From Actinomycetota bacterium (lineage in GTDB: Bacteria > Actinomycetota > Actinomycetes > Nanopelagicales > Nanopelagicaceae), in the NCBI GenBank assembly GCA_016870365.1, contig VGBW01000002.1, positions 62,001 to 126,000 on the forward strand: a DNA stretch of 64,000 bases, written 5' to 3'. Below are positions 1 through 64,000 of the stretch, piece after piece. The notes under the pieces are model-generated. The model worked only from the letters and a program-made list of their open reading frames with translations, made no database searches and was not told the origin of the DNA. Made by a program: the position numbers and the translations under genes. Each line of letters opens with the position of its first letter. The stretch's first letter is position 1.

Positions 1-1
1 C

Positions 2-553
2 CGCACTCTGGAAAAGGATGGTTATGAAGCTGTGCAATTTGCATTTGGGGCAATTAATCCAAGGAAAGTTTCAAAGCCAGAAGCTGGTCAATTTGCCAAG
101 GCGGGAGTTACTCCAAGAAAGTATGTCGCAGAGTTAAGAACAGCCAGCGCCTCTTCCTACAACGTAGGACAGGAAGTCAAGGCAGATATTTTTAGCGCCG
201 GTGAGATCGTTGATGCTCAAGGAACATCTCTGGGGAAGGGATTTGCTGGTGTTATGAAACGCCATAACTTTAGAGGCTTTGGCGATGGCCATGGTGTGGA
301 GCGTAAGCACCGCACCACAGGTTCTATTGGTAATCGCACCACCCCAGGGCGCGTATTTAGGGGTAAGCGGATGAGTGGTCGCATGGGAGTTGAGACGGTA
401 ACTGTTCAGAACCTCACAGTGCAGGCCGTTGATGTTGAGAAATCTCTGATTCTCATCAAAGGTGCGATTCCTGGGAAAACTGGCGCGCAAGTTTTGATTC
501 ACTCAGCCTCTAAGAAGGCTCTTGGCGAAGTTATCAATAAGGCAGGTGCTTAG
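2..553 (+). CDS. rplC: 50S ribosomal protein L3, 5' end cut by window edge
   Basis: L3 binds 23S rRNA near the peptidyl-transferase centre and helps start 50S assembly. The reading frame is open from base 2 ([16 protein letters not shown]), so the GTG at 32 is an internal valine and roughly the first 25-30 residues lie outside the window. The conserved [17 protein letters not shown] stretch is typical of L3. It is followed three bases later by rplD, the standard S10-operon order. Confidence 0.97.
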
Positions 554-556
554 AGA

Positions 557-1237
557 ATGGCACTAACTATTGAAATAAAGGACGCTAAGGGCGCAAGTGC
601 TGGAAGTTTTAGACTTCCATCTAAGATTTTTGATGTTCAAGTAAATGTGCCGCTGATTCATCAAGTAGTTACTGCTCAGCTAAATGCAGCAAGGGCTGGA
701 ACTGCAAAGACCAAGAACCGCGGTGAGGTGAGCGGTGGTGGAAAGAAGCCTTTCAAACAGAAGGGAACTGGAAGAGCTCGTCAGGGTTCAACTCGTTCAC
801 CAAATCAGCGCCATGGTGGTGTTGCTCAAGGACCAGTTCCTCGTAGTTACGATGAGCGCACTCCTAAGAAAATGATCAAGGCAGCCCTTGCTGGAGTCCT
901 CTCAGATCGGGCAAGAAATAGGAGAATTCACATCGTCTCAAGCATTGTCGAGGGCGTTAATAGCAAGGCTGCGATCGCTGCGGTTCGCCAATTCTCAGAT
1001 CGCAGACGAATACTTGTAATTCTGGCTCATGGAGAAGAGGCCTCATGGCGCTCACTTCGCAATGAGGAAGATCTGCATCTAATTCGCCAGGATCAACTAA
1101 ATGCCTATGACGTGGTAGTTGCCGATGACTTGGTATTTTCAAAGAAGGCCATCACTGAATTTGTGGCCGGCCCTGCTAAAGGAAAGAGCGTTACCGCCAG
1201 AGCCTTTGAGTCAGAGTTAGCAGAGGTGTCAGCATGA
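557..1237 (+). CDS. rplD: 50S ribosomal protein L4
   Basis: L4 lines the peptide exit tunnel and in some bacteria represses its own operon. The 226-residue protein has the basic tunnel loop ([10 protein letters not shown] near residues 68-77) and the [11 protein letters not shown] region of the L4 family. ATG at 557 lies three bases after the rplC stop. The 3' end overlaps rplW by an ATGA junction, implying translational coupling. Confidence 0.97.
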
Positions 1238-1527
1238 GAGATCATCGCGAAGTTCTAATCGCTCCTGTGGTTTCAGAAAAGTCATATGGAATGCTCGATG
1301 AGAACAAGTACACATTCATTGTAGCTCCTGATGCCAATAAGACTGAGATCAAGATTGCCGTTGAGAAGATTTTCAAAGTTCGCGTCCTTAAGGTCAACAC
1401 TATGAACCGCGAGGGAAAGAGCAAGCTGACTCGTTACGGAGTTGGGAAGCGAAGCGATACCAAGCGCGCGATTGTGCAGATTGCCGCAGGAGATCGCATT
1501 GACATCTTTGGAGGCCCTGTCTCCTAG
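1234..1527 (+). CDS. rplW: 50S ribosomal protein L23
   Basis: L23 sits at the tunnel exit and is the docking site for trigger factor and SRP. The 97-residue length and opening ([13 protein letters not shown]) fit the family, as does [14 protein letters not shown] in the second half. The ATG overlaps the rplD stop by four bases. A 39-base gap with no visible structure separates it from rplB. Confidence 0.97.
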
Positions 1528-1566
1528 CAATAGGTGATGGGACTAATTTGAGAAGAGGGATATGAG

Positions 1567-2400
1567 ATGGCACTTCGTAAGTTAAGACCGGTAACCCCGA
1601 GCTCTCGTGGCCAGAGCGTTGCCGACTTTGCTGAGATCACCCGATCTACTCCAGAGAAATCACTGATTCGCCCGATTAACTCTAGTGGTGGTCGTAACGC
1701 CTCAGGCAAGATCACAGCGCGTCATCAAGGCGGGGGGCATAAGCGGGCATATCGCGTAATCGATTTTCTTCGCAATGATAAAGATGGGGTTCCTGCAGTA
1801 ATTGCCCAGATTGAATACGATCCAAATCGCTCTGCACGTATTGCACTAGTGCACTATGCCGATGGCGAGAAGCGCTACATCATCGCCCCACTTGGAGTTG
1901 AGCAGGGAACCAAGATTGAGAACGGTCCAACTGCAGATATCAAGCCCGGTAATAACTTGCCGCTTAGAAACATTCCAGTCGGAACGATGATTCATGCAAT
2001 TGAAACTCGCCCAGGTGGGGGAGCAAGAATTGCAAGATCTGCTGGGGCATCTGTGCAGTTAGTTGCTAAGGATGGTCCATATGCCCAGCTTCGTATGCCA
2101 TCTGGCGAGATTAGAAATGTTGATGTCAGATGCCGCGCAACAATTGGAGTTGTTGGTAATGCTGAGCAATCAAATATTAACCATGGAAAAGCTGGACGTA
2201 TGCGCTGGAAAGGCCGTCGTCCAACTGTCCGTGGTGTTGTTATGAACCCGGTGGATCACCCTCATGGTGGTGGAGAAGGAAAGACCTCGGGAGGTCGCCA
2301 TCCCGTTTCACCTTGGGGCAAGCCCGAAGTCCGTACTCGTAAGAAGAAATCTAGTGATCAATTGATCATCCGCCGCCGTCCAGCTAATAAGAGCCGATAA
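1567..2400 (+). CDS. rplB: 50S ribosomal protein L2
   Basis: L2 is a universally conserved 23S rRNA-binding protein required for subunit joining and close to the peptidyl-transferase centre. The protein is 277 residues, normal for the family. It has the RNA-binding [21 protein letters not shown] area and the conserved [14 protein letters not shown] motif with its key histidine near residue 230. The basic tail [16 protein letters not shown] is also typical. rpsS follows after 16 bases. Confidence 0.98.
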
Positions 2401-2416
2401 GGAGCCCTGAAACCAA

Positions 2417-2704
2417 ATGCCACGTAGCTTGAAGAAGGGTCCTTTTGTGGATCTCCACCTGGAAAAGAAGGTGGATGAACTCAACGCCAATAACACCAAG
2501 ACGGTGATAAAGACCTGGTCACGTCGCTCGATGATCACTCCATCGATGATTGGTCACACCATTGCAGTCCATGATGGACGAAAGCACGTTCCGGTCTACA
2601 TCACAGAGGCGATGATTGGTCATAAGCTCGGTGAGTTCGCGCCAACAAGAACTTTTAGAGGCCACGTCAGACAAGAAGATCGGACGGTGACCCGTGTCGA
2701 GTAG
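2417..2704 (+). CDS. rpsS: 30S ribosomal protein S19
   Basis: S19 binds the 16S rRNA head with S13, near the A-site finger. The 95-residue protein opens with [12 protein letters not shown], the family hallmark, and contains [19 protein letters not shown]. Its end overlaps the likely GTG start of rplV by 11 bases. Confidence 0.98.
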
Positions 2705-3260
2705 TACTCCTTTGGTAGCTAGAGCATCCCTTAGCTCAATTCGCGTAACTCCCCAGAAAGCTCGTCGCGTAGTCAATATGATCCGCGGCCAGAGAGCTGA
2801 TGAGGCCTTAAGAATTGCCAAGTTCTCACCACAGATTTCAGTAAGCGAAGACCTCTACTCACTTCTTAACTCCGCTGTGGCAAATGCGAAGCAGAAGAAT
2901 CCTGCAATCAGAGATGCCTCTGAGCTCTGGGTAACTGAAGCTCTAGTTGATGAGGGCATCACAATGAAGCGCTATCGCCCACGCGCTCAGGGCCGCGGAT
3001 ATCAGATCTTGAAGCGCTCTTCACAGATTTCAGTAGTTCTATCGGATGATAAGAATTATCGAAAGCCGACAAAAGGGCAGGCCAGAAAGTTGGCAGCAGC
3101 AGCCCTTGCTGCAGTTAGCGAAGTTGTTGCTGAGGAAAAACCAGCAGTAGCCAAGAAGGCTCCGGCAAAGAAGGCCAGCGCCAAAAAGGCTGCGGCAAAG
3201 AAGGCCAGCGCCAAGAAGGCTGCTGCAAAGAAGGCAAGCAAAGATGGGGAGGCGAAGTAG
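2694..3260 (+). CDS. rplV: 50S ribosomal protein L22 with Lys/Ala repeat tail
   Basis: L22 lines the exit tunnel. The core (residues about 10-125, with [16 protein letters not shown] and [12 protein letters not shown]) is canonical. Beyond it, residues about 145-188 form a lysine/alanine-rich tail built from AKKA units, encoded by a 30-bp tandem repeat at 3151-3240. Such tails occur on actinobacterial L22, but their length varies. The GTG at 2694 overlaps rpsS; no better start is visible. Confidence 0.95.
3151..3240 (+). repeat. 30-bp in-frame tandem repeat (3 copies) in rplV tail
   Basis: Three consecutive 30-base units (3151-3180, 3181-3210, 3211-3240) differ by only a few bases and each encodes ten residues of the AKKAxAKKAS type. 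The period is a multiple of three, so copy-number change would lengthen or shorten the L22 tail without a frameshift. Confidence 0.85.
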
Positions 3261-4073
3261 ATGGGTCAGAAAATTAACCCTCATGGCTTCCGCCTCGGAA
3301 TCACCACCGAGTACAAATCTCGCTGGTATGCCGAGAAGCTCTATAAGGATTATGTAAGAGAAGATGTGATGATCCGTCGCATGATGGAGAAGAACATGGA
3401 GAGAGCCGGAGTTTCTCGTATTGAGATCGAGCGCACTCGTGAGCGCGTCCGTATCGATCTTCATACCGCTCGTCCTGGAATTGTCATTGGACGTAGAGGA
3501 ACTGAGGCAGATCGCCTCCGTCTAGATCTTGAGAAGCTAACTGGCAAGCAAGTTCAGTTGAATATTTTGGAAGTCAAGAATCCAGAAATCGATGCTCAAC
3601 TTGTTGCCCAAGGAGTCGCTGAGCAATTGGCAGCTCGCGTCTCTTTCCGTAGAGCCATGCGCAAAGCCATGCAGACTGCTTTCAAAGCAGGAGCAAAGGG
3701 TGTTCGTATTCAATGCGGCGGCCGCCTAGGAGGGGCAGAAATGTCTCGCTCAGAGTTCTATCGCGAAGGACGAGTTCCGCTACATACGCTAAGGGCTGAT
3801 ATTGATTATGGCTTCCATGAAGCACACACCACCTTCGGCCGCTTGGGGGTAAAGGTTTGGATTTATAAGGGCGAAGTTATCGCCTCTAGAGCTGAGCGCG
3901 AAGCGGCTGCCCTTGCTCAGGCAAAAGCTGCAAAGGCTGAACGCGCTTTCAAGCGCGCCCCTCGTGCGCCAAAGGGCGAGGTAACAACTACCTCAGTTCA
4001 AGAGCGCGCTAGCCAAGCAGCCGTTGAAAGCGAAGTAAGTCCTGAAGCTAAGAGTCAAGGGAGTGAAGGCTAA
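3261..4073 (+). CDS. rpsC: 30S ribosomal protein S3
   Basis: S3 forms part of the mRNA entry channel and helicase centre of the 30S subunit. The 270-residue protein has a KH domain with the GRRG loop near residue 74, and an S3 C-terminal domain ([15 protein letters not shown]). An Ala/Glu/Arg-rich extension of about 50 residues follows, typical of actinobacteria. The stop overlaps the rplP start by one base (TAATG). Confidence 0.97.
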
Positions 4074-4486
4074 TGTTGATTCCACGTCGCGTTAAGCATC
4101 GTAAGCAACATCGTCCCAAGCGCTCCGGAAATGCCAAGGGCGGAACGGCTGTGGCATTCGGCGATTTTGGTCTGCAAGCAACTGAGGGTGGTTATCTGAC
4201 TAACCGTCAGATTGAAGCGGCCCGTATCGCAATGACTCGTTATATCAAGCGTGGTGGAAAAGTCTGGATCAACATCTATCCGGATCGTCCGCTAACCAAG
4301 AAGCCTGCTGAAACCCGCATGGGTTCTGGTAAGGGATCTCCAGAATTCTGGATCGCAAATGTGAAACCAGGAAGGGTTCTATTTGAAATATCTGGCGTGA
4401 CGCTAGATGTTGCAAACCAGGCGCTCTCTCGCGCAGCACATAAACTCCCAGTCAAGTCTCGCGTTGTAATTCGCGAGGAGGTATAA
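4073..4486 (+). CDS. rplP: 50S ribosomal protein L16
   Basis: L16 organises the A-tRNA site of the 50S subunit. The 137-residue length and conserved segments ([43 protein letters not shown]) are diagnostic. It overlaps rpsC by one base, and rpmC begins two bases after its stop. Confidence 0.98.
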
Positions 4487-4488
4487 CC

Positions 4489-4707
4489 ATGGCCAAGATG
4501 ATCACTACCGAAGAACTTAGAGCGCTAAGCACTGAGGATCTGGCAGCAAAGTTAAGGGATGCAAAGGAAGAGTTATTTAACCTTCGTTTCCAAGCGGCTA
4601 CCGGTCAACTTGAGAGCCATGGGCGCCTTACAGCCGTCCGTAAAGAGATTGCCCGAATCTATACCGTTATTCGTGAACGTGAACTAGGAATTGGAGGAGC
4701 GGCATGA
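4489..4707 (+). CDS. rpmC: 50S ribosomal protein L29
   Basis: L29 is a small helical hairpin protein beside L23 at the tunnel exit. The 72-residue product has [20 protein letters not shown], the family signature. An AGGAGG-like ribosome-binding site lies just upstream of ATG 4489. The end overlaps rpsQ by four bases (ATGA). Confidence 0.96.
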
Positions 4708-4964
4708 GCGAGGGTAGGAAATTTCGCAAGACTCGCGAAGGCGTAGTTGTTAGTGACAAGATGGATAAGACAGTGGTAGTCACAGTCGAAGACCGCGCTG
4801 CCCATGGTCTTTACTCCAAAGTTATTACCAAGAAAAAGAAGTTCAAGGCTCACGATGAGGATAACACCGCCGGTGTTGGAGATCGCGTGCGCATAATGGA
4901 GACCCGCCCACTCTCGGCAACCAAGCGTTGGCGTGTAGTGGAGATTATCGAGAAGGCTAAGTAA
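4704..4964 (+). CDS. rpsQ: 30S ribosomal protein S17
   Basis: S17 is a primary 16S rRNA-binding protein with an OB fold. The 86-residue sequence has [17 protein letters not shown] and the conserved [19 protein letters not shown] region. It is translationally coupled to rpmC by an ATGA overlap. Confidence 0.97.
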
Positions 4965-4966
4965 AA

Positions 4967-5335
4967 ATGATCCAAGCAGAGTCACGACTGAGCGTCGCCG
5001 ATAACACCGGAGCTAGAGAGCTTCTCTGTATTCGCGTGCTAGGTGGAACCCAACGTCGCTATGCCTCAATTGGTGATGTCATTGTCTGCTCCGTCAAGGA
5101 TGCTATTCCTGGCGGGCAGGTTAAGAAAGGCGAAGTCGTCAGGGCGGTCATCGTGCGAACTGTCAAAGAGAACCGGAGAGCTGATGGTTCCTATATCAAA
5201 TTTGATGAAAATGCAGCGGTGATAATCAAGGAAGATAACGAGCCAAGAGGAACCCGTATTTTCGGACCCGTGGCTAGAGAACTTCGTGATAAGCGCTTTA
5301 TGAAGATAATCTCACTTGCCCCGGAGGTGCTGTAA
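4967..5335 (+). CDS. rplN: 50S ribosomal protein L14
   Basis: L14 contacts L19 and 16S rRNA at an intersubunit bridge. It is exactly 122 residues, the family norm, with [19 protein letters not shown] and [15 protein letters not shown]. The stop and the rplX start share one base (TAATG at 5332-5336). Confidence 0.98.
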
Positions 5336-5649
5336 TGAGAATAAGGAAAGGTGACACAGTTCTAGTAATCGCCGGAAAAGATAAGGGCGTAGCTGGCAAA
5401 GTATTAGCCGTCAATACCGTTACCGCCCGCGTAACCGTTGAAGGTGTTAACCGCGTGAAGAAGCATACGAAGCAAGAGACTTCGCAGCGCGGAGCCAAAG
5501 TCGGCGGGATTCTCACAATTGAGGCCCCCATTGCATACTCCAATGTGATGTTGCTAGATGATGACAACAAGGCAACCCGTATTGCCGTTCGCAAGAACGA
5601 AAAGGGCAAGAATGTTCGCATCTCAAGAAGAAGCGGGGGAGATCTATAA
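5335..5649 (+). CDS. rplX: 50S ribosomal protein L24
   Basis: L24 is an early 23S rRNA-binding assembly initiator with a KOW motif. [20 protein letters not shown] at residues 3-22 is that motif, and the 104-residue length is normal. rplE follows without a spacer. Confidence 0.97.
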
Positions 5650-6204
5650 ATGAGCACTGCTATCGCTCCTCGTCTAAAGGAGATCTATAAGAGCCAGGTT
5701 GCACCTGCCCTAAAGAGTGAATTTAGCTTCTCAAATCGGATGCAGATTCCAACGTTGACCAAGATCGTGGTCAATATGGGAGTTGGCGAAGCGGCTAAGG
5801 ATTCCAAGTTAATTGAAGGAGCTATTCGCGATTTGGCAGCAATTACTGGACAGCGTCCTATCGTGACCAAGGCTAGGAAATCAATTGCCAACTTCAAGCT
5901 ACGTGAAGGCCAGCCCATTGGCGCCCATGTCACCCTTCGCGGCGATCGGATGTGGGAGTTTATGGACCGGCTGCTAACTGTTGCTCTGCCTAGAATCCGC
6001 GACTTTCGCGGTTTTTCGGCCAAGCAATTCGATGGCAAGGGAAATTACACCTTTGGTCTAACCGAGCAAGTGGTCTTTCTTGAAATTGAGCAAGACAAGC
6101 TAGACCGAGTCCGCGGAATGGATATCACCATCGTAACTTCAGCCAAGAACGATAACGAAGGTCGTGCGCTACTTAAGGCGCTCGGTTTTCCGTTTAAGGA
6201 TTAA
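5650..6204 (+). CDS. rplE: 50S ribosomal protein L5
   Basis: L5 carries 5S rRNA into the central protuberance. The 184-residue protein has [28 protein letters not shown] and [20 protein letters not shown], all family blocks. It lies directly between rplX and the zinc-type S14 gene, the usual spc-operon order. Confidence 0.98.
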
Positions 6205-6216
6205 GGGGAATAGGCA

Positions 6217-6402
6217 ATGGCAAAGACATCACTGAAGGTTAAGGCAAGCCGCAAACCCAAGTTCAAGGTCCGTGGTTATACACGTTGCCAACGTTGTGGC
6301 CGATCACATTCGGTCTATCAGAAATTCGGCGTCTGCCGAGTCTGCTTCCGCGAGATGGCACACCGCGGAGAACTTCCTGGTATTACGAAAGCTTCCTGGT
6401 AA
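6217..6402 (+). CDS. rpsZ: 30S ribosomal protein S14, zinc-binding (type Z)
   Basis: S14 assembles late into the 30S head. This 61-residue short form keeps two CxxC pairs (CQRC and CRVC), so it is the zinc-dependent paralogue typical of actinobacterial spc operons rather than the long zinc-free form. A 64-base gap to rpsH holds a small inverted repeat (about 6418-6431, TCTCTT/AAGAGA) of unknown role. Confidence 0.97.
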
Positions 6403-6466
6403 GAACTATTGGATAGGTCTCTTCTAAGAGAAGTGAAACCAGCCAAAGAAAGGCGATGAGCCAACT

Positions 6467-6871
6467 ATGACAATGACCGACCCGATCGCAGACATGCTTT
6501 CTCGTTTGCGCAACGCCAATACCGCCTACCACGAAGTGGTATCCATGCCATCTTCATCGGTAAAAGCTCGCATTGCCGAGATCTTGCAGAAAGAGGGGTA
6601 TATTGCAGGCTATAAAGTCAGCGATAACCCTGAAGGTTTTGGCAAGACCCTGACTCTCGACCTTAAATATGGTGCAAACCGCGAGAGATCAATTGCTGGT
6701 CTTCGCCGTGTTTCAAAGCCCGGCCTTCGCGTCTATGCCAAATCAACTGGACTTCCTAAGGTATTGGGCGGTTTAGGTGTGGCAATTATTTCAACTTCAC
6801 AAGGGCTACTAACTGATCGACAAGCTAACAAGAATGGCGTAGGCGGAGAAGTTCTCGCTTACGTCTGGTGA
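6467..6871 (+). CDS. rpsH: 30S ribosomal protein S8
   Basis: S8 binds the central domain of 16S rRNA and in many bacteria represses its own operon. The 134-residue protein begins [20 protein letters not shown] and ends with [11 protein letters not shown], both diagnostic. Its stop overlaps the rplF start region. Confidence 0.97.
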
Positions 6872-6876
6872 TTGCC

Positions 6877-7419
6877 ATGTCACGTATCGGCAATATGCCA
6901 GTTGCGATCCCATCAGGAGTTGAGGTCAATATCTCTGGTCAATCAGTTTCAATCAAAGGTCCTAAGGGGACGCTGAGTCATGTATTACCCGAGCTGATCA
7001 CTCCTTCGAGAGAGGAGAGCTCGGTGGTATTGACCCGCGCTAATGATGAGCGAGCAGCCAAGAGCCTTCATGGGCTCTCTCGTACTCTGATTTCAAACAT
7101 GGTTACTGGGGTAACCGTTGGTTACTCCAAGAAGCTGGCAATCGTTGGCGTCGGGTTTAAAGTAGCGGCTAAGGGCAAAGATCTAGAGTTTGCACTGGGC
7201 TACTCACACCCGATTGTTTTCCCAGCTCCTGCAGGAATTAGCTTCATGGTTGAATCCCCTACCGATCTAATCGTTTCAGGCGTTGATAAGCAGTTAGTGG
7301 GAGAGGTTGTTGCCAAGATTCAAAAACTTCGCAAAGCCGATCCCTATAAAGGCAAGGGCTTACATCTGGAGGGTGCGCGCATTCGCCGCAAGGCTGGAAA
7401 GGCAGGTAAGAAGGTATGA
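6877..7419 (+). CDS. rplF: 50S ribosomal protein L6
   Basis: L6 supports the GTPase-associated centre. I chose ATG 6877 because it gives the canonical [12 protein letters not shown] start and 180 residues. A GTG at 6868 would add three residues and overlap rpsH by a GTGA junction, and cannot be excluded. The C-terminal [21 protein letters not shown] is typical of the family. Confidence 0.96.
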
Positions 7420-7793
7420 GTATCGCTAAGAGAATCGTGAAGGGCTCTACTCAAGTGGCCCGGGCCCGTCGTCACTTCAGAGTGCGCAAGAGAGTTACCG
7501 GAACTACTGAGCGTCCACGTTTGGTAGTCACTCGCTCTGCTCGCCACCTAGTGGCACAGATCGTTGATGATTCACGTGGCCATACTCTGGCCTCTGCCTC
7601 AACTATGGAGAAAGAACTAAGAGCAACATCTGCAGATAAGACTAAGAAGGCTAGAAACGTGGGCCAGTTAGTGGCAGATAGAGCAAGAGCAGCTGGAGTT
7701 ACCAGAGTGGTCTTTGACCGTGGCGGAAATCGTTACACCGGGCGAGTAGCAGCGCTTGCCGAAGGTGCTAGAGAGAATGGGTTGGACTTCTAA
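7416..7793 (+). CDS. rplR: 50S ribosomal protein L18
   Basis: L18 binds 5S rRNA alongside L5. The 125-residue sequence has [19 protein letters not shown] and [20 protein letters not shown]. The start overlaps rplF by four bases and the stop overlaps rpsE by one base, so three genes are translationally chained. Confidence 0.97.
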
Positions 7794-8401
7794 TGGCCGA
7801 TGAAGAAGTATTAAGTACTGAGGCAGCCAAGCCAAAGCGCGGACGCGAAAAGCGCGAGCGTCGCGATGATCGCCAATCTGAGAAGTCTGCCTATATCGAG
7901 CGAGTGGTCTATATCAACCGCGTAGCCAAAGTCGTCTCTGGGGGACGTCGTTTCTCATTCACCGCGCTAGTTGTTCTAGGTGATGGCAATGGAATGGTTG
8001 GCATTGGTTATGGAAAGGCAAAAGAGGTCCCACAAGCAATTGCCAAAGCTGTTGAAGGGGCTAAGAAAGCATTCTTCAAAGTTCCAAGGATTCAAGGAAC
8101 CATCCCGCACCCAGTTCAAGGTGAAGATGCAGCAGGGGTAGTACTACTTCGTCCCGCAGCTCCTGGTACTGGAGTTATTGCTGGAGGCCCTGTGCGCGCA
8201 GTTCTTGAGTGTGCAGGAATTAGCGACGTTCTAACTAAGTCACTTGGATCTAATAATCCAATTAACATGGTTCATGCCACCGCAAAAGCGCTAAAGTTGT
8301 TGGAAGATCCCGCAGCAATCGCTGCTCGCCGTGGTCTGCCACTTGAGCGCGTTGCTCCGGCTGCAATCATCCGCGCTATGAGCACAACGGCAGGTGCTTA
8401 A
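7793..8401 (+). CDS. rpsE: 30S ribosomal protein S5
   Basis: S5 helps maintain translational accuracy and lines the mRNA channel. The core has [20 protein letters not shown] and [16 protein letters not shown] charged N-terminal extension of about 30 residues precedes the double-stranded-RNA-binding domain, as in other actinobacteria. It is 202 residues long. Confidence 0.97.
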
Positions 8402-8402
8402 G

Positions 8403-8585
8403 ATGCCACGTCTAAAGGTCACTCAGCTCCGTTCAAAAGTTGGTAATCCTCCCAAGCAACGCCACTCCCTTCGCTCACTTGGACTTAAGCGAATTGGCGA
8501 TGTAGTAGTTAAGGAAGATTGCCCAGAGATCCGCGGAATGGTTTATAACGTCCGTCATCTAATTAAGGTTGAGGAGGTCGAATAA
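8403..8585 (+). CDS. rpmD: 50S ribosomal protein L30
   Basis: This small 50S protein is 60 residues when started at ATG 8403 ([14 protein letters not shown]), one base past the rpsE stop. A GTG at 8394 would add three residues. The segment [16 protein letters not shown] is the L30 signature. rplO starts two bases after the stop. Confidence 0.95.
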
Positions 8586-8587
8586 GT

Positions 8588-9028
8588 ATGGTGCTGAAAG
8601 TTCATCATCTCCGTCCCGCACCAGGAGCTAAGAGAGAAAAGACCCGTAAAGGTCGAGGCGGAGGCTCAAAAGGAAAGACTGCCGGCCGTGGTGGCAAGGG
8701 AACCAGGGCTCGCAACGTAGTTCGCCAAGGTTTTGAAGGCGGAGCGATGCCGCTTGTGCAGCGCTTGCCAAAGCTTCGTGGATTTAGGAACCCGGAGTCC
8801 ATTACTTATCAACCAGTCAATGTCTCAACCATCAATGCCCTATTTCCAAAAGGCGGAGAGGTCTCCATCGATGATCTCTATAAAGTCGGTGCTGCTCGCA
8901 AGGGTCGCCCAGTTAAGGTCCTGGGAAATGGCGATATCTCCGTTAAGGTAAATGTCACGGTCCATAGCTTCTCATCATCGGCATCAGAGAAGATCTTAGC
9001 CGCCGGCGGAAGTATCAAGAGCCTCTAG
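8588..9028 (+). CDS. rplO: 50S ribosomal protein L15
   Basis: L15 is a late 50S assembly protein. The 146-residue protein has the glycine/lysine-rich N-terminal arm ([19 protein letters not shown]) followed by [19 protein letters not shown]. It is the last ribosomal gene before secY, which starts 32 bases later. Confidence 0.97.
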
Positions 9029-9060
9029 ATAATATCTAGGCAGAATAAGAGGAGAAGATA

Positions 9061-10359
9061 ATGTTGCTATCAGTATTTGCTAAGGCTTTTAGAACCCCTG
9101 ATCTGCGTCGCAAAATCTTCTTCACCCTTTCTATAATGGCCCTCTTTCGCTTTGGCTCTGTTATTCCAACACCAGGTGTCTCCTATGGAGCAGTTCAGCG
9201 CTGCCTAGCAAATGTTGATACTGGCGGGCTATTTGGGCTAATTAACCTATTTAGCGGTGGAGCGTTATTGCAGCTCTCAGTATTTGCCCTCGGCATCATG
9301 CCTTACATCACTGCTTCGATTATCGTGCAGCTATTAACGGTGGTAATTCCCCGATTTGAGACTTTGAAGAAGGAGGGCCAGTCAGGAACGGCCAAGCTAA
9401 CGCAATACACTCGTTATCTAACGATTGGCCTTGCACTTCTGCAGACCACAGGTTTGATCGCAGTTGCTAGAACTCCAGGTCGTCTAATTAGTGGCTGTAC
9501 CGAAGCGATCATCCCTGACACCTCCTGGCAGCGTATTGTCACCATGATCTTTGTTATGACCGCAGGGACTTCAGTGATCATGTGGCTTGGCGAGCTAATT
9601 ACCGATCGCGGCGTTGGTAATGGAATGTCCATCTTGATCTTCACCTCAATTGCTGCCACTTTCCCAGGTCAGCTCTGGTCAATCAAGCTCTCACGCGGTT
9701 GGGCCACATTCCTATTTATTATGGTCGTTGGAATCTTGATTGTGGCTGCGGTGGTATTTGTGGAGCAATCCCAGAGACGTATCCCAGTTCAATATGCCAA
9801 GAAGCAGGTGGGAAGACGCCAATATGGTGGAACCACTACCTATATTCCCATAAAGGTCAATCAATCAGGGGTCATCCCAGTTATCTTTGCCTCGTCACTT
9901 CTCTATGTCCCATCTTTAGTTGCCAACTTCACCAACTCCCAAGCACCTTGGGCGGTATGGATCTTAACCAACTTTGTCCAAGGCGATCACCCGATTTACG
10001 TAACGCTCTATGCTTTAATGCTCATTTTCTTTGCCTATTTCTATGTATCAATCACTTTCAACCCAGAAGAGACTGCTGAGAACATGCGCAAGTATGGTGG
10101 CTTTATTCCAGGTATCAGAGCAGGAAAGCCAACTAGTGATTACTTGGCTTATGTATTGAACCGCATCACAGCGCCTGGCTCGCTCTATCTTGCGGTGGTA
10201 GCGATCATTCCGATCATTGCCCTCGTGCTCTTTGGCGCATCTCAGAACTTCCCATTTGGTGGGACTGCTATCTTGATCGTGGTTGGAGTTGGCCTTGATA
10301 CTGCAAAGCAGATCGAGAGCCAGTTGCAGCAACGCTCTTATGAGGGGTTCTTGCGCTAA
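9061..10359 (+). CDS. secY: Preprotein translocase subunit SecY
   Basis: SecY is the pore of the Sec translocon, exporting unfolded proteins and inserting membrane proteins. The 432-residue protein has about ten hydrophobic segments. It shows the family motifs LFSGGALLQLSVFALGIMPY (plug and TM2 region), RRIPVQYAKKQVGRRQYGG (cytosolic loop) and GRPTSDYL-like GKPTSDYLAYVLNRIT. It overlaps adk by one base. It is the expected partner for the many Sec-type signal peptides in this window. Confidence 0.98.
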   Translation: MLLSVFAKAFRTPDLRRKIFFTLSIMALFRFGSVIPTPGVSYGAVQRCLANVDTGGLFGLINLFSGGALLQLSVFALGIMPYITASIIVQLLTVVIPRFETLKKEGQSGTAKLTQYTRYLTIGLALLQTTGLIAVARTPGRLISGCTEAIIPDTSWQRIVTMIFVMTAGTSVIMWLGELITDRGVGNGMSILIFTSIAATFPGQLWSIKLSRGWATFLFIMVVGILIVAAVVFVEQSQRRIPVQYAKKQVGRRQYGGTTTYIPIKVNQSGVIPVIFASSLLYVPSLVANFTNSQAPWAVWILTNFVQGDHPIYVTLYALMLIFFAYFYVSITFNPEETAENMRKYGGFIPGIRAGKPTSDYLAYVLNRITAPGSLYLAVVAIIPIIALVLFGASQNFPFGGTAILIVVGVGLDTAKQIESQLQQRSYEGFLR

Positions 10360-10919
10360 TGCGCTTGATCCTGGTTGGACCACCAGGTGCCGGTAAAGGA
10401 ACTCAGGCAGTTCATCTCGCCGAGCATTACCGAATCCCACATATCTCAACTGGAGATATCTTTCGCACCAATTTACAAGATGGCACACCTTTAGGGCTCA
10501 AGGCTAGGTCCTATATGGATAGAGGTGAGCTAGTTCCTGACTCCCTCACCAATGAGATGGTCAAAGATCGCTTATCCCGAGGTGATGCTAGAGGTGGCTT
10601 CTTGCTTGATGGATTCCCCAGAAACGTTACCCAAGCTCAAGTTCTAGATGCGATGCTAGCTGAGCAAGGTGTTGCACTTGATGCTGTTCTTGAGCTCTCG
10701 CTTGATAACGAGGAGATCATAAAGCGCCTATCTATTAGAGGTCGCGATGACGATAGGGACGAGATCATCAGAAAGCGCCTTGAGGTCTATAGCCAGCAAA
10801 CCGCGCCAATTATTAGCTTTTATCGCGAATCCGGTCTATTAGAAACCATTGCGGCAACTGGTGAGATTTCTGATATTACTGCCAGCGCCATTGCTGCTTT
10901 AAGCAGGAAACGGAGTTAG
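10359..10919 (+). CDS. adk: Adenylate kinase (short-LID type)
   Basis: Adk converts ATP plus AMP to two ADP. The P-loop GPPGAGKGTQ is at residues 7-16, the AMP-binding STGDIFR near residue 31 and the DGFPRN motif near residue 82. The LID is short (RGRDDDRDE) with no zinc-finger cysteines, giving 186 residues, as in other actinobacteria. It sits in the usual secY-adk-map order, three bases before map. Confidence 0.97.
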   Translation: MRLILVGPPGAGKGTQAVHLAEHYRIPHISTGDIFRTNLQDGTPLGLKARSYMDRGELVPDSLTNEMVKDRLSRGDARGGFLLDGFPRNVTQAQVLDAMLAEQGVALDAVLELSLDNEEIIKRLSIRGRDDDRDEIIRKRLEVYSQQTAPIISFYRESGLLETIAATGEISDITASAIAALSRKRS

Positions 10920-10922
10920 ACC

Positions 10923-11735
10923 ATGGCGATCCAGATAAAAACCTTGGATCAACTAAAGATCATGCGTAGGGCAAATCTCTTAGTGCGAAGCACCTTAGAG
11001 TTAGTAAGGGCTAACATGAAAGCCGGAGTCACCACTAGCGCTCTTGATGCAATTGCTGAGGCAAATATCAAACGCGGTGGTGGAACCTCAAACTTCAAGG
11101 GCTATCACGGATTTCCCGCAGTTATCTGTGTTTCAGTCAATGATGAAATAGTTCATGGAATCCCTGGAGATCGGATGTTGACGCCGGGTGATGTGGTCTC
11201 AGTTGATTGCGGAGCAATAATTGATGGCTGGCATGGTGATGCTGCATTCACCAAGGTTGTTGATCCGATTGATAGCGCACATCCCAAGATGCTAGAAGTT
11301 TGTGAAGAATCGCTATGGCATGGAATCGCTGCAGGAGTAATGGGAGCAAAGATCTCTGATATTGGACATGCAATTGAAAAATATGTTAACTCTCAAGGCA
11401 AGTATGGAATCTTGAGAGAGTATGGCGGGCATGGAATCGGCAATTCCATGCATATGGAGCCACACATTCTTAACTTTGGTAAAGCAGGGCATGGCCCAAC
11501 AATTGAGGCTGGAATGGTCTTTGCCATTGAGCCGATGATCACTATGGGATCTGAGAAGACCAGAGTGCTTGATGATAATTGGACTGTGGTCACCATTGAT
11601 AAGTCATTTGGAGCTCACTTTGAAAACTCTTACTGCATCGCACCGGATGGCAAACCCTTTGTGCTCTCAGTCGAAGATGGTGGAGCATCAGAGCTGGCCA
11701 GATTCGGCATAGAAGTCTCGCCACTTCTTTCATAA
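10923..11735 (+). CDS. map: Methionine aminopeptidase, type I
   Basis: Map removes the initiator methionine from nascent proteins. The M24A fold is complete. Metal-ligand aspartates are in VDCGAIIDGWHGDAAFT, the catalytic-site histidine in GGHGIGNSMH, and the two glutamates in AIEPM and FENSYCI. The 270-residue length is normal. In most bacteria infA follows directly; here the next gene is an M24-like paralogue and infA lies 13 kb downstream. Confidence 0.97.
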   Translation: MAIQIKTLDQLKIMRRANLLVRSTLELVRANMKAGVTTSALDAIAEANIKRGGGTSNFKGYHGFPAVICVSVNDEIVHGIPGDRMLTPGDVVSVDCGAIIDGWHGDAAFTKVVDPIDSAHPKMLEVCEESLWHGIAAGVMGAKISDIGHAIEKYVNSQGKYGILREYGGHGIGNSMHMEPHILNFGKAGHGPTIEAGMVFAIEPMITMGSEKTRVLDDNWTVVTIDKSFGAHFENSYCIAPDGKPFVLSVEDGGASELARFGIEVSPLLS

Positions 11736-11743
11736 GTTATCCG

Positions 11744-12817
11744 ATGAATAGAGCCTTGGAGCAGCGCGAAAAGCGCGCCAGAATCAAGGCTCTACTAGAA
11801 GCCAAGGGCCTTGATGCTGTGGTCTTAAGAAAGGGCGCAAATGTGGCCTGGATTATTGGCGGCAGGGCTCACATCCCAACGACTCTAGAGCTATCTTGCC
11901 TTGACGTGATCGTTTATCGAGATCGAATTGTCGCTGTCACTAACAAGATAGAGGCTCCTAGATTGGAGGCAGAAGAACTATCAGGCGATGAAGAGTTAAT
12001 TGTAATAGATTGGTTTGAAGGCAGAGATGGACAACTACCATCTGGTCAGAAGATTGGTATTGATAGTCCTGATAGTAATCGAGTTAATCTATCAGCTGAG
12101 ATTGATGAGCTAAGAAGAGCTTTAAATTCCTTTGAAGTAGATCGCTTGGAGCAGATTGGCTCTGATGCTGCTAAGTCTTTAGGTGAATCGATGCTAAAGA
12201 TTTCGTCAAAGATGAGCGAAGTTGAGGCGGCAGGTCTGATTGCAAATAGCTTATGGTCTCGCAATCTTGAACCTGTAGTTCTGTTAGTTGCCGGCAGTGA
12301 GCGCATTGAAAGCTTCAGGCATCCCCTGCCGACAACGAGTCTGATTGGCACAATCTTTATGGGAGTGATTTGCGCTAGAAGAAAAGGCTTGATCGCCAGC
12401 GTTACTAGAATTCGCTCACTCGGTTCTATTCCGCCAGAGATGGAAAGCAACTATCAAGCTTTGCTAAATGTGGAAGCAGCTTTTCTTGATGGCACAAAGG
12501 CCGGATCTACTTTTGGCCAAGCGTTCAAATCTGGTGAGCTTGAGTATCTAAAACAAGGTTTTGCGCGGGATGAATTCAGTAAGCATCATCAAGGCGGTCC
12601 TACTGGATATCTCCCGCGAGACTTTCCCGCGCATGAAAAAAGTGCCCAAGTAATTGGCATTAATAATGCAATTGCCTGGAACCCAAGTGCCCAGGGGATA
12701 AAGGTGGAGGACACCCTGATCACCAGAGCCTCTGGTTTTGAGATCATCACTGCGGATAAGAGCTGGCCCAGTCTTGAAATCAGGGGAAGAGCGCGCCCGG
12801 ATATCGCCCGCTCTTGA
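11744..12817 (+). CDS. M24-family creatinase/prolidase-like protein lacking most metal ligands
   Basis: The N-terminal half resembles the creatinase/prolidase N-domain (RIKALLEAKGLDAVVLRKGAN) and the C-terminal half the pita-bread M24 fold. Only the histidine pair at residues 281-282 (HHQGGPTG) and the final glutamate (KVEDTLIT) of the five usual ligands remain. The aspartate motif is replaced by CARRKGLIASVTRIRSLG, and the EPG motif by WNPS. This suggests a non-peptidase or a non-metal enzyme. Similar M24 proteins occur near sugar-catabolism genes, as I recall, but their reaction is unknown to me. It begins eight bases after map and precedes the operator at 12890, so it may belong to either transcript. 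Confidence 0.7.
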   Translation: MNRALEQREKRARIKALLEAKGLDAVVLRKGANVAWIIGGRAHIPTTLELSCLDVIVYRDRIVAVTNKIEAPRLEAEELSGDEELIVIDWFEGRDGQLPSGQKIGIDSPDSNRVNLSAEIDELRRALNSFEVDRLEQIGSDAAKSLGESMLKISSKMSEVEAAGLIANSLWSRNLEPVVLLVAGSERIESFRHPLPTTSLIGTIFMGVICARRKGLIASVTRIRSLGSIPPEMESNYQALLNVEAAFLDGTKAGSTFGQAFKSGELEYLKQGFARDEFSKHHQGGPTGYLPRDFPAHEKSAQVIGINNAIAWNPSAQGIKVEDTLITRASGFEIITADKSWPSLEIRGRARPDIARS

Positions 12818-12889
12818 CCTAAACGTGATGAAAAAGAGGTGAAAGAGCGTTGACCAGGCCCCTTTTGGGGATAAGACTGAGGCGCTTGG

Positions 12890-12904
12890 AGTGGTCAGAC
12901 CACT
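12890..12904. promoter_or_regulatory. GntR/FadR-type operator palindrome
   Basis: The 15-base AGTGGTC-A-GACCACT is a perfect 7+1+7 palindrome whose core TGGTCAGACCA matches the TGGTnnnACCA pattern bound by FadR-subfamily GntR regulators such as PdhR and LldR. It lies about 30 bases upstream of the first operon gene, and a FadR-type regulator is encoded in the same operon at 18713. A TTGACC element at 12850-12855 could be the -35 box, though its -10 partner (around 12872) is weak. A small CCCC/GGGG hairpin lies between. Confidence 0.7.
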
Positions 12905-12934
12905 TGCCAAGGGCTGGAAGGGAGTCTGAATTAG

Positions 12935-14041
12935 ATGCTCCGCTACGGGATTATCGGCATGGGCGCGATGGGTCGCGAGCATGCCAAGAACTTATCTTTC
13001 ATCGAGGGCGCATCGGTTACGGCAATTAGTGATCCAGACTCCATTTCACGAGAGTTAGCGGTCAAGCAATTAGGAGATCAGGTGGAAGTATTTACTGACC
13101 ATAAGGAGCTTCTAGATTCTGGGCTAGTTGATGTCGTTATTATCGCCACCCCTAACTTCACTCACGTTGATATTTTGGAAGATGCGCTGAAGACCTCACT
13201 TCACCTCTTTATTGAAAAGCCGCTCTGCACAACCATTGCCGATTGTCTGAAAGTAATTCAATGGTCAAAGAACAGAAGTGGATTGGTCTGGATGGGCCTT
13301 GAATATCGTTATATGCCACCAGTTGCTGAGCTAATTTCTCTGGTGCATAGCGGGGCAGTAGGAGAAGTTCAACAAGTCTCCATTAGAGAGCACCGTGAGC
13401 CTTTCTATCCAAAGGTTGGAAATTGGAATCGTTTCACTTCCAAGACCGGTGGAACGCTAGTTGAGAAATGCTGCCACTACTTCGATCTTATGGATCACAT
13501 CGCTAAAGAGCGTCCAAATCGAGTCTTTGCCTCTGGGGGGCAGAGAGTTAATTTCCTTGATGAAAGTCATGATGGAGCAAAGGCGGATATGCTCGATAGC
13601 GCTTATGTCATTTTGGAATATCCCAGTGGCAAAAGAGCGATGTTGGATCTCTGTATGTTTGCTGAAAATACTGTTGATAGAGAACACATTTCGGTTACAG
13701 GAAGTGAGGGAAAGGCAGAATCATTCTTGCCATCACTAGAGCTGCGCTATGGAAAGAGAAGTGCGGTTGGAAACTTTAGGCAGTGGAGCCATGATGCTTC
13801 AAAGCCAATGGTTGAATCAAGGAAAGTCTGGGACGAGAGCATCAAATACATCGGATTTCACTATGGGGCCTCGTATCTTGAGCACCTGAAGTTCTTTGAT
13901 TCCATAAAGAGTGAGAGAGCCCCAGATGTGAGCCTAGAGGATGGCCTTAGAAGCGTTGCTTCAGGCCTTGCGGCTCAAATGAGTATCGCTCAGGCTCGCC
14001 CTGTTCTAATGAGTGAAGTACTGCCTGCGGGGTGGAATTAA
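12935..14041 (+). CDS. Gfo/Idh/MocA-family NAD(P)-dependent protein
   Basis: This is a Rossmann-fold sugar oxidoreductase of 368 residues. The dinucleotide-binding GIIGMGAMG is at residues 5-13, the EKPLCT motif near residue 95, and a substrate-site CCHYFDLMDH near residue 182. Members act on inositols and sugars. Some members of this fold (GH188) are described as NAD-dependent sulfoquinovosidases, which would fit the downstream sulfolactate genes, but I cannot show that from sequence alone. It is the first gene of the operon and ends in a TAATG overlap with the isomerase-like gene. Confidence 0.8.
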   Translation: MLRYGIIGMGAMGREHAKNLSFIEGASVTAISDPDSISRELAVKQLGDQVEVFTDHKELLDSGLVDVVIIATPNFTHVDILEDALKTSLHLFIEKPLCTTIADCLKVIQWSKNRSGLVWMGLEYRYMPPVAELISLVHSGAVGEVQQVSIREHREPFYPKVGNWNRFTSKTGGTLVEKCCHYFDLMDHIAKERPNRVFASGGQRVNFLDESHDGAKADMLDSAYVILEYPSGKRAMLDLCMFAENTVDREHISVTGSEGKAESFLPSLELRYGKRSAVGNFRQWSHDASKPMVESRKVWDESIKYIGFHYGASYLEHLKFFDSIKSERAPDVSLEDGLRSVASGLAAQMSIAQARPVLMSEVLPAGWN

Positions 14042-15450
14042 TGAGTAGCTGCACTCTAATTCCTCTGGCACGTCCAACATTTGATGTAGCGGCTGCTCAA
14101 GAATTCTTTGACTCTGCTCGTGATCTTTTAGGTGATATTGGAGCTACTGTAAATGGACCAACATCACTTGTGATGACACCAGAGGATACCGCTAGCGCTG
14201 AGGCAAATCTCAAATCTGATGAGAAGCTATACATTCTCTTCAATGCATCATTCGCTGATGCCTCTGCGGCAGTTTCGCTTCTTTCCAAAGTTTCAGGCGA
14301 AGTGCTTCTATGGTCGGTGAGGGAATTTGGTGAGGTAGGAGATCGCCTGCTTCTTAATTCCATGTGTGGATCAAATCTCGCAGCTCATGCGCTTCGAGTA
14401 AATGGAAAGAGGATTACTCATCTTCATGGAAATCCTGATGAAGCGCATGTTCGACATTCTCTCTCATCTGCCCTATCTGGAAAGATGCCAAGTGTTGGAC
14501 AACCTGAAACAGTCAAGGGCCAATTAGCAGATCTAGATAAGGTTGAGAGCGCACTTGCTAAATTAAATGGTTTGACTATTGGAGCAATTGGTGATGCTCC
14601 AGCAGGCTTTACTCCCTGCAACTATGATGCACAGGTATTAAAGAAATCATTTGGGCTAAATGTTATCAATAAATCCATTCCTGAAATCTTTGCCGATATT
14701 GCAGCGGTACCACTTGATGAGGAGAGCGCAGAATATAGAGATGCCTGTGATGCTCAACCCTCTCTTAGAAAGGTTCCTGAGAGAGAGGCGCGTATAAATG
14801 CCAGCACTAGAGTGGCACTTGGTAACTGGATTAGGGCCAATGACTTATCAGCCATTGCCATGCGCTGCTGGCCTGATTTCGCAGTTGATCTAGGAGCTTG
14901 TCCTTGCGGAGCTATGGGGAGAACTGCCACCAGTGGGACTCCAGCAGCCTGCGAGCGAGATGTTTATGGCGCAGTAACTATGCTGCTTTTGGAGGCACTG
15001 GGCTCTGGAACAAATTACTTGGTAGATACCGTGGATTTAGAAGAAGACAAGAACATTATTCGAATCTGGCATTGTGGCTCTGCTGCAACCACTTTGGCTG
15101 TTGATCCCGATAATGCAACGCAGTTCATACACTGCAATAGAAAGCTAGGTGTGGCCGGTAACTTCCCTCTTAAAACCGGTCCGGTCGTTCTGGTAAGGCT
15201 GGATACCGATATCGATCCAGCGAATCAGAGCAAACTCCGATTAGTAATGACTAGTGGTGAATCACTATCTGCTCCTAATCGGTTCCAAGGTAATACCGCT
15301 ACGGTTCGGACAAACGCACCAGCACGACAATTAGTGAATGGGTTGATCCAAAACGGATTTCCTCATCACACCGTTGTCTCTTGGCGCGACATCCGTCCCG
15401 AAGTACGAAGGATGGCGGAACGGCTCGCCATTCCGCTAACCGAGTGGTAA
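14041..15450 (+). CDS. L-fucose/L-arabinose isomerase-like protein
   Basis: The 469-residue protein resembles the fucose-isomerase superfamily, which interconverts aldoses and ketoses with a divalent metal. Family-like features are the N-terminal Rossmann-like half ending near IGAIGDAPAGFTPCNYD, the central CWPDFAVDLGACPCGAMGR, and the C-terminal HCNRKLGVAGNFPLKTGPV region. ATG 14041 shares a base with the previous stop; a GTG at 14032 is possible. In this operon it could convert a sulfo-aldose (sulfoquinovose) to the ketose used by the PfkB kinase, but that substrate is inferred. Confidence 0.72.
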   Translation: MSSCTLIPLARPTFDVAAAQEFFDSARDLLGDIGATVNGPTSLVMTPEDTASAEANLKSDEKLYILFNASFADASAAVSLLSKVSGEVLLWSVREFGEVGDRLLLNSMCGSNLAAHALRVNGKRITHLHGNPDEAHVRHSLSSALSGKMPSVGQPETVKGQLADLDKVESALAKLNGLTIGAIGDAPAGFTPCNYDAQVLKKSFGLNVINKSIPEIFADIAAVPLDEESAEYRDACDAQPSLRKVPEREARINASTRVALGNWIRANDLSAIAMRCWPDFAVDLGACPCGAMGRTATSGTPAACERDVYGAVTMLLLEALGSGTNYLVDTVDLEEDKNIIRIWHCGSAATTLAVDPDNATQFIHCNRKLGVAGNFPLKTGPVVLVRLDTDIDPANQSKLRLVMTSGESLSAPNRFQGNTATVRTNAPARQLVNGLIQNGFPHHTVVSWRDIRPEVRRMAERLAIPLTEW

Positions 15451-15486
15451 TCGAATGATTCACCACCCCTCGAATAAGGAGAAAGA

Positions 15487-16929
15487 ATGAAAGTAAGTAA
15501 GAGCGCGAAGGCGTTCAAGTTACTGGTTGCAGGTGCATTCGCACTTTCAGCCACAATCGTTCCAATCTCGGGAGCAATTGCTAACACCCCGAACCTTGGA
15601 GCGAAATGTACAGATGAAGGTATGAACACTGGCACCACATCCCGTTCGCTAATTTGCGTAAAGAATGACAGAGGCGAACTCCGCTGGGCTCGCGTTAAGT
15701 TGAGCTCGAGCGGTAAAAGTCCAGTTTCAGCGTCACGTTCGCCAGCTGGATCAATCGAGTTCCATCACTGGCGCGGTGAAGACAAGACAGTATTTGACGC
15801 CATCATCGCAAAGTTTGAGGCAGCAAATCCTGGCGTCAAAGTCACCCAGGTAATCAAGGACTCAACCTCATACCAGGCGACTGCGCTAACAACTATCCGT
15901 AGCAATCCGAAGGCAGCTGTTTTCACTACCTTCCGCGGCGGTCAGTTCAATGACTTCTTCAAGGCGAACATGGTTACTGACATCACCAACCAACGCTTTG
16001 TAACGAACAACGTCATCCAGAGCGCACTTGCTCCTGCGACAGTTGCAGGTAAGGTCTACGGAATCCCTTACCATTCACTCTTCAACAACCCGCTATATAA
16101 CGCGGATATGTTCGCGAAGAAGGGTTGGAAGGTTCCAAAGAACTGGACCCAGCTACTTGCATTCTGCAAGACTGCAAAAGCTGATGGGATCATCCCGTTT
16201 GCTTGGCCAGCTGCTACCCGTGGTAACGCAGGTCAGATCCTTAACTCGTTCTTGATGAACTCAGCTCCTGATCTAGCAACAATAGAGCAGAGAGTTATCG
16301 ATATCGAGTCGGGCAAGGCAGATCTCAACTCTGCCTGGTTTAAGGACATGGCAAACAAGTACAAGCAGATGAACGATGCTGGTTGCTTCCCAAATAACGT
16401 AACCGGCTATAACGATTCTGTAGCACCAGTTGACTTTGCAACTGGCAAGGCAGCGATCTACCCAACAGGTTCATTTGGAATCAGCTCAGTAACAAAAGCT
16501 AATCCAGATATGAAGGGCAAGATCAAGATGTTCGGCATGATCACAACCGACGATAAGCCTCTCTATGAAGGAATTACCAACAACACCTTCATTTTGAGCG
16601 TTAATCCGAAGTCAACATCGCGCGATCAACAGATTGCACGTGCCTTTATCTCCTACCTCGCTCAGGCGAGCGTTGCCCGGGAGTACGCAGTCGGAACCTC
16701 GCAGCATACTTCGATCGTCAACGTTGATTACTCGGCTAACGTCGATCTACTCAATGTCTCTGACATCATGGGTAAGAAGCTTCTTCTTGCTCCTCGCTTC
16801 TTGTTCCTCAATGTCGCCCAGGTTCGCGATCCGATGGAAGACGCATTGATCGCAATCGGCGGCGGCGCTGATGTTAATAAGACGCTTACGGATACCTCTG
16901 CCAAGATCAAACAGAATCTAGGTAAGTAA
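15487..16929 (+). CDS. Sugar ABC transporter substrate-binding protein (family 1) with N-terminal Cys-pair module
   Basis: This is an extracellular solute-binding protein of 480 residues. Residues 1-32 form a Sec signal peptide with probable cleavage after AIA. Residues about 33-70 form a small module with C41 and C57 (GAKC...LICVKN...W67), also found in the secreted protein at 62308-63006. The binding domain follows from about residue 80 (IEFHHWRGEDKTVFDAI), typical of MalE/UgpB-like proteins. No lipobox is seen. A ribosome-binding site (AAGGAGAAAGA) precedes the ATG. The gene uses more C-ending codons than its neighbours, which suggests high expression. A strong hairpin follows it. Confidence 0.9.
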   Translation: MKVSKSAKAFKLLVAGAFALSATIVPISGAIANTPNLGAKCTDEGMNTGTTSRSLICVKNDRGELRWARVKLSSSGKSPVSASRSPAGSIEFHHWRGEDKTVFDAIIAKFEAANPGVKVTQVIKDSTSYQATALTTIRSNPKAAVFTTFRGGQFNDFFKANMVTDITNQRFVTNNVIQSALAPATVAGKVYGIPYHSLFNNPLYNADMFAKKGWKVPKNWTQLLAFCKTAKADGIIPFAWPAATRGNAGQILNSFLMNSAPDLATIEQRVIDIESGKADLNSAWFKDMANKYKQMNDAGCFPNNVTGYNDSVAPVDFATGKAAIYPTGSFGISSVTKANPDMKGKIKMFGMITTDDKPLYEGITNNTFILSVNPKSTSRDQQIARAFISYLAQASVAREYAVGTSQHTSIVNVDYSANVDLLNVSDIMGKKLLLAPRFLFLNVAQVRDPMEDALIAIGGGADVNKTLTDTSAKIKQNLGK

Positions 16930-16954
16930 GCCATTAGCAGTAACACTAACCAGA

Positions 16955-16985
16955 GCGTTCTTGCCGCCGAAAGCGGCGAGAACGC
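16955..16985 (+). terminator. Strong intercistronic hairpin after binding-protein gene
   Basis: Two 13-base arms (16955-16967 and 16973-16985) pair fully, with one G-T wobble, around a five-base CGAAA loop. No T-run follows, so this is more likely an mRNA-stabilising or partial-attenuation hairpin than a full terminator. It would keep binding-protein mRNA above permease mRNA. Confidence 0.65.
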
Positions 16986-16992
16986 CACTGGC

Positions 16993-17898
16993 GTGCGCAA
17001 GTCTAAGAATATGATCCGAAGGGGAGAGTCGAAAGTTCTCCTCTTGATGGCACTTCCAGCATTTTCAATCTATGCCGTCCTCTATCTTTATCCAGCGCTC
17101 TCAAACCTTCTCTGGGCGACTCGCCGATGGGATGGTAACCCTGAGTCCGAACCAGAAACGGTTGGATTCCGTAATTTCACTTATATGTTTTCCAATGATG
17201 ATGTATTTATCCAATCGCTTGGTAACAATTTCCGATTCATGTTGCTCGTGGTCATATTCCAGACCGGCTTCTCTCTTCTTTTCGCAACCTATTTGACTAA
17301 GAACACGCGCACTACAATCTTTTTGCGAACACTTTATTTCTTTCCAACTATCCTCTCTTCGGTATCAGTTGGACTTATCTGGCTCGCACTTTACGATCCG
17401 AACTACGGATTCATCAACGCGTCATTTAAAGCGCTAGGCTTTGAATCACTTGCACTCAATTGGTTGGGCGATTCGCGCTACGCCCTTTACGCCTTAGCCG
17501 TAACGCAAGTTTGGTTCCACACCGGCCAGATGATGGTCATCTATGTTGCGGGGCTGCAGCAGATCCCACAAGAACTTTACGAAGCCGCACAAGTCGATGG
17601 CGCAAGTAGGTGGCAACAGTTCAAGCATGTTACTTGGCCAATGGTGCTACCCACCACAGCCGTAGTTGTCGCCTATACAACTATCCAAACATTCCGCGCC
17701 TTTGATCTTGTCTATACGATGACAAATGGCGGCCCGCTGAATTCAACGGAGATTATCGTAACTCTCATTTACCGGAATGCTTTCTTTGGCTATCAATATG
17801 GATATGCCGCTGCCCAAACGGTTGTTCTTGTAGTCGTCGTTCTCTCAATTACCTGGTTGCAGCGTCGCACGCTCCGCCTTGATTACGGGGTGAAGTGA
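16993..17898 (+). CDS. Sugar ABC transporter permease (MalF/UgpA-like)
   Basis: This is an inner-membrane permease of a CUT1-type importer. The 301-residue protein has about six membrane helices and the EAA loop (ELYEAAQVDGASRWQQFKHV near residue 195) that contacts the ATPase. The GTG at 16993 is the longest start; ATG 17011 (MIRRGESKVLLLM) is an alternative. No ATP-binding gene is in the operon, so a shared MsmK-type ATPase must be supplied from elsewhere. Confidence 0.9.
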   Translation: MRKSKNMIRRGESKVLLLMALPAFSIYAVLYLYPALSNLLWATRRWDGNPESEPETVGFRNFTYMFSNDDVFIQSLGNNFRFMLLVVIFQTGFSLLFATYLTKNTRTTIFLRTLYFFPTILSSVSVGLIWLALYDPNYGFINASFKALGFESLALNWLGDSRYALYALAVTQVWFHTGQMMVIYVAGLQQIPQELYEAAQVDGASRWQQFKHVTWPMVLPTTAVVVAYTTIQTFRAFDLVYTMTNGGPLNSTEIIVTLIYRNAFFGYQYGYAAAQTVVLVVVVLSITWLQRRTLRLDYGVK

Positions 17899-18713
17899 TG
17901 ATTTATAGGACGATCAAAGGCTCTTTGCTAACTGTTTTCGCTCTAGCAATCATCATCCCTTGCTCAATTGTGATCATGGGAGCATTCAAAACAGATCTCA
18001 AGATTATCTCTGAGCCGCTAGCTCTTCCCGAGAGTTGGAATGTTGATAACTTCAAGCGGTTGATCGATTCTGGTTCGGTCTATACCCCAGCGAAGAACAG
18101 CTTAATTGTTGCCTTCTTCTCAGTCTTCATCACGCTCTCCTTAGCAAGTTTGGCTGCATTTGCGATTTCACGTCTCATCACGGTGACTGGGAAAGTTCTC
18201 TTCGTCCTCTTCTCTGTGGGTCTTGCAATCCCGGGTCAGGTCAACATCATTCCTATCTATTTGCTCTTTGTTGATTTAGGACTAACAAATTCACTTACTG
18301 GACTTGTGCTTGTGAATATCGCTCTCACATTGCCGATATCTATCTTTATCATAACCGCCTTCTTTAGGGATTTGCCGAAGGAAATGTTTGAAGTTGCTGG
18401 GATAGATGGAGCAGGGCCATGGCGTATCTATCGCTCAATTGCACTTCCCCTATCTCGCCCTGCTATTGGCGCTACGGGAATCTTTCTATTTGTGATTTGT
18501 TGGAATGATCTTCTCTATCCATTAATGCTCATTACACGGGAGGATAAGAAAACTCTTCCACTTACTCTGATTGATTTCCGCGGCGAATATTTGACCGAAT
18601 ACAGCATGATCTACACCGCGATCTTGGTTGCATCTCTACCAATGGTCATTATGTATATCGCCTTCCAGCGTTCGTTTATCGCTGGACTAACCCAGGGAGC
18701 AGTAAAAGGCTGA
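17898..18713 (+). CDS. Sugar ABC transporter permease (MalG/UgpE-like)
   Basis: This is the second permease of the importer, 271 residues, with about six helices and an EAA loop (EMFEVAGIDGAGPWRIYRSI). The ATG shares a base with the stop of the first permease (TGATG); a GTG three bases upstream is also possible. Its stop shares a base with the start of the GntR-type regulator, so importer and regulator are translationally linked. Confidence 0.9.
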   Translation: MIYRTIKGSLLTVFALAIIIPCSIVIMGAFKTDLKIISEPLALPESWNVDNFKRLIDSGSVYTPAKNSLIVAFFSVFITLSLASLAAFAISRLITVTGKVLFVLFSVGLAIPGQVNIIPIYLLFVDLGLTNSLTGLVLVNIALTLPISIFIITAFFRDLPKEMFEVAGIDGAGPWRIYRSIALPLSRPAIGATGIFLFVICWNDLLYPLMLITREDKKTLPLTLIDFRGEYLTEYSMIYTAILVASLPMVIMYIAFQRSFIAGLTQGAVKG

Positions 18714-19426
18714 TGAATCCGCAGATACTCAAGGCAGCTCCGCGTTCTGCAAATCAGGCGCGGTTACTCCTTGATTACATAGAGCGGGAGAATCTAGTTC
18801 CTGGCGATCGTCTTGCCCCAGAGCGAGAACTCGCGAAAAAGCTAGGAATAAGCCGGCCATCCCTCCGTGAGGCGATTCAAGTACTTCAAACGCAGGGCCG
18901 ACTCTTGGTGCGACATGGAATCGGCGTCTTTCTCTTGGAGGATCAAGAGGGGGAACAACTGCGCAACTCGCTCATAAGTGCGCATCATTCAATCGAAGAA
19001 CTATTTGAGATGCGCGAGATCTTAGAAGCTCCCGCAGTTGAGTGGGCAGCAGATCGATGCAGCGGAGAACAACTAGTAGCAATCGAGCGTGCAGCAGAGT
19101 CTCTTCGGGCCGCAATAGCCGAGACACCAATCAACTTCGAAAAGGTGCGCTTACTTGATATGGACTTCCACCTAACTATTGTTAAGAGCGCTGAGAATCG
19201 ATTCTTGAATCAGACTCTAGGAACTTTGCAAGAGATCATGTTCCAGTCGATGGACAATACATTGAAGTTGCCAGGCCGTATTGATAGCTCAGAAGATGAA
19301 CATGGAATGATATTAGAGGCTATTGAAAAGCGAGATCCAATTACTGCTCGGCTAATGATTATTCAACACATTCATAATGCCCGTGATGCTTGGAAGAAGT
19401 ATTTGAAGAAACAAAGTGACTTATGA
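18713..19426 (+). CDS. FadR-subfamily GntR transcriptional regulator
   Basis: The winged helix-turn-helix is at residues about 12-75 (GDRLAPERELAKKLGISRPS), followed by an FCD ligand-binding domain. Likely metal or ligand residues are visible in DMDFHLTIV, DEHGMILEAI and IIQHIHNA. FCD regulators usually bind small organic acids, often intermediates of the pathway they control. The gene sits inside the operon whose leader carries a TGGTnnnACCA palindrome (12890-12904), so autoregulation and induction by a pathway acid such as sulfolactate are plausible. It overlaps the kinase gene by ATGA. Confidence 0.92.
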   Translation: MNPQILKAAPRSANQARLLLDYIERENLVPGDRLAPERELAKKLGISRPSLREAIQVLQTQGRLLVRHGIGVFLLEDQEGEQLRNSLISAHHSIEELFEMREILEAPAVEWAADRCSGEQLVAIERAAESLRAAIAETPINFEKVRLLDMDFHLTIVKSAENRFLNQTLGTLQEIMFQSMDNTLKLPGRIDSSEDEHGMILEAIEKRDPITARLMIIQHIHNARDAWKKYLKKQSDL

Positions 19427-20268
19427 GCCAAGTCCTCTGTGTTGGTGTGGCCACTGTTGATAACATCGTGTTAGTTGATAAATATCCAAGTGCTAATCAA
19501 AGAGTTGTGGCTCTTGATTCAACGCGCGCAGTTGGTGGACCGGCAACAACAGCTGCTGTGACTTTAGCACGCCTCGGCGTAGAAGTATCGCTATCTTGTG
19601 TTATCGGAGATGATGAAGAGGGAAAATTCATCCTTGATACCTTGAAGAAAGAAGGCGTTGATACCAGAAATATAGAAGTGGATGGTGATGTAAAAACTGC
19701 TCGGGGAACGATAGTCGTTTCAAAGAGCGAGCAGAGCCGGGCGATAATGGTTATGCCTCATGATCAAATTTCGAAAAAACCTCTTGATATCTCCAAATAT
19801 CAATGGATTCACGTTGATCAAGCAGGAATGAGAGCATTAAAGAATTGGGGGATTAGTAGAGATGGATCTGCCAAACTCTCGATTGATATTGGTTATGAAA
19901 CCCCTGGGCTAAATCCTGCAGATTATGATCTCTATGCGCCATCTGAAAACATAACAACTGATACCTCAACTGCAGCAAGAGATAGAAATATTGTGGTTAT
20001 CTCACAGGGAGAGAGGGGCAGCCTCTACTGCGATGGCGTTAGTTCAGGCAGCGTTCCGGCAATTAACGCGCAAATCTTAAGCACACTTGGCGCTGGCGAT
20101 GTCTTTCATGGCGCACTTGTTGCAGCGCAAGTTTGGAATAAGGAAATAACTGAGGCGGTATTGATAGCAAATACCGTGGCTGGCCTTTCATGCAGGGGCC
20201 TTGATGGACAGAGCAGAATTCCTAGAAAGAATGAGCTGGAAGCCTATTTGGCAAAGGCGAAGATCTGA
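19423..20268 (+). CDS. PfkB-family sugar kinase, sulfofructose-kinase-like
   Basis: This is a ribokinase-fold kinase of 281 residues. The N-terminal VGGPATTAAVTLARLG and the C-terminal STLGAGDVFHGALVAA (catalytic Asp in GAGD) define the PfkB family. GAGDVFHGAL and the following cysteine-containing VAGLSCRGLDGQSRIP resemble E. coli YihV, 6-deoxy-6-sulfofructose kinase, more than ribokinase (GAGDAF). From memory of YihV the resemblance also covers the GGPA-TAAV block. If so it makes sulfofructose 1-phosphate, but no aldolase gene is nearby. The gene is coupled to the regulator and shares its last base with an upstream ATG of the next frame. Confidence 0.82.
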   Translation: MSQVLCVGVATVDNIVLVDKYPSANQRVVALDSTRAVGGPATTAAVTLARLGVEVSLSCVIGDDEEGKFILDTLKKEGVDTRNIEVDGDVKTARGTIVVSKSEQSRAIMVMPHDQISKKPLDISKYQWIHVDQAGMRALKNWGISRDGSAKLSIDIGYETPGLNPADYDLYAPSENITTDTSTAARDRNIVVISQGERGSLYCDGVSSGSVPAINAQILSTLGAGDVFHGALVAAQVWNKEITEAVLIANTVAGLSCRGLDGQSRIPRKNELEAYLAKAKI

Positions 20269-20309
20269 TGGGGATAACGGGTAATCAGAGATATGGAAAG
20301 GAAGTAATG

Positions 20310-20609
20310 ATGGCCAAAGTGCCTGACTTTCTCCTCCACCATGATGGCGATTCAGTTGCTGTTGCAAATGATGATTTGCAACCTGGCACACTGCAAGGGC
20401 TATCAGTGAAGGAGCAGACTGCACATACTGCAGTATTAAATGAGCCAATTCCCTTAGGGCATAAGTTCGCGCTTCGCGATCATGCAGAGGGTGAGGCGAT
20501 AGTTAAGTATGGAATTAAGGTAGGAATCGCTTCAAAGGTGATCAAAAGAGGCGATTACGTTCACACACACAACATGAGGAGTTATCGATGGGAAGCAAGC
20601 CGCGCTTAA
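20310..20609 (+). CDS. suyA: SuyA-like small subunit (SAF domain) of sulfolactate sulfo-lyase
   Basis: The small SAF-domain subunit of the UxaA/SuyAB lyase family has 99 residues when started at ATG 20310, five bases after a GGAAAGGAAG ribosome-binding site. The longer frame from 20268 is less likely. Family features are IPLGHKFALRD, VKYGIKVG and the terminal YVHTHNMRSYRW. SuyA and SuyB together cleave (R)-3-sulfolactate to pyruvate and sulfite. Altronate or galactarate dehydratase small subunits share this domain, so the assignment rests on the split form and the neighbours. Confidence 0.75.
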   Translation: MAKVPDFLLHHDGDSVAVANDDLQPGTLQGLSVKEQTAHTAVLNEPIPLGHKFALRDHAEGEAIVKYGIKVGIASKVIKRGDYVHTHNMRSYRWEASRA

Positions 20610-21754
20610 GCGGATACCGTCGCCCTGATGGGACGATGGGTATCCGTAACCATGTCATCATCTTGCCAGTTGATGACTTATCAAATGCTGCAGCAGAGGC
20701 GGTGGCAAAAGTAGTGCCTGGCACTTTGGCACTGCCTCATAGCTATGGGCGTCTGCAATTTGGTGAAGATCTCGAGTTAACTTTTCGCACTCTTATCGGC
20801 ATAGGCCTCAATGGCAATGTGGCAGCGGTCATAGTCATTGGAATTGAACCAAATTGGACTCAGAGAGTCGCCAATGGCATCGCAAAATCAGGAAAGCCCG
20901 TAGCTCCATTTTCTATTGAAGGCAAAGGCGATTTACAAACAATTGCCGATGCAGCAAGGGTTGCTCAAGTTTTCTTGCAAGATGCATCAGAGATTGTTCG
21001 TGAGAGCGCAAGTGAAGGCGATTTGATTCTCTCAATTAAATGCGGAGAATCTGACACCACCTCAGGCCTTGGATCATGTCCGACAACTTCTGAGGCGGTA
21101 GATCGCTGGGTGGCAGCTGGAGGAACGGTTTTCTTTGGAGAAACCTCAGAACTAACTGGAGGTGAGCATCTGATTGCAGATCGCTGCATCGATGATGCTT
21201 GTCGCAATCTCTTCCAAGCTACCTATGACAATTACATGAAGGTAATTGAATCAACTGGTGCAAACCTGCTTGGATCACAACCAACCCAAGGAAATATTGC
21301 AGGTGGTCTAACTACCATTGAAGAAAAGGCTCTAGGAAACATTGCTAAGACCGGATCTGTCCCAGTAGTCGGTGTTTTGGCACCAGCGCAGGCCCCACCA
21401 AGAAACAAGCCAGGTCTTTATTTCATGGACACTTCATCAGCTGCTGCCGAATGCGTCACCCTTATGGCTGCGGCCGGCGCCGTTATTCACCTCTTCCCGA
21501 CTGGTCAGGGAAATGTCATTGGCAATCCAATTGAGCCAGTCCTTAAGTTGACTGCCAATAGGAAAACAGCAGCATCAATGCCAGAGCATATTGATCTTGA
21601 TGTCTCTGGCTTGTTGCGACAGGAATATAACTTGACTAAAGCCGGCGACATGATGATGGAGGTAATTGAGCGAACTGTTAATGGAAGGCTCTGCGCGGCA
21701 GAGGCTCTAGGACACCGCGAATTCACCTTCACCAAGCTCTTTATCAGCGCCTAG
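20588..21754 (+). CDS. suyB: SuyB-like large subunit of sulfolactate sulfo-lyase
   Basis: This 388-residue catalytic subunit belongs to the UxaA/GarD superfamily. The N-terminus (SGYRRPDGTMGIRNHVIILPV) is shared by all members. LPHSYGRLQFGEDLELTFRT replaces the Cys-containing segment of altronate dehydratase and, as I recall, is the pattern seen in SuyB. KCGESDTTSGLGSCPTTSEA and FGETSELTGGEHL follow. The length matches the known SuyB, while altronate dehydratase is a longer single chain. A GAGGAG site at 20576-20581 serves ATG 20588, which lies inside suyA (22-base overlap). Confidence 0.78.
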   Translation: MGSKPRLSGYRRPDGTMGIRNHVIILPVDDLSNAAAEAVAKVVPGTLALPHSYGRLQFGEDLELTFRTLIGIGLNGNVAAVIVIGIEPNWTQRVANGIAKSGKPVAPFSIEGKGDLQTIADAARVAQVFLQDASEIVRESASEGDLILSIKCGESDTTSGLGSCPTTSEAVDRWVAAGGTVFFGETSELTGGEHLIADRCIDDACRNLFQATYDNYMKVIESTGANLLGSQPTQGNIAGGLTTIEEKALGNIAKTGSVPVVGVLAPAQAPPRNKPGLYFMDTSSAAAECVTLMAAAGAVIHLFPTGQGNVIGNPIEPVLKLTANRKTAASMPEHIDLDVSGLLRQEYNLTKAGDMMMEVIERTVNGRLCAAEALGHREFTFTKLFISA

Positions 21755-21794
21755 AAGGAACCCTCGATTACCCAAAACGACAAAGGACTGGTTC

Positions 21795-22748
21795 GTGATT
21801 CTAATAAGTGAAGATGTTTGGAGCGCAGATTTTGAGGCGCTTGCTAAGTCCTTTCCTATAATTCGCGAACCAGAACTTTGGAGAAATCAGGATGCGCTAA
21901 GGGGAAAGCTTTCGACTGCAACAGCGCTGGTAGTTAGAAATCGCACGCAAGTCACTAGAGATTTAATTGCATCTGCAAAGAATTTGAAGATTATTGCAAG
22001 AGCTGGAGCAGGTCTAGACAACATCGATTTGAAGGCGGCAGATGATCATGGAGTGGTAGTAAGTGCCGCCCTTGGCATCAATGCCACTGCTGTTGCTGAG
22101 CAGACTCTGGCTTTGGCACTTGCCTTGAGTAGAAAGATAATTGAGCTTGATTCAAGCACGAGAGAAGGTCAATGGAATCGAAAGGCTGGAGTGGAGATCT
22201 CTGGCAAGACTTGGGGACTTCTAGGATTTGGAGCAACAGCCCGGGCAACCGCTGAGTTACTTAAGGGATTTAATGTAAGAATTCTGGCCTATGACCCCTT
22301 CGCAAAACCTGAAAAGAGTTATCTAGACTCTTTAAATTGCCAGATGAGTTCACTTGATGAGGTCATTTCTAACTCTGATTATCTCTCAGTGCATTTACCG
22401 GCAACTACTGAAACTAGGGAGATTATTGATAGCAAGAAGCTATCTACAATGCAGAAAAGTGCGATACTAATTAGCGTTGGACGCGGGGAAGTCATTAATG
22501 AGGCAGATTTAGAGCAGGCCTTAAGAGATGGAGTAATTGCAGGTGCTGGCCTTGACGTGAGAGCACAGGAGCCGCCAACAGATAAGCGCTTCACCGATCT
22601 TGGTAATGTCATTTTAGCTCCCCATATCGCAGGAATCACTCATGAGAGCCAGGCAGCTATTGATAGGGTATTAGTAAGTGAGATCAGAGCAGCGCTTAGC
22701 GGTGGTCAGCAAAGTCATGCTGTCGGCGCCATAAAGCAGGCTAAGTGA
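21795..22748 (+). CDS. slcC: D-2-hydroxyacid dehydrogenase, SlcC-like ((S)-sulfolactate dehydrogenase candidate)
   Basis: This is an NAD-dependent 2-hydroxyacid dehydrogenase of the phosphoglycerate-dehydrogenase type, 317 residues. The Rossmann GLLGFGATARATAELL starts near residue 139. The catalytic Arg is in SVGRGEVI, Glu in RAQEPP and His in APHIAG. The N-terminal VVRNRTQV and the LKIIARAGAGLDNID substrate loop are normal. GTG 21795 has an AAAGGA site seven bases upstream. Beside SuyAB and a ComC-like enzyme, the likely substrate is (S)-3-sulfolactate, oxidised to sulfopyruvate. Confidence 0.75.
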   Translation: MILISEDVWSADFEALAKSFPIIREPELWRNQDALRGKLSTATALVVRNRTQVTRDLIASAKNLKIIARAGAGLDNIDLKAADDHGVVVSAALGINATAVAEQTLALALALSRKIIELDSSTREGQWNRKAGVEISGKTWGLLGFGATARATAELLKGFNVRILAYDPFAKPEKSYLDSLNCQMSSLDEVISNSDYLSVHLPATTETREIIDSKKLSTMQKSAILISVGRGEVINEADLEQALRDGVIAGAGLDVRAQEPPTDKRFTDLGNVILAPHIAGITHESQAAIDRVLVSEIRAALSGGQQSHAVGAIKQAK

Positions 22749-23758
22749 TGGCAATTTCAATTCAGAGAGCCCTGACTCATGCCACATCATTACTAATCAA
22801 AGCTGGAGTGAATGAAGGTAATTCGGCAAAAACTGCTCGCGCCATCGTTACTTCAGACGTCTGGGGCAATCCCAGCCATGGCCTCATGCGCCTTCCCTTC
22901 TATCTGCAGAGATTGACATCTGGCGGGGTTAATCCAAAAGCTGAACTCAAAGTTATTTCAGAATATGGCGCAACGATTTCACTTGATGGCCAAGATGGCC
23001 TAGGGCATTGGCAATTGCTAGATGGCGCAGGAATTGGAGTAAGAAAGGCAAGGCAATCTGGCATCTCTTTAGTTTCGATTGCGAACTCAAGTCACTGCGG
23101 AGCGCTTGGGGTTTATCTCTATGCCGCACTTGATGCCAAGATGATCTCAATGATTTTCACTAATGGCCCTGCTGTAATGCCTGCAATTGGAGGAAGTTCT
23201 CCAATTCTTTCTACCAGCCCTATCGCCTCAGGAATTCCGTCAAATCCTCCAATGATTATCGATCTTTCAACATCTGCTGTCGCTAGAGGGAAAATTGCGA
23301 GCGCTGCGAAAGCTGGAGGATTAATTCCTGAAGGCTGGGCAGTTAATGAAAGAGGCGAATCAATTACCGATGCCAAGCAAGCTCTCTTAGGGATGCTTGC
23401 CCCACTAGGAGGAGCTAAAGGATTTGCACTGGGCTTGATGGTGGAGTCCCTCTCTGCAGGCCTCAGCGGAGGATCGTTATCAAGGGTTGTTCCAGACATG
23501 TTCAATCAAGACGATGATAAAAAGCCACAATCGATCTCTCATACCGTGATTACTATTGATCCAGAAAGTATTGGCCAGGAGTCAAAAGATGGATTTAACG
23601 AGCTGGCCAAAAGTATTGTCGATAGCGGCGGAAGAATTCCAGGAAGCAGGCGAGTAAGTCCCGATGATTTAGGCAGTGGTGAAATAACGCTAACTGATGC
23701 GGTAGTTAGCGATCTTAATTCTTGGAGCCAAAGGCTGGGCTTGGAAAATATTTCATGA
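22748..23758 (+). CDS. comC: Malate/L-lactate dehydrogenase family, ComC-like ((R)-sulfolactate dehydrogenase candidate)
   Basis: This 336-residue member of the Ldh2/MDH2 family uses NAD(P)H on 2-oxoacids. Family blocks include SDVWGNPSHGLMRLP (with the His near residue 45), NSSHCGALGVY and APLGGAKGFALGLMVE. Its best-known sulfonate relative, ComC, reduces sulfopyruvate to (R)-sulfolactate. Together with the preceding SlcC-like enzyme it would convert (S)- to (R)-sulfolactate for SuyAB, as described in Chromohalobacter. ATG 22748 shares a base with the slcC stop, and the 3' end overlaps the exporter by ATGA. Confidence 0.75.
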   Translation: MAISIQRALTHATSLLIKAGVNEGNSAKTARAIVTSDVWGNPSHGLMRLPFYLQRLTSGGVNPKAELKVISEYGATISLDGQDGLGHWQLLDGAGIGVRKARQSGISLVSIANSSHCGALGVYLYAALDAKMISMIFTNGPAVMPAIGGSSPILSTSPIASGIPSNPPMIIDLSTSAVARGKIASAAKAGGLIPEGWAVNERGESITDAKQALLGMLAPLGGAKGFALGLMVESLSAGLSGGSLSRVVPDMFNQDDDKKPQSISHTVITIDPESIGQESKDGFNELAKSIVDSGGRIPGSRRVSPDDLGSGEITLTDAVVSDLNSWSQRLGLENIS

Positions 23759-24723
23759 AATTAACTACCAATAACCTAAAATACTTCTCGGCTATTTCAA
23801 TTCTTGTCGCCTTGGCATATGGGTTCAGTAAATTACAGGGCGCGATCTCGCCTCTTTTCATCTCTATGCTCTTTGGTTTAGCTCTGGTCAATACTGGGCT
23901 CTGGGGCGCTGATGGCGAGGAGGCGGCAAACTTTGCAGCAAAGCGGTGCCTGCGCCTCGGGGTGGTGCTTCTTGGCTTTCAGATCTCAATTGATAAGTTT
24001 ATTGAAGTCGGCCCAAGAGGATTGTTAGCAGTAGTAACAATAGTTACTGGGGTTTTTCTAGGCCTTAGGTTTGCATCCATTAGGAGTGGCTCTAGTGAAT
24101 CCTTTTCAACGCTTCTTGCTGGTGGTTTTGCGATTTGTGGAGCGACTGCAATTGCTGCAATTAGCTCTACTAGAAAGAGCCAAGAACGCGATGTTTCGTA
24201 TGCAGTTGCACTTGTTGCTCTCTGTGGCACTCTCTCAGTTTTTGTAATTCCACCTCTTGCAAACCTATTTTCATTAAGTGATACCAGAGCAGGGGCTTGG
24301 ATTGGAGGTGCAGTTCATGATGTTGGCCAGGTAATAGCTACCGCATCCCTGATGGGACCTGAGGCACTTGATAGCGCAGTGATCGTGAAGCTAACCAGAG
24401 TAGTTTTGCTTATTCCGCTAATTCTTTTGCTTACTTTGAAAAGTGGTGAGAAGAAATCACCTAAAAGCGCTATTCCAGTATTTGTTATCGGTTTTGTGGC
24501 CTGCGCGCTGATTGTTAATGCCCTCTCACTTCCTGAAAGTGCTGTTGGCGCTGGAAGAGAGCTATCAAAGATCTTCTTATCTCTTGGTTTGTTGGGCATG
24601 GGCCTTGGGGTGAAGTGGGCTTCGATTAAGGCACTTGGGGCAAAACCTCTTGTTTTCGGCCTTACCGCCTGGGTGGCCTGCGGGGGATTTGCCCTTGCGG
24701 TGATCACCTGGGTTGGGCTCTAG
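23755..24723 (+). CDS. YeiH/UPF0324-family putative sulfite/sulfate exporter (SuyZ/CuyZ-like)
   Basis: This 322-residue membrane protein has about ten hydrophobic helices and the family blocks RLGVVLLGFQIS, CGATAIAAIS and GAWIGGAVHDVGQV. Relatives named SuyZ or CuyZ accompany sulfolactate and cysteate sulfo-lyases and are thought to export sulfite or sulfate. The start overlaps the ComC-like stop by ATGA. It is the last gene of the operon. A weak stem (GGGA/TCCC, 24724-24735) followed by TTTTCT may end transcription. Confidence 0.85.
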   Translation: MKLTTNNLKYFSAISILVALAYGFSKLQGAISPLFISMLFGLALVNTGLWGADGEEAANFAAKRCLRLGVVLLGFQISIDKFIEVGPRGLLAVVTIVTGVFLGLRFASIRSGSSESFSTLLAGGFAICGATAIAAISSTRKSQERDVSYAVALVALCGTLSVFVIPPLANLFSLSDTRAGAWIGGAVHDVGQVIATASLMGPEALDSAVIVKLTRVVLLIPLILLLTLKSGEKKSPKSAIPVFVIGFVACALIVNALSLPESAVGAGRELSKIFLSLGLLGMGLGVKWASIKALGAKPLVFGLTAWVACGGFALAVITWVGL

Positions 24724-24809
24724 GGGAGAATTTCCCTTTTCTAACCTCCTCTCATAAACTCCCCCTCTGCCCAAATGAGGGCTCGAGGCAAACAAAACGA
24801 GGTTAACGC

Positions 24810-25031
24810 TTGGCTAAAAAAGACGGTGCGATCGAAATCGAAGGCACTGTAGCTGAAGCGCTACCTAATGCGATGTTTCGCGTGGAGCTCACCAATGGAC
24901 ACAAAGTGCTGGCACATATCAGCGGGAAGATGCGACAGAACTACATCCGTATCTTGCCTGAGGATCGTGTGATCGTAGAACTTAGTCCATATGACCTCAC
25001 CAGAGGTCGCATCATTTATCGGTATAAGTAA
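24810..25031 (+). CDS. infA: Translation initiation factor IF-1
   Basis: IF-1 blocks the A site during initiation. The 73-residue OB-fold protein ([29 protein letters not shown]) is canonical. The start is TTG at 24810, set by the invariant MAKKDG and a GAGG site seven bases upstream. A TAAACT box at 24755-24760 could be its own -10, needed because the usual map-infA linkage is broken by the 13-kb catabolic block. Confidence 0.97.
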
Positions 25032-25056
25032 TTTAAGTAATAAGAGGAGTCTGATC

Positions 25057-25170
25057 GTGAAGGTTAAGCCGAGCGTGAAGAAGATTTGCGACAAGTGCAA
25101 AGTCATCCGTCGTAATGGTCGCGTCATGGTTATTTGCGACAATCTCCGACATAAACAACGCCAGGGTTAA
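25057..25170 (+). CDS. rpmJ: 50S ribosomal protein L36, zinc-type
   Basis: This gene codes for 37 residues, beginning [20 protein letters not shown] from GTG 25057 with an AAGAGGAG site upstream. C11, C14, C27 and H32 form the zinc-binding set of the C+ form. It lies 25 bases after infA, the normal order. Confidence 0.96.
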
Positions 25171-25307
25171 ACCTGGTTTACAACTCAATACAAGAACTCG
25201 TGGCGCGACAGTAAGAAATTACTGACCTCCTGACTGAAAGCGGGAGCCAGAGAAAATTCTTTGGAAGGCGTTGCGGAGGACTTTCAGATTATGGAAAGAA
25301 GTTATGG
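25171..25307 (+). other. Structured leader between rpmJ and rpsM
   Basis: This 137-base non-coding stretch contains a perfect hairpin at 25209-25224 (CAGTAA-GAAA-TTACTG) followed by CCTCCTGAC. It has no convincing ORF. It may be a ribosomal-protein autoregulatory leader or a processing site for the alpha operon. Confidence 0.4.
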
Positions 25308-25685
25308 ATGGCACGTCTAGTTGGCGTCGATCTGCCGCGTGAAAAACGGCTAGAGATCGCGCTGCAATACATCTTCGGAATTGGCCAGACCCGGGCAAAG
25401 GCAACACTTGCTGCCACCGGCGTCTCACCAGATGTTCGAGTCAAAGATCTACGAGAGCCCGATCTAATCAAGCTTCGTGAATTCATTGAAGCTAATTACA
25501 AGATCGAAGGTGATCTCCGCCGTGAGATCGCAGGCGACATTCGTCGCAAAGTCGATATTCAGTGCTACCAAGGAATTCGCCACCGTAAGGGGCTCCCAGT
25601 TCGTGGTCAGCGCACCCATACCAACGCACGTACTCGCAAGGGTCCACGCGTTGCCATCGCTGGTAAGAAGAAGGAGACCAAGTGA
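25308..25685 (+). CDS. rpsM: 30S ribosomal protein S13
   Basis: S13 forms intersubunit bridges and contacts the P-site tRNA. The 125-residue protein has [19 protein letters not shown] and [15 protein letters not shown]. It starts the alpha-operon part of the cluster and overlaps the rpsK start by one base. Confidence 0.98.
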
Positions 25686-26116
25686 TGGCCGCGCCAAAAG
25701 CTAAACCCGCAGCCACAGCTGCTGCTGCCCCAAAGGCAAAAGTTAAGGCACGTAAGAAGGAGAAGAAGAACGTGGCCTTAGGACATGCCTATATCAAGAG
25801 CACTTTTAATAACACCATCGTGACCATCACCGATCCATCTGGAGCAGTTCTTGCTTGGGCATCATCTGGCCAAGTTGGATTCAAAGGTTCACGTAAATCA
25901 ACTCCCTTTGCTGCGCAATTAGCCGCTGAATCTGCTGCTAAGAAGGCGCAAGAGCATGGAGTTAAGAAGGTAGATGTCTTCGTCAAGGGCCCAGGCTCAG
26001 GTCGCGAGACTGCAATTCGTTCACTACAAGCAGCTGGGCTAGAAGTTGGTGCCATCTCTGATGTCACACCTCTTGCTCACAACGGCTGCCGTCCACCAAA
26101 ACCACGTCGAGTATAA
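25685..26116 (+). CDS. rpsK: 30S ribosomal protein S11
   Basis: S11 lies in the 30S platform near the mRNA exit. The core has [18 protein letters not shown] and PHNGCRPPK-like [14 protein letters not shown]. An Ala/Lys-rich N-terminal arm of about 25 residues precedes it. I prefer ATG 25685 over the GTG at 25682, giving 143 residues. Confidence 0.97.
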
Positions 26117-26133
26117 GGAAGGGAGAAGAAAAG

Positions 26134-26760
26134 ATGGCCCGTTATGCAGGAGCAGATTGCAAGAGATGCCGCCGCGAGAAAGTCAAACTCTTCCTCAAAG
26201 GCTCGAAGTGCGATGGGCCAAAGTGTCCAATTGAGTCACGCCCTTATCCACCGGGACAGCATGGTCGTGCCAGAGCGAAGGAATCTGAGTATCTACTCCA
26301 GATGCGTGAGAAGCAGAAATGCGCACGTATTTATGGTGTATTGGAGAAACAATTCCATAACTATTACACCGAAGCAAGCCGTCTAGCTGGCAAGACTGGT
26401 GAAAACCTCTTGGTTCTGCTAGAGACTCGTCTAGATAACGTGATCTATCGCGCTGGTTTTGCCAAGAGCCGCGATATGGCCCGCCAGATTGTTCGACATG
26501 GACACATTCTGGTCAACGGACGCAAGGTTGATATTCCATCTTTCCATGTCAGCCAATTCGACATCATTGATGTAAGGGCCAAGTCGCAAGACTTAACTCC
26601 ATTCATTGTCGCCAGCGCTGAATTTGGCGAGAAGTCGGTACCGGCTTGGCTTGAAGTTGTGCCATCTGCGATGAGAATCATCGTTCATGGTCAACCAACC
26701 CGCGCCGTCATAGATACTCAAGTTCAGGAACAACTTATCGTTGAGCTTTACTCCAAGTAA
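26134..26760 (+). CDS. rpsD: 30S ribosomal protein S4, zinc-type
   Basis: S4 nucleates 30S assembly. The 208-residue protein keeps four N-terminal cysteines (C9, C12, C26, C31), the zinc-binding form. It also has an S4 RNA-binding domain (RLDNVIYRAGFAKSRDMARQ, GHILVNGRKVDIP). A 123-base leader separates it from rpoA. Confidence 0.97.
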   Translation: MARYAGADCKRCRREKVKLFLKGSKCDGPKCPIESRPYPPGQHGRARAKESEYLLQMREKQKCARIYGVLEKQFHNYYTEASRLAGKTGENLLVLLETRLDNVIYRAGFAKSRDMARQIVRHGHILVNGRKVDIPSFHVSQFDIIDVRAKSQDLTPFIVASAEFGEKSVPAWLEVVPSAMRIIVHGQPTRAVIDTQVQEQLIVELYSK

Positions 26761-26883
26761 TTGATGGAAGAGAGTGATCTCTTTTTCATCAACTATCTGG
26801 CTAGCAAGGAATTAAAAACTTCATAACATGAGTACTAACCGAGAGATCAAATAGTGGATCTCTCAAGACAATGGAGGAAAGAA
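26761..26883 (+). other. rpoA leader with hairpin
   Basis: This 123-base gap between rpsD and rpoA holds an imperfect stem (about 26763-26791, AAGAGA/TCTCTT core inside GATG/CATC arms) and ends in a strong GGAGG ribosome-binding site at 26873-26877. It could be an attenuator or S4 control site; nothing else is evident. Confidence 0.4.
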
Positions 26884-27882
26884 GTGCTAGTAGCACAGCG
26901 CCCCGTATTATCCGAGGAAGTAGTAAGCGAGAACCGTTCCCGTTTCATAATCGAACCGTTGGAGCCTGGTTTTGGATACACCCTAGGAAATTCGCTACGT
27001 AGAACCCTGCTCTCATCTATCCCAGGAGCGGCTGTCACCAGCATCCGCGTGGCTGGAGCTCTTCATGAGTTCACCACCTTGGAAGGTGTTAAAGAGGATC
27101 TAACAGATATTGTTCTAAACATCAAGAGCTTAGTCCTCTCATCTGAAAATGATGAGCCATCTGTCGCCTATATTCGAAAGAGCGGCTCAGGAGTTATCAC
27201 TGGCGCAGATGTTGCCGTTCCAACCGGCATTGCGGTCCATAACCCAGATCTTCATATCGCAACCCTAAATAGCAAAGCTAGCGTCGAAATCGAGCTAACT
27301 ATCGAGCGCGGCCGTGGCTATGTCACAGCGGTGCAGAACAAGTTAGTAGGAGCAGAAATCGGTCGCATCCCGGTTGACTCCATCTACTCCCCAGTGCTTC
27401 GTGTGACCTACAAGGTTGAAGCAACACGCGTTGAGCAGAGAACAGACTTTGATCGCTTAATCGTTGATGTTGAGACCAAGCGCTCGATGAGCCCAAGAGA
27501 TGCTCTGGCCTCTGCCGGAAAGACTCTAGTTGAGCTCTTCGGTCTTGCTCACGAGCTAAATTACGAGGCAGAAGGTATTGATCTTGGACCATCTATTCAA
27601 GATGCCGCCCTTGCTGCAGATCTTGCACTACCAATTGAGGATCTTGATCTAACAGTCCGCTCCTACAACTGCTTAAAGCGCGAGGGAATTCATACTGTCG
27701 GAGAGCTTCTAGCTCACAGCGAGGCAGATCTTCTTGATATCCGTAACTTTGGTTCAAAATCAATTGATGAAGTCAAGGCAAAGCTCACTTCAATGGGCAT
27801 GCAACTTAAGGATTCACCAGTTGGCTTCGATCCAACGCAACATCAGAACTATGGCGTCGAATACTCCGACGACCAGGCTTAA
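26884..27882 (+). CDS. rpoA: DNA-directed RNA polymerase subunit alpha
   Basis: The alpha dimer nucleates RNA polymerase assembly. The N-terminal assembly domain shows [20 protein letters not shown], and the C-terminal promoter-contact domain shows [20 protein letters not shown] chose GTG 26884 because GGAGG lies six bases upstream and the product starts [17 protein letters not shown] as in other actinobacteria. A longer frame from 26854 is less likely. It is 332 residues long. Confidence 0.97.
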
Positions 27883-27891
27883 GGAGAAGAA

Positions 27892-28341
27892 ATGCCACGT
27901 CCATCAAAGGGTCCGCGTCTTGGAAGCGGTCCATCCCATGAAAGATTGCTCCTTAGAACACTTGCCGAGCAGCTCTTTGAAAATGGCAAAGTTCGCACCA
28001 CCGAAGCCAAAGCTCGTCGTCTGCGTCCACTTGCTGAAAAGTTAATCACCACCGCCAAGAAGGGTGATCTAGCTGCTCGTCGCCAAGTGATGGCCGCCAT
28101 TTCAAATAAGGGCGTAGTTCATACTCTCTTTACTGAGATCGCTCCACGCCTTGAAGCTCGCAATGGTGGCTACACCAGAATTACCAAGATCGGTCCACGT
28201 AAGGGCGATAACGCACCTATGGCTGTCATCGAAGTGATCACAGAGGCAACTTCTGCTAAAAAGGCAGTAGTTAGCGAGGCAGAGAAGGCAGCTAGGAAGG
28301 CAGCTCCAAAGAAGAAGGCTGCCGCCGCCAAAGCGGAGTAG
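27892..28341 (+). CDS. rplQ: 50S ribosomal protein L17 with Lys/Ala tail
   Basis: L17 sits near the tunnel exit. The 149-residue protein has [20 protein letters not shown] and the core up to about residue 118. A Lys/Ala-rich tail ([18 protein letters not shown]) resembles that on L22 here. It follows rpoA by nine bases, closing the alpha operon. Confidence 0.97.
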
Positions 28342-28350
28342 CTCTTTCTA

Positions 28351-28366
28351 CCTTAAAGAATTAAGG
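28351..28366 (+). promoter_or_regulatory. Inverted repeat overlapping the truA ribosome-binding site
   Basis: CCTTAA-AGAA-TTAAGG is a perfect 6-bp stem with a four-base loop. Its right arm includes most of the AAGGAAG site (28363-28369) that serves ATG 28375, so folding would hide the ribosome-binding site. Confidence 0.5.
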
Positions 28367-28374
28367 AAGTGTCA

Positions 28375-29223
28375 ATGGAGCAACCCACTCTCAACCCTGG
28401 GAGTGGGTTGCTTCGTTTCCGTATTGATTTTTCATATGACGGAACAGGATTTAGTGGTTGGGCCAGACAAGTAGATCAAAGAACTATTCAAGGCGAGATG
28501 GAGGTCGCCCTTAGCGGCCTGGTAAGAGATAGAGTTGATCTAATCGTCGCTGGAAGAACTGATGCTGGAGTTCATGCTAGTTTTCAAGTTGCTCACTTTG
28601 ATCTGCCAGAAAGAGATAAATATGGCAAAGAATGGAAACCTCAAGATCTGCAATATCGCCTAAATCGAATGTTAAGTGAGGAGATATTAGTTAAGGCGGT
28701 TACTAAAGCCCCACCCCATTTTCACGCTCGTTTTTCAGCTTTGAGGCGGACTTATATTTACAGGATCGCAGATGGCCAGCAACACATCGATCCTCTAAAG
28801 AGATTTGATATCACTCCTTGGTACCGCCATTTGGATCTAAGTCGACTAAATGAAGCAAGTAGACGTTTATTAGGCGAGCACGATTTTGCCACCTTCTGTA
28901 AGCCAGGAGGCTTTGGAACCACTTTAAGGAGGCTTGAAGAATTTAGTTGGCAGAGGATGGCTGATGCCACACTCCTTGCCACAGTCACAGCTGATGCATT
29001 CTGCTATTCAATGGTGAGAAATATTGTGGGAGCAGTTGTCTGCGTTGGAGAGTCTCGCTTTGAGCCTGAGTGGATTTCATCTCTTCTTCTCAACAGGACT
29101 AGGGTTAGTCAGAGCATGGTCTTTCCAGCCAGAGGTCTAACGCTCATTGCTGTGGAGTATCCTGCAGATGATCTACTAGAAGCTCGCCTCAAAGTAACAG
29201 CCTGTAGGCGAGATGAAGAGTAA
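28375..29223 (+). CDS. truA: tRNA pseudouridine(38-40) synthase
   Basis: TruA isomerises uridines 38-40 in the tRNA anticodon arm. The catalytic aspartate is in AGRTDAGVHA (near residue 64), and SYDGTGFSGWARQ and the C-terminal VRNIVGAVV are family blocks. ATG 28375 follows AAGGAAG by five bases; a TTG at 28408 is an alternative start. Codons 2-12 form a perfect 11-bp hairpin. It is 282 residues and follows rplQ, as in many actinobacteria. Confidence 0.95.
   Translation: MEQPTLNPGSGLLRFRIDFSYDGTGFSGWARQVDQRTIQGEMEVALSGLVRDRVDLIVAGRTDAGVHASFQVAHFDLPERDKYGKEWKPQDLQYRLNRMLSEEILVKAVTKAPPHFHARFSALRRTYIYRIADGQQHIDPLKRFDITPWYRHLDLSRLNEASRRLLGEHDFATFCKPGGFGTTLRRLEEFSWQRMADATLLATVTADAFCYSMVRNIVGAVVCVGESRFEPEWISSLLLNRTRVSQSMVFPARGLTLIAVEYPADDLLEARLKVTACRRDEE
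28380..28411 (+). promoter_or_regulatory. 11-bp perfect hairpin within the first codons of truA
   Basis: The arms 28380-28390 (GCAACCCACTC) and 28401-28411 (GAGTGGGTTGC) are exactly complementary around a ten-base loop, followed by TTCGTTT. It resembles a terminator or attenuator stem placed across the truA start, and may end most alpha-operon transcripts. Confidence 0.6.
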
Positions 29224-30825
29224 ATGGGACAGATAAATGTAGTTGGAATTGAGTATGCCCTCTCAGATGGCCGGGTATTACTTGGTGATGTTTCATTTCG
29301 AGTTGGTGAGGGCTCAAAGGTTGCCCTTATTGGACCTAATGGATCTGGAAAGACCACTTTATTTCGAATGATTGCAGGAGACTTATCTCCCGACACAGGA
29401 CAAATAATTATTAATGGCGGCCTTGGAGTTATGCGCCAATTTATTGGATCAATTAGGGATGAATCAACGGTGAGAGATTTACTGATCTCTGTCTCACCTC
29501 ATCGAATCAGGCAAGCTGCCCTAAGACTTAAAGAAGCTGAAAGTGAAATGGTTTCTAGCAACTCAGAGAAAGAGCAGATGGCATATGCCCAAGCCCTGGC
29601 CGATTGGGGAGATGCTGGCGGATATGAACAGGAAGTTCTCTGGGATATCGCCGTTAATAAAGCGCTTGCAAAGAGTTTTGATCGAGTATCTCACCGGATG
29701 GTTAATTCACTCTCAGGGGGTGAGCAGAAGAGGTTAGTGCTAGAAGTCCTATTAAATGGACCAGAGGAAGTATTAATCCTTGATGAGCCAGATAACTACC
29801 TGGATGTACCGGCTAAGCGATGGTTGGAGGAGGAGATTCGAAACTCCAAGAAGACGATTCTCTTCATTAGCCATGACCGTGAACTCTTGGCAGCCACAGC
29901 GAACAAGATCGTCTCGCTTGAGCAAGGCATTAATGGAAACTCAACCTGGATTCATGGCGAAGGCTTCGATACGTATCATGAGGCACGCAAAGCAAGAAAT
30001 GCTCAATTCGCACAGTTGTTAGAGCGCTGGGAAGAGGAGCGAAAGCGGCTAAAGGAGTTGGTGCTAACCCTTCAGTGGCAAGCGGCTTCTTCAGAGGCGA
30101 TGGCATCAAGATATAGAGCGATGCAGACTCGGCTTCGAAAGTTTGAAGAGATTGGACCACCGCCCCCACCACCCCTTGAGCAAGATGTTAAAGTAAGTCT
30201 TAAGAGCGGTCGAACTGGGGAGCGGGTAGTTACCGGTAAGGATTTGACTTTAGAAAACCTTACTGAGCCCTTTACCTTCGAAATTTACTACCAAGATCGA
30301 GTGGCGATATTGGGAAAGAATGGCTCTGGAAAGTCTCATTTTCTTCGAAGGCTCTCAGGTGACGAGAGCGTTAGATATGGCGGAGAATATAAATTAGGGG
30401 CAAGAGTGATTCCAGGGTTTTTTGCCCAGACCCATGCTCATCCTGAATTTATCGGTAAGACTCTTCTAGAGATTCTATGGGAAGAGAACTCTCTTCAATT
30501 GGGGGCAGCTAAATCAGTTCTCGGTCGGTATGAATTAGCGCAACAGGCAGAGCAGCAGTTCACCTCGTTATCTGGAGGACAACAGGCTCGCTTTCAAGTT
30601 CTATTGCTAGAACTTGCTGGTGACACTTTGCTATTGCTAGATGAGCCAACTGATAACTTGGACCTTGCAAGCGCCGAGGCTTTGGAGCGAGCCTTGGCTG
30701 CTTATGAAGGAACTGTCATAGCTGTTACCCATGATCGTTGGTTTGCGCGTGGGTTCACCCGATTCCTTATCTTTGGCGCCGAGGGCCAGGTCTATGAATG
30801 TAGTGAGCCGGTGTGGAACCATTGA
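29224..30825 (+). CDS. ABC-F family ATPase
   Basis: ABC-F proteins are cytosolic, act on the ribosome and lack membrane domains. Two ATPase domains are present. The first has GPNGSGKTT near residue 38, LSGGEQ and LILDEPDNYLDVP. The second has GKNGSGKS near residue 361, LSGGQQ and LLLLDEPTDNLDL. A linker of charged helix (residues about 255-320) joins them. The 533-residue length is normal. Members serve in translation-factor roles or antibiotic protection; the exact one is not clear. It starts directly after truA. Confidence 0.9.
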   Translation: MGQINVVGIEYALSDGRVLLGDVSFRVGEGSKVALIGPNGSGKTTLFRMIAGDLSPDTGQIIINGGLGVMRQFIGSIRDESTVRDLLISVSPHRIRQAALRLKEAESEMVSSNSEKEQMAYAQALADWGDAGGYEQEVLWDIAVNKALAKSFDRVSHRMVNSLSGGEQKRLVLEVLLNGPEEVLILDEPDNYLDVPAKRWLEEEIRNSKKTILFISHDRELLAATANKIVSLEQGINGNSTWIHGEGFDTYHEARKARNAQFAQLLERWEEERKRLKELVLTLQWQAASSEAMASRYRAMQTRLRKFEEIGPPPPPPLEQDVKVSLKSGRTGERVVTGKDLTLENLTEPFTFEIYYQDRVAILGKNGSGKSHFLRRLSGDESVRYGGEYKLGARVIPGFFAQTHAHPEFIGKTLLEILWEENSLQLGAAKSVLGRYELAQQAEQQFTSLSGGQQARFQVLLLELAGDTLLLLDEPTDNLDLASAEALERALAAYEGTVIAVTHDRWFARGFTRFLIFGAEGQVYECSEPVWNH

Positions 30826-30828
30826 GTC

Positions 30829-31533
30829 GTGGCCATTTCGGTTATAGGCCTGGTAGTCGAGAAGTTCGATAGGAAGATCCTCGACGATATTTCTTTGGAA
30901 TTAAATAGTAATAGAACCATTGGATTGGTTGGACCATCTGGATCGGGTAAGACCACTTTGATAAGAGCGCTCGTCGGCAGTCAGAGAATCAAAAGTGGCA
31001 AAGTCAAGATCTTTGGCTTGGAGCCGGGAAGTGAAAAACTTAGGTCTCGAATCGGATATATGGCCCAGAAGAGCGCTCTTTATAGCGACCTTACAGTTCG
31101 CGAAAACTTAGATTATTTTGCCGCTATCTTCGGTGCATCGAAGAGGCGAGTAGGTGAGATTCTCGATTTACTGCACCTCGGTGAACACAATAAGAAGATT
31201 GCCGGTTCCCTCTCCGGCGGCGAGACCTCTCGTCTATCCCTAGGTATCGCCCTACTTGGTGATCCAGACCTCTTCTTCTTGGATGAACCCACTGTTGGTT
31301 TGGACCCAATATTGAGGGCTGAACTATGGAAGGTCTTCCGAAATTTGAAGGAAATTGGCAAGACCCTTGTAATCACAAGTCATTTAATGGATGAAGCCGA
31401 GCGATGCGATGACATTATCTTGATGCGAAACGGAAAAGTCATATTCCATGGCTCGCTCGAGTCCTTACGAATTAGAACGAATTGTTCAGAAGTCGAAGAA
31501 GCATTCATCAAGTTAGCTTCCGGAGGAATCTAA
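30829..31533 (+). CDS. ABC transporter ATP-binding protein (DrrA-like)
   Basis: This single-domain ATPase has 234 residues. Walker A is GPSGSGKTT (residues 35-43), the signature LSGGETSRLS, and Walker B LFFLDEPTVGLDP. GTG 30829 lies three bases after the ABC-F stop. The next gene encodes an ABC-2 permease with a one-base overlap, so the two form an exporter resembling drug or lipid efflux systems. The substrate is unknown. Confidence 0.9.
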   Translation: MAISVIGLVVEKFDRKILDDISLELNSNRTIGLVGPSGSGKTTLIRALVGSQRIKSGKVKIFGLEPGSEKLRSRIGYMAQKSALYSDLTVRENLDYFAAIFGASKRRVGEILDLLHLGEHNKKIAGSLSGGETSRLSLGIALLGDPDLFFLDEPTVGLDPILRAELWKVFRNLKEIGKTLVITSHLMDEAERCDDIILMRNGKVIFHGSLESLRIRTNCSEVEEAFIKLASGGI

Positions 31534-32270
31534 TGATCATTTCGAGAACCCTTCTGACAACGCGTAGGATCTTGCAACAAGTTCGTCACGATCATCGAAC
31601 GATAGCCTTGATTATTCTTGTTCCCACAGTGCTCATGGGTTTACTTTCCTGGATGCTCAGCGATGTTCCAAATGCATTTAATCAATGGGGTGGCCCATTA
31701 CTTGGAATATTTCCTCTTATTGTCATGTTCCTGATTACTTCTGTTGCAACCTTACGAGAGCGCACGAGTGGAACATTAGAAAGATTGATGGTTTCGCCAA
31801 TACGAAAGTCTGAATTCATCTCTGCATATGCGATTGCCTTTAGCCTCTTGGGTGCGCTTCAGGCTTTGATTGCGGCCCTTGTTTCAATCAATATCTATGG
31901 CCTTGATACAAAGGGACATACTTCAGCGATAATTCTGGTCGCAGTTATTGATGCAGTGATGGGAACGGCACTCGGGCTGTTAGCCAGTTCTATGGCCCGG
32001 ACAGAATTCCAAGCAGTACAATTCATGCCGGTATTTCTTATTCCGCAATTCCTTTTAGGTGGATTTATAGTCGATAGAGATTCACTTCCAAACCTGCTAA
32101 ACCTTCTCTCTGATTTGATGCCTCTGTCTTATTCCATTGATGCATTGAATATTGCTCTTTCGGATCAATCCCTGGGGGGTCAATATTGGGAGAACATCCT
32201 GATTGTTCTGGCGATCGTGCTCTCGGCCCTGATACTTGGCGGGCTGACCCTGCCCCGATCTAGCCGATAA
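31533..32270 (+). CDS. ABC-2 type exporter permease (DrrB-like)
   Basis: This membrane half of the exporter has 245 residues and about six helices. The family pattern TLRERTSGTLERLMVSPIRK follows TM2, and SYSIDAL lies before the last helix. ATG 31533 shares a base with the ATPase stop; an earlier in-frame start at 31482 would overlap it by 52 bases and is unlikely. Confidence 0.88.
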   Translation: MIISRTLLTTRRILQQVRHDHRTIALIILVPTVLMGLLSWMLSDVPNAFNQWGGPLLGIFPLIVMFLITSVATLRERTSGTLERLMVSPIRKSEFISAYAIAFSLLGALQALIAALVSINIYGLDTKGHTSAIILVAVIDAVMGTALGLLASSMARTEFQAVQFMPVFLIPQFLLGGFIVDRDSLPNLLNLLSDLMPLSYSIDALNIALSDQSLGGQYWENILIVLAIVLSALILGGLTLPRSSR

Positions 32271-32279
32271 GGCCCCATT

Positions 32280-32308
32280 TTGACCCTCCCGAGAGGGGCG
32301 GGTAGCCT
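32280..32308 (+). promoter_or_regulatory. Promoter of the rplM-rpsI-glmM-glmS operon
   Basis: TTGACC (32280-32285), a 17-base spacer and TAGCCT (32303-32308) match the actinobacterial TTGACn/TAnnnT pattern. Transcription would start near 32315, giving a leader of about 60 bases with a CTCC/GGAG stem before rplM. Confidence 0.7.
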
Positions 32309-32374
32309 TCCCCTTCTGCCTCCGCTAGCTGTGGAGCGGGGCTAAATAGATGGTAAGAAGAAAGCGAGTTCGCC

Positions 32375-32833
32375 GTGCGTACCTTTACTCCGACCCCAAA
32401 GGATGTTGCGCGTAAGTGGTATGTCATTGATGCCCAAGATGTTGTTCTTGGCCGTCTCGCAAGCCATGCCGCGACTCTTCTACGCGGTAAGCACAAGGCA
32501 ACTTTCGCCCCACATATGGATATGGGAGATTTCGTAATCGTCATCAACGCAGAAAAGGTTGTTCTAACTGGTTCAAAGATGGCTAATAAGATGGCCTATC
32601 AGCACTCACAATACCCAGGTGGTCTAACTGAGCGTAACTATGAACTGTTAATGGAAAAGTTCCCAACTCGCGCAGTTGAAAAGGCGATCAAGGGAATGCT
32701 TCCTAAGAATTCTATGGGCAAGCAGATGGCTTCTAAGCTAAGAGTCTATTCCGGCCCTGAGCATCCTCATGGATCACAAGGCCCAATTCCATATGTATTT
32801 ACCCAGATCGATCAGACGAAGGTTGGTAAGTAA
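32375..32833 (+). CDS. rplM: 50S ribosomal protein L13
   Basis: L13 is an early 50S assembly protein. The 152-residue sequence opens [20 protein letters not shown] and contains [19 protein letters not shown]. The start is GTG 32375, with AAGAAAG-like sequence upstream. A promoter at 32280-32308 serves it, and rpsI follows three bases after its stop. Confidence 0.97.
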
Positions 32834-32836
32834 AAG

Positions 32837-33301
32837 ATGAGCGAAAAAGAAGAGAGCGCTACCGCCTTTAGTTCTGCTACCCCAGCTGCTGCAACTAATC
32901 GCGCTGCATTAATTGCAGCCGGTGCAGGCGTCGGTCGTCGCAAAGAAGCCGTGGCTCGCGTTCGTCTAACCCCAGGAACTGGACGTTGGATTGTTAATAA
33001 CAAGAATTTGGAAGTTTACTTCCCAAATAGGGTTCACCAACAGGCAGTATCTGAACCGCTTCGCACCGTTGGCGCTGAGGGCAAATACGATGTTATTGCT
33101 CGCATCGATGGTGGCGGGATTTCAGGACAAGCTGGAGCGCTTCGTCTAGGGGTTGCTCGTGCGCTAAATGAGATTGATGCTGATGCAAATCGCCCAGCTT
33201 TGAAGAAGGCCAAGTTTCTAACCCGCGATGCTCGCGTTATTGAACGCAAGAAATATGGTCTCAAGAAAGCTCGTAAGCGTTCTCAATACAGCAAGCGTTA
33301 A
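32837..33301 (+). CDS. rpsI: 30S ribosomal protein S9
   Basis: S9 places its C-terminal tail at the P-site anticodon. The 154-residue protein has [36 protein letters not shown] and ends [12 protein letters not shown], the invariant tail. A Ser/Ala-rich N-terminal arm of about 30 residues is typical of actinobacteria. Confidence 0.97.
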
Positions 33302-33318
33302 TTAACAAAGAAGGAAAA

Positions 33319-34644
33319 ATGGCGCTCTTTGGCACCGATGGTGTCCGAGGAATTGCTGGCGTTGACCTCACTGCTGATTTGGCTTTCAATCTCTCACTTG
33401 CTGCCGCCTCAGTTCTGGCAGGCCTTGGTAAGTTTGCCGGCCATCGCCCAATAGCAATTGTTGGCCAGGACTCACGCGCCTCTGGAGAGTATCTGGAGGA
33501 AGCAATCTGTCGCGGACTTTCTACTTCTGGCATAGATGTTTATCGAGTTGGAGTGCTTCCTACCCCTGCTATCTCATTCCTAGTAAAGCAAAGAGGGGCT
33601 GATCTTGGGGTAATGATTAGCGCATCCCATAATCCGGCAAGTCATAATGGTATTAAGTTCTTTGATAAAACTGGTTCAAAGCTGGCAGATCAGATAGAGG
33701 CAAAGATCGAGAGCGTCTTAGGAAAGTCTCTAAAGAACCTTAATGGAGCAGGAAGAGTAATCCTTGATGAGAGTGCAAAAGAGAGTTATATCCAAAGTCT
33801 CTTAAGCAGTATTGATGTCGATTTCAAGGGACTAAAGGTTGTAGTTGATTGTGCCAACGGCGCCGCCTCATATGTGGCACCTGAGCTACTTAGAAGAGCT
33901 GGGGCGCAAGTCATAGCGATATCAGCAGCTCCTAACGGGCTTAATATCAATGATAACTGCGGCTCAACTCATCTAGAGAACTTGATTGCCAGAGTCAGAG
34001 ACGAATCAGCAGATATTGGAATTGCCCATGATGGCGATGCTGATCGCCTCCTTGCTATTGACAATCAAGGATCAGTAATCGATGGTGATGTTGTATTGGG
34101 AATCCTGGCTCAAGATATGGAGCTGCCAACAAAGACGGTGGTTGGAACTGTTATGACCAACCTTGGATTGATTAAAGCTCTAGAGAAAAGGGGAATTGGA
34201 TTTATCGCAACCCCAGTCGGTGATCGCTATGTCCTGGAAGAGATGCTATCTGGGGGTCATGTCTTAGGTGGTGAGCAATCAGGCCACATCATCATGCGTA
34301 AGTATGCAAATACTGGGGACGGTTTGCTAACTGCGCTGCATTTGATCTCTAGACTTAAGAGGAGTGGGAAGAGCTCAAGTGAGTTAGCATCCTTCATGAA
34401 GCGCTATCCGCAAGTCTTGATAAATGTCTCAGGCGTAGCGAAAGAAAAATTGGCGGCAAACCAAGTGATATCAAAGGCGGTAGTTGATATCCAAGAAAGA
34501 TTGTCAGATAGAGGTCGAGTATTACTGCGCGCCTCCGGAACTGAACCTTTGATAAGAGTCATGATTGAGGCTCAGGATCTAGGCCTTGCTCAAGAATTAG
34601 CATCAGAACTGGCAACGCTAGTAAAATCTGAACTCTCACTTTAG
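33319..34644 (+). CDS. glmM: Phosphoglucosamine mutase
   Basis: GlmM converts glucosamine 6-phosphate to glucosamine 1-phosphate on the way to UDP-GlcNAc. The phospho-serine loop MISASHNPASHNGIKFF is near residue 96, the metal loop HDGDADRLLAID near residue 238, the sugar loop GGEQSGHI and the phosphate loop RASGTEPLIRVM. The length of 441 residues is normal. It lies 17 bases after rpsI and 15 before glmS. Confidence 0.97.
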   Translation: MALFGTDGVRGIAGVDLTADLAFNLSLAAASVLAGLGKFAGHRPIAIVGQDSRASGEYLEEAICRGLSTSGIDVYRVGVLPTPAISFLVKQRGADLGVMISASHNPASHNGIKFFDKTGSKLADQIEAKIESVLGKSLKNLNGAGRVILDESAKESYIQSLLSSIDVDFKGLKVVVDCANGAASYVAPELLRRAGAQVIAISAAPNGLNINDNCGSTHLENLIARVRDESADIGIAHDGDADRLLAIDNQGSVIDGDVVLGILAQDMELPTKTVVGTVMTNLGLIKALEKRGIGFIATPVGDRYVLEEMLSGGHVLGGEQSGHIIMRKYANTGDGLLTALHLISRLKRSGKSSSELASFMKRYPQVLINVSGVAKEKLAANQVISKAVVDIQERLSDRGRVLLRASGTEPLIRVMIEAQDLGLAQELASELATLVKSELSL

Positions 34645-34659
34645 GGGAGCAGAATTTAG

Positions 34660-36486
34660 ATGTGTGGAATCATCGGTTATGCCGGAGGCTCTCCCGCCCT
34701 TTCTGTGCTGATTGAGTCCCTTAGAAAGTTGGAATACCGCGGATATGACTCAGCCGGTATCGCACTAGCTGGCAAGATCGGCGAGGAATTAGTTGTGGCC
34801 AAGCGGGCCGGAAAATTGAGTAATCTAGAAAGCGCAATTACATCTAATCATGCTAATTCTTTTAGCGGAATTGGCCATACTCGTTGGGCGACCCATGGTG
34901 GACCTACAGATGAGAATGCCCATCCACACCTTTCAAGCGATGGGAAAGTAGCGGTGATTCACAATGGGATTATTGAGAATTACTTGGAACTAAGAAGTGA
35001 GCTAGAAAAGCGTGGGCATAGATTCAACTCTCAAACCGATACTGAGTCAGTGGCTCATCTATTAGGTGATGAGTTTGAAACTTGTGGTGATTTGGCAGAA
35101 GCGATGCGTAAGGTCTGCAGGCGCCTTCGTGGCTCCTTTACCCTTCTTGCCATCTCATCTGATAGCCCAGAGGTAATTGTGGGAGCACGGCGCAATTCAC
35201 CGCTGGTCGTCGGCCTTGGAAAAGGCGAGAGCTTTCTAGCATCTGATGTCTCGGCATTTATTGCTCATACCAAGAGCGCTTTAGAGCTCGGTCAAGATCA
35301 AGTCGTTCAGGTCAGCGCCGATTTGGTTGTAGTAACCGATTTAGATGGCAGGAAAGTAAGCGCAAAGCCATTTCAGATTACCTGGGATGCAAAGGCGGCC
35401 GAGCGTGGGGGCTATACCCACTTTATGCTCAAGGAGATCTCCGAGCAGCCAAAGGCAATATCTGAAACTCTGCTTGGAAGATTTAGCGATGATGGAAAGA
35501 TTATCTGCAGTGAACTTGCCGGCCTTAGTAAGGATATTGATCGAATTTTGATTCTAGCCTGTGGCACGGCATATCACGCAGGGCTAATTGGGAAATATGC
35601 CATCGAGCAATGGGCAAAGATTGCTGTCGATGTTGAATTAGCCTCTGAGTTTAGATATCGAAAACCCTTTCTGACCGCTAAGACTTTGGTAATCACCATC
35701 TCTCAATCTGGTGAGACGATGGATACTTTGATGGCCGCTCGTCATGCCAAAGAGCTAGGGGCAGCGACGCTATCTATCTGCAACACGATGGGATCAACGA
35801 TTGCCAGAGAATCAGATGCTGTCTTTCATACCCATGCTGGACCTGAGATCGCTGTGGCATCAACGAAAGCCCTACTAACTCAGATTGTGGCAATCAAAGT
35901 TATTGCCCTTTATTTGGCGCAAAGTAATAAGTGTTTAAGTAGCGCCCAGATCGCCAAGGTCATTAATGAATTGCTTGCGCTGCCAAATAAGGTGGAGGAA
36001 ATATTGGAAACCGTTGAACCACTTAGAGAAATGACTAGAGGATTCATAGGCGCTAACTCCGTTCTCTTTCTGGGAAGGAATGTGGGATACCCGGCAGCGC
36101 TAGAAGGCGCACTTAAGTTAAAAGAGCTGGCCTATATGCACGCTGAAGGTTTTGCTGGTGGAGAGCTTAAACATGGACCAATTGCACTTATTGAAGAAGG
36201 AACTCCAGTTATCGCTATCTTGCCACCTGCAAGAAGTGCGATATCAGAGAAGATGCTCAGTAACATACAAGAAGTCAGGGCTCGCGGGGCTGATGTGATT
36301 GCCATTGCAGATCCTTCAGTAAAGCTAGATCTAGATCATGTAATTAGGATTCCAAGCTGTGATGAACTACTGCAATCAATATTGGCAATTGTTCCCTTGC
36401 AGGTCTTTGCCTATGAAATGGCAGTGGCTAGGGGAAATGATGTTGATCAGCCAAGAAACTTAGCCAAATCGGTGACCGTAGAATGA
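34660..36486 (+). CDS. glmS: Glutamine-fructose-6-phosphate aminotransferase (isomerizing)
   Basis: GlmS makes glucosamine 6-phosphate from fructose 6-phosphate and glutamine. Cys2 (MCGIIGYAGG) is the glutaminase nucleophile, with GHTRWATHGGP in the same domain. Two SIS domains follow (ITISQSGETMDTL and the later GRNVGYPAALEGALKLKEL). It ends with DQPRNLAKSVTVE, the universal tail. It is 608 residues and overlaps the PAP2 gene by ATGA. Confidence 0.98.
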   Translation: MCGIIGYAGGSPALSVLIESLRKLEYRGYDSAGIALAGKIGEELVVAKRAGKLSNLESAITSNHANSFSGIGHTRWATHGGPTDENAHPHLSSDGKVAVIHNGIIENYLELRSELEKRGHRFNSQTDTESVAHLLGDEFETCGDLAEAMRKVCRRLRGSFTLLAISSDSPEVIVGARRNSPLVVGLGKGESFLASDVSAFIAHTKSALELGQDQVVQVSADLVVVTDLDGRKVSAKPFQITWDAKAAERGGYTHFMLKEISEQPKAISETLLGRFSDDGKIICSELAGLSKDIDRILILACGTAYHAGLIGKYAIEQWAKIAVDVELASEFRYRKPFLTAKTLVITISQSGETMDTLMAARHAKELGAATLSICNTMGSTIARESDAVFHTHAGPEIAVASTKALLTQIVAIKVIALYLAQSNKCLSSAQIAKVINELLALPNKVEEILETVEPLREMTRGFIGANSVLFLGRNVGYPAALEGALKLKELAYMHAEGFAGGELKHGPIALIEEGTPVIAILPPARSAISEKMLSNIQEVRARGADVIAIADPSVKLDLDHVIRIPSCDELLQSILAIVPLQVFAYEMAVARGNDVDQPRNLAKSVTVE

Positions 36487-37187
36487 GCCCTTCCAATAGC
36501 CTCTTTGGTGATGTAGTTGATCAAAGAATAGAGATCCGTCGCCGCCAGATGAATATTGCCCTACGGTGGTGTGGGGCATTACTACTTGGATTCGTATTGG
36601 TAACACTTGATGTCATCAATAAAGGTTTGCTCTATGGAGTTGATCAATTCGTAGCAGATTTAACTCGCCCAAAGTTGTCTGGATTTACCAACTTCTTGGT
36701 GCTTCGCATCGATGACTTAGGCCTTCGATGGATAACTGCTCTCATCTTGCTGGTAACTGCAGGGCTAATAAGTAGAAGGTTTAGATCCTTTAGACCTCTT
36801 AACCTTGCCTTTCTATCTCTAGTATTCTTGAATATGTTTGTGGGCGCTTCCAAGATCTTTTTTGGAAGATGTAAGGCCAGAGAAGATTTTGATATCTGCA
36901 TGTTTAGCGGTGGGATGGCCTATCCCAGTGGTCATATCGCAAATGCGCTAGTTACTTGGGGGCTCGTTGCCTACATCATCTTTCGTTATACCCATAGAGC
37001 TCCCTTTGAAGGCTTGAGGTTCTATTGGTTGGTAGCCGTTATTACTATTGCCGTGGGGGCAGCATCACTTCTTCGTAACACCCATTGGTTCACAGATCTT
37101 CTTGGTGGAGTGTTTCTAGGTGGGGCAATCTTGGTATTGGTAGTCGCAATCGATCGCTTCATCCCCTCTACTCGTCAGCCCTCATAG
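36483..37187 (+). CDS. PAP2-superfamily membrane phosphatase
   Basis: This 234-residue membrane protein has about six helices. The PAP2 motifs are partly visible: KIFFGRCKARE (motif 1 variant), YPSGHIANAL (motif 2) and LLRNTHWFTDLLGG (motif 3, with the catalytic histidine). Its place between glmS and alr suggests a role as undecaprenyl-pyrophosphate or phosphatidylglycerophosphate phosphatase in envelope synthesis. The exact substrate is unproven. Motif 1 lacks the usual second basic-proline pair. Confidence 0.85.
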   Translation: MSPSNSLFGDVVDQRIEIRRRQMNIALRWCGALLLGFVLVTLDVINKGLLYGVDQFVADLTRPKLSGFTNFLVLRIDDLGLRWITALILLVTAGLISRRFRSFRPLNLAFLSLVFLNMFVGASKIFFGRCKAREDFDICMFSGGMAYPSGHIANALVTWGLVAYIIFRYTHRAPFEGLRFYWLVAVITIAVGAASLLRNTHWFTDLLGGVFLGGAILVLVVAIDRFIPSTRQPS

Positions 37188-37211
37188 GCATAGATAATTC
37201 AGAGATTAGCC

Positions 37212-38354
37212 ATGGAAAATAGAGCAGAAGTTCTTGTAGATCTGGGAGCCATAAGGGAAAACGTTAAGTATCTGATGGCCAGAAGTGGCAAGCCAGCTCT
37301 CGCGGTAGTTAAAGCAGACGGATATGGCCATGGCCTACTTCCCGTAGCCAGTAGCGCACTTAGCGCTGGTGCGAGCTGGCTAGGTGTTGCACTTTTAGAA
37401 GAGGCGCAGGCCTTGAGGCAAGGTGGAATAAGTGCGCCAATTATTGCTTGGCTTACTCCTGTTACAGATGACTTCGCCTCTGCTATCGTTGAAGAAATCG
37501 ATATCGCAATTCCATCTCTTGCCCATCTTGAGGCAATTACTAGCGCAGCAAGATCTACAGGTAAGTGCGCCCGGGTTCACCTAGAAGTCGATACTGGAAT
37601 GTCTCGCGGGGGAGCGCTCTCTGAATGGAGTGAGCTAGTAAGGAGAGCTAAGGATTACCAGGATTTAGGATCAATAAAGGTAATAGGGGTATGGTCTCAC
37701 TTTGCAAGAGCAGATGAGTCAGGTCATGAGTTCAATAAAAAGCAATTAGATAATTTCAACAATGCTCTGCTAACTGCTAAAGATGCAGGGATAAGCCCTG
37801 AGATTATTCACTTGAGCAATTCTGCAGCTGCTATAAATGATTCCAATGCACATTTTGATTTACTAAGGTTAGGCATTGCAATCTATGGTCTATCGCCAGA
37901 TTTCTTATTCATGGGAAGTTCTGAAAAATTGAATCTAAAACCAGCCATGAGCATTCGCGCCAAGATTCATCTAGTTAAAGACGTCCCAGCAGGCTCTCAG
38001 GTTGGATATGGTGGAAGTGCTATGACAAAAGTTGATACCAAACTTGGAGTTATTGCCATGGGTTATGCAGATGGAATTCCAAGAAGTGCTAATAGCGATG
38101 CTGGTGTACTGGTAGGCAATAAGCGAGCACCAATTATTGGACGAGTATCAATGGATCAATTTGTCGTTGATTTGGGCAGAGATAGCTCGGCAAAGGCTGG
38201 AGATTGGGCATACATTATTGGAAGTAATCCATCTGATAGTTATACTTCGGCAAGTTCTTACACCGCCGATTCGTGGGCTAGCGCTAGCGCAACGATCAAT
38301 TATGAGATCGTTACGCGAATAGCAGCTAGAGTCAAGCGGATCTATCATGGCTAA
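37212..38354 (+). CDS. alr: Alanine racemase
   Basis: Alr makes D-alanine for peptidoglycan using PLP. The PLP lysine is in AVVKADGYGHG (near residue 34), and the catalytic tyrosine in VGYGGSAM. The segment before the terminal TINYEIVTRIAARVKRIY is a Ser/Thr/Ala-rich stretch (SDSYTSASSYTADSWASAS), slightly longer and simpler than in relatives. It is 380 residues. In most actinobacteria tsaE follows; here the liv genes do. Confidence 0.96.
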   Translation: MENRAEVLVDLGAIRENVKYLMARSGKPALAVVKADGYGHGLLPVASSALSAGASWLGVALLEEAQALRQGGISAPIIAWLTPVTDDFASAIVEEIDIAIPSLAHLEAITSAARSTGKCARVHLEVDTGMSRGGALSEWSELVRRAKDYQDLGSIKVIGVWSHFARADESGHEFNKKQLDNFNNALLTAKDAGISPEIIHLSNSAAAINDSNAHFDLLRLGIAIYGLSPDFLFMGSSEKLNLKPAMSIRAKIHLVKDVPAGSQVGYGGSAMTKVDTKLGVIAMGYADGIPRSANSDAGVLVGNKRAPIIGRVSMDQFVVDLGRDSSAKAGDWAYIIGSNPSDSYTSASSYTADSWASASATINYEIVTRIAARVKRIYHG

Positions 38355-38364
38355 AGGAGGGCGC

Positions 38365-39138
38365 ATGACAGAAGGCGTTGTGCTCTCTGTTAATGATCTC
38401 TCAGTTAATTTCGGTGGCCTTAAAGCCCTTAATGGCGTCAATTTTGAATTAAGGAAGGGCGAAGTCTTAGGACTAATTGGCCCAAACGGCGCTGGAAAAA
38501 CTACTGTCTTTAATGCCCTCTGTGGAATTGTTACACCAAATCCTGGATCCCTATACCTAAATGGCAAGGAAACAAAATGGCCCAAGCCTCATAAGTTAGC
38601 GAAGCTAAAAATCGCAAGAACTTTGCAAGGAGCTGGTCTCTTTCCAGACTTAACTGTCTATGACAATGTGATGATTGGGGCCAACAAATTTGCCGAATCA
38701 GGTTTATTGCGTGCAGCCTTTGGAACAAACCATAAAGATGAAAAGCGTTTAAAGGAGAGAGCGCAGGCAGCCTTAGAGCGAGTCTATGTTGGCGCGGTGG
38801 CAGATAGACGGGCTGATACTCTGGCCTATCCTGATACCAAGCGAGTAGCTATTGCCAGAGCTTTAGTAGCAGAGCCTGAGATTTTATTGCTCGATGAGCC
38901 AGCTGGGGGACTTGGGCTTCAAGATATCGAATGGCTCAATAGTTTGATTAATAATCTCAGGGCCCACACTTCGATAATTATCGTTGAGCATCATATGGAT
39001 GTAGTGATGTCTGTATGCGATCGGATCTATGTTCTAAACTTTGGTGAAATAATTGCATCTGGAACTCCTGCACAGGTTAGAGATAATGATGCCGTCATTC
39101 AGGCATATCTTGGAACTAAATCAAAGGCCAAGTCATGA
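38365..39138 (+). CDS. livG: Branched-chain amino-acid ABC transporter ATPase (LivG-like)
   Basis: This ATPase of an HAAT-type importer has 257 residues. Walker A is GPNGAGKTT, and the signature is the degenerate LAYPDTKRVAIARAL followed by LLLDEPAGGLG. The long insertion after Walker A with RTLQGAGLFPDLTVYDNV fits LivG. I chose ATG 38365, preceded by AAAGGAGG at 38353-38360, over ATG 38347. It overlaps livF by ATGA. Confidence 0.92.
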   Translation: MTEGVVLSVNDLSVNFGGLKALNGVNFELRKGEVLGLIGPNGAGKTTVFNALCGIVTPNPGSLYLNGKETKWPKPHKLAKLKIARTLQGAGLFPDLTVYDNVMIGANKFAESGLLRAAFGTNHKDEKRLKERAQAALERVYVGAVADRRADTLAYPDTKRVAIARALVAEPEILLLDEPAGGLGLQDIEWLNSLINNLRAHTSIIIVEHHMDVVMSVCDRIYVLNFGEIIASGTPAQVRDNDAVIQAYLGTKSKAKS

Positions 39139-39848
39139 GCGGGCTAGTAGTCAATAGACTGAGCGTTTCACATGGGGCAATAAAGGCTCTGCGCTCCGTG
39201 TCATTTACCGTTGAAGTGGGCCAGCTTGCTGCAGTTATTGGTTCAAATGGCGCTGGAAAGACCACGCTGCTTCGCGCACTCTCTGGGCTAAACACCCAGA
39301 CTTCAGGAAGTGCGCAGTGGAAGGAGCGCGAAATCCTTGGTGCAAGACCAGATGCACTTGTCAGGCGTGGCATTAGCCATGTCTCTGAAGGCAAATCGGT
39401 GATTGCTGAGTTAAGCGTTAAAGAGAATTTGGTCTTGGGTGGAATCTGGAGAAGTAAAAAGAGTGATACCAGCGCTGCAATCGCGGAGGTAGTTGAGCTC
39501 TTTCCAGTTTTGGGTCAGAGAATGAGTCAGAGCGCAGATTCTCTCTCAGGAGGAGAGAGGCAGATGCTGGCTATTGGTAGGGCTCTTGTTTCGAGGCCAA
39601 AATTACTACTACTAGATGAACCATCCTTGGGTCTTGCACCCCTTGTCATTGAACAGATATTTGCCACCATCGATCAACTTCGCCGCCGCCTAGGCTTGAC
39701 GGTAGTTCTAGTAGAGCAGAATGCGATGAGTGCGTTAGAAATCGCTGATTTCGGAATCATTATTAACCTTGGTGAAGTTGTGGCCTCAGGCAAAGCCAGC
39801 GAGTTAATCGATGATCCCGTCCTACGAGCTGCTTACTTGGGGTACTGA
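39135..39848 (+). CDS. livF: Branched-chain amino-acid ABC transporter ATPase (LivF-like)
   Basis: This is the second ATPase, 237 residues. Walker A is GSNGAGKTT, the signature LSGGERQMLAIGRAL, and Walker B LLLLDEPSLGLAP; the latter two are LivF hallmarks. It shares its last base with the livH start, so the importer genes are tightly coupled. Confidence 0.92.
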   Translation: MSGLVVNRLSVSHGAIKALRSVSFTVEVGQLAAVIGSNGAGKTTLLRALSGLNTQTSGSAQWKEREILGARPDALVRRGISHVSEGKSVIAELSVKENLVLGGIWRSKKSDTSAAIAEVVELFPVLGQRMSQSADSLSGGERQMLAIGRALVSRPKLLLLDEPSLGLAPLVIEQIFATIDQLRRRLGLTVVLVEQNAMSALEIADFGIIINLGEVVASGKASELIDDPVLRAAYLGY

Positions 39849-40744
39849 TGCAAAAAGTTATTGAGACTCTTCTCATCGGTTTATCCACCGGGTCTATCTA
39901 TGCCCTGATGTCTATCGCGCTGGTTCTAGTCTGGAGATCAACACGGGTGGTCAACTTTGCCCAGGCAGGTCAAGCCATGCTCTCTACCTACATTGGTTTT
40001 GAGATTGCCAGCCGTTCTGAGATCTTCTGGCTAGGTCTGGTATTTGCAATTGCTGCAGGGGCTCTAGTTGGAGCTGGCGTCGATTACTTCTTTATGCGCG
40101 TGCTCTTCAAACATGCCACCTCAGGGCCTGCTGCCGTGGTGGCACCGGTCATTGCCACTCTAGGTCTACTGGGATTAATTAGAAGCATCGTGGGGCTAAC
40201 CTGGGGGGGAGAATTTAGATCCATTAAAGCACCAGCTTCCACCGATGGCTTTACTGTTGGCGATGGAACAATTCCATTTTCTACTTTAGATGTCTTGATC
40301 ATTGCCACGGTATCAATAATCTTGATTGCTCTGGCACTGCTTTTTCAGCGCACCAACCTCGGTCTAGCACTTAGGGCCTCGGCTTATGCCCCAGAAATTG
40401 CGCAATTGGCAGGAATTAGAACTGCGCGCACCAGAACCATTGGTTGGTCGATCGCTGGTGGAGTTGGTGGGGTTGCCGGGATGTTGGTAACTTCCAATAA
40501 CTTCCTCTCTCCTTATTCATTGGATCTCTTGCTGGTATTTGGATTTATCGCAGCTGTCATTGGTGGTCTTGAAAGTATGGCGGGCTCGGTTATCGGCGCG
40601 CTAGTGCTTGGTATTGGCCTTACATTTATTTTGAACTATGTTGGGACTTCTTTAGTATTCATTGGCGGATTTAGCGTTTTGATTCTGGTCTTATTGATTA
40701 AGCCAGATGGAATCATGGCCAAGGGCAAGGCCCGCCGTGCGTAA
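39848..40744 (+). CDS. livH: Branched-chain amino-acid ABC transporter permease (LivH-like)
   Basis: This permease has 298 residues and about eight helices. Family features are the early GLSTGSIYALMSIALVLVWR and the ATPase-contact ALRASAYAPEIAQLAGIRTART (EAA-like). It ends AKGKARRA and overlaps livM. Confidence 0.9.
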   Translation: MQKVIETLLIGLSTGSIYALMSIALVLVWRSTRVVNFAQAGQAMLSTYIGFEIASRSEIFWLGLVFAIAAGALVGAGVDYFFMRVLFKHATSGPAAVVAPVIATLGLLGLIRSIVGLTWGGEFRSIKAPASTDGFTVGDGTIPFSTLDVLIIATVSIILIALALLFQRTNLGLALRASAYAPEIAQLAGIRTARTRTIGWSIAGGVGGVAGMLVTSNNFLSPYSLDLLLVFGFIAAVIGGLESMAGSVIGALVLGIGLTFILNYVGTSLVFIGGFSVLILVLLIKPDGIMAKGKARRA

Positions 40745-41708
40745 GAAAATAGCGCTCTTTATTCTTCTAGGTTGGGTACTACTTATTATTGGTGATCGCG
40801 TTGATGAGCTCAGAGTCTATCAAGGAGCCCAGATGGCGATGTATACCATCGCGCTGGCATCAATTGTTCTGCTTACTGGTTATTCAGGCCAAGTCTCTCT
40901 TGGTAATGGCGCGATGATGGCCGTTGGCGGTTATGGCGCAGCGCTTACCTTAAATAATCTTGGAAGCCCAATCTGGTTTGCATTTCTAATGGCGGTTGTC
41001 TGCGCAGCTCTCTTTGGGGCCCTGCTTGGCACAGCAGCAGCAAGGCTTTCTGGGCCATATCTAGCTGGAACAACTCTGGCTCTAGCTGTTGGTCTTCCAG
41101 CCATTGCCAATCAATTCAAGTTTCTTGGAGGAGAGCCAGGACTTCTATTTGATGTTGGTTTTCCTCCAGAGCGATTTGGCGAGGAATTCACTCAATATAA
41201 GTGGTTCTTCTGGATCTCTACTTTCATAGCCCTGATTGCTTTGTTTATGACTTCAAATATTCTCTCCTCCCGCTTTGGTCGCACCTGGCGCGGGATTAGA
41301 GGCCATTCGCTAGCAGCAGAGCTCTGCGGGGTTCATTCATCACGGATGAAGATCCTGGCTTTTACCGTTAGCTCAGCTCTGGCAGGTCTTGCTGGGGCGG
41401 TTTTGGCTATGAACATCAGCCTGGTGGCCCCAGGGGCCTATGCCCTCTCCCTCTCATTTGCCCTGGTAACCGGGGCCGTCCTTGCTGGCATCTCAAGCCT
41501 TCCCGGGGTGGTCTTTGGAGCCTTTATTCTGGTGGCCATTCCCGAGATTGCTGATGCCCTTGCAGGCAGGCTCGGTGATGCCGATAAACTAAACCACTAT
41601 CTGCCAGGCTTAATTGTGAGCATATTGCTGATTCTCTCAGTGATATATGCCCCAAATGGGCCGGGTGAGAATTTGCGTAAGCATCTACGTAAGAAGCCGG
41701 CGCGTTAA
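40737..41708 (+). CDS. livM: Branched-chain amino-acid ABC transporter permease (LivM-like)
   Basis: This is the second permease, 323 residues from GTG 40737, overlapping the livH end by eight bases. An earlier ATG at 40707 would overlap further. It has about nine helices, with GYSGQVSLGNGAMMAVGGYG near the start and the loop WRGIRGHSLAAELCGVHSSR. A perfect inverted repeat follows before the binding-protein gene. Confidence 0.88.
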   Translation: MRKKIALFILLGWVLLIIGDRVDELRVYQGAQMAMYTIALASIVLLTGYSGQVSLGNGAMMAVGGYGAALTLNNLGSPIWFAFLMAVVCAALFGALLGTAAARLSGPYLAGTTLALAVGLPAIANQFKFLGGEPGLLFDVGFPPERFGEEFTQYKWFFWISTFIALIALFMTSNILSSRFGRTWRGIRGHSLAAELCGVHSSRMKILAFTVSSALAGLAGAVLAMNISLVAPGAYALSLSFALVTGAVLAGISSLPGVVFGAFILVAIPEIADALAGRLGDADKLNHYLPGLIVSILLILSVIYAPNGPGENLRKHLRKKPAR

Positions 41709-41710
41709 TT

Positions 41711-41728
41711 GGTTACCGTTGGGTAACC
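41711..41728 (+). promoter_or_regulatory. Perfect inverted repeat between livM and binding-protein gene
   Basis: GGTTACC-GTTG-GGTAACC is a 7-bp perfect repeat with a four-base centre. It could be an operator or a processing hairpin that raises expression of the downstream binding protein. No T-run follows. Confidence 0.6.
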
Positions 41729-41773
41729 AGTAGATTAACAGCACCTAGCAGGACCCTCAAGGGAAGGAAAACA

Positions 41774-43069
41774 ATGATCAGAAAGACTCGTAGGAAGCGG
41801 ACTTGGTTCGCTGCTGCGGTGATTGCCTCTGGCAGCCTCTTTGCGACAGCGCTTCCGGCAAACGCAGAGACGGGAGTTAGCGCAACCCAGATCAAACTTG
41901 GGATCACTCTGCCACTAACTGGAGCGGCATCGCCTGGTTATAACAAGATCGGCAATGCGATGAATGCCTACTTCAAATATGTCAATGACAATGGTGGCGT
42001 CTACGGACGAAAGGTAACTCTCATCCAGAAAGATGATATGTACACACCACAGTTGGCAATCGCTAAGACGAATGAATTAATCTTAAAAGATAAAGTCTTT
42101 GCACTCGTTGGCCCGCTTGGAACTGCCAACTTCACTGCCACACATAAGTCAGTGAACCTAGCAAAGCGTGGGGTGCCAAGCCTCTTCCTAAACACTGGAT
42201 TTAGTGGATTTGCCAACAAGAAGAACTATCCAACTTCTTTCATGATTCTTCCCTCCTATGCCATGGAGGCTAAGGTCGTGGCTCAATTCCTCAAAGAGAG
42301 CCATGCTGGAAAGAAACTCGGCCTGGTCTATCAAAACGATGAATTCGGAATTGATGCGCTAGGGGCATTTACCGCAGCAGGTGTGAAATTCGATGTATCC
42401 GTGCCTTATACCTCAGGCAGCCAGAGCGCTGCCACGGCACAGACCTGGGTCTCCCAGCTTGCAGCCGGTGGGGCACAAGTGGTGGTCTTCTTCGGCGTAA
42501 CTTCAGCAACGGCTCCACTGCTTGCAGTGGCTGCTGGCGCAAAGTATGCCCCGCAGTGGATTCTGGGATCAGTTGGAGCTGACCCATTGACTCTGCAAGC
42601 ACTTGGTGTTCCAGTGGCAGTTCTAAATGGCGCACAGACACCAGCTGGTAATCCATCACCAAATGACACCAGCGATGAGTATGTCAAACAGTTCCAGGAG
42701 ATCAATACCAAATACAACACAGGTGTTGCATTTGATGACTATGTACTACAGGGAATGAACCTAGGTCTTATGACCGTTCAGGCTCTACGCGCTGCAGGAC
42801 AGAATCTAACCCGCAGGGGCTTGATTAGGGCGATGGAGACCAAGGGATCAACCTTTGCATCTGTTGCTTACTCACCGCTTGGTTATTCAAAAACCAGCAA
42901 TGTTGGACATACCGGCTACTTCATGGCGGTAATGGGTCCTACCGGTGATCGAAAGCCATTGGGTGGCTCAGTAACCCTCTACACCACCGATAGCGGATCA
43001 GGTCCTGTTGTGAAATCCACATTCAAGCGTCCAGCAATGCCAGCGAAAGGATTGCCAACTAACTCATGA
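41774..43069 (+). CDS. Branched-chain amino-acid-type ABC substrate-binding protein
   Basis: This 431-residue secreted receptor starts with a Sec signal peptide (MIRKTRRKRTW... to PANA). It continues with GVSATQIKLGITLPLTGAAS, the LivK/Leu-Ile-Val-binding fold opening, and contains the KTNELILKDKVFALVGPLGT hinge block. A GGGAAGGAAA site precedes ATG 41774. It follows the LivGFHM genes rather than preceding them. The stop overlaps the next gene by ATGA. Confidence 0.9.
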   Translation: MIRKTRRKRTWFAAAVIASGSLFATALPANAETGVSATQIKLGITLPLTGAASPGYNKIGNAMNAYFKYVNDNGGVYGRKVTLIQKDDMYTPQLAIAKTNELILKDKVFALVGPLGTANFTATHKSVNLAKRGVPSLFLNTGFSGFANKKNYPTSFMILPSYAMEAKVVAQFLKESHAGKKLGLVYQNDEFGIDALGAFTAAGVKFDVSVPYTSGSQSAATAQTWVSQLAAGGAQVVVFFGVTSATAPLLAVAAGAKYAPQWILGSVGADPLTLQALGVPVAVLNGAQTPAGNPSPNDTSDEYVKQFQEINTKYNTGVAFDDYVLQGMNLGLMTVQALRAAGQNLTRRGLIRAMETKGSTFASVAYSPLGYSKTSNVGHTGYFMAVMGPTGDRKPLGGSVTLYTTDSGSGPVVKSTFKRPAMPAKGLPTNS

Positions 43070-44691
43070 GAAACTTCAAATTCAAGCGTTCCTTAACGCT
43101 CGTAGCAGTTTCATCACTGCTCTCAATCACCATTGTCTCTATTCCAACGGCAGCGCAGGCAACTCCTGCTTGTACAACTGCAAACTTTGTAACTACCTGC
43201 GTTGGTGCAACATCAGATACTGCTCCTTATATGTTGATGACTCCGGCAAACTTCAATGGAACGGTCTATCTATATTCCCATGGATATCGTCCCAACGTGA
43301 ATGTCCCCGCTGGAATTCCAGGATATGGCGGCTACACCGTAACTAACACGGCCGAGCCAGCACCAGGGGGAAATGCTCAGATCATCGGAGCGCTCCTTGG
43401 AAAGGGATATGCCGTAATGGGCTCTGGCTTTGCTCGTCAAGGCTGGAATGCCGAATCGGCGATCAAGACCAATGTCGAGTTGATTGGTATCTACAAGAAG
43501 CAATACCCAAAGACCACCAAGGTTGTGGCCTGGGGCAATTCACTTGGTGGCTTCATCACTCAAGCACTTGCTGAGAGGTATCCAGATCTAATCAGCGCAG
43601 CTGCGCCGTTATGTATGGCCAGTGATATCACTCCACTTATGACCATGGCCGGCGATGCGCTATGGGGAGTCAAGACATTCTTTGATTCCAGTATCAAGGG
43701 CGGAAATTATTCGTCAGGTGCGGCTGGATATGCCGAATCGATGCAGGACTTGGGAAAAGTCTTCACCGTAATCGGTGCCCTCCAGGCAGCGATCACCGCA
43801 AACCCAACTGCGCCAGCATGGCCAGCAACTTCAACAGTTCCAGCAGCGCTAAAGGCGATTCCATCAAGAAGCGCTCTAGTGATGGTGGCCCTGATCTCTG
43901 GTGTTCCGATGCAATCGGCGCACTTTGATTCAACCTCAGCTCCTGCAGGAATTCCAGCTTCCAGTGCGCTCTCATTCCAGTTGGCAATCAACCCAGCTCT
44001 TGCTGCGCTAGAGAACATAGCAAATGCAGCAGCACTTGCAGTGCTGGCAACTCATGATATCGAGTTGCAAGCAGGCGGAGCGGTATTTGATAACACGGCA
44101 ACAAATTACGCCGCCCGTGTCTCTGCCGAACAATTCATTTGGAGCTCTGCGCTCTCAGGCACTGCTGGAATCAACGGCCTACTGGGATATCTGGCCGCAG
44201 TTCCTCGGGTTAAAGCCAACCCCGCAGCAGTTGCGAAAATGGCATCCCTAGGAACCCATAGCGGAAAGGTTGAAATTCCAACCATCCTATTTACCGCAAC
44301 AGCTGATCCGGTAACTGTCGCTGGAAACCAGCAATCAGTTGTTGATAGATATGCTGCCTATACCGCTGAGAAGTGGGCCGCATCTAAAAAGGAGGGTGTT
44401 CGCACCAGACCGGCTAATAATCAATTGGTCTTGTGGAACCTACCACCAGAGAAATACACCAAGTTCACTGCAGCAGGATCACCTGATAGCACAACTCCTG
44501 CAGCAACAGGAACTAATCACTGTAACTTCACCCTCTCCCAGTATTTGGCGATAGCAGATCTTCTTGCCCATGCCTCATCTACTGGAAAGAACCTATCGGG
44601 AGGAGCATTGCTAACTAAGCTTCGTAAGACTGGAGGAATGACTTACGATCGTGGATATAGCGCTCCTAAGATGAAGCATTACGGAGAATAA
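43066..44691 (+). CDS. Secreted alpha/beta-hydrolase
   Basis: A signal peptide of about 32 residues (to AQA) precedes a large alpha/beta-hydrolase domain. The nucleophile elbow is GNSLGG near residue 159, the acid is probably in FTATADPVT, and the base histidine in GTNHCNF near residue 485. The 541 residues are longer than a minimal hydrolase, with a cap-like region in the middle. It is translationally coupled to the amino-acid binding protein (ATGA), so it may release amino acids, amides or peptides outside the cell for uptake. The substrate is unknown. Confidence 0.8.
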   Translation: MRNFKFKRSLTLVAVSSLLSITIVSIPTAAQATPACTTANFVTTCVGATSDTAPYMLMTPANFNGTVYLYSHGYRPNVNVPAGIPGYGGYTVTNTAEPAPGGNAQIIGALLGKGYAVMGSGFARQGWNAESAIKTNVELIGIYKKQYPKTTKVVAWGNSLGGFITQALAERYPDLISAAAPLCMASDITPLMTMAGDALWGVKTFFDSSIKGGNYSSGAAGYAESMQDLGKVFTVIGALQAAITANPTAPAWPATSTVPAALKAIPSRSALVMVALISGVPMQSAHFDSTSAPAGIPASSALSFQLAINPALAALENIANAAALAVLATHDIELQAGGAVFDNTATNYAARVSAEQFIWSSALSGTAGINGLLGYLAAVPRVKANPAAVAKMASLGTHSGKVEIPTILFTATADPVTVAGNQQSVVDRYAAYTAEKWAASKKEGVRTRPANNQLVLWNLPPEKYTKFTAAGSPDSTTPAATGTNHCNFTLSQYLAIADLLAHASSTGKNLSGGALLTKLRKTGGMTYDRGYSAPKMKHYGE

Positions 44692-44718
44692 TCTCTAGCC
44701 ATCCATTGAGAAGACAGT

Positions 44719-44760
44719 AAAGCCAGAAAGGCCCGGGAGACCGGGCCTCTCTGGCTTTTA
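44719..44760 (+). terminator. Rho-independent terminator after secreted hydrolase
   Basis: A stem with arms AAAGCCAG..AGGCCCGG and CCGGGCCT..CTGGCTTT (loop GAGA, 44737-44740; one small internal loop) is followed by TTTTA. It closes the liv operon. Confidence 0.9.
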
Positions 44761-44826
44761 TCACCTGATATTCATCAAGTTCTACAGATAGATGCCTGGG
44801 GTAGCTTTGGGGCGAGCCCTAGGCTG

Positions 44827-46134
44827 ATGCCTATGGCCAGCGTTGCAGAACGAAGAAGAATGGCGCGATTGGTCCATCGCTTTGGTTTTGGCCCTCGGCC
44901 TGGGGAATTTGAGTCATTGCTTTCCAAGGGTTTCGAGCAGGCCGCAGAGCAGTATCTGATTGCCCCGGCCAGTGATGCTTTTGCAGATAACCAAGGCTCT
45001 CCAGTAGTGAGCGATCAAGGAAGACGCCCTGCTCCCAATAGCCCTGATGTGGTCGCTTATGCCACCCAGAAGCGGGCCCAATTGAGCTCTCTAACCTTTT
45101 GGTGGCTGGATCGAATGGTTCTATCAGAGCACTCATTACGTGAGCGGATGACTTGGTTCTGGCATGGACATTGGGCAACCTCATATCAAAAAGTTGATGA
45201 CGCTCTGCCGATGTATCTGCAGAATGAGAGATTGCGCGATCATGCTCTGGGAAATTTCACTGCGATGTCAAGTCAGATGGTTATCGATGGGGCTTTGATC
45301 TTCTGGCTTGATGGGCAGACCAACACTGTTAAAGCTCCTAATGAGAATTTATCTAGAGAATTAATGGAGTTATTTACTCTAGGCGTTAATCGCTATAGTG
45401 AAGAAGATGTCAAGGAGACCGCTAAAGCTCTAACTGGATATCGAGTCAATAAGACAAGTGGAGCGGTGACCTACAATCCAAGACAACACTTCTCCGCAGC
45501 GATAAAGGTCCTAGGAACTCAACGATCATTTGATGCTAATTCTTTGAGTGACTTCCTAGTGGCCAGAGATGATTGTGCCCTCTTTATTACCGAGCGGATT
45601 TGGTATCGATTTGTTTCCAGTATGAACCCGCTTACTGATACCACTCTTATCTCTAGCTTTGCCTCTAGGGATATCGGCGCCTTAGTTAAGGCAATCGGAA
45701 AGCACGCTAGCCTTGATGATCCGAATAACTCGATGGTGAAAAGTCCGATAGATTGGTTTGTCTCTGCTGCTCGAGCTTTATCGATCACTCCATCTAAATT
45801 CTCCAATCCCAACTCCATCACCAATTACCTAGATCAATTGGGACAGCGGCCATTTTTCCCGCCTAATGTAGGGGGATGGCCAGCAGATCAAGCCTGGCTC
45901 TCGACCTCATCTGCTCAGTATCGAATTCAATTTGCTGAACGATTAGTCAGGGAGGCAGATCTCTCGCCGATCTCAACACTTGCCGCAAACTCCAGGCTCG
46001 ATGCCTTAGCCAATTGGCTGGCAGTGCCGGAGTGGAGCAATCGAACCAAGATGGCGCTAAATGGCGCTATCAACGATCCGGCGCGCTTAACTATTTTGGC
46101 GCTCTGCTCGCCTGAGTATGTAGTCAGCGCATAG
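44827..46134 (+). CDS. DUF1800 family protein
   Basis: This is a member of the uncharacterised DUF1800 family, 435 residues. RRMARLVHRFGFGPRPGEFE near the start, RERMTWFWHGHWATS and NLSRELMELFTLGVNRYSEED are family blocks. No signal peptide is evident. A TAGGCT box at 44820-44825 lies seven bases before a second ATG at 44833, so the true start may be 44833 on a leaderless mRNA. It pairs with the DUF1501 gene, as is usual for these families. Confidence 0.88.
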   Translation: MPMASVAERRRMARLVHRFGFGPRPGEFESLLSKGFEQAAEQYLIAPASDAFADNQGSPVVSDQGRRPAPNSPDVVAYATQKRAQLSSLTFWWLDRMVLSEHSLRERMTWFWHGHWATSYQKVDDALPMYLQNERLRDHALGNFTAMSSQMVIDGALIFWLDGQTNTVKAPNENLSRELMELFTLGVNRYSEEDVKETAKALTGYRVNKTSGAVTYNPRQHFSAAIKVLGTQRSFDANSLSDFLVARDDCALFITERIWYRFVSSMNPLTDTTLISSFASRDIGALVKAIGKHASLDDPNNSMVKSPIDWFVSAARALSITPSKFSNPNSITNYLDQLGQRPFFPPNVGGWPADQAWLSTSSAQYRIQFAERLVREADLSPISTLAANSRLDALANWLAVPEWSNRTKMALNGAINDPARLTILALCSPEYVVSA

Positions 46135-46146
46135 GAGGAAGGGGCC

Positions 46147-47373
46147 ATGGACACAATCACTCGTAGGCAGTTTCTCAAAGCCACAGGAGCTGGAGCACTT
46201 GGCGCTGCAGCTATGAGTCTTTCTATTGAAGAGATCGCTAACGCTGCTATATCAAGGCCACTGCCACCTGGAACTCCAATACTTGTTGTAGTAACTCTCT
46301 ATGGGGGAAACGATGGCCTAAACACCGTGGTTCCGGCCAGCGATCCGCTCTATCAATCGCTTCGCCCAGGTATTGCCTATAAGCCTGAGGATGTTCTGCC
46401 TCTTGGTGAGAACTTATCTCTCAATGGCTCGATGACTGGGATGCACTCACTTTGGAACCGGAATCAAGTGGCGATTGTGCGAGGGGTTGGTTATCCAAAC
46501 CCGGATCGCTCACATTTCTCCTCAATGGCTATCTGGCAATCAGCAATCATGGGAGCTGCTAAAACCGGATGGCTGGGAAGATGGGTGGAGAGCCAGCCAG
46601 AGGATCCAATGCTGGCGATCAGTCTGGGTTCAGTCCTGCCACCACTGCTAGCAGGAAATAGGAGATCAGGATCAGTTCTTCCGCTTGGAGGTTTGAAAGT
46701 TCCTCGTGGATCACTTGCCAGTGATTGCATCAAGCTAGCTATTGAGAGTCAAGGTGATAATTTGCTTCAATCTATGGCGGCAAGAACTATGCGAAATCTC
46801 TTCACAGTCTCCTCAGATATCACGCCGATTCTGCAATCTCCAGCTCCGGCAGCGCCAGATCTTCCAACCGCTCTGGGAGGAAATGCCGGAGGTGAGACAA
46901 ACTTGAGCCAGCAATTAGATATCGTGGCTAAGCTAGTCGCAGCAGGTGCTCCGACTCGAATCTGGTCAGTTTCATTGGGTGGTTTCGATACTCATGCCAA
47001 TGAAAGAGGAGCACAGGCAATACTTCTAGGAGTAGTTAGCCAAGGAATTTCGAAGTTTATGTCGCAGATGAGAGCATCAAATAGATCTAAAGATGTCGTG
47101 GTTCTGGTCTATAGCGAATTTGGCAGAAGAGTTCGCGCTAATGCCTCAGATGGGACAGATCATGGCACCTCAGGCCCAGTCTTTCTTCTCGGCGAGAGGG
47201 TTAAGGGCGGCTTCTATGGTGAGCAGCCATCGTTAAGTAATTTGAAAAGTGATGACTTGGCTGTAACCACAGATTTTCGCGACATCTATGCCAGCGTATT
47301 AGAGAAGATTCTTTCAACCCCGGCCGAGAAGATACTCGGCAATTGGAAGGGTCGCACTCCGCTCTTTATCTAA
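46147..47373 (+). CDS. DUF1501 family protein with Tat signal
   Basis: This 408-residue protein begins with a twin-arginine export signal (TRRQFLKATGAGALGAAAM). The sulfatase-like DUF1501 fold follows: VVVTLYGGNDGLNTVVP, GYPNPDRSHFSSMAIWQ, GGFDTHANE and YSEFGRRVRANASDGTDHG. Exported folded proteins often carry a metal cofactor. DUF1800/DUF1501 pairs are common in bacteria but their role is unsettled. A GGAGGAAGG site precedes ATG 46147. Confidence 0.9.
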   Translation: MDTITRRQFLKATGAGALGAAAMSLSIEEIANAAISRPLPPGTPILVVVTLYGGNDGLNTVVPASDPLYQSLRPGIAYKPEDVLPLGENLSLNGSMTGMHSLWNRNQVAIVRGVGYPNPDRSHFSSMAIWQSAIMGAAKTGWLGRWVESQPEDPMLAISLGSVLPPLLAGNRRSGSVLPLGGLKVPRGSLASDCIKLAIESQGDNLLQSMAARTMRNLFTVSSDITPILQSPAPAAPDLPTALGGNAGGETNLSQQLDIVAKLVAAGAPTRIWSVSLGGFDTHANERGAQAILLGVVSQGISKFMSQMRASNRSKDVVVLVYSEFGRRVRANASDGTDHGTSGPVFLLGERVKGGFYGEQPSLSNLKSDDLAVTTDFRDIYASVLEKILSTPAEKILGNWKGRTPLFI

Positions 47374-47389
47374 TCGGTACCATGCCTAG

Positions 47390-47833
47390 GTGTTAATCCA
47401 AACACCAGAGCAGATGCGAGATCTTGGTATCGCTTTGTCAGAGCAACTGCGCCTAGGCGATGTAATCGTTCTCAAAGGTGGGCTAGGTGCCGGAAAGACT
47501 GCTCTAGCAGCAGGAATCGGTAAGGGTCTAGGTATTGATGGGGTGAGCTCGCCTACTTTCATCATTGCAAGGGTCCACAAGGCAGAAGTGAGGCTGATCC
47601 ATATCGATGCCTATCGCCTGCTTCTGAGCGGTTCTAAGGGTTTCGAATTTGATGATCTAGATATTGCCTCTTCGAAAGATGGAGCAATTACCCTTATTGA
47701 ATGGGGCGAGAGCCTGGTTAGTAGGCTAAGCGATGAGTATCTGATAATTGATATTTCATTTGGCAAGGGTGAAAATGATCGAGAGCTAAACGCTACCGGC
47801 ATTGGCCCAAGGTGGGCTGGTTTTAGCCTATGA
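47390..47833 (+). CDS. tsaE: tRNA threonylcarbamoyladenosine biosynthesis ATPase TsaE
   Basis: TsaE is the P-loop ATPase of the t6A37 tRNA-modification complex with TsaB and TsaD. Walker A is GGLGAGKTAL (residues about 30-39), and SSPTFIIA and HIDAYRL are family blocks. It is 147 residues from a GTG start. It overlaps tsaB by ATGA, making tsaE-tsaB-rimI-tsaD one unit. Confidence 0.95.
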   Translation: MLIQTPEQMRDLGIALSEQLRLGDVIVLKGGLGAGKTALAAGIGKGLGIDGVSSPTFIIARVHKAEVRLIHIDAYRLLLSGSKGFEFDDLDIASSKDGAITLIEWGESLVSRLSDEYLIIDISFGKGENDRELNATGIGPRWAGFSL

Positions 47834-48384
47834 ACTGCCTCGTCATTGATAGCGCAACGGATCGCAGCTCTCTGGCGCTCTTTAGTGGCAACGACCTGCT
47901 CTATTCGGGTTTTCATGATGGGGCAACAGAGCATGCAGAGGCTCTACCAAAACTGCTTGCAGAGTGTCTAAGAGTTGAGAATAGAGTTGATCAAGTTGTT
48001 GTTGGAATGGGGCCAGGGCCCTATACCGGACTTAGGGTGGGAATCATCTTTGCCCAGAGCTTTGCTTGCGCTAGGCAGATTTCATGGATCGGAGTCTGCT
48101 CACTTGATGGAATAGACATTGATTCACATTCATATATCGTTTCAACTGATGCCAGGCGAAAAGAGATCTACTGGGCCAGGTATCAAGACGGGCTAAGAGT
48201 TGAGGGACCAAAAGTCTCATCGCCTATCGAGATCAAAGATATCGAAATTATGAGATTTGGTCATGGATTTACAGATGCCCTCTATCCTTCAATGGCTCTC
48301 CTTCTTGCTAAGTCAAAATCTCAGGATATTAGGCAGCCTTTCTATTTGAGAAGACCTGATGCGACAGAAAGTAGCGCAAGATGA
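47830..48384 (+). CDS. tsaB: tRNA threonylcarbamoyladenosine biosynthesis protein TsaB
   Basis: TsaB partners TsaD in t6A formation. The actin-like fold shows MNCLVIDSATDRSSLALF and VVGMGPGPYTGLRVGI. At 184 residues it is a little short, the C-terminal lobe being minimal. It is coupled to both neighbours by ATGA overlaps. Confidence 0.93.
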   Translation: MNCLVIDSATDRSSLALFSGNDLLYSGFHDGATEHAEALPKLLAECLRVENRVDQVVVGMGPGPYTGLRVGIIFAQSFACARQISWIGVCSLDGIDIDSHSYIVSTDARRKEIYWARYQDGLRVEGPKVSSPIEIKDIEIMRFGHGFTDALYPSMALLLAKSKSQDIRQPFYLRRPDATESSAR

Positions 48385-48833
48385 AAGCTGCTTTCCGCCA
48401 GATGATCGCTTTGGATATTCCATTGCTAGTATCAATGGAGCGTGAGATTTATCAAGTGAGCCCGTGGAGCGCTAATCAATTCAAAGAAGAGCTAGCTTTG
48501 ATGCCAAAGAGTAGAGAGTATCTAGTGGCTCTGGATGAGTTAGAGATCATCGGCTATGGCGGGGTAGCGCTATTGGGAGATGTGGCAGAAATCCACACCT
48601 TGACTGTCAGACAGAGCCATAGAAGACTGGGCATTGCCTCAACCATGTTAGAAAAACTTGAATCTTGGGCACTTGAGCGCGGAGCAAAGACCTTAATGCT
48701 TGAGATGCGTGAGGGAAATTCGCCCGCAATGAGCCTCTATCAAAGGGCGGGATATCAACTTATTTCAAGGCGTGATAATTACTATGCCAAAGGCATTCAC
48801 GCACTGATCATGCGAAAAGAGGTGAAGCTCTAA
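48381..48833 (+). CDS. rimI: Ribosomal protein S18-alanine N-acetyltransferase (RimI-like)
   Basis: This 150-residue GNAT-fold acetyltransferase has the acetyl-CoA-binding loop VRQSHRRLGIASTML and the C-terminal LEMREGNSPAMSLYQRAGY. RimI acetylates the N-terminus of S18, but the target here is inferred. Its position between tsaB and tsaD is conserved in actinobacteria. Confidence 0.92.
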   Translation: MKAAFRQMIALDIPLLVSMEREIYQVSPWSANQFKEELALMPKSREYLVALDELEIIGYGGVALLGDVAEIHTLTVRQSHRRLGIASTMLEKLESWALERGAKTLMLEMREGNSPAMSLYQRAGYQLISRRDNYYAKGIHALIMRKEVKL

Positions 48834-49868
48834 ATGAGCGAGCCTTTAGTTCTTGGCATTGAGAGCTCCTGTGACGAGACAGCTATCGGAATTGTTAGAG
48901 GAAGAAAACTTCTAGCAAATGTGATTTCATCAAGTGTTAGTGAACATGCCAGATTCGGTGGAGTGGTTCCAGAGGTTGCCTCAAGGGCTCACCTAGAGGC
49001 GATGCAACCTGCCATCACTAGAGCGCTAAGTGACTCTGGAGTAGAGCTAAAGGACCTTGATGCAATTGCTGTCACCGCAGGACCTGGGTTAGTTGGAACG
49101 CTGCTTCTTGGCATTTCAACTGCTAATGCGCTCTCACTAGCCCTTGATAAACCACTTTATGGTGTTAATCACCTGGCAGCACATATCGCTGTTGATCTAT
49201 TGAGCGATGATCGAGAAGTTAGCCCAGCCATTGCCCTGTTAGTGAGCGGAGGACACTCATCTATATTGCAGGTAAATGATTTGGCAAAAGATATAATCCC
49301 ACTGGGCAGAACGTTAGATGATGCCGCAGGTGAGGCTTTTGATAAAGTGGCGCGCCTTCTTAATCTTGGCTTTCCGGGGGGCCCGCTAATAGATAGAGAT
49401 GCTAAGGATGGCAGATTAGATGCAATTGATTTTCCACGTGGCCTAAACCAAGCAAAAGATATGGCAGAGCATAGATTTGATTTCTCTTTCTCAGGGCTTA
49501 AGACTGCAGTATCTAGATACCTAGCAGCCAACCCGGCTTATAACCGCTCTGATGTCTCAGCCTCATTTCAAGAAGCTATTGTTGATGTCTTGCTTGATAA
49601 GGCGATTAAGGCCTGCCACCACTTAGGGATCAAGACTTTGATAATCGCAGGGGGGGTTGGGGCAAACTCCCGCCTTCGCGCCCTTGCCAGCCAGAGGTGT
49701 GCTTGCGCTGGCCTGGAGCTTAGAAGCCCGCCTGCCAATCTCTGCACCGATAACGGAGCGATGGTGGCTGCCTTAGGCTCTCTGGCCATCTCAAGCGGGG
49801 TTGGCCCCTCAAAGCTGGGTATCCAGGTCGCCTCTGAGATCAGCCCCGCCATCCCGATCTGGGCCTAG
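48834..49868 (+). CDS. tsaD: tRNA N6-adenosine threonylcarbamoyltransferase TsaD
   Basis: TsaD transfers the threonylcarbamoyl group to A37 of ANN-decoding tRNAs. The metal-binding motif [10 protein letters not shown] is near residue 107, with [10 protein letters not shown] at the start, [10 protein letters not shown] and [16 protein letters not shown]. The 344-residue length is normal. The next gene, groEL, has its own promoter. Confidence 0.97.
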
Positions 49869-49878
49869 ATGGGCGGAT

Positions 49879-49907
49879 TTGAGAACGGGAATAGAGGCCT
49901 CTAGGCT
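49879..49907 (+). promoter_or_regulatory. groEL promoter
   Basis: TTGAGA (49879-49884), a 17-base spacer and TAGGCT (49902-49907) fit the housekeeping consensus. The predicted start point falls at the edge of the CIRCE element just downstream, so repressor binding would block initiation. Confidence 0.65.
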
Positions 49908-49912
49908 TGGCG

Positions 49913-49939
49913 TTAGCACTCAGCGGGTGAGAGTGATAA
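49913..49939. promoter_or_regulatory. CIRCE element (HrcA operator)
   Basis: TTAGCACTC - nine bases - GAGTGATAA matches the CIRCE consensus TTAGCACTC-N9-GAGTGCTAA at all but one base. It predicts HrcA-controlled heat induction of groEL. Confidence 0.92.
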
Positions 49940-49976
49940 GTCACCTGAAGCATGAAATAACTGGCTAATTGAATAA

Positions 49977-51611
<1,635 letters not shown>

Positions 51612-51633
51612 CACATTCGATTCAAGAGGAGTC

Positions 51634-51667
51634 AAACGCCCAGTAAGAACTGGGCGTTTGCTTTTTC
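51634..51667 (+). terminator. Rho-independent terminator after groEL
   Basis: An 11-bp perfect stem (AAACGCCCAGT / ACTGGGCGTTT) with loop AAGA at 51645-51648 is followed by GCTTTTT. Confidence 0.92.
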
Positions 51668-51729
51668 TCAGAGTAATTCTCTGGTAATCAATGAAAACAC
51701 CGAGGATCAATCCTTGCAGACCTTTCGCA

Positions 51730-51759
51730 TTGCTTCCATGTTGCCATCGCCAATAGACT
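51730..51759 (+). promoter_or_regulatory. Candidate leaderless promoter of the DUF3027 gene
   Basis: TTGCTT (51730-51735), an 18-base spacer and TAGACT (51754-51759) end seven bases before ATG 51767, which has no ribosome-binding site. Transcription would start at the ATG, as is common in actinobacteria. Confidence 0.5.
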
Positions 51760-51766
51760 CATCCTC

Positions 51767-52453
51767 ATGCCCAAAGCGCGAGAAGCAAAGGACACAGATC
51801 CTTTTAAGGCAAGCGATCTAGCTAGAAGCGCAGCCTTGGAGGATGCTAAGGATGAAGAATATGTAGGCTCTTTACTTGGTATCCAAGCAGATGATGAGCG
51901 CATTGCCACATATCTCTTTCACGCAAACCTTCCGGGATATCAAGGATGGAATTGGGCGGTAACAGTTGCAAAAGTTGATGAGGATAGCGCTCCAACAATC
52001 TGTGATGTAGTTCTACTGCCAGGTGCTGGGGCTTTACTTGCTCCTGATTGGGTTCCCTATAGCTCAAGAATCACCGTTGGAGATGTTGGTATTGGAACGA
52101 TTGTGCCAACTGCTCTTGATGACCCACGTCTAGTTCCAGCCGCCAGCGCACTTCCAGGTGATGAAGATCTAGATCTACATGAACTATTCGAATTTGGTGC
52201 GGGGAAGACTCGCACTCTCTCCATTGAAGGCCGCGATCAAGCGGCTATGCGATGGATAAGTGGTGATCGTGGCCCTGATACTCCAATGGCGCAGTATGCT
52301 CCAAAGAATTGCGGAACCTGTGGTTTCTATCTACCTATCGCCGGCTCCTTCAGGGCGGCATTTGGCGTCTGTGCCAATGCCATCTCACCTGAGGATGCTC
52401 GGGTGGTTGCGGTAAATCATGGATGCGGCGCCCATTCTGAGGCGATAAACTAG
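51767..52453 (+). CDS. DUF3027 family protein
   Basis: This actinobacterial protein of unknown function has 228 residues. GYQGWNWAVTVAKVDEDSAP and LLPGAGALLAPDWVPY are family blocks. Near the C-terminus a set of cysteines (NCGTCGFY, FGVCANA and HGCGAH) could bind zinc. It is usually found near a cold-shock gene, as here. The likely leaderless start is discussed with its promoter. Confidence 0.88.
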   Translation: MPKAREAKDTDPFKASDLARSAALEDAKDEEYVGSLLGIQADDERIATYLFHANLPGYQGWNWAVTVAKVDEDSAPTICDVVLLPGAGALLAPDWVPYSSRITVGDVGIGTIVPTALDDPRLVPAASALPGDEDLDLHELFEFGAGKTRTLSIEGRDQAAMRWISGDRGPDTPMAQYAPKNCGTCGFYLPIAGSFRAAFGVCANAISPEDARVVAVNHGCGAHSEAIN

Positions 52454-52454
52454 G

Positions 52455-52470
52455 GCTCTGTCCGCAGAGC
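52455..52470 (+). other. Perfect hairpin in the cold-shock gene leader
   Basis: GCTCTG-TCCG-CAGAGC is a 6-bp perfect stem directly after the DUF3027 stop. No T-run follows. It may attenuate or structure the leader of the cold-shock mRNA. Confidence 0.45.
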
Positions 52471-52522
52471 ACGGCGCATTTGAGACCTAAGTGAAGAATT
52501 CATAAATGAGGAGGTTGCTCTC

Positions 52523-52903
52523 ATGCCAGTTGGACGCGTTAAGTGGTTTAGCTTGGAGAAAGGCTTTGGCTTTATCTCATCTGACGAGGGCGAAGATGTA
52601 TATCTTGCAGCCTCGGCTCTTCCTGAAGGCGTTAGCACAGTCAAGCCTGGGACGAAGTTGGAGTTTGGTGTTGCAGAAGGGCGTAAAGGACCTCAGGCGC
52701 TCTCGGTTCGAGTTATTGAGGCTCCGCCATCTCTTGCCAACCCAAAGACTGGAGCTGATGATCTAGCGGTAATCATTGAAGAATCAATCAAGATGCTAGA
52801 TCGCGTTGGTAATGGTCTGCGCCATGGCCGCTATCCAAGTGATGCTGAAGCTGCTCGAGTGGCTAAAGTCTTGCGCGGTATTGCTCAAGAAATCGAAGGC
52901 TAA
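52523..52903 (+). CDS. Cold-shock domain protein with C-terminal extension
   Basis: The first 67 residues form a CspA-type OB fold: GRVKWFSLEKGFGFIS with an intact RNP1 (KGFGFI). RNP2 is altered (DVYLAASAL instead of the usual DVFVHFSAI), losing the aromatic/His pair. Residues about 75-126 are a helical extension (IEESIKMLDRVGNGLRHG, VAKVLRGIAQEIEG) seen in long actinobacterial forms. GAGGAGG at 52508-52514 serves ATG 52523. The 3' end overlaps the convergent DUF2530 gene by four bases. Confidence 0.9.
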   Translation: MPVGRVKWFSLEKGFGFISSDEGEDVYLAASALPEGVSTVKPGTKLEFGVAEGRKGPQALSVRVIEAPPSLANPKTGADDLAVIIEESIKMLDRVGNGLRHGRYPSDAEAARVAKVLRGIAQEIEG

Positions 52904-53085
52904 CGACCTTTCCTCTCTCTAGCTTTTGTGTAGTAAATACCGATGAAGCCTAGAAGAATTGCAAGTAAACAGGTAAGGATTATCTTCGCTACTGCATTTA
53001 CTACTATTGCAACAACTAAAGCAATACTCCATAAGACAATTCCGAAGATTATTACTTTGATGGCGCCTTGCATAACGATAAGCAT
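52900..53085 (-). CDS. Small membrane protein, DUF2530-like
   Basis: This 61-residue protein has two hydrophobic helices and a basic end (YYTKARERKGR). The pattern resembles actinobacterial DUF2530 proteins, which lie next to DUF3027 and MFS genes. A TATGCT box (minus strand, 53086-53081) lies seven bases before an internal ATG at 53073, so the real start may be 53073 on a leaderless transcript. Confidence 0.7.
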   Translation of the reverse strand: MLIVMQGAIKVIIFGIVLWSIALVVAIVVNAVAKIILTCLLAILLGFIGIYYTKARERKGR

Positions 53086-53093
53086 ACTAGAAT
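53081..53093. promoter_or_regulatory. Back-to-back -10 boxes of divergent leaderless genes
   Basis: Plus-strand TAGAAT (53088-53093) lies six bases before ATG 53100 of the MFS gene. Minus-strand TATGCT (53086-53081) lies seven bases before ATG 53073 of the DUF2530-like gene. No ribosome-binding site is seen for either. The -35 regions are poor. Confidence 0.45.
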
Positions 53094-53099
53094 ACGCTG

Positions 53100-54353
53100 A
53101 TGGGAACGCTGCGATCGTTTAAGCATCGCAACTTCAAAATTCTCTTCAGCGCGAACTTTCTCTCAAACATTGGCACCTGGGTACAAGGTGTTGCCCAAGC
53201 TTGGTTGGTTCTTGAGCTAACCGATAGCGGGGCATACCTTGGAATAGTTACTGGGCTGCAATTTGCTCCAATACTCTTCTTTAGTGTCTCTGGTGGGAAA
53301 ATTGCCGATAAATTCAATAAACGAAAAGTTCTGATGCTCACCAACCTAACTGCAGGAATTTCAGCCCTCTCTGTGGCCACCTTAGTGCTCACTGAACATA
53401 TCAAGATCTGGCATGTGATGTTCTTTGCCTTCATGCTGGGGATGGGAAATGCCGTTGATGCCCCGGTTCGCCAGAGCTTTAATATTGAAGTAGTTGGCAA
53501 GGAAGACCTACCAAATGCTGTGGGCCTTAACTCCACCAACTTTAACATCGGACGCTTAATTGGCCCAGGATTATCTGGGTTATTAATCGCTGCCTACGGC
53601 ACGGGAGTCTCATTTCTATTGAATGGGATCTCCTATTTATTTGTGATCTTGGCACTTATTAATATCCGTGAAAATGAATTGTTTATTGAGCCTAAGAGAT
53701 CAAGTTCTACCAAGATCAGGGAAGCTCTGGCTTATGTGGCCGCTCGACCCGACATTTTGGCTGTGATGATTACCGTGTTCTTTGCAAGTAGCTTTGGAAT
53801 TAGCTTCAACATTTTCAACACCATGATGGCTACCCAAGTATTTGATAAGAACGCGGCTGAGTATGGAGCGCTGGGAAGCATCTTGGCGGTGGGTTCTCTA
53901 ACGGGAGCAATTATTTCTGCTCGTCTTGAAAAGAAGCGTGGCCCAAGATTTGTAATGGTGGGTTCAATGATCTTTAGTGGTTTTTTGATTGGATCGGCCC
54001 TTTCTCCGACTTACTTGGTTTATTCAATCTTTCTTCCAATTATTGGCTGTGTTGCGCTCCTAACCTTTATCGGAGCAAACACCATGGTGCAACTAAGAAC
54101 AGATTCGCAAATACGCGGACGAGTGATGGGAATCTATCTCACAGTCTTTCTAGGCGGAACTCCGATCGTTTCACCCTTTATCGGACTTATGACTCAAGAA
54201 ATTGGCACCAGGGCGACAGTTGCTATTTGCGGTCTCATCTCACTTCTTGCTGCATTGATTACTTTTGTGAAGTTCAAAGATAATGATCATGAGCCAGATA
54301 GTTTTCCTATTGCAGATGTCTTAGAGCCCACTTATGAGAACAAAAAAGACTAG
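53100..54353 (+). CDS. MFS transporter (EntS-like)
   Basis: This 417-residue major-facilitator protein has about twelve helices. SFKHRNFKILFSANFLSNIGTW at the N-terminus and GGKIADKFNKRKVLMLTN in loop 2-3 are typical of the MFS_3/EntS exporter group, as is RQSFNIEVVGKEDLPNAVGL. The substrate is unknown. It is divergent from the small membrane gene and probably leaderless. Confidence 0.9.
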   Translation: MGTLRSFKHRNFKILFSANFLSNIGTWVQGVAQAWLVLELTDSGAYLGIVTGLQFAPILFFSVSGGKIADKFNKRKVLMLTNLTAGISALSVATLVLTEHIKIWHVMFFAFMLGMGNAVDAPVRQSFNIEVVGKEDLPNAVGLNSTNFNIGRLIGPGLSGLLIAAYGTGVSFLLNGISYLFVILALINIRENELFIEPKRSSSTKIREALAYVAARPDILAVMITVFFASSFGISFNIFNTMMATQVFDKNAAEYGALGSILAVGSLTGAIISARLEKKRGPRFVMVGSMIFSGFLIGSALSPTYLVYSIFLPIIGCVALLTFIGANTMVQLRTDSQIRGRVMGIYLTVFLGGTPIVSPFIGLMTQEIGTRATVAICGLISLLAALITFVKFKDNDHEPDSFPIADVLEPTYENKKD

Positions 54354-54410
54354 GCTAAAAAGTATTACCAGAGTGACGATTCTGCGGGTCTTATAGTTCA
54401 TTGCTTATCC

Positions 54411-55532
54411 TTACTTTTTGAGGCTTTCTACCACATACTCAATGCACTTAGTCAAGGCTTTGATATCTTCAGGATCAATAGCGGGAAACATCCCCACACG
54501 AAGCTGATTCTTACCCAGTTTTCGATATGGCTCAGTATCTACAATGCCATTAGCTCGCAAGACTTTGGCAACTTCTAGGGCTTGAATATCTTCTGAGAAG
54601 TTAATAGTTGCCACCACATTAGAGCGCATTGCAGGATCGCTAACAAATGGGGTGGTGTAGGAGGTTTTCTCTGCCCAGCCATAGATAGTTTCTGCAGACT
54701 TAGCAGATCGCCCAGCAGCAAATGCCATTCCGCCCCCCTGGTTCATCCACTCAATCTGCTCTGCAAGCAGGATCAAAGTGGCAACTGCTGGAGTGTTATA
54801 GGTCTGATCAAGGCGAGAGTTCTCAATGGCAATATTAAGATCCAAGAAAGCCGGGACCCATCGACCCGAGCTCTTTATCTTTGCTACTCGTTCAATAGCA
54901 GCCGGGCTCATAAGTGATATCCAGAGCCCTCCATCGGAGGCAAAAGATTTCTGTGGCGCAAAGTAATAGGCATCAAATTCACTTGGGCTCACGCTAAGTC
55001 CACCGGCTGCGCTTGTGGCATCAACTAGAACTAGCGCGCCATCACCTTTTGCCGGGCGCTTGATCTGCATGGCAACTCCGGTCGAAGTCTCGTTATGGGT
55101 TAGACAGTAAGCATCAATCCCAGCTTCAACAACTACTTGAGGATGACTTCCTGGCTCTGCTTTGATGATGCTGGGTTCATCAAGAAACGGCGCTTCTTTA
55201 GCGGCTTGGGCAAACTTCGAGGAGAACTCACCAAATGATAGGTGCTGTGATTTCTTTTCAATAAGGCCGAATGTGGCGATATCCCAGAAAGCTGTAGAGC
55301 CACCATTTCCTAGGACTACTTCATATCCTTCCGGCAGATCAAATAGAGATTTGAGCCCACTTCTAACGCGTGAAACTACGTTCTTGACTTCCCTCTGGCG
55401 ATGGGAAGTTCCTAGAATCCTTGCTCCAGGACCTGCTAGAACTTGAAGAGCAGCAGGTCTAATCTTTGATGGACCACAGCCAAAGCGCATATCGCTAGGT
55501 TTTAGATTTTCCGGAATTCTTATTTCAGGCAT
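54411..55532 (-). CDS. serC: Phosphoserine aminotransferase
   Basis: SerC converts 3-phosphohydroxypyruvate to phosphoserine, and can also serve vitamin B6 synthesis. This is the actinobacterial type, 373 residues: MRFGCGPSKIRPAALQVL, GTSHRQ, LVLVDATSAAGGLSVSP and the PLP-lysine in FAPQKSFASDGGLW. It lies 12 bases downstream of pdxH on the same strand, so the two B6-linked genes probably share a transcript. Confidence 0.96.
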   Translation of the reverse strand: MPEIRIPENLKPSDMRFGCGPSKIRPAALQVLAGPGARILGTSHRQREVKNVVSRVRSGLKSLFDLPEGYEVVLGNGGSTAFWDIATFGLIEKKSQHLSFGEFSSKFAQAAKEAPFLDEPSIIKAEPGSHPQVVVEAGIDAYCLTHNETSTGVAMQIKRPAKGDGALVLVDATSAAGGLSVSPSEFDAYYFAPQKSFASDGGLWISLMSPAAIERVAKIKSSGRWVPAFLDLNIAIENSRLDQTYNTPAVATLILLAEQIEWMNQGGGMAFAAGRSAKSAETIYGWAEKTSYTTPFVSDPAMRSNVVATINFSEDIQALEVAKVLRANGIVDTEPYRKLGKNQLRVGMFPAIDPEDIKALTKCIEYVVESLKK

Positions 55533-55544
55533 GATTGCTAAATC

Positions 55545-56261
55545 CTAGGGGCTGAGGCGCTCAAGCTTCCAATTTGAACCAGAGAGAGAGAAGCGAAGTC
55601 GATCATGCAGACGTGAGTAACGTCCCTGCCAGAACTCGATGCTGCTTGGCTTTACTAAATAGCCTCCCCAATTATCAGGTTTTGGCACGGTGCTACCTTG
55701 CGGATATTTCTCGGAGAGTTCCTTAAAGCGCTGCTCTAAGACCTGCCGGGAGTCAATTACCTCAGATTGGTTACTAGCTAGCGCTCCGATTTGGCTAGAC
55801 CAGGGCCGGGTTGCGAAATATCTTGCTGATTCTGCCTCCTCAATTCTACTTGCGCTTCCAATGACTATTACTTGCCGTTCCATCGGATACCAAGGAAAAA
55901 GGAGTGAGACTTTTGGATTTGATTGAATTTGCCGGGACTTATCTGATTGATAGTTAGTGAAGAAGGTAAAACCATTTTGGTCAACATCTTTTAGAAGAAC
56001 AGTTCGTGAACTTGGACCATCTTGACCAATCGTTGATAGCACCATCGCATTGGCCTCAATAATCATGTAATTAGCAGCAGCCTCTCTTAACCAGAGAGAA
56101 AATTGCGCGATTGGATCCGGATTCATTGTATTTTCAGTAATTCCAACCTCGCCATAGGAGCGGCGCATCGCTGAAATTGCCTCTTGGCTTGTCTCTGGGC
56201 TCTCTGCCATAGGTGTATCTAACGTCACTTTGCCAACCTTGGCATCTTTGCGTGGGTGCAT
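55545..56261 (-). CDS. pdxH: Pyridoxamine 5'-phosphate oxidase
   Basis: PdxH makes PLP using FMN. MRRSYGEVGITE, PSSRTVLLKDVDQNGFTFFT and the C-terminal FWQGRYSRLHDRLRF are diagnostic. The first 30 or so residues are poorly conserved, and ATG 56210 is a possible shorter start. The gene is divergent from citrate synthase, its 5' end overlapping the longest citrate-synthase frame. Confidence 0.95.
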   Translation of the reverse strand: MHPRKDAKVGKVTLDTPMAESPETSQEAISAMRRSYGEVGITENTMNPDPIAQFSLWLREAAANYMIIEANAMVLSTIGQDGPSSRTVLLKDVDQNGFTFFTNYQSDKSRQIQSNPKVSLLFPWYPMERQVIVIGSASRIEEAESARYFATRPWSSQIGALASNQSEVIDSRQVLEQRFKELSEKYPQGSTVPKPDNWGGYLVKPSSIEFWQGRYSRLHDRLRFSLSGSNWKLERLSP

Positions 56262-56297
56262 TTTGCCCAGTGGGCTATTGAGTGGAGAATACTGCGC

Positions 56298-57413
56298 ATG
56301 AATGAAGACTTTAAGCCGGGCCTTGAAGGGGTAATCGCTTTTGAATCAGAGATTGCCGAGCCGGATAAAGAGGGAAGTGCGCTTCGCTATCGCGGCGTTG
56401 ATATTGATGATCTAGTAGGTCGAGTCACCTTCGGCAATGTCTGGGGCTTATTAGTAGATGATGAATTTAACCCTGGACTTCCAGCAGCAGAACCATTTCC
56501 AATCCCTATTCACTCAGGCGATGTCAGAGTTGATGTGCAATCCGCAATTGCCATGCTCGCTCCATCTTGGGGATTGAAGCCACTTCTTGATATTTCAGAT
56601 GATGAGGCTAGAGATAATTTGGCGAGAGTCTCTGTGATGGTGCTCTCATATGTTGCACAATCTGCTCGCGGCACTTGGCAACCGATGGTCTCAGAAGCAG
56701 AAGTTGACAAGGCACATACGGTAGTTGAGCGAATGATGATTCGCTGGAGAGGTGAACCAGATCCAAAACATGTCCGCGCTATTGATGCCTATTTCGTCTC
56801 TGCTGCAGAACATGGAATGAATGCCTCAACATTTACTGCCAGAGTAATCGCATCAACGGGTACTGATGTGGCGGCGGCTTTATCTGGAGCAATTGGGGCA
56901 ATATCTGGGCCACTTCATGGAGGCGCCCCATCTCGAGTTTTGCATATGATCGAAGAGGTAGAAAAGCGCGGTGATGCAAGAGCCTATGTCAAAGAGCTGT
57001 TAGATAAGGGCGAGCGTCTGATGGGCTTTGGACATCGGGTGTATCGCGCGCAAGATCCTAGGTCTAGAACGCTTCGTAGGACTTGTGAAGAATTAGGGGC
57101 GCCTCGTTATCAAGTTGCTAAGGCGCTAGAAGATGCTGCTCTGGCAGAACTTCGTGAGCGAAGGCCGGATAGAGTCTTAGAAACCAATGTTGAATTCTGG
57201 GCTGCGGTACTTCTTGATTTTGCTGAAGTTCCAGGGCACATGTTCACACCGATGTTCACATCAGCAAGAACAGCGGGATGGTCCGCTCATATTTTGGAGC
57301 AGAAGAGAACTGGTCGCTTGATTCGCCCCTCTGCCAGATATATTGGTAAGGCCCCAAGAAAGCCCGAGGATGTTAAGGGCTGGGATGAGAGCGTTTCAGG
57401 ACCTCACCTTTAG
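56298..57413 (+). CDS. Citrate synthase (type II-like, CitA)
   Basis: The enzyme condenses oxaloacetate and acetyl-CoA. I chose ATG 56298 (MNEDFKPGLEGVIAFESEIA), giving 371 residues. A frame from 56256 would overlap pdxH. Active-site blocks are SGPLHGGAPSRVLHM (His), GFGHRVYRAQDPRSRTL (His/Arg) and the Asp region VLLDFAEVPGHMFTP. It resembles actinobacterial citrate synthase 2. Confidence 0.94.
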   Translation: MNEDFKPGLEGVIAFESEIAEPDKEGSALRYRGVDIDDLVGRVTFGNVWGLLVDDEFNPGLPAAEPFPIPIHSGDVRVDVQSAIAMLAPSWGLKPLLDISDDEARDNLARVSVMVLSYVAQSARGTWQPMVSEAEVDKAHTVVERMMIRWRGEPDPKHVRAIDAYFVSAAEHGMNASTFTARVIASTGTDVAAALSGAIGAISGPLHGGAPSRVLHMIEEVEKRGDARAYVKELLDKGERLMGFGHRVYRAQDPRSRTLRRTCEELGAPRYQVAKALEDAALAELRERRPDRVLETNVEFWAAVLLDFAEVPGHMFTPMFTSARTAGWSAHILEQKRTGRLIRPSARYIGKAPRKPEDVKGWDESVSGPHL

Positions 57414-57544
57414 TCTGAAAAACTGGTGTGCATAAGTTCAATATCAGTCGCTCAATAGCCAGTTCTGCAAAGGGCTAATGAAGTTTACAAAATGGGTCTT
57501 AAATCAGCAACACCTAATCTATTGTCTAATGGTTGAATCAGGCC

Positions 57545-58900
57545 ATGAGTAAGCGCACCATATTTTGGTTTCGCCGAGACTTAAGGCTGGCAGATAATCC
57601 AGCGCTTCTTGCTTGTTTCGATGCAGCCGATGAAGTTATCCCATTATTTATCCTAGATGATGAGATCTCTGAGCGAGCAGGTCAGCATCGCCGCGCTTTT
57701 CTTGCTAATTCACTAAATGCACTAAATGAATCTCTAGGTGGCGCTCTCCATGTCATCAGTGGTAAACCGGTAGATGTAATCGCGAGCCTAATGAAGCGAT
57801 ATGAAACTACTTCGGTTCACTCTGCTTTCCCCTTTGCACCTTATGGAAATACTAGAGATGAAGAGCTCAGAGGTTCCGGAATCAAACTAGAGCAGCTTGG
57901 ATCTTCCTACGCCGTTGCCCCAGGAAGGGTAGTAAAGGGTGATGGCACTCCATATAAGGTTTACACTCCCTTTTATCGAGCATGGCTAGCACATGGCTGG
58001 CGTGCACCAGTTGCTGCTCCCAAGAATCCTAATTGGGTTAAACCCAAAAAGAGTGATCAAAATATCCCAAATTGGAAAGCACCTGATGGAATAACTCTGC
58101 AAGAAGCTGGAGAGGCGGCTGCGCTTTCTCGCTTCAAGAAGTTCTTAAAGGAGACTTCCTTAGATTATGGAGATAATAGAAATATTCCAGGTATAGAAGG
58201 AACTAGTAGATTAAGCCCTCACCTTCGCTGGGGAGAGATCCATCCCAGGACCATTCTTGCATCCCTTGGCCCATCAAAGGGGCATGAGGTCTATCGCAAA
58301 GAGATTGCCTGGCGAGAGTTTTATGCTGATGTGCTTCACCACAATCCTCACACTACACGCGATTACTACGATTCTAGATACAAGAAAATGCGTTATGAAA
58401 AGCTCGGCAAGACTTTTGATGCCTGGTGTTCTGGAAATACTGGCTACCCATTTGTTGATGCAGCCATGCGCCAAATAGTGAGAGAAGGTTGGATGCATAA
58501 CCGCGCTCGTATGGTGGTGGCCTCATTTCTTGTAAAGGACCTTCATATTGAGTGGCAACATGGCGCTAATTTCTTCATGAAATACCTAATTGATAATGAT
58601 GTGGCCTCAAATTCGCATGGCTGGCAATGGACAGCAGGCTGCGGCACAGATGCCTCGCCTTACTACCGAGTATTTAACCCAATAGAGCAGGGAAGAAGAT
58701 TTGATCCTGATGGAATTTATATAAAGAAATATATCCCAGAACTATCTCACTTACAGGGCGATGATATTCATGAGCCGTGGGAATCAGAGTCGGGCTATAA
58801 GAATGGATATCCAAAGCGCATAGTCGATCATGCAGCAGAAAGGCTTGACTCCCTTGCTCGCCTTGAAGAAATCAAAGCGGCTAAGCCACCCAAGCCTTAA
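57545..58900 (+). CDS. phr: Deoxyribodipyrimidine photolyase (class I)
   Basis: The enzyme repairs cyclobutane pyrimidine dimers with blue light and FAD. The N-terminal antenna domain starts TIFWFRRDLRLADNPALL. The FAD domain has TSRLSPHLRWGEIHPRT, WREFYADVLHHNP and WQWTAGCGTDASPYYRVFNP. It is 451 residues from ATG 57545; a TTG at 57533 is possible. It is expected in a sunlit surface-water bacterium. The 131-base upstream gap shows only weak -10-like sequence. Confidence 0.94.
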   Translation: MSKRTIFWFRRDLRLADNPALLACFDAADEVIPLFILDDEISERAGQHRRAFLANSLNALNESLGGALHVISGKPVDVIASLMKRYETTSVHSAFPFAPYGNTRDEELRGSGIKLEQLGSSYAVAPGRVVKGDGTPYKVYTPFYRAWLAHGWRAPVAAPKNPNWVKPKKSDQNIPNWKAPDGITLQEAGEAAALSRFKKFLKETSLDYGDNRNIPGIEGTSRLSPHLRWGEIHPRTILASLGPSKGHEVYRKEIAWREFYADVLHHNPHTTRDYYDSRYKKMRYEKLGKTFDAWCSGNTGYPFVDAAMRQIVREGWMHNRARMVVASFLVKDLHIEWQHGANFFMKYLIDNDVASNSHGWQWTAGCGTDASPYYRVFNPIEQGRRFDPDGIYIKKYIPELSHLQGDDIHEPWESESGYKNGYPKRIVDHAAERLDSLARLEEIKAAKPPKP

Positions 58901-58903
58901 CTA

Positions 58904-60337
58904 CTAAGCCAAGAAATTGCTGAACTGCCAAGGATCGCTGCTATCAACTTTCTTGCCATTCCAACCTTTAAAGAGATCCTTGCGATTCATCAAAGGGTCC
59001 CAATCACTGGCCTCTGAATGAATTCCACCCCAATACTTCTCGGCATAACCAAGAACCTCACGCCAGGGAAGTTCATCTGGAACAAGTAGGCCCTTATCAG
59101 GATTTTTCATGGCCCAAGCAACTGCGGCATAGACTGCAGAGGCAACTTGGACTGTAGTTGCAGATTGATCCGGGATTAACTTTCTTGACTCATGGATGCT
59201 AAGCAGTGATCCAGTCCACCAAGCTTTATAGGGATGGCCCATCAGCAAAACACCTAGGCGATCATCGCCATCGGTAATCTCATCATTCATGATTCTTTGA
59301 TTCTTATGAAGATCCCAAGAGCGCATCTCAAGTTCTTTCATGGAAGCTATAGCTTCATTTGTGGGGCAGTAGGCATAGTGAACCGTTGGGCGATATAGAG
59401 CCTTTTGGCCATCCCAGACCGTTAAGTGATCTGAGATTGTAAAGGCTTCGCCATGACGAATGACCATGCCACGTATTTCAAAGTTTGGCACCCAAGAGCG
59501 AACCCAAGTTGTTGCTCCAGGTTGGGCAATTGCAATCTGATTTCTTGGCCCACTTTGATGCTCGTAGGCATTTAAGGGAAGTGCTTTTTCATGGGTTCCC
59601 CAACCAAGCTCTGCTGGAGCGATGCCTTCTTCATAAAAGCCTTCAACTGACCAGGTATTAACAAATTCGCCCCATTGCTTAGGCTTATTAGTCACTTGAG
59701 TATCTCGCTCGGAGATATGAATTACTTTAACTCCTAATAGGTGAGCAAGATCGTTATAGCGCTCATCGCTAAGGGCGCTCTCGACCCCAGCCGTTGCCTG
59801 TGATTCTCTAAGCACGCGAGTAGCGATATCAACCATAGATTTCTTTACTAGATGTGAAACGAGGCCTGGATTTGCCCCATGTTCCACAATCGCAGTTGCT
59901 CCAACTTTGTTCCATCTTGACTTCATCTCACGCATACGCATATGGCGGTGATAAAGCGTGCGCTCTAGCGGGTGTTTATTTGACCCTCCCTCATAGGGAT
60001 CCCACTCCTCGACTGAGGTGTTTAAATATAGAACTCCGTTCTCATGGCACCAATTTAAGATCGTATTGGCATCAATATTCCAAGCTAAATCTAGGAGAAA
60101 GTCTCCAGCAGTTAGGTATTCCTCTAGCTGGCTATCAAGATTATCTGGTGTTATCTGATCTTGGATATATGTCGCGCCTTTATCTAGCGCACCTTTAACC
60201 CTTAAGCGATTATCTCGCTGATCCATGATGGTTATTTGTCTAGCATCTATTAGATGCTCTATTAGAAGGGGTAGAACTGACTGGGACACTGATCCTGCTC
60301 CCAGGATCAGAACTTTATTCTTGAACTTCTCTGCCAA
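58904..60337 (-). CDS. hss: Homospermidine synthase
   Basis: Hss forms homospermidine from putrescine with NAD. The 477-residue protein has a Rossmann start (VLILGAGSVSQSVLPLLI) and the family blocks DLAWNIDANTILNWCHENG, VEHGANPGLVSHLVKK and MGHPYKAWWTGSLLS. The start is TTG 60337, supported by GGAGGT at 60350-60345 and by the conserved MAEKFKNKVLILG. No other polyamine gene is in the window. It is convergent with the photolyase. Confidence 0.93.
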   Translation of the reverse strand: MAEKFKNKVLILGAGSVSQSVLPLLIEHLIDARQITIMDQRDNRLRVKGALDKGATYIQDQITPDNLDSQLEEYLTAGDFLLDLAWNIDANTILNWCHENGVLYLNTSVEEWDPYEGGSNKHPLERTLYHRHMRMREMKSRWNKVGATAIVEHGANPGLVSHLVKKSMVDIATRVLRESQATAGVESALSDERYNDLAHLLGVKVIHISERDTQVTNKPKQWGEFVNTWSVEGFYEEGIAPAELGWGTHEKALPLNAYEHQSGPRNQIAIAQPGATTWVRSWVPNFEIRGMVIRHGEAFTISDHLTVWDGQKALYRPTVHYAYCPTNEAIASMKELEMRSWDLHKNQRIMNDEITDGDDRLGVLLMGHPYKAWWTGSLLSIHESRKLIPDQSATTVQVASAVYAAVAWAMKNPDKGLLVPDELPWREVLGYAEKYWGGIHSEASDWDPLMNRKDLFKGWNGKKVDSSDPWQFSNFLA

Positions 60338-60434
60338 TTAGGGAACCTCCTTAGCTAGGGGCTTGTGAATCTCACCTCTTGTAGCTCGGCCCTTTCTAGG
60401 GCTTGATGGTTGGATGTTTCTGATGAAGTGAAAT

Positions 60435-61847
60435 TTACAACCTAGGGCCATATGTGCCTAATTGGTTATTCCAGGAGACCACACCAAGTTTTGATCTCTT
60501 GGCCTCATACATCGCCTCATCAGCTCTTCTTAGCAGTTGCTCTGTGACACTTGAGCCTGGCACATTACTTGCCTCACCTATTGATACATCTAGGCGGATT
60601 TCATTTGAATTGACATGAAAGGGATAGGTAAGGGTTGCCTTTAGGGCTCTAGCCACCTCCATGCCATCCTGGCCTGGAATGAGAGCTCCAAATTCATCGC
60701 CGCCAAGACGAGCCAGTAGGCCATCAGTTGGCATCACCCTTAGAAAGCGGATAGCAACTTGCTTTAGGAGTTGATCACCAATGCCATGGCCTAGTGTGTC
60801 ATTAACTGCCTTAAAGCCATCAAGGTCGAGAATTAGTAAGGAGCCAGATTCAGCCAAGAATGCCTGGCAATCGACCATGAATTTGCGGCGATTAGCAAGA
60901 CCGGTTAATTCATCAGTTCTTGCCAGAATCTGTTCATTACTCATGTTACGAGCATCATTAATAGCAACTCCCATACGCAAGAATGAGAGTGCAATTGTGA
61001 CAAAGGCAGGCAAGATTAGAAATCTAGGGATGTAGGAAGGCTGCAGAATCGCAATAGCCAAAATAGCCGAACTTCCAAGAAGTGCAATCGTGGCAACTGC
61101 AGGATTAAAGCTTTGGGCCACTTGCTCGTCATTGCCTGCAAACCAGAAGGCTTCGGCGAGAAAAATAAAACTTATTAGCCAGCCAACATCGCTGAGGGAG
61201 CCGAATTCATACTTGCCCAAATAGGATTGATAGAGAAAATAGAAGTCAGAGAGAAAGAATATTGTTGCACCAATAAGGAGCAAACTATTACGCCAGCTTG
61301 CTCTTTGTCTCAAAACCAAGAGCAGCACTAAGACCAAAATGACGACATCTCCTACAGGATAAGAAATTGCGATAAACACCTCAAAGACGCTTCCCTCAAT
61401 AGAAGTCATAGCAGGTCGTACTAAGAGAGCAGTTAATATTGTGGTATATCCAATTGCGATAATGAAGGTATCTAGTAGCTCTAATGACTTACTTACTGAT
61501 TTGAATCGTATAGCTCTGGTAAGTCCAAAGATTGCCAGCGGATAGAAGAGCGCATAAAGACTCTGTGCGATGACATCAAGATTTAGAACAGTTTCGATCT
61601 CAAAGAATGAATTTAGCGATGAGGTTATTGATCCTGCACACCAGATGATAATTGCTCCGAACACCCCAGCTCTACCGAGTGGATCATCAAGAATGGGCGA
61701 GAGGACAATCGAAAGGGCCGCAAATAGAGCCACTAAATTGAATAGAACCAGGTCAAACTCCCATCTTGCATCTGAATCGTTCCTGAGGAATAGGTAGGCA
61801 ATCAGAGTTGCGGTGGCAATTGGGCGGAAAAGCAGATAGATTCTCAT
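60435..61847 (-). CDS. Membrane-anchored diguanylate cyclase (GGDEF)
   Basis: This enzyme would make cyclic di-GMP from two GTP. Residues about 1-300 contain about ten hydrophobic helices forming a membrane sensor. The GGDEF domain follows (residues about 310-460), with LTGLANRRKFM, an intact ARLGGDEFGALI active site and RADEAMYEAKRS. No EAL domain is present, so it is a synthase rather than a phosphodiesterase. At 470 residues it is large for a streamlined genome. Confidence 0.93.
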   Translation of the reverse strand: MRIYLLFRPIATATLIAYLFLRNDSDARWEFDLVLFNLVALFAALSIVLSPILDDPLGRAGVFGAIIIWCAGSITSSLNSFFEIETVLNLDVIAQSLYALFYPLAIFGLTRAIRFKSVSKSLELLDTFIIAIGYTTILTALLVRPAMTSIEGSVFEVFIAISYPVGDVVILVLVLLLVLRQRASWRNSLLLIGATIFFLSDFYFLYQSYLGKYEFGSLSDVGWLISFIFLAEAFWFAGNDEQVAQSFNPAVATIALLGSSAILAIAILQPSYIPRFLILPAFVTIALSFLRMGVAINDARNMSNEQILARTDELTGLANRRKFMVDCQAFLAESGSLLILDLDGFKAVNDTLGHGIGDQLLKQVAIRFLRVMPTDGLLARLGGDEFGALIPGQDGMEVARALKATLTYPFHVNSNEIRLDVSIGEASNVPGSSVTEQLLRRADEAMYEAKRSKLGVVSWNNQLGTYGPRL

Positions 61848-61873
61848 CTACCAAAGGTATTAAAAGGGAGAGA

Positions 61874-62299
61874 ATGGTTTACGAAAAAGACGTATCAAGG
61901 CGGGCGGTGCTTTGTGGCCTGGCTCTTTTGACGCTCGGATTGATACCTGAAAATGCTATTGCTGCAAGCGGCGTGAAGGTGCTAGCAAATGGAAAGGTAG
62001 AAATCACTCTCCCAAAGAATCCTGCCCTTAAGAAGGTTGGTGGAGTAGTCCAATTCACCAATAATCAAGGTATAGATATTGCCTTAGTAAGGACAGGGAA
62101 AGGCGCAACTGCCTTTAAAGCCTTAAATCTTGCTTGTACCCATCAAGGCTATCCTTTAAGAAAAGAGGGGAACAAGTGGGTCTGCGACAATCACCTGTCA
62201 AACTTTTCCATTGCCGGTGCTGTTACCAAGGGGCCAGCAGAAAGTCCTCTTCAGAACATTCCACTAAAGGCAACAAGAACAAAAGTTACGGTTGGATAA
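61874..62299 (+). CDS. Exported Rieske [2Fe-2S] protein
   Basis: I chose ATG 61874 with AAAAGGGAGAG upstream, giving 141 residues. The N-terminus has a twin-arginine-like signal (SRRAVLCGLALLTLG, residues 8-22). The Rieske domain has CTHQGYPL and CDNHLSNFS, the C-x-H and C-x2-H pairs binding the cluster. It lacks large catalytic domains, so it is probably an electron carrier or a membrane-anchored Rieske subunit. A stem at 62316-62331 followed by T-rich sequence may terminate it. Confidence 0.88.
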   Translation: MVYEKDVSRRAVLCGLALLTLGLIPENAIAASGVKVLANGKVEITLPKNPALKKVGGVVQFTNNQGIDIALVRTGKGATAFKALNLACTHQGYPLRKEGNKWVCDNHLSNFSIAGAVTKGPAESPLQNIPLKATRTKVTVG

Positions 62300-62307
62300 C
62301 CAAGACT

Positions 62308-63006
62308 CTATAGACCAGGCTTGCAGGCCTGCTTTCTATTCTGCAGAGTTGAAGTAACTTCTGTCTTGGCATTTTCAACAGTCTGAAGCACATTAACCCT
62401 CTGCTTCTCCTTCTTTGCAACCTCACTTATTTTGTCGCGCAGGCTGGCAGCTGACCTTTCAAAGTTTTTTGCAGCAAGCTCATAGCTTCTTGCAGCCTTA
62501 GTCCAGGTGGAAGCATTTGTGGTGTACTGCTTTCCAGCCGCAGTTGTGGCTCCGACTTTTGTCGCGTTATCGGTATTAGCTTTGGCCTCAACTAAAGCAT
62601 TAGCTTGTTTAGCTTTCGCATCTACAGCCTTTTGATCGAATACTTTCGCCTCTGCTTCATCGGCGGGAGCTGCTGCCTTGAGGGCAGCGATCTCGGTATC
62701 AAGCATGGTTGCTGCTTGGGTAGCGGTCTCGGTAATCTTTTTTAGGCGAGCACTTGACTCAAGATAAAGATTGTTGGAATCGATACATCCAACCCAAACC
62801 CAAGTTAACTTGGCCTTCTTCACAGTTGGATTCTTCACACATACATAATTATCTCCGCCAATTTTTGTCTTGGCATTGGCTTTGTTGCAAGTAGCTCCAG
62901 CTTTATTGGCGGCCTGCGCCGGAATTACAGCGGTGGTTGCCATTAGTATGGAGGTTGCAGCAAATAGGGTTGCGCCTCTTCCAACTATTTTGAGTGAGTC
63001 AAGCAC
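62308..63006 (-). CDS. Secreted coiled-coil protein with N-terminal Cys-pair module
   Basis: This 232-residue protein starts at GTG 63006 with AAGGAG upstream. A signal peptide ends at about AQAA (residue 33). Residues about 35-70 form the same module as the ABC binding protein at 15487: C40 and C56, CVKN, and a Trp near residue 69. The rest is Ala/Lys/Glu-rich and helical, probably coiled coil (residues about 80-220). Function is not recognised; it may be a surface-layer or wall-associated protein. A TAGAAT box (minus strand, 63050-63045) could be its -10. Confidence 0.78.
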   Translation of the reverse strand: MLDSLKIVGRGATLFAATSILMATTAVIPAQAANKAGATCNKANAKTKIGGDNYVCVKNPTVKKAKLTWVWVGCIDSNNLYLESSARLKKITETATQAATMLDTEIAALKAAAPADEAEAKVFDQKAVDAKAKQANALVEAKANTDNATKVGATTAAGKQYTTNASTWTKAARSYELAAKNFERSAASLRDKISEVAKKEKQRVNVLQTVENAKTEVTSTLQNRKQACKPGL

Positions 63007-63125
63007 GATTTTCTCCTTAAGAAGTAAGTGAGCTATATGGCGTCATTCTAAGGGGTAGGAATCGATATTTCGGTTAGGGAAATGCGTTAACTGCTAGAGA
63101 ATCTACTGAGAAGTTAGAGAATTCT

Positions 63126-63905
63126 CTACTTTCTCCGACCTCGGAGGCGAATATTCATCCCGAGTTTTCGCACCAGTGGTCTTGGGGCATATCTAGCTAG
63201 CTTTGAGATCACTTGGTACTGCCTGCCAGGAACGCAGATAACTTTTCCGCCCAGGGCAGCTTTCCAAGCATCTTCGACGACTTTTTCAGAAGTCAGCCAG
63301 AGCCGGTTTGGCAAGCCACTCATATTCATATTGCCCCTTTGATGAAACTCGGTTCTGGTATAGCCAGGAGCCAGGGCCAGGATTTTCACATTACTTCCTG
63401 CAATCTCTGTGTGAAGCGATTCGGTTAGAACAGTTAGATAGGACTTAGCTGCGCTATAGGTTCCACTTGCAATCCAACCAGCAATGCTTGAAACGTTAAT
63501 TATTACCCCACTATTTCGCGCCTTCATGCTTGGCAATATGGCATGCATCAATCGCATTGGGGCTGTTACTAGGACATCAAGTAATGCAATCTCATCTGAA
63601 AGATCACTTGCTAAGAAGCTCTTCTTCATTCCAAATCCAGCATTATTTACTAGTACTTCAACCGGCCTTGAAGTATTTTGTAGGCGAAGCTCAACGCGGC
63701 GAACATCTTCATCGCGACTTAGATCTGCAACTAGCACTTCAACTTCAACGCCAAAGCTTTCTTTCCACTTACCAGCGTTTTGATTTAGCCGCTCTAAATC
63801 GCGAGCGACTATCACTAGATCATGGCCTTTCTTAGCTAAGAGCTCGGCAAAGGAGGCACCAATCCCCGCTGTGGCTCCGGTGATTAGGGCAATGGGCTTT
63901 GACAT
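63126..63905 (-). CDS. Short-chain dehydrogenase/reductase
   Basis: This 259-residue NAD(P)-dependent SDR has TGATAGIG (residues 9-16) for cofactor binding, NNAG, and the catalytic Ser and YSAAK pair in INVSSIAGWIASGTYSAAKS. The C-terminus has a basic tail (NIRLRGRRK). The substrate is unknown. The ATG overlaps the stop of the upstream partial gene (TAATG). Confidence 0.92.
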   Translation of the reverse strand: MSKPIALITGATAGIGASFAELLAKKGHDLVIVARDLERLNQNAGKWKESFGVEVEVLVADLSRDEDVRRVELRLQNTSRPVEVLVNNAGFGMKKSFLASDLSDEIALLDVLVTAPMRLMHAILPSMKARNSGVIINVSSIAGWIASGTYSAAKSYLTVLTESLHTEIAGSNVKILALAPGYTRTEFHQRGNMNMSGLPNRLWLTSEKVVEDAWKAALGGKVICVPGRQYQVISKLARYAPRPLVRKLGMNIRLRGRRK

Positions 63906-64000
63906 TACTTTACGATGTTACTGGCATCTTCTTCTCTGATGTGCCAAGAAGTGCCATATTCCTGCAGCAAATCGAGGAAAGGTTTGGCTTCAAACCACTC
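63905..64000 (-). CDS. Unidentified protein, C-terminal fragment
   Basis: The last 31 codons of an upstream gene on the minus strand are visible, in frame to the edge and ending SNIVK and a TAA that overlaps the SDR start. Residues read EWFEAKPFLDLLQEYGTSWH and continue charged. The family cannot be named from this fragment. The TAATG junction indicates translational coupling. Confidence 0.75.
   Translation of the reverse strand, partial: EWFEAKPFLDLLQEYGTSWHIREEDASNIVK

Follow-up and report, generated by a model that had tools for sequence, protein, structure and literature searches.

Which protein acts on the perfect palindrome that precedes a 12-gene operon in this actinobacterial genome, and which metabolite controls that protein? 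In the window (the whole stretch of 64,000 nucleotides that was analyzed), the palindrome, AGTGGTCAGACCACT, occupies exactly positions 12890 to 12904 (no strand assigned) and consists of one central base flanked by two perfect 7-bp arms. It lies inside the 117-bp gap between the pepP stop codon at 12817 and the ATG at 12935, 30 bp upstream of the first gene of the operon. A sequence-only reading of this DNA had noted a perfect palindrome upstream of an operon that encodes a FadR-type regulator, with the cognate-type gene at 18713; both are found as described, and the gene that starts at 18713 in the same plus-strand run codes for a GntR protein with an FCD domain. Judging from the sequence, the palindrome is very likely the operator of a repressor encoded in the operon itself.

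The same reading had assigned the site to the TGGTnnnACCA operators of PdhR/LldR-type regulators. Operators of the GntR/FadR subfamily are palindromes with GT/AC boxes, such as NyGTM-N0-1-KACNy and TKGT/ACMA (PMC4494728), and the arms AGTGGTC and GACCACT around a central A fit the GTC-N-GAC pattern. The FadR-subfamily part of the assignment is supported, but the FadR-type core GGTC-N-GACC matches better than the generic PdhR/LldR pattern. The genome-wide count of the TGGTnnnACCA core was discarded as a diagnostic, as it is found in 31 places versus 22 for the reversed control pattern.

Gene content of the operon

The twelve genes between 12935 and 24723 are all transcribed in the same direction (plus strand), with short gaps or overlaps, and their predicted products read as a system for sulfosugar catabolism that would convert sulfoquinovose through sulfolactate to pyruvate and sulfite. 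The first gene (12935 to 14041) encodes an SqgA-like, NAD-dependent sulfoquinovosidase of the GH188 family (E values of 1e-100 and 8e-98 with the SqgA structures 8QC3 and 8QC2, respectively, in PDB). Its product matches all seven checked residues of ArSqgA (Lys107, Tyr136, Arg166, Lys172, Glu189, His193, and His321), which are catalytic and sulfonate-binding side chains of SqgA named in PMC10755693. The second gene (14041 to 15450) codes for a sulfoquinovose isomerase-like protein of the SftI/L-fucose isomerase superfamily, a distant relative that matches NF048012 with an E value of 9e-82 and 275 bits, under the 700-bit cut-off of that model. It is followed by genes for the substrate-binding protein (15487 to 16929; PF13416) and the two permeases (16993 to 17898 and 17895 to 18713; both PF00528) of an ABC transporter, by the sixth gene (18713 to 19426; PF00392 and PF07729), which encodes the FadR-subfamily GntR/FCD regulator proposed to bind the operator, and by a gene for a sulfofructose-kinase-like PfkB kinase (19423 to 20268), whose best PDB match is the sulfofructose kinase 7AG6 (E value of 1e-26).

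The remaining genes are tentatively assigned to sulfolactate metabolism and the export of sulfite or sulfate. The suyA-like gene for the small subunit of sulfolactate sulfo-lyase (20268 to 20609), which shows only galactarate-dehydratase N-terminal homology (TIGR03248), adjoins the suyB-like gene for the large subunit (20588 to 21754; PF20629 and PF04295), whose product is 68 to 97% identical across relatives. The domains and gene order of this pair, assigned from general domain models, fit a UxaA/GarD-like two-subunit lyase acting with SlcC and ComC. The next two genes encode an slcC-like 2-hydroxyacid dehydrogenase (21795 to 22748; PF02826, assigned by context) and a comC-like L-sulfolactate dehydrogenase (22745 to 23758; NF040650, E value of 1e-54, 186 bits, under the cut-off), and the last one (23722 to 24723; TIGR00698, E value of 5e-49) codes for a YeiH-family exporter, probably of sulfite or sulfate.

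The sulfosugar operon is inserted into a ribosomal-protein/secY neighborhood (9061 to 27882) between secY-adk-map-pepP and rpsM-rpsK-rpsD-rpoA, an arrangement conserved across the genus. The pepP-like gene for an M24 peptidase is located directly 5' of the sulfosugar operon both in the window (11744 to 12817) and in the sister-genus arrangement (L087:4147-5190). This gene, only about 46% identical between the genera, may be part of the sulfosugar module.

Of the sulfo-EMP enzymes, namely the isomerase, the SF kinase, and the sulfofructose-phosphate (SFP) aldolase, the last one was not found. A search for the YihT-type SFP aldolase, run with a positive control, detected none in five same-genus genomes, including this one; a YihT-like enzyme is present in all eight sister-genus genomes tested. 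In the sister genera, the aldolase gene (7AG1, E value of 1e-72) lies directly 3' of pfkB (L087:11574-12458), a place that corresponds to a gap at 20268 in the window. When the window's own genome was searched for the missing SFP aldolase among the DeoC-type and class II aldolase families, the yield was a DeoC and a single short piece of an FBA gene. This sole match to class II fructose-bisphosphate aldolase is a 90-codon fragment with an internal stop (G000:C3:41943-42209, L164) and represents either an assembly break or a decayed gene. With the rest of the pathway kept, the apparent lack of the aldolase in this genus means either that a step is missing or that another enzyme has replaced it.

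The GntR/FCD regulator

The product of the gene at 18713 combines a GntR winged helix (PF00392, E value of 2e-12) with an FCD domain (PF07729, E value of 2e-24), both above the respective cut-offs. The equivalents of the base-contacting residues of FadR, taken from Table 1 of PMC4494728, are R38, S47, R48, R52, H68, and G69, all of which are invariant in 27 homologues. In the FCD domain, D149, H153, and H197 are invariant in 27 sequences, and H219 is conserved at 90% or more. These four residues align with the Asp and His residues of 2DI3, the zinc-containing lactate regulator LldR of Corynebacterium glutamicum, the aligned residues presumably being its metal ligands. The best NCBIfam match of the regulator is also LldR, at 91 bits against an equivalog cut-off of 311, which places it outside that equivalog. 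Its co-occurrence with the site and the conservation of both lead to the prediction that this protein very likely binds AGTGGTCAGACCACT.

Conservation of the site in related genera

Lack of conservation in relatives was one of two outcomes that the sequence-only reading had named as refuting it, and the palindrome proved to be conserved. The genus consensus of the site, RGTGGTCWGACCWCT, is found once per genome in 17 of the 24 same-genus genomes, many of which are incomplete, and in all 17 it is located 16 to 34 bp upstream of the same first gene. In the sister genera, the cluster is split into one unit consisting of sqi, the transporter genes, gntR, pfkB, and the aldolase gene and another consisting of suyAB-slcC-comC-yeiH, with gfo divergent from suyA. 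The site tracks these operon boundaries: it is absent before the internal suyA in all 17 loci of the window's genus, and, where the cluster is split, it is found in its exact form between gfo and suyA and also before sqi (exact in one locus and one or two bases off in others).

Several sister-genus loci have a second, weaker site in the gfo/suyA gap, 65 to 73 bp away from the first (L169:4749 and 4822; L172:6319 and 6384). This spacing equals about six to seven helical turns, and the paired operators could serve for cooperative binding or provide one site per promoter.

Distribution in distant Actinobacteria

A scan with the regulator alignment identified 73 loci, and 28 more distant loci with suyA were scored for the site. 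In these loci, which come from taxa including Streptomyces, Prauserella, Mycolicibacterium, Nocardioides, and Gulosibacter, the regulator is about 40 to 49% identical. A score of 13 or more out of 15 is reached by a site near the suyA start in 25 of the 28, and the remaining three loci score 12 or less. In 50 rounds with null sets that were first-order random sequences rather than exact dinucleotide shuffles, the number of such loci averaged 0.06 and never exceeded 2. An unbiased count of 4-mer palindromes upstream of suyA, to which the motif was not supplied, ranks GGTC-N1-GACC at the top (9 loci versus 0.32 expected). First-order random sequences likewise served as the null for this count and for the scan of sites at operon boundaries described above. 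One Dormibacterota metagenome-assembled genome encodes the regulator and SuyAB without a good site.

The class was surveyed in 394 genomes: 24 contain suyB-type genes, 22 contain the regulator, and 21 contain both (Fisher P = 1e-30). Of the three genomes counted for suyB only, two have a regulator gene truncated by the end of a contig. The third genome, G138 (L175), belongs to another family and carries a cluster of suyAB, slcC, comC, pfkB, aldolase, and isomerase genes; neither such a GntR regulator nor, at its suyA, a good site was found, so this cluster is apparently under different control. It is a useful, though single, negative control.

In Saccharopolyspora, related regulators have similar sites about 75 bp upstream, and their neighbors code for an SDR, a lactonase, an IlvD/EDD protein, and a YicI-like GH31 enzyme, without suyAB. 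One such locus (L111:5250-12464), in which the regulator homologue has AGTGGTCATACCACT about 75 bp upstream and lies beside genes for an SDR, an SMP-30 lactonase, an IlvD/EDD dehydratase, a YicI-like GH31 enzyme, and a sugar transporter, is probably a different sugar-acid regulon. Assignment of the Saccharopolyspora loci to the sulfo-ED pathway was rejected, as their GH31 proteins are nearer to YicI and alpha-glucosidases than to YihQ. Because these regulators are found beside other sugar-acid genes, members of the wider family can have different ligands, and sulfolactate would not be sensed everywhere.

Promoter context, proposed mechanism, and alternatives

The site is preceded on the plus strand by a probable −35 element, TTGACC (12850 to 12855; complete in 10 of the 11 genomes aligned and truncated in the other by the end of the contig), and a probable −10 element, AAGACT (12873 to 12878; identical in all 11), separated by a spacer of 17 nt in all aligned genomes (TTGACC-N17-AAGACT). 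The latter is a weak sigma-70 match and was missed by a consensus scan. The distance from the −10 element to the operator is 11 nt, or 4 nt in a second sub-clade. In the 11 aligned upstream regions, mean column identity is 0.97 for the −35 element, 1.0 for the −10 element, and 0.93 for the operator, and the flanks drift (0.49 in the 11 bases between the −10 element and the operator and 0.57 in the leader).

We consider it quite probable that the palindrome is the operator of a repressor of its own sulfosugar operon that is released by a C3 sulfonate, most likely sulfolactate. A dimer would occupy the two GGTC half-sites just 3' of the −10 element, at a place that overlaps or immediately follows the expected transcription start, and would block transcription there of the whole operon, including the regulator's own gene. 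In the breakdown of sulfoquinovose, a C3 sulfonate, sulfolactate being the most likely, would arise as an intermediate and enter the FCD domain at the Asp/His metal site, and the ligand-loaded repressor would leave the operator. Both repression and the autoregulation proposed earlier appear likely; like the FadR-subfamily nature of the operator, autoregulation is supported by a site that is conserved, shifts as operon boundaries do, and co-occurs with the regulator, and by the kept DNA-contact residues.

The identity of the inducer, for which the sequence-only reading had offered sulfolactate or sulfopyruvate as possible small organic acids, is less certain, and for sulfolactate it ranges from an even choice to a likely one. 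With the same operator and regulator, the effector could instead be sulfoquinovose, sulfofructose or its phosphate, sulfolactaldehyde, or sulfopyruvate, a possibility that we view as real, if doubtful: the operon in Nanopelagicaceae also carries genes for sugar uptake and sulfosugar enzymes, and sulfopyruvate stands between the SlcC and ComC reactions (PMC12421959). In the distant Actinobacteria, however, the most constant neighbors of the regulator and its site are suyAB, usually with slcC and comC, and sqi, gfo, and pfkB are not nearby, so a sugar is not the shared signal unless the ligand has changed. Because these loci contain suyAB and mostly slcC/comC without the sugar genes, the shared ligand is more likely to be sulfolactate or sulfopyruvate than a sugar, and the constancy of suyAB, together with the LldR-type metal ligands in the FCD domain, makes a sulfolactate-type ligand the best guess.

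It is rather unlikely that the regulator is not a simple repressor but an activator, or a roadblock that stops read-through arriving from the ribosomal/secY operon upstream. The sulfosugar operon, flanked by pepP and rpsM among ribosomal-protein genes, may need read-through to be limited, and a site 3' of the −10 element would suit a roadblock; the same position fits repression better than activation, and a roadblock would still amount to repression of the operon. Much less probable is an RNA hairpin, i.e., a terminator or leader structure, in place of a DNA site. A stem can form in the window sequence (minimum free energy of −23 kcal/mol, z = −1.7), but relatives with AGTGGTCAGACCTCT break it, the L028 sequence folds no better than its shuffles, and the fold differs between species. 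No terminator was found at the site, where a T-run is absent, and the 15-mer stays while its flanks change. No compensatory changes that preserve pairing but lose GGTC/GACC were seen, which largely refutes the hairpin.

Chance alone would produce some four perfect 7+1+7 palindromes per 64 kb (64000 × 4^-7) and about 0.007 per 117-bp gap, so a bare palindrome of this kind in 64 kb is unremarkable; at up to three mismatches, the 15-mer is not enriched in the window (3 matches, equalled in 12 of 100 shuffles). The full 15-mer has one exact place in the genome, the next best having 2 mismatches, and this uniqueness, along with conservation at one position in relatives, exceeds chance; the palindrome is credible because it is conserved. 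A functionless chance palindrome, to which the expected number and the common core would lend themselves, is thus negligibly probable in view of the conservation, placement, and recurrence of the site by the same genes in distant taxa.

Significance and comparison with known systems

A limited search of the open literature found no description of sulfolactate or sulfoquinovose genes under the control of a GntR regulator. The regulon is apparently undescribed; the kind of system, a local GntR repressor, is ordinary. We give about even weight, for and against, to the broader view that these proteins form an undescribed regulator family, widespread in Actinobacteria, that would sense sulfolactate through a metal-centered FCD domain and control sulfonate mineralization via AGWGGTCNGACCWCT operators, and that has taken over the whole sulfoquinovose pathway in Nanopelagicaceae. 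If so, this would be an FCD regulator that senses a sulfonate. Both sulfoquinovose and sulfolactate rank among the major currencies of organosulfur, and the relatives of this genome, Nanopelagicaceae, are bacteria that are very abundant in freshwater. With an operator-regulator pair predicted and a candidate ligand named, the timing of the switch-on of sulfosugar breakdown becomes testable; the pair also offers a genome marker for actinobacterial sulfolactate regulons and could serve as a sulfolactate biosensor.

The E. coli FadR operator has the same GGTC-N-GACC center, and FadR shares with the 18713 regulator the GntR winged helix and equivalents of its Arg35, Arg45, Arg49, His65, and Gly66, with Thr44 replaced by Ser. 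Unlike FadR, which has an acyl-CoA domain, the 18713 regulator has an FCD domain with Asp/His metal ligands, and its predicted targets are sulfosugar/sulfolactate genes. LldR of C. glutamicum (2DI3) and LldR and PdhR of E. coli are likewise FCD regulators of small carboxylates, with the Asp/His pattern aligned in 2DI3, but the 18713 protein scores far under the equivalog cut-offs, has other target genes, and is paired with an operator that has 7-bp arms and AG..CT ends. In E. coli, the sulfoquinovose regulator CsqR (YihW) is of the DeoR rather than the GntR type, and the sulfoquinovose pathway ends without a sulfolactate lyase. CsqR is similar in being the local regulator of a sulfoquinovose cassette (PMC10991401). 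The SlcC/ComC-SuyAB system for sulfofucose in Paracoccus wurundjeri follows the same sulfosugar-to-sulfite logic with an ABC transporter, but it belongs to Proteobacteria and has a sulfo-ED-type upper pathway, and GntR is mentioned 0 times in its description (PMC12421959). The sulfo-EMP cluster of Arthrobacter sp. AK01 also has a GH188 sulfoquinovosidase, SqgA, encoded beside the sulfo-EMP genes (PMC10755693); the operon in the window differs from it in having no SFP aldolase gene and in adding sulfolactate desulfonation (suyAB, slcC, comC, and yeiH).
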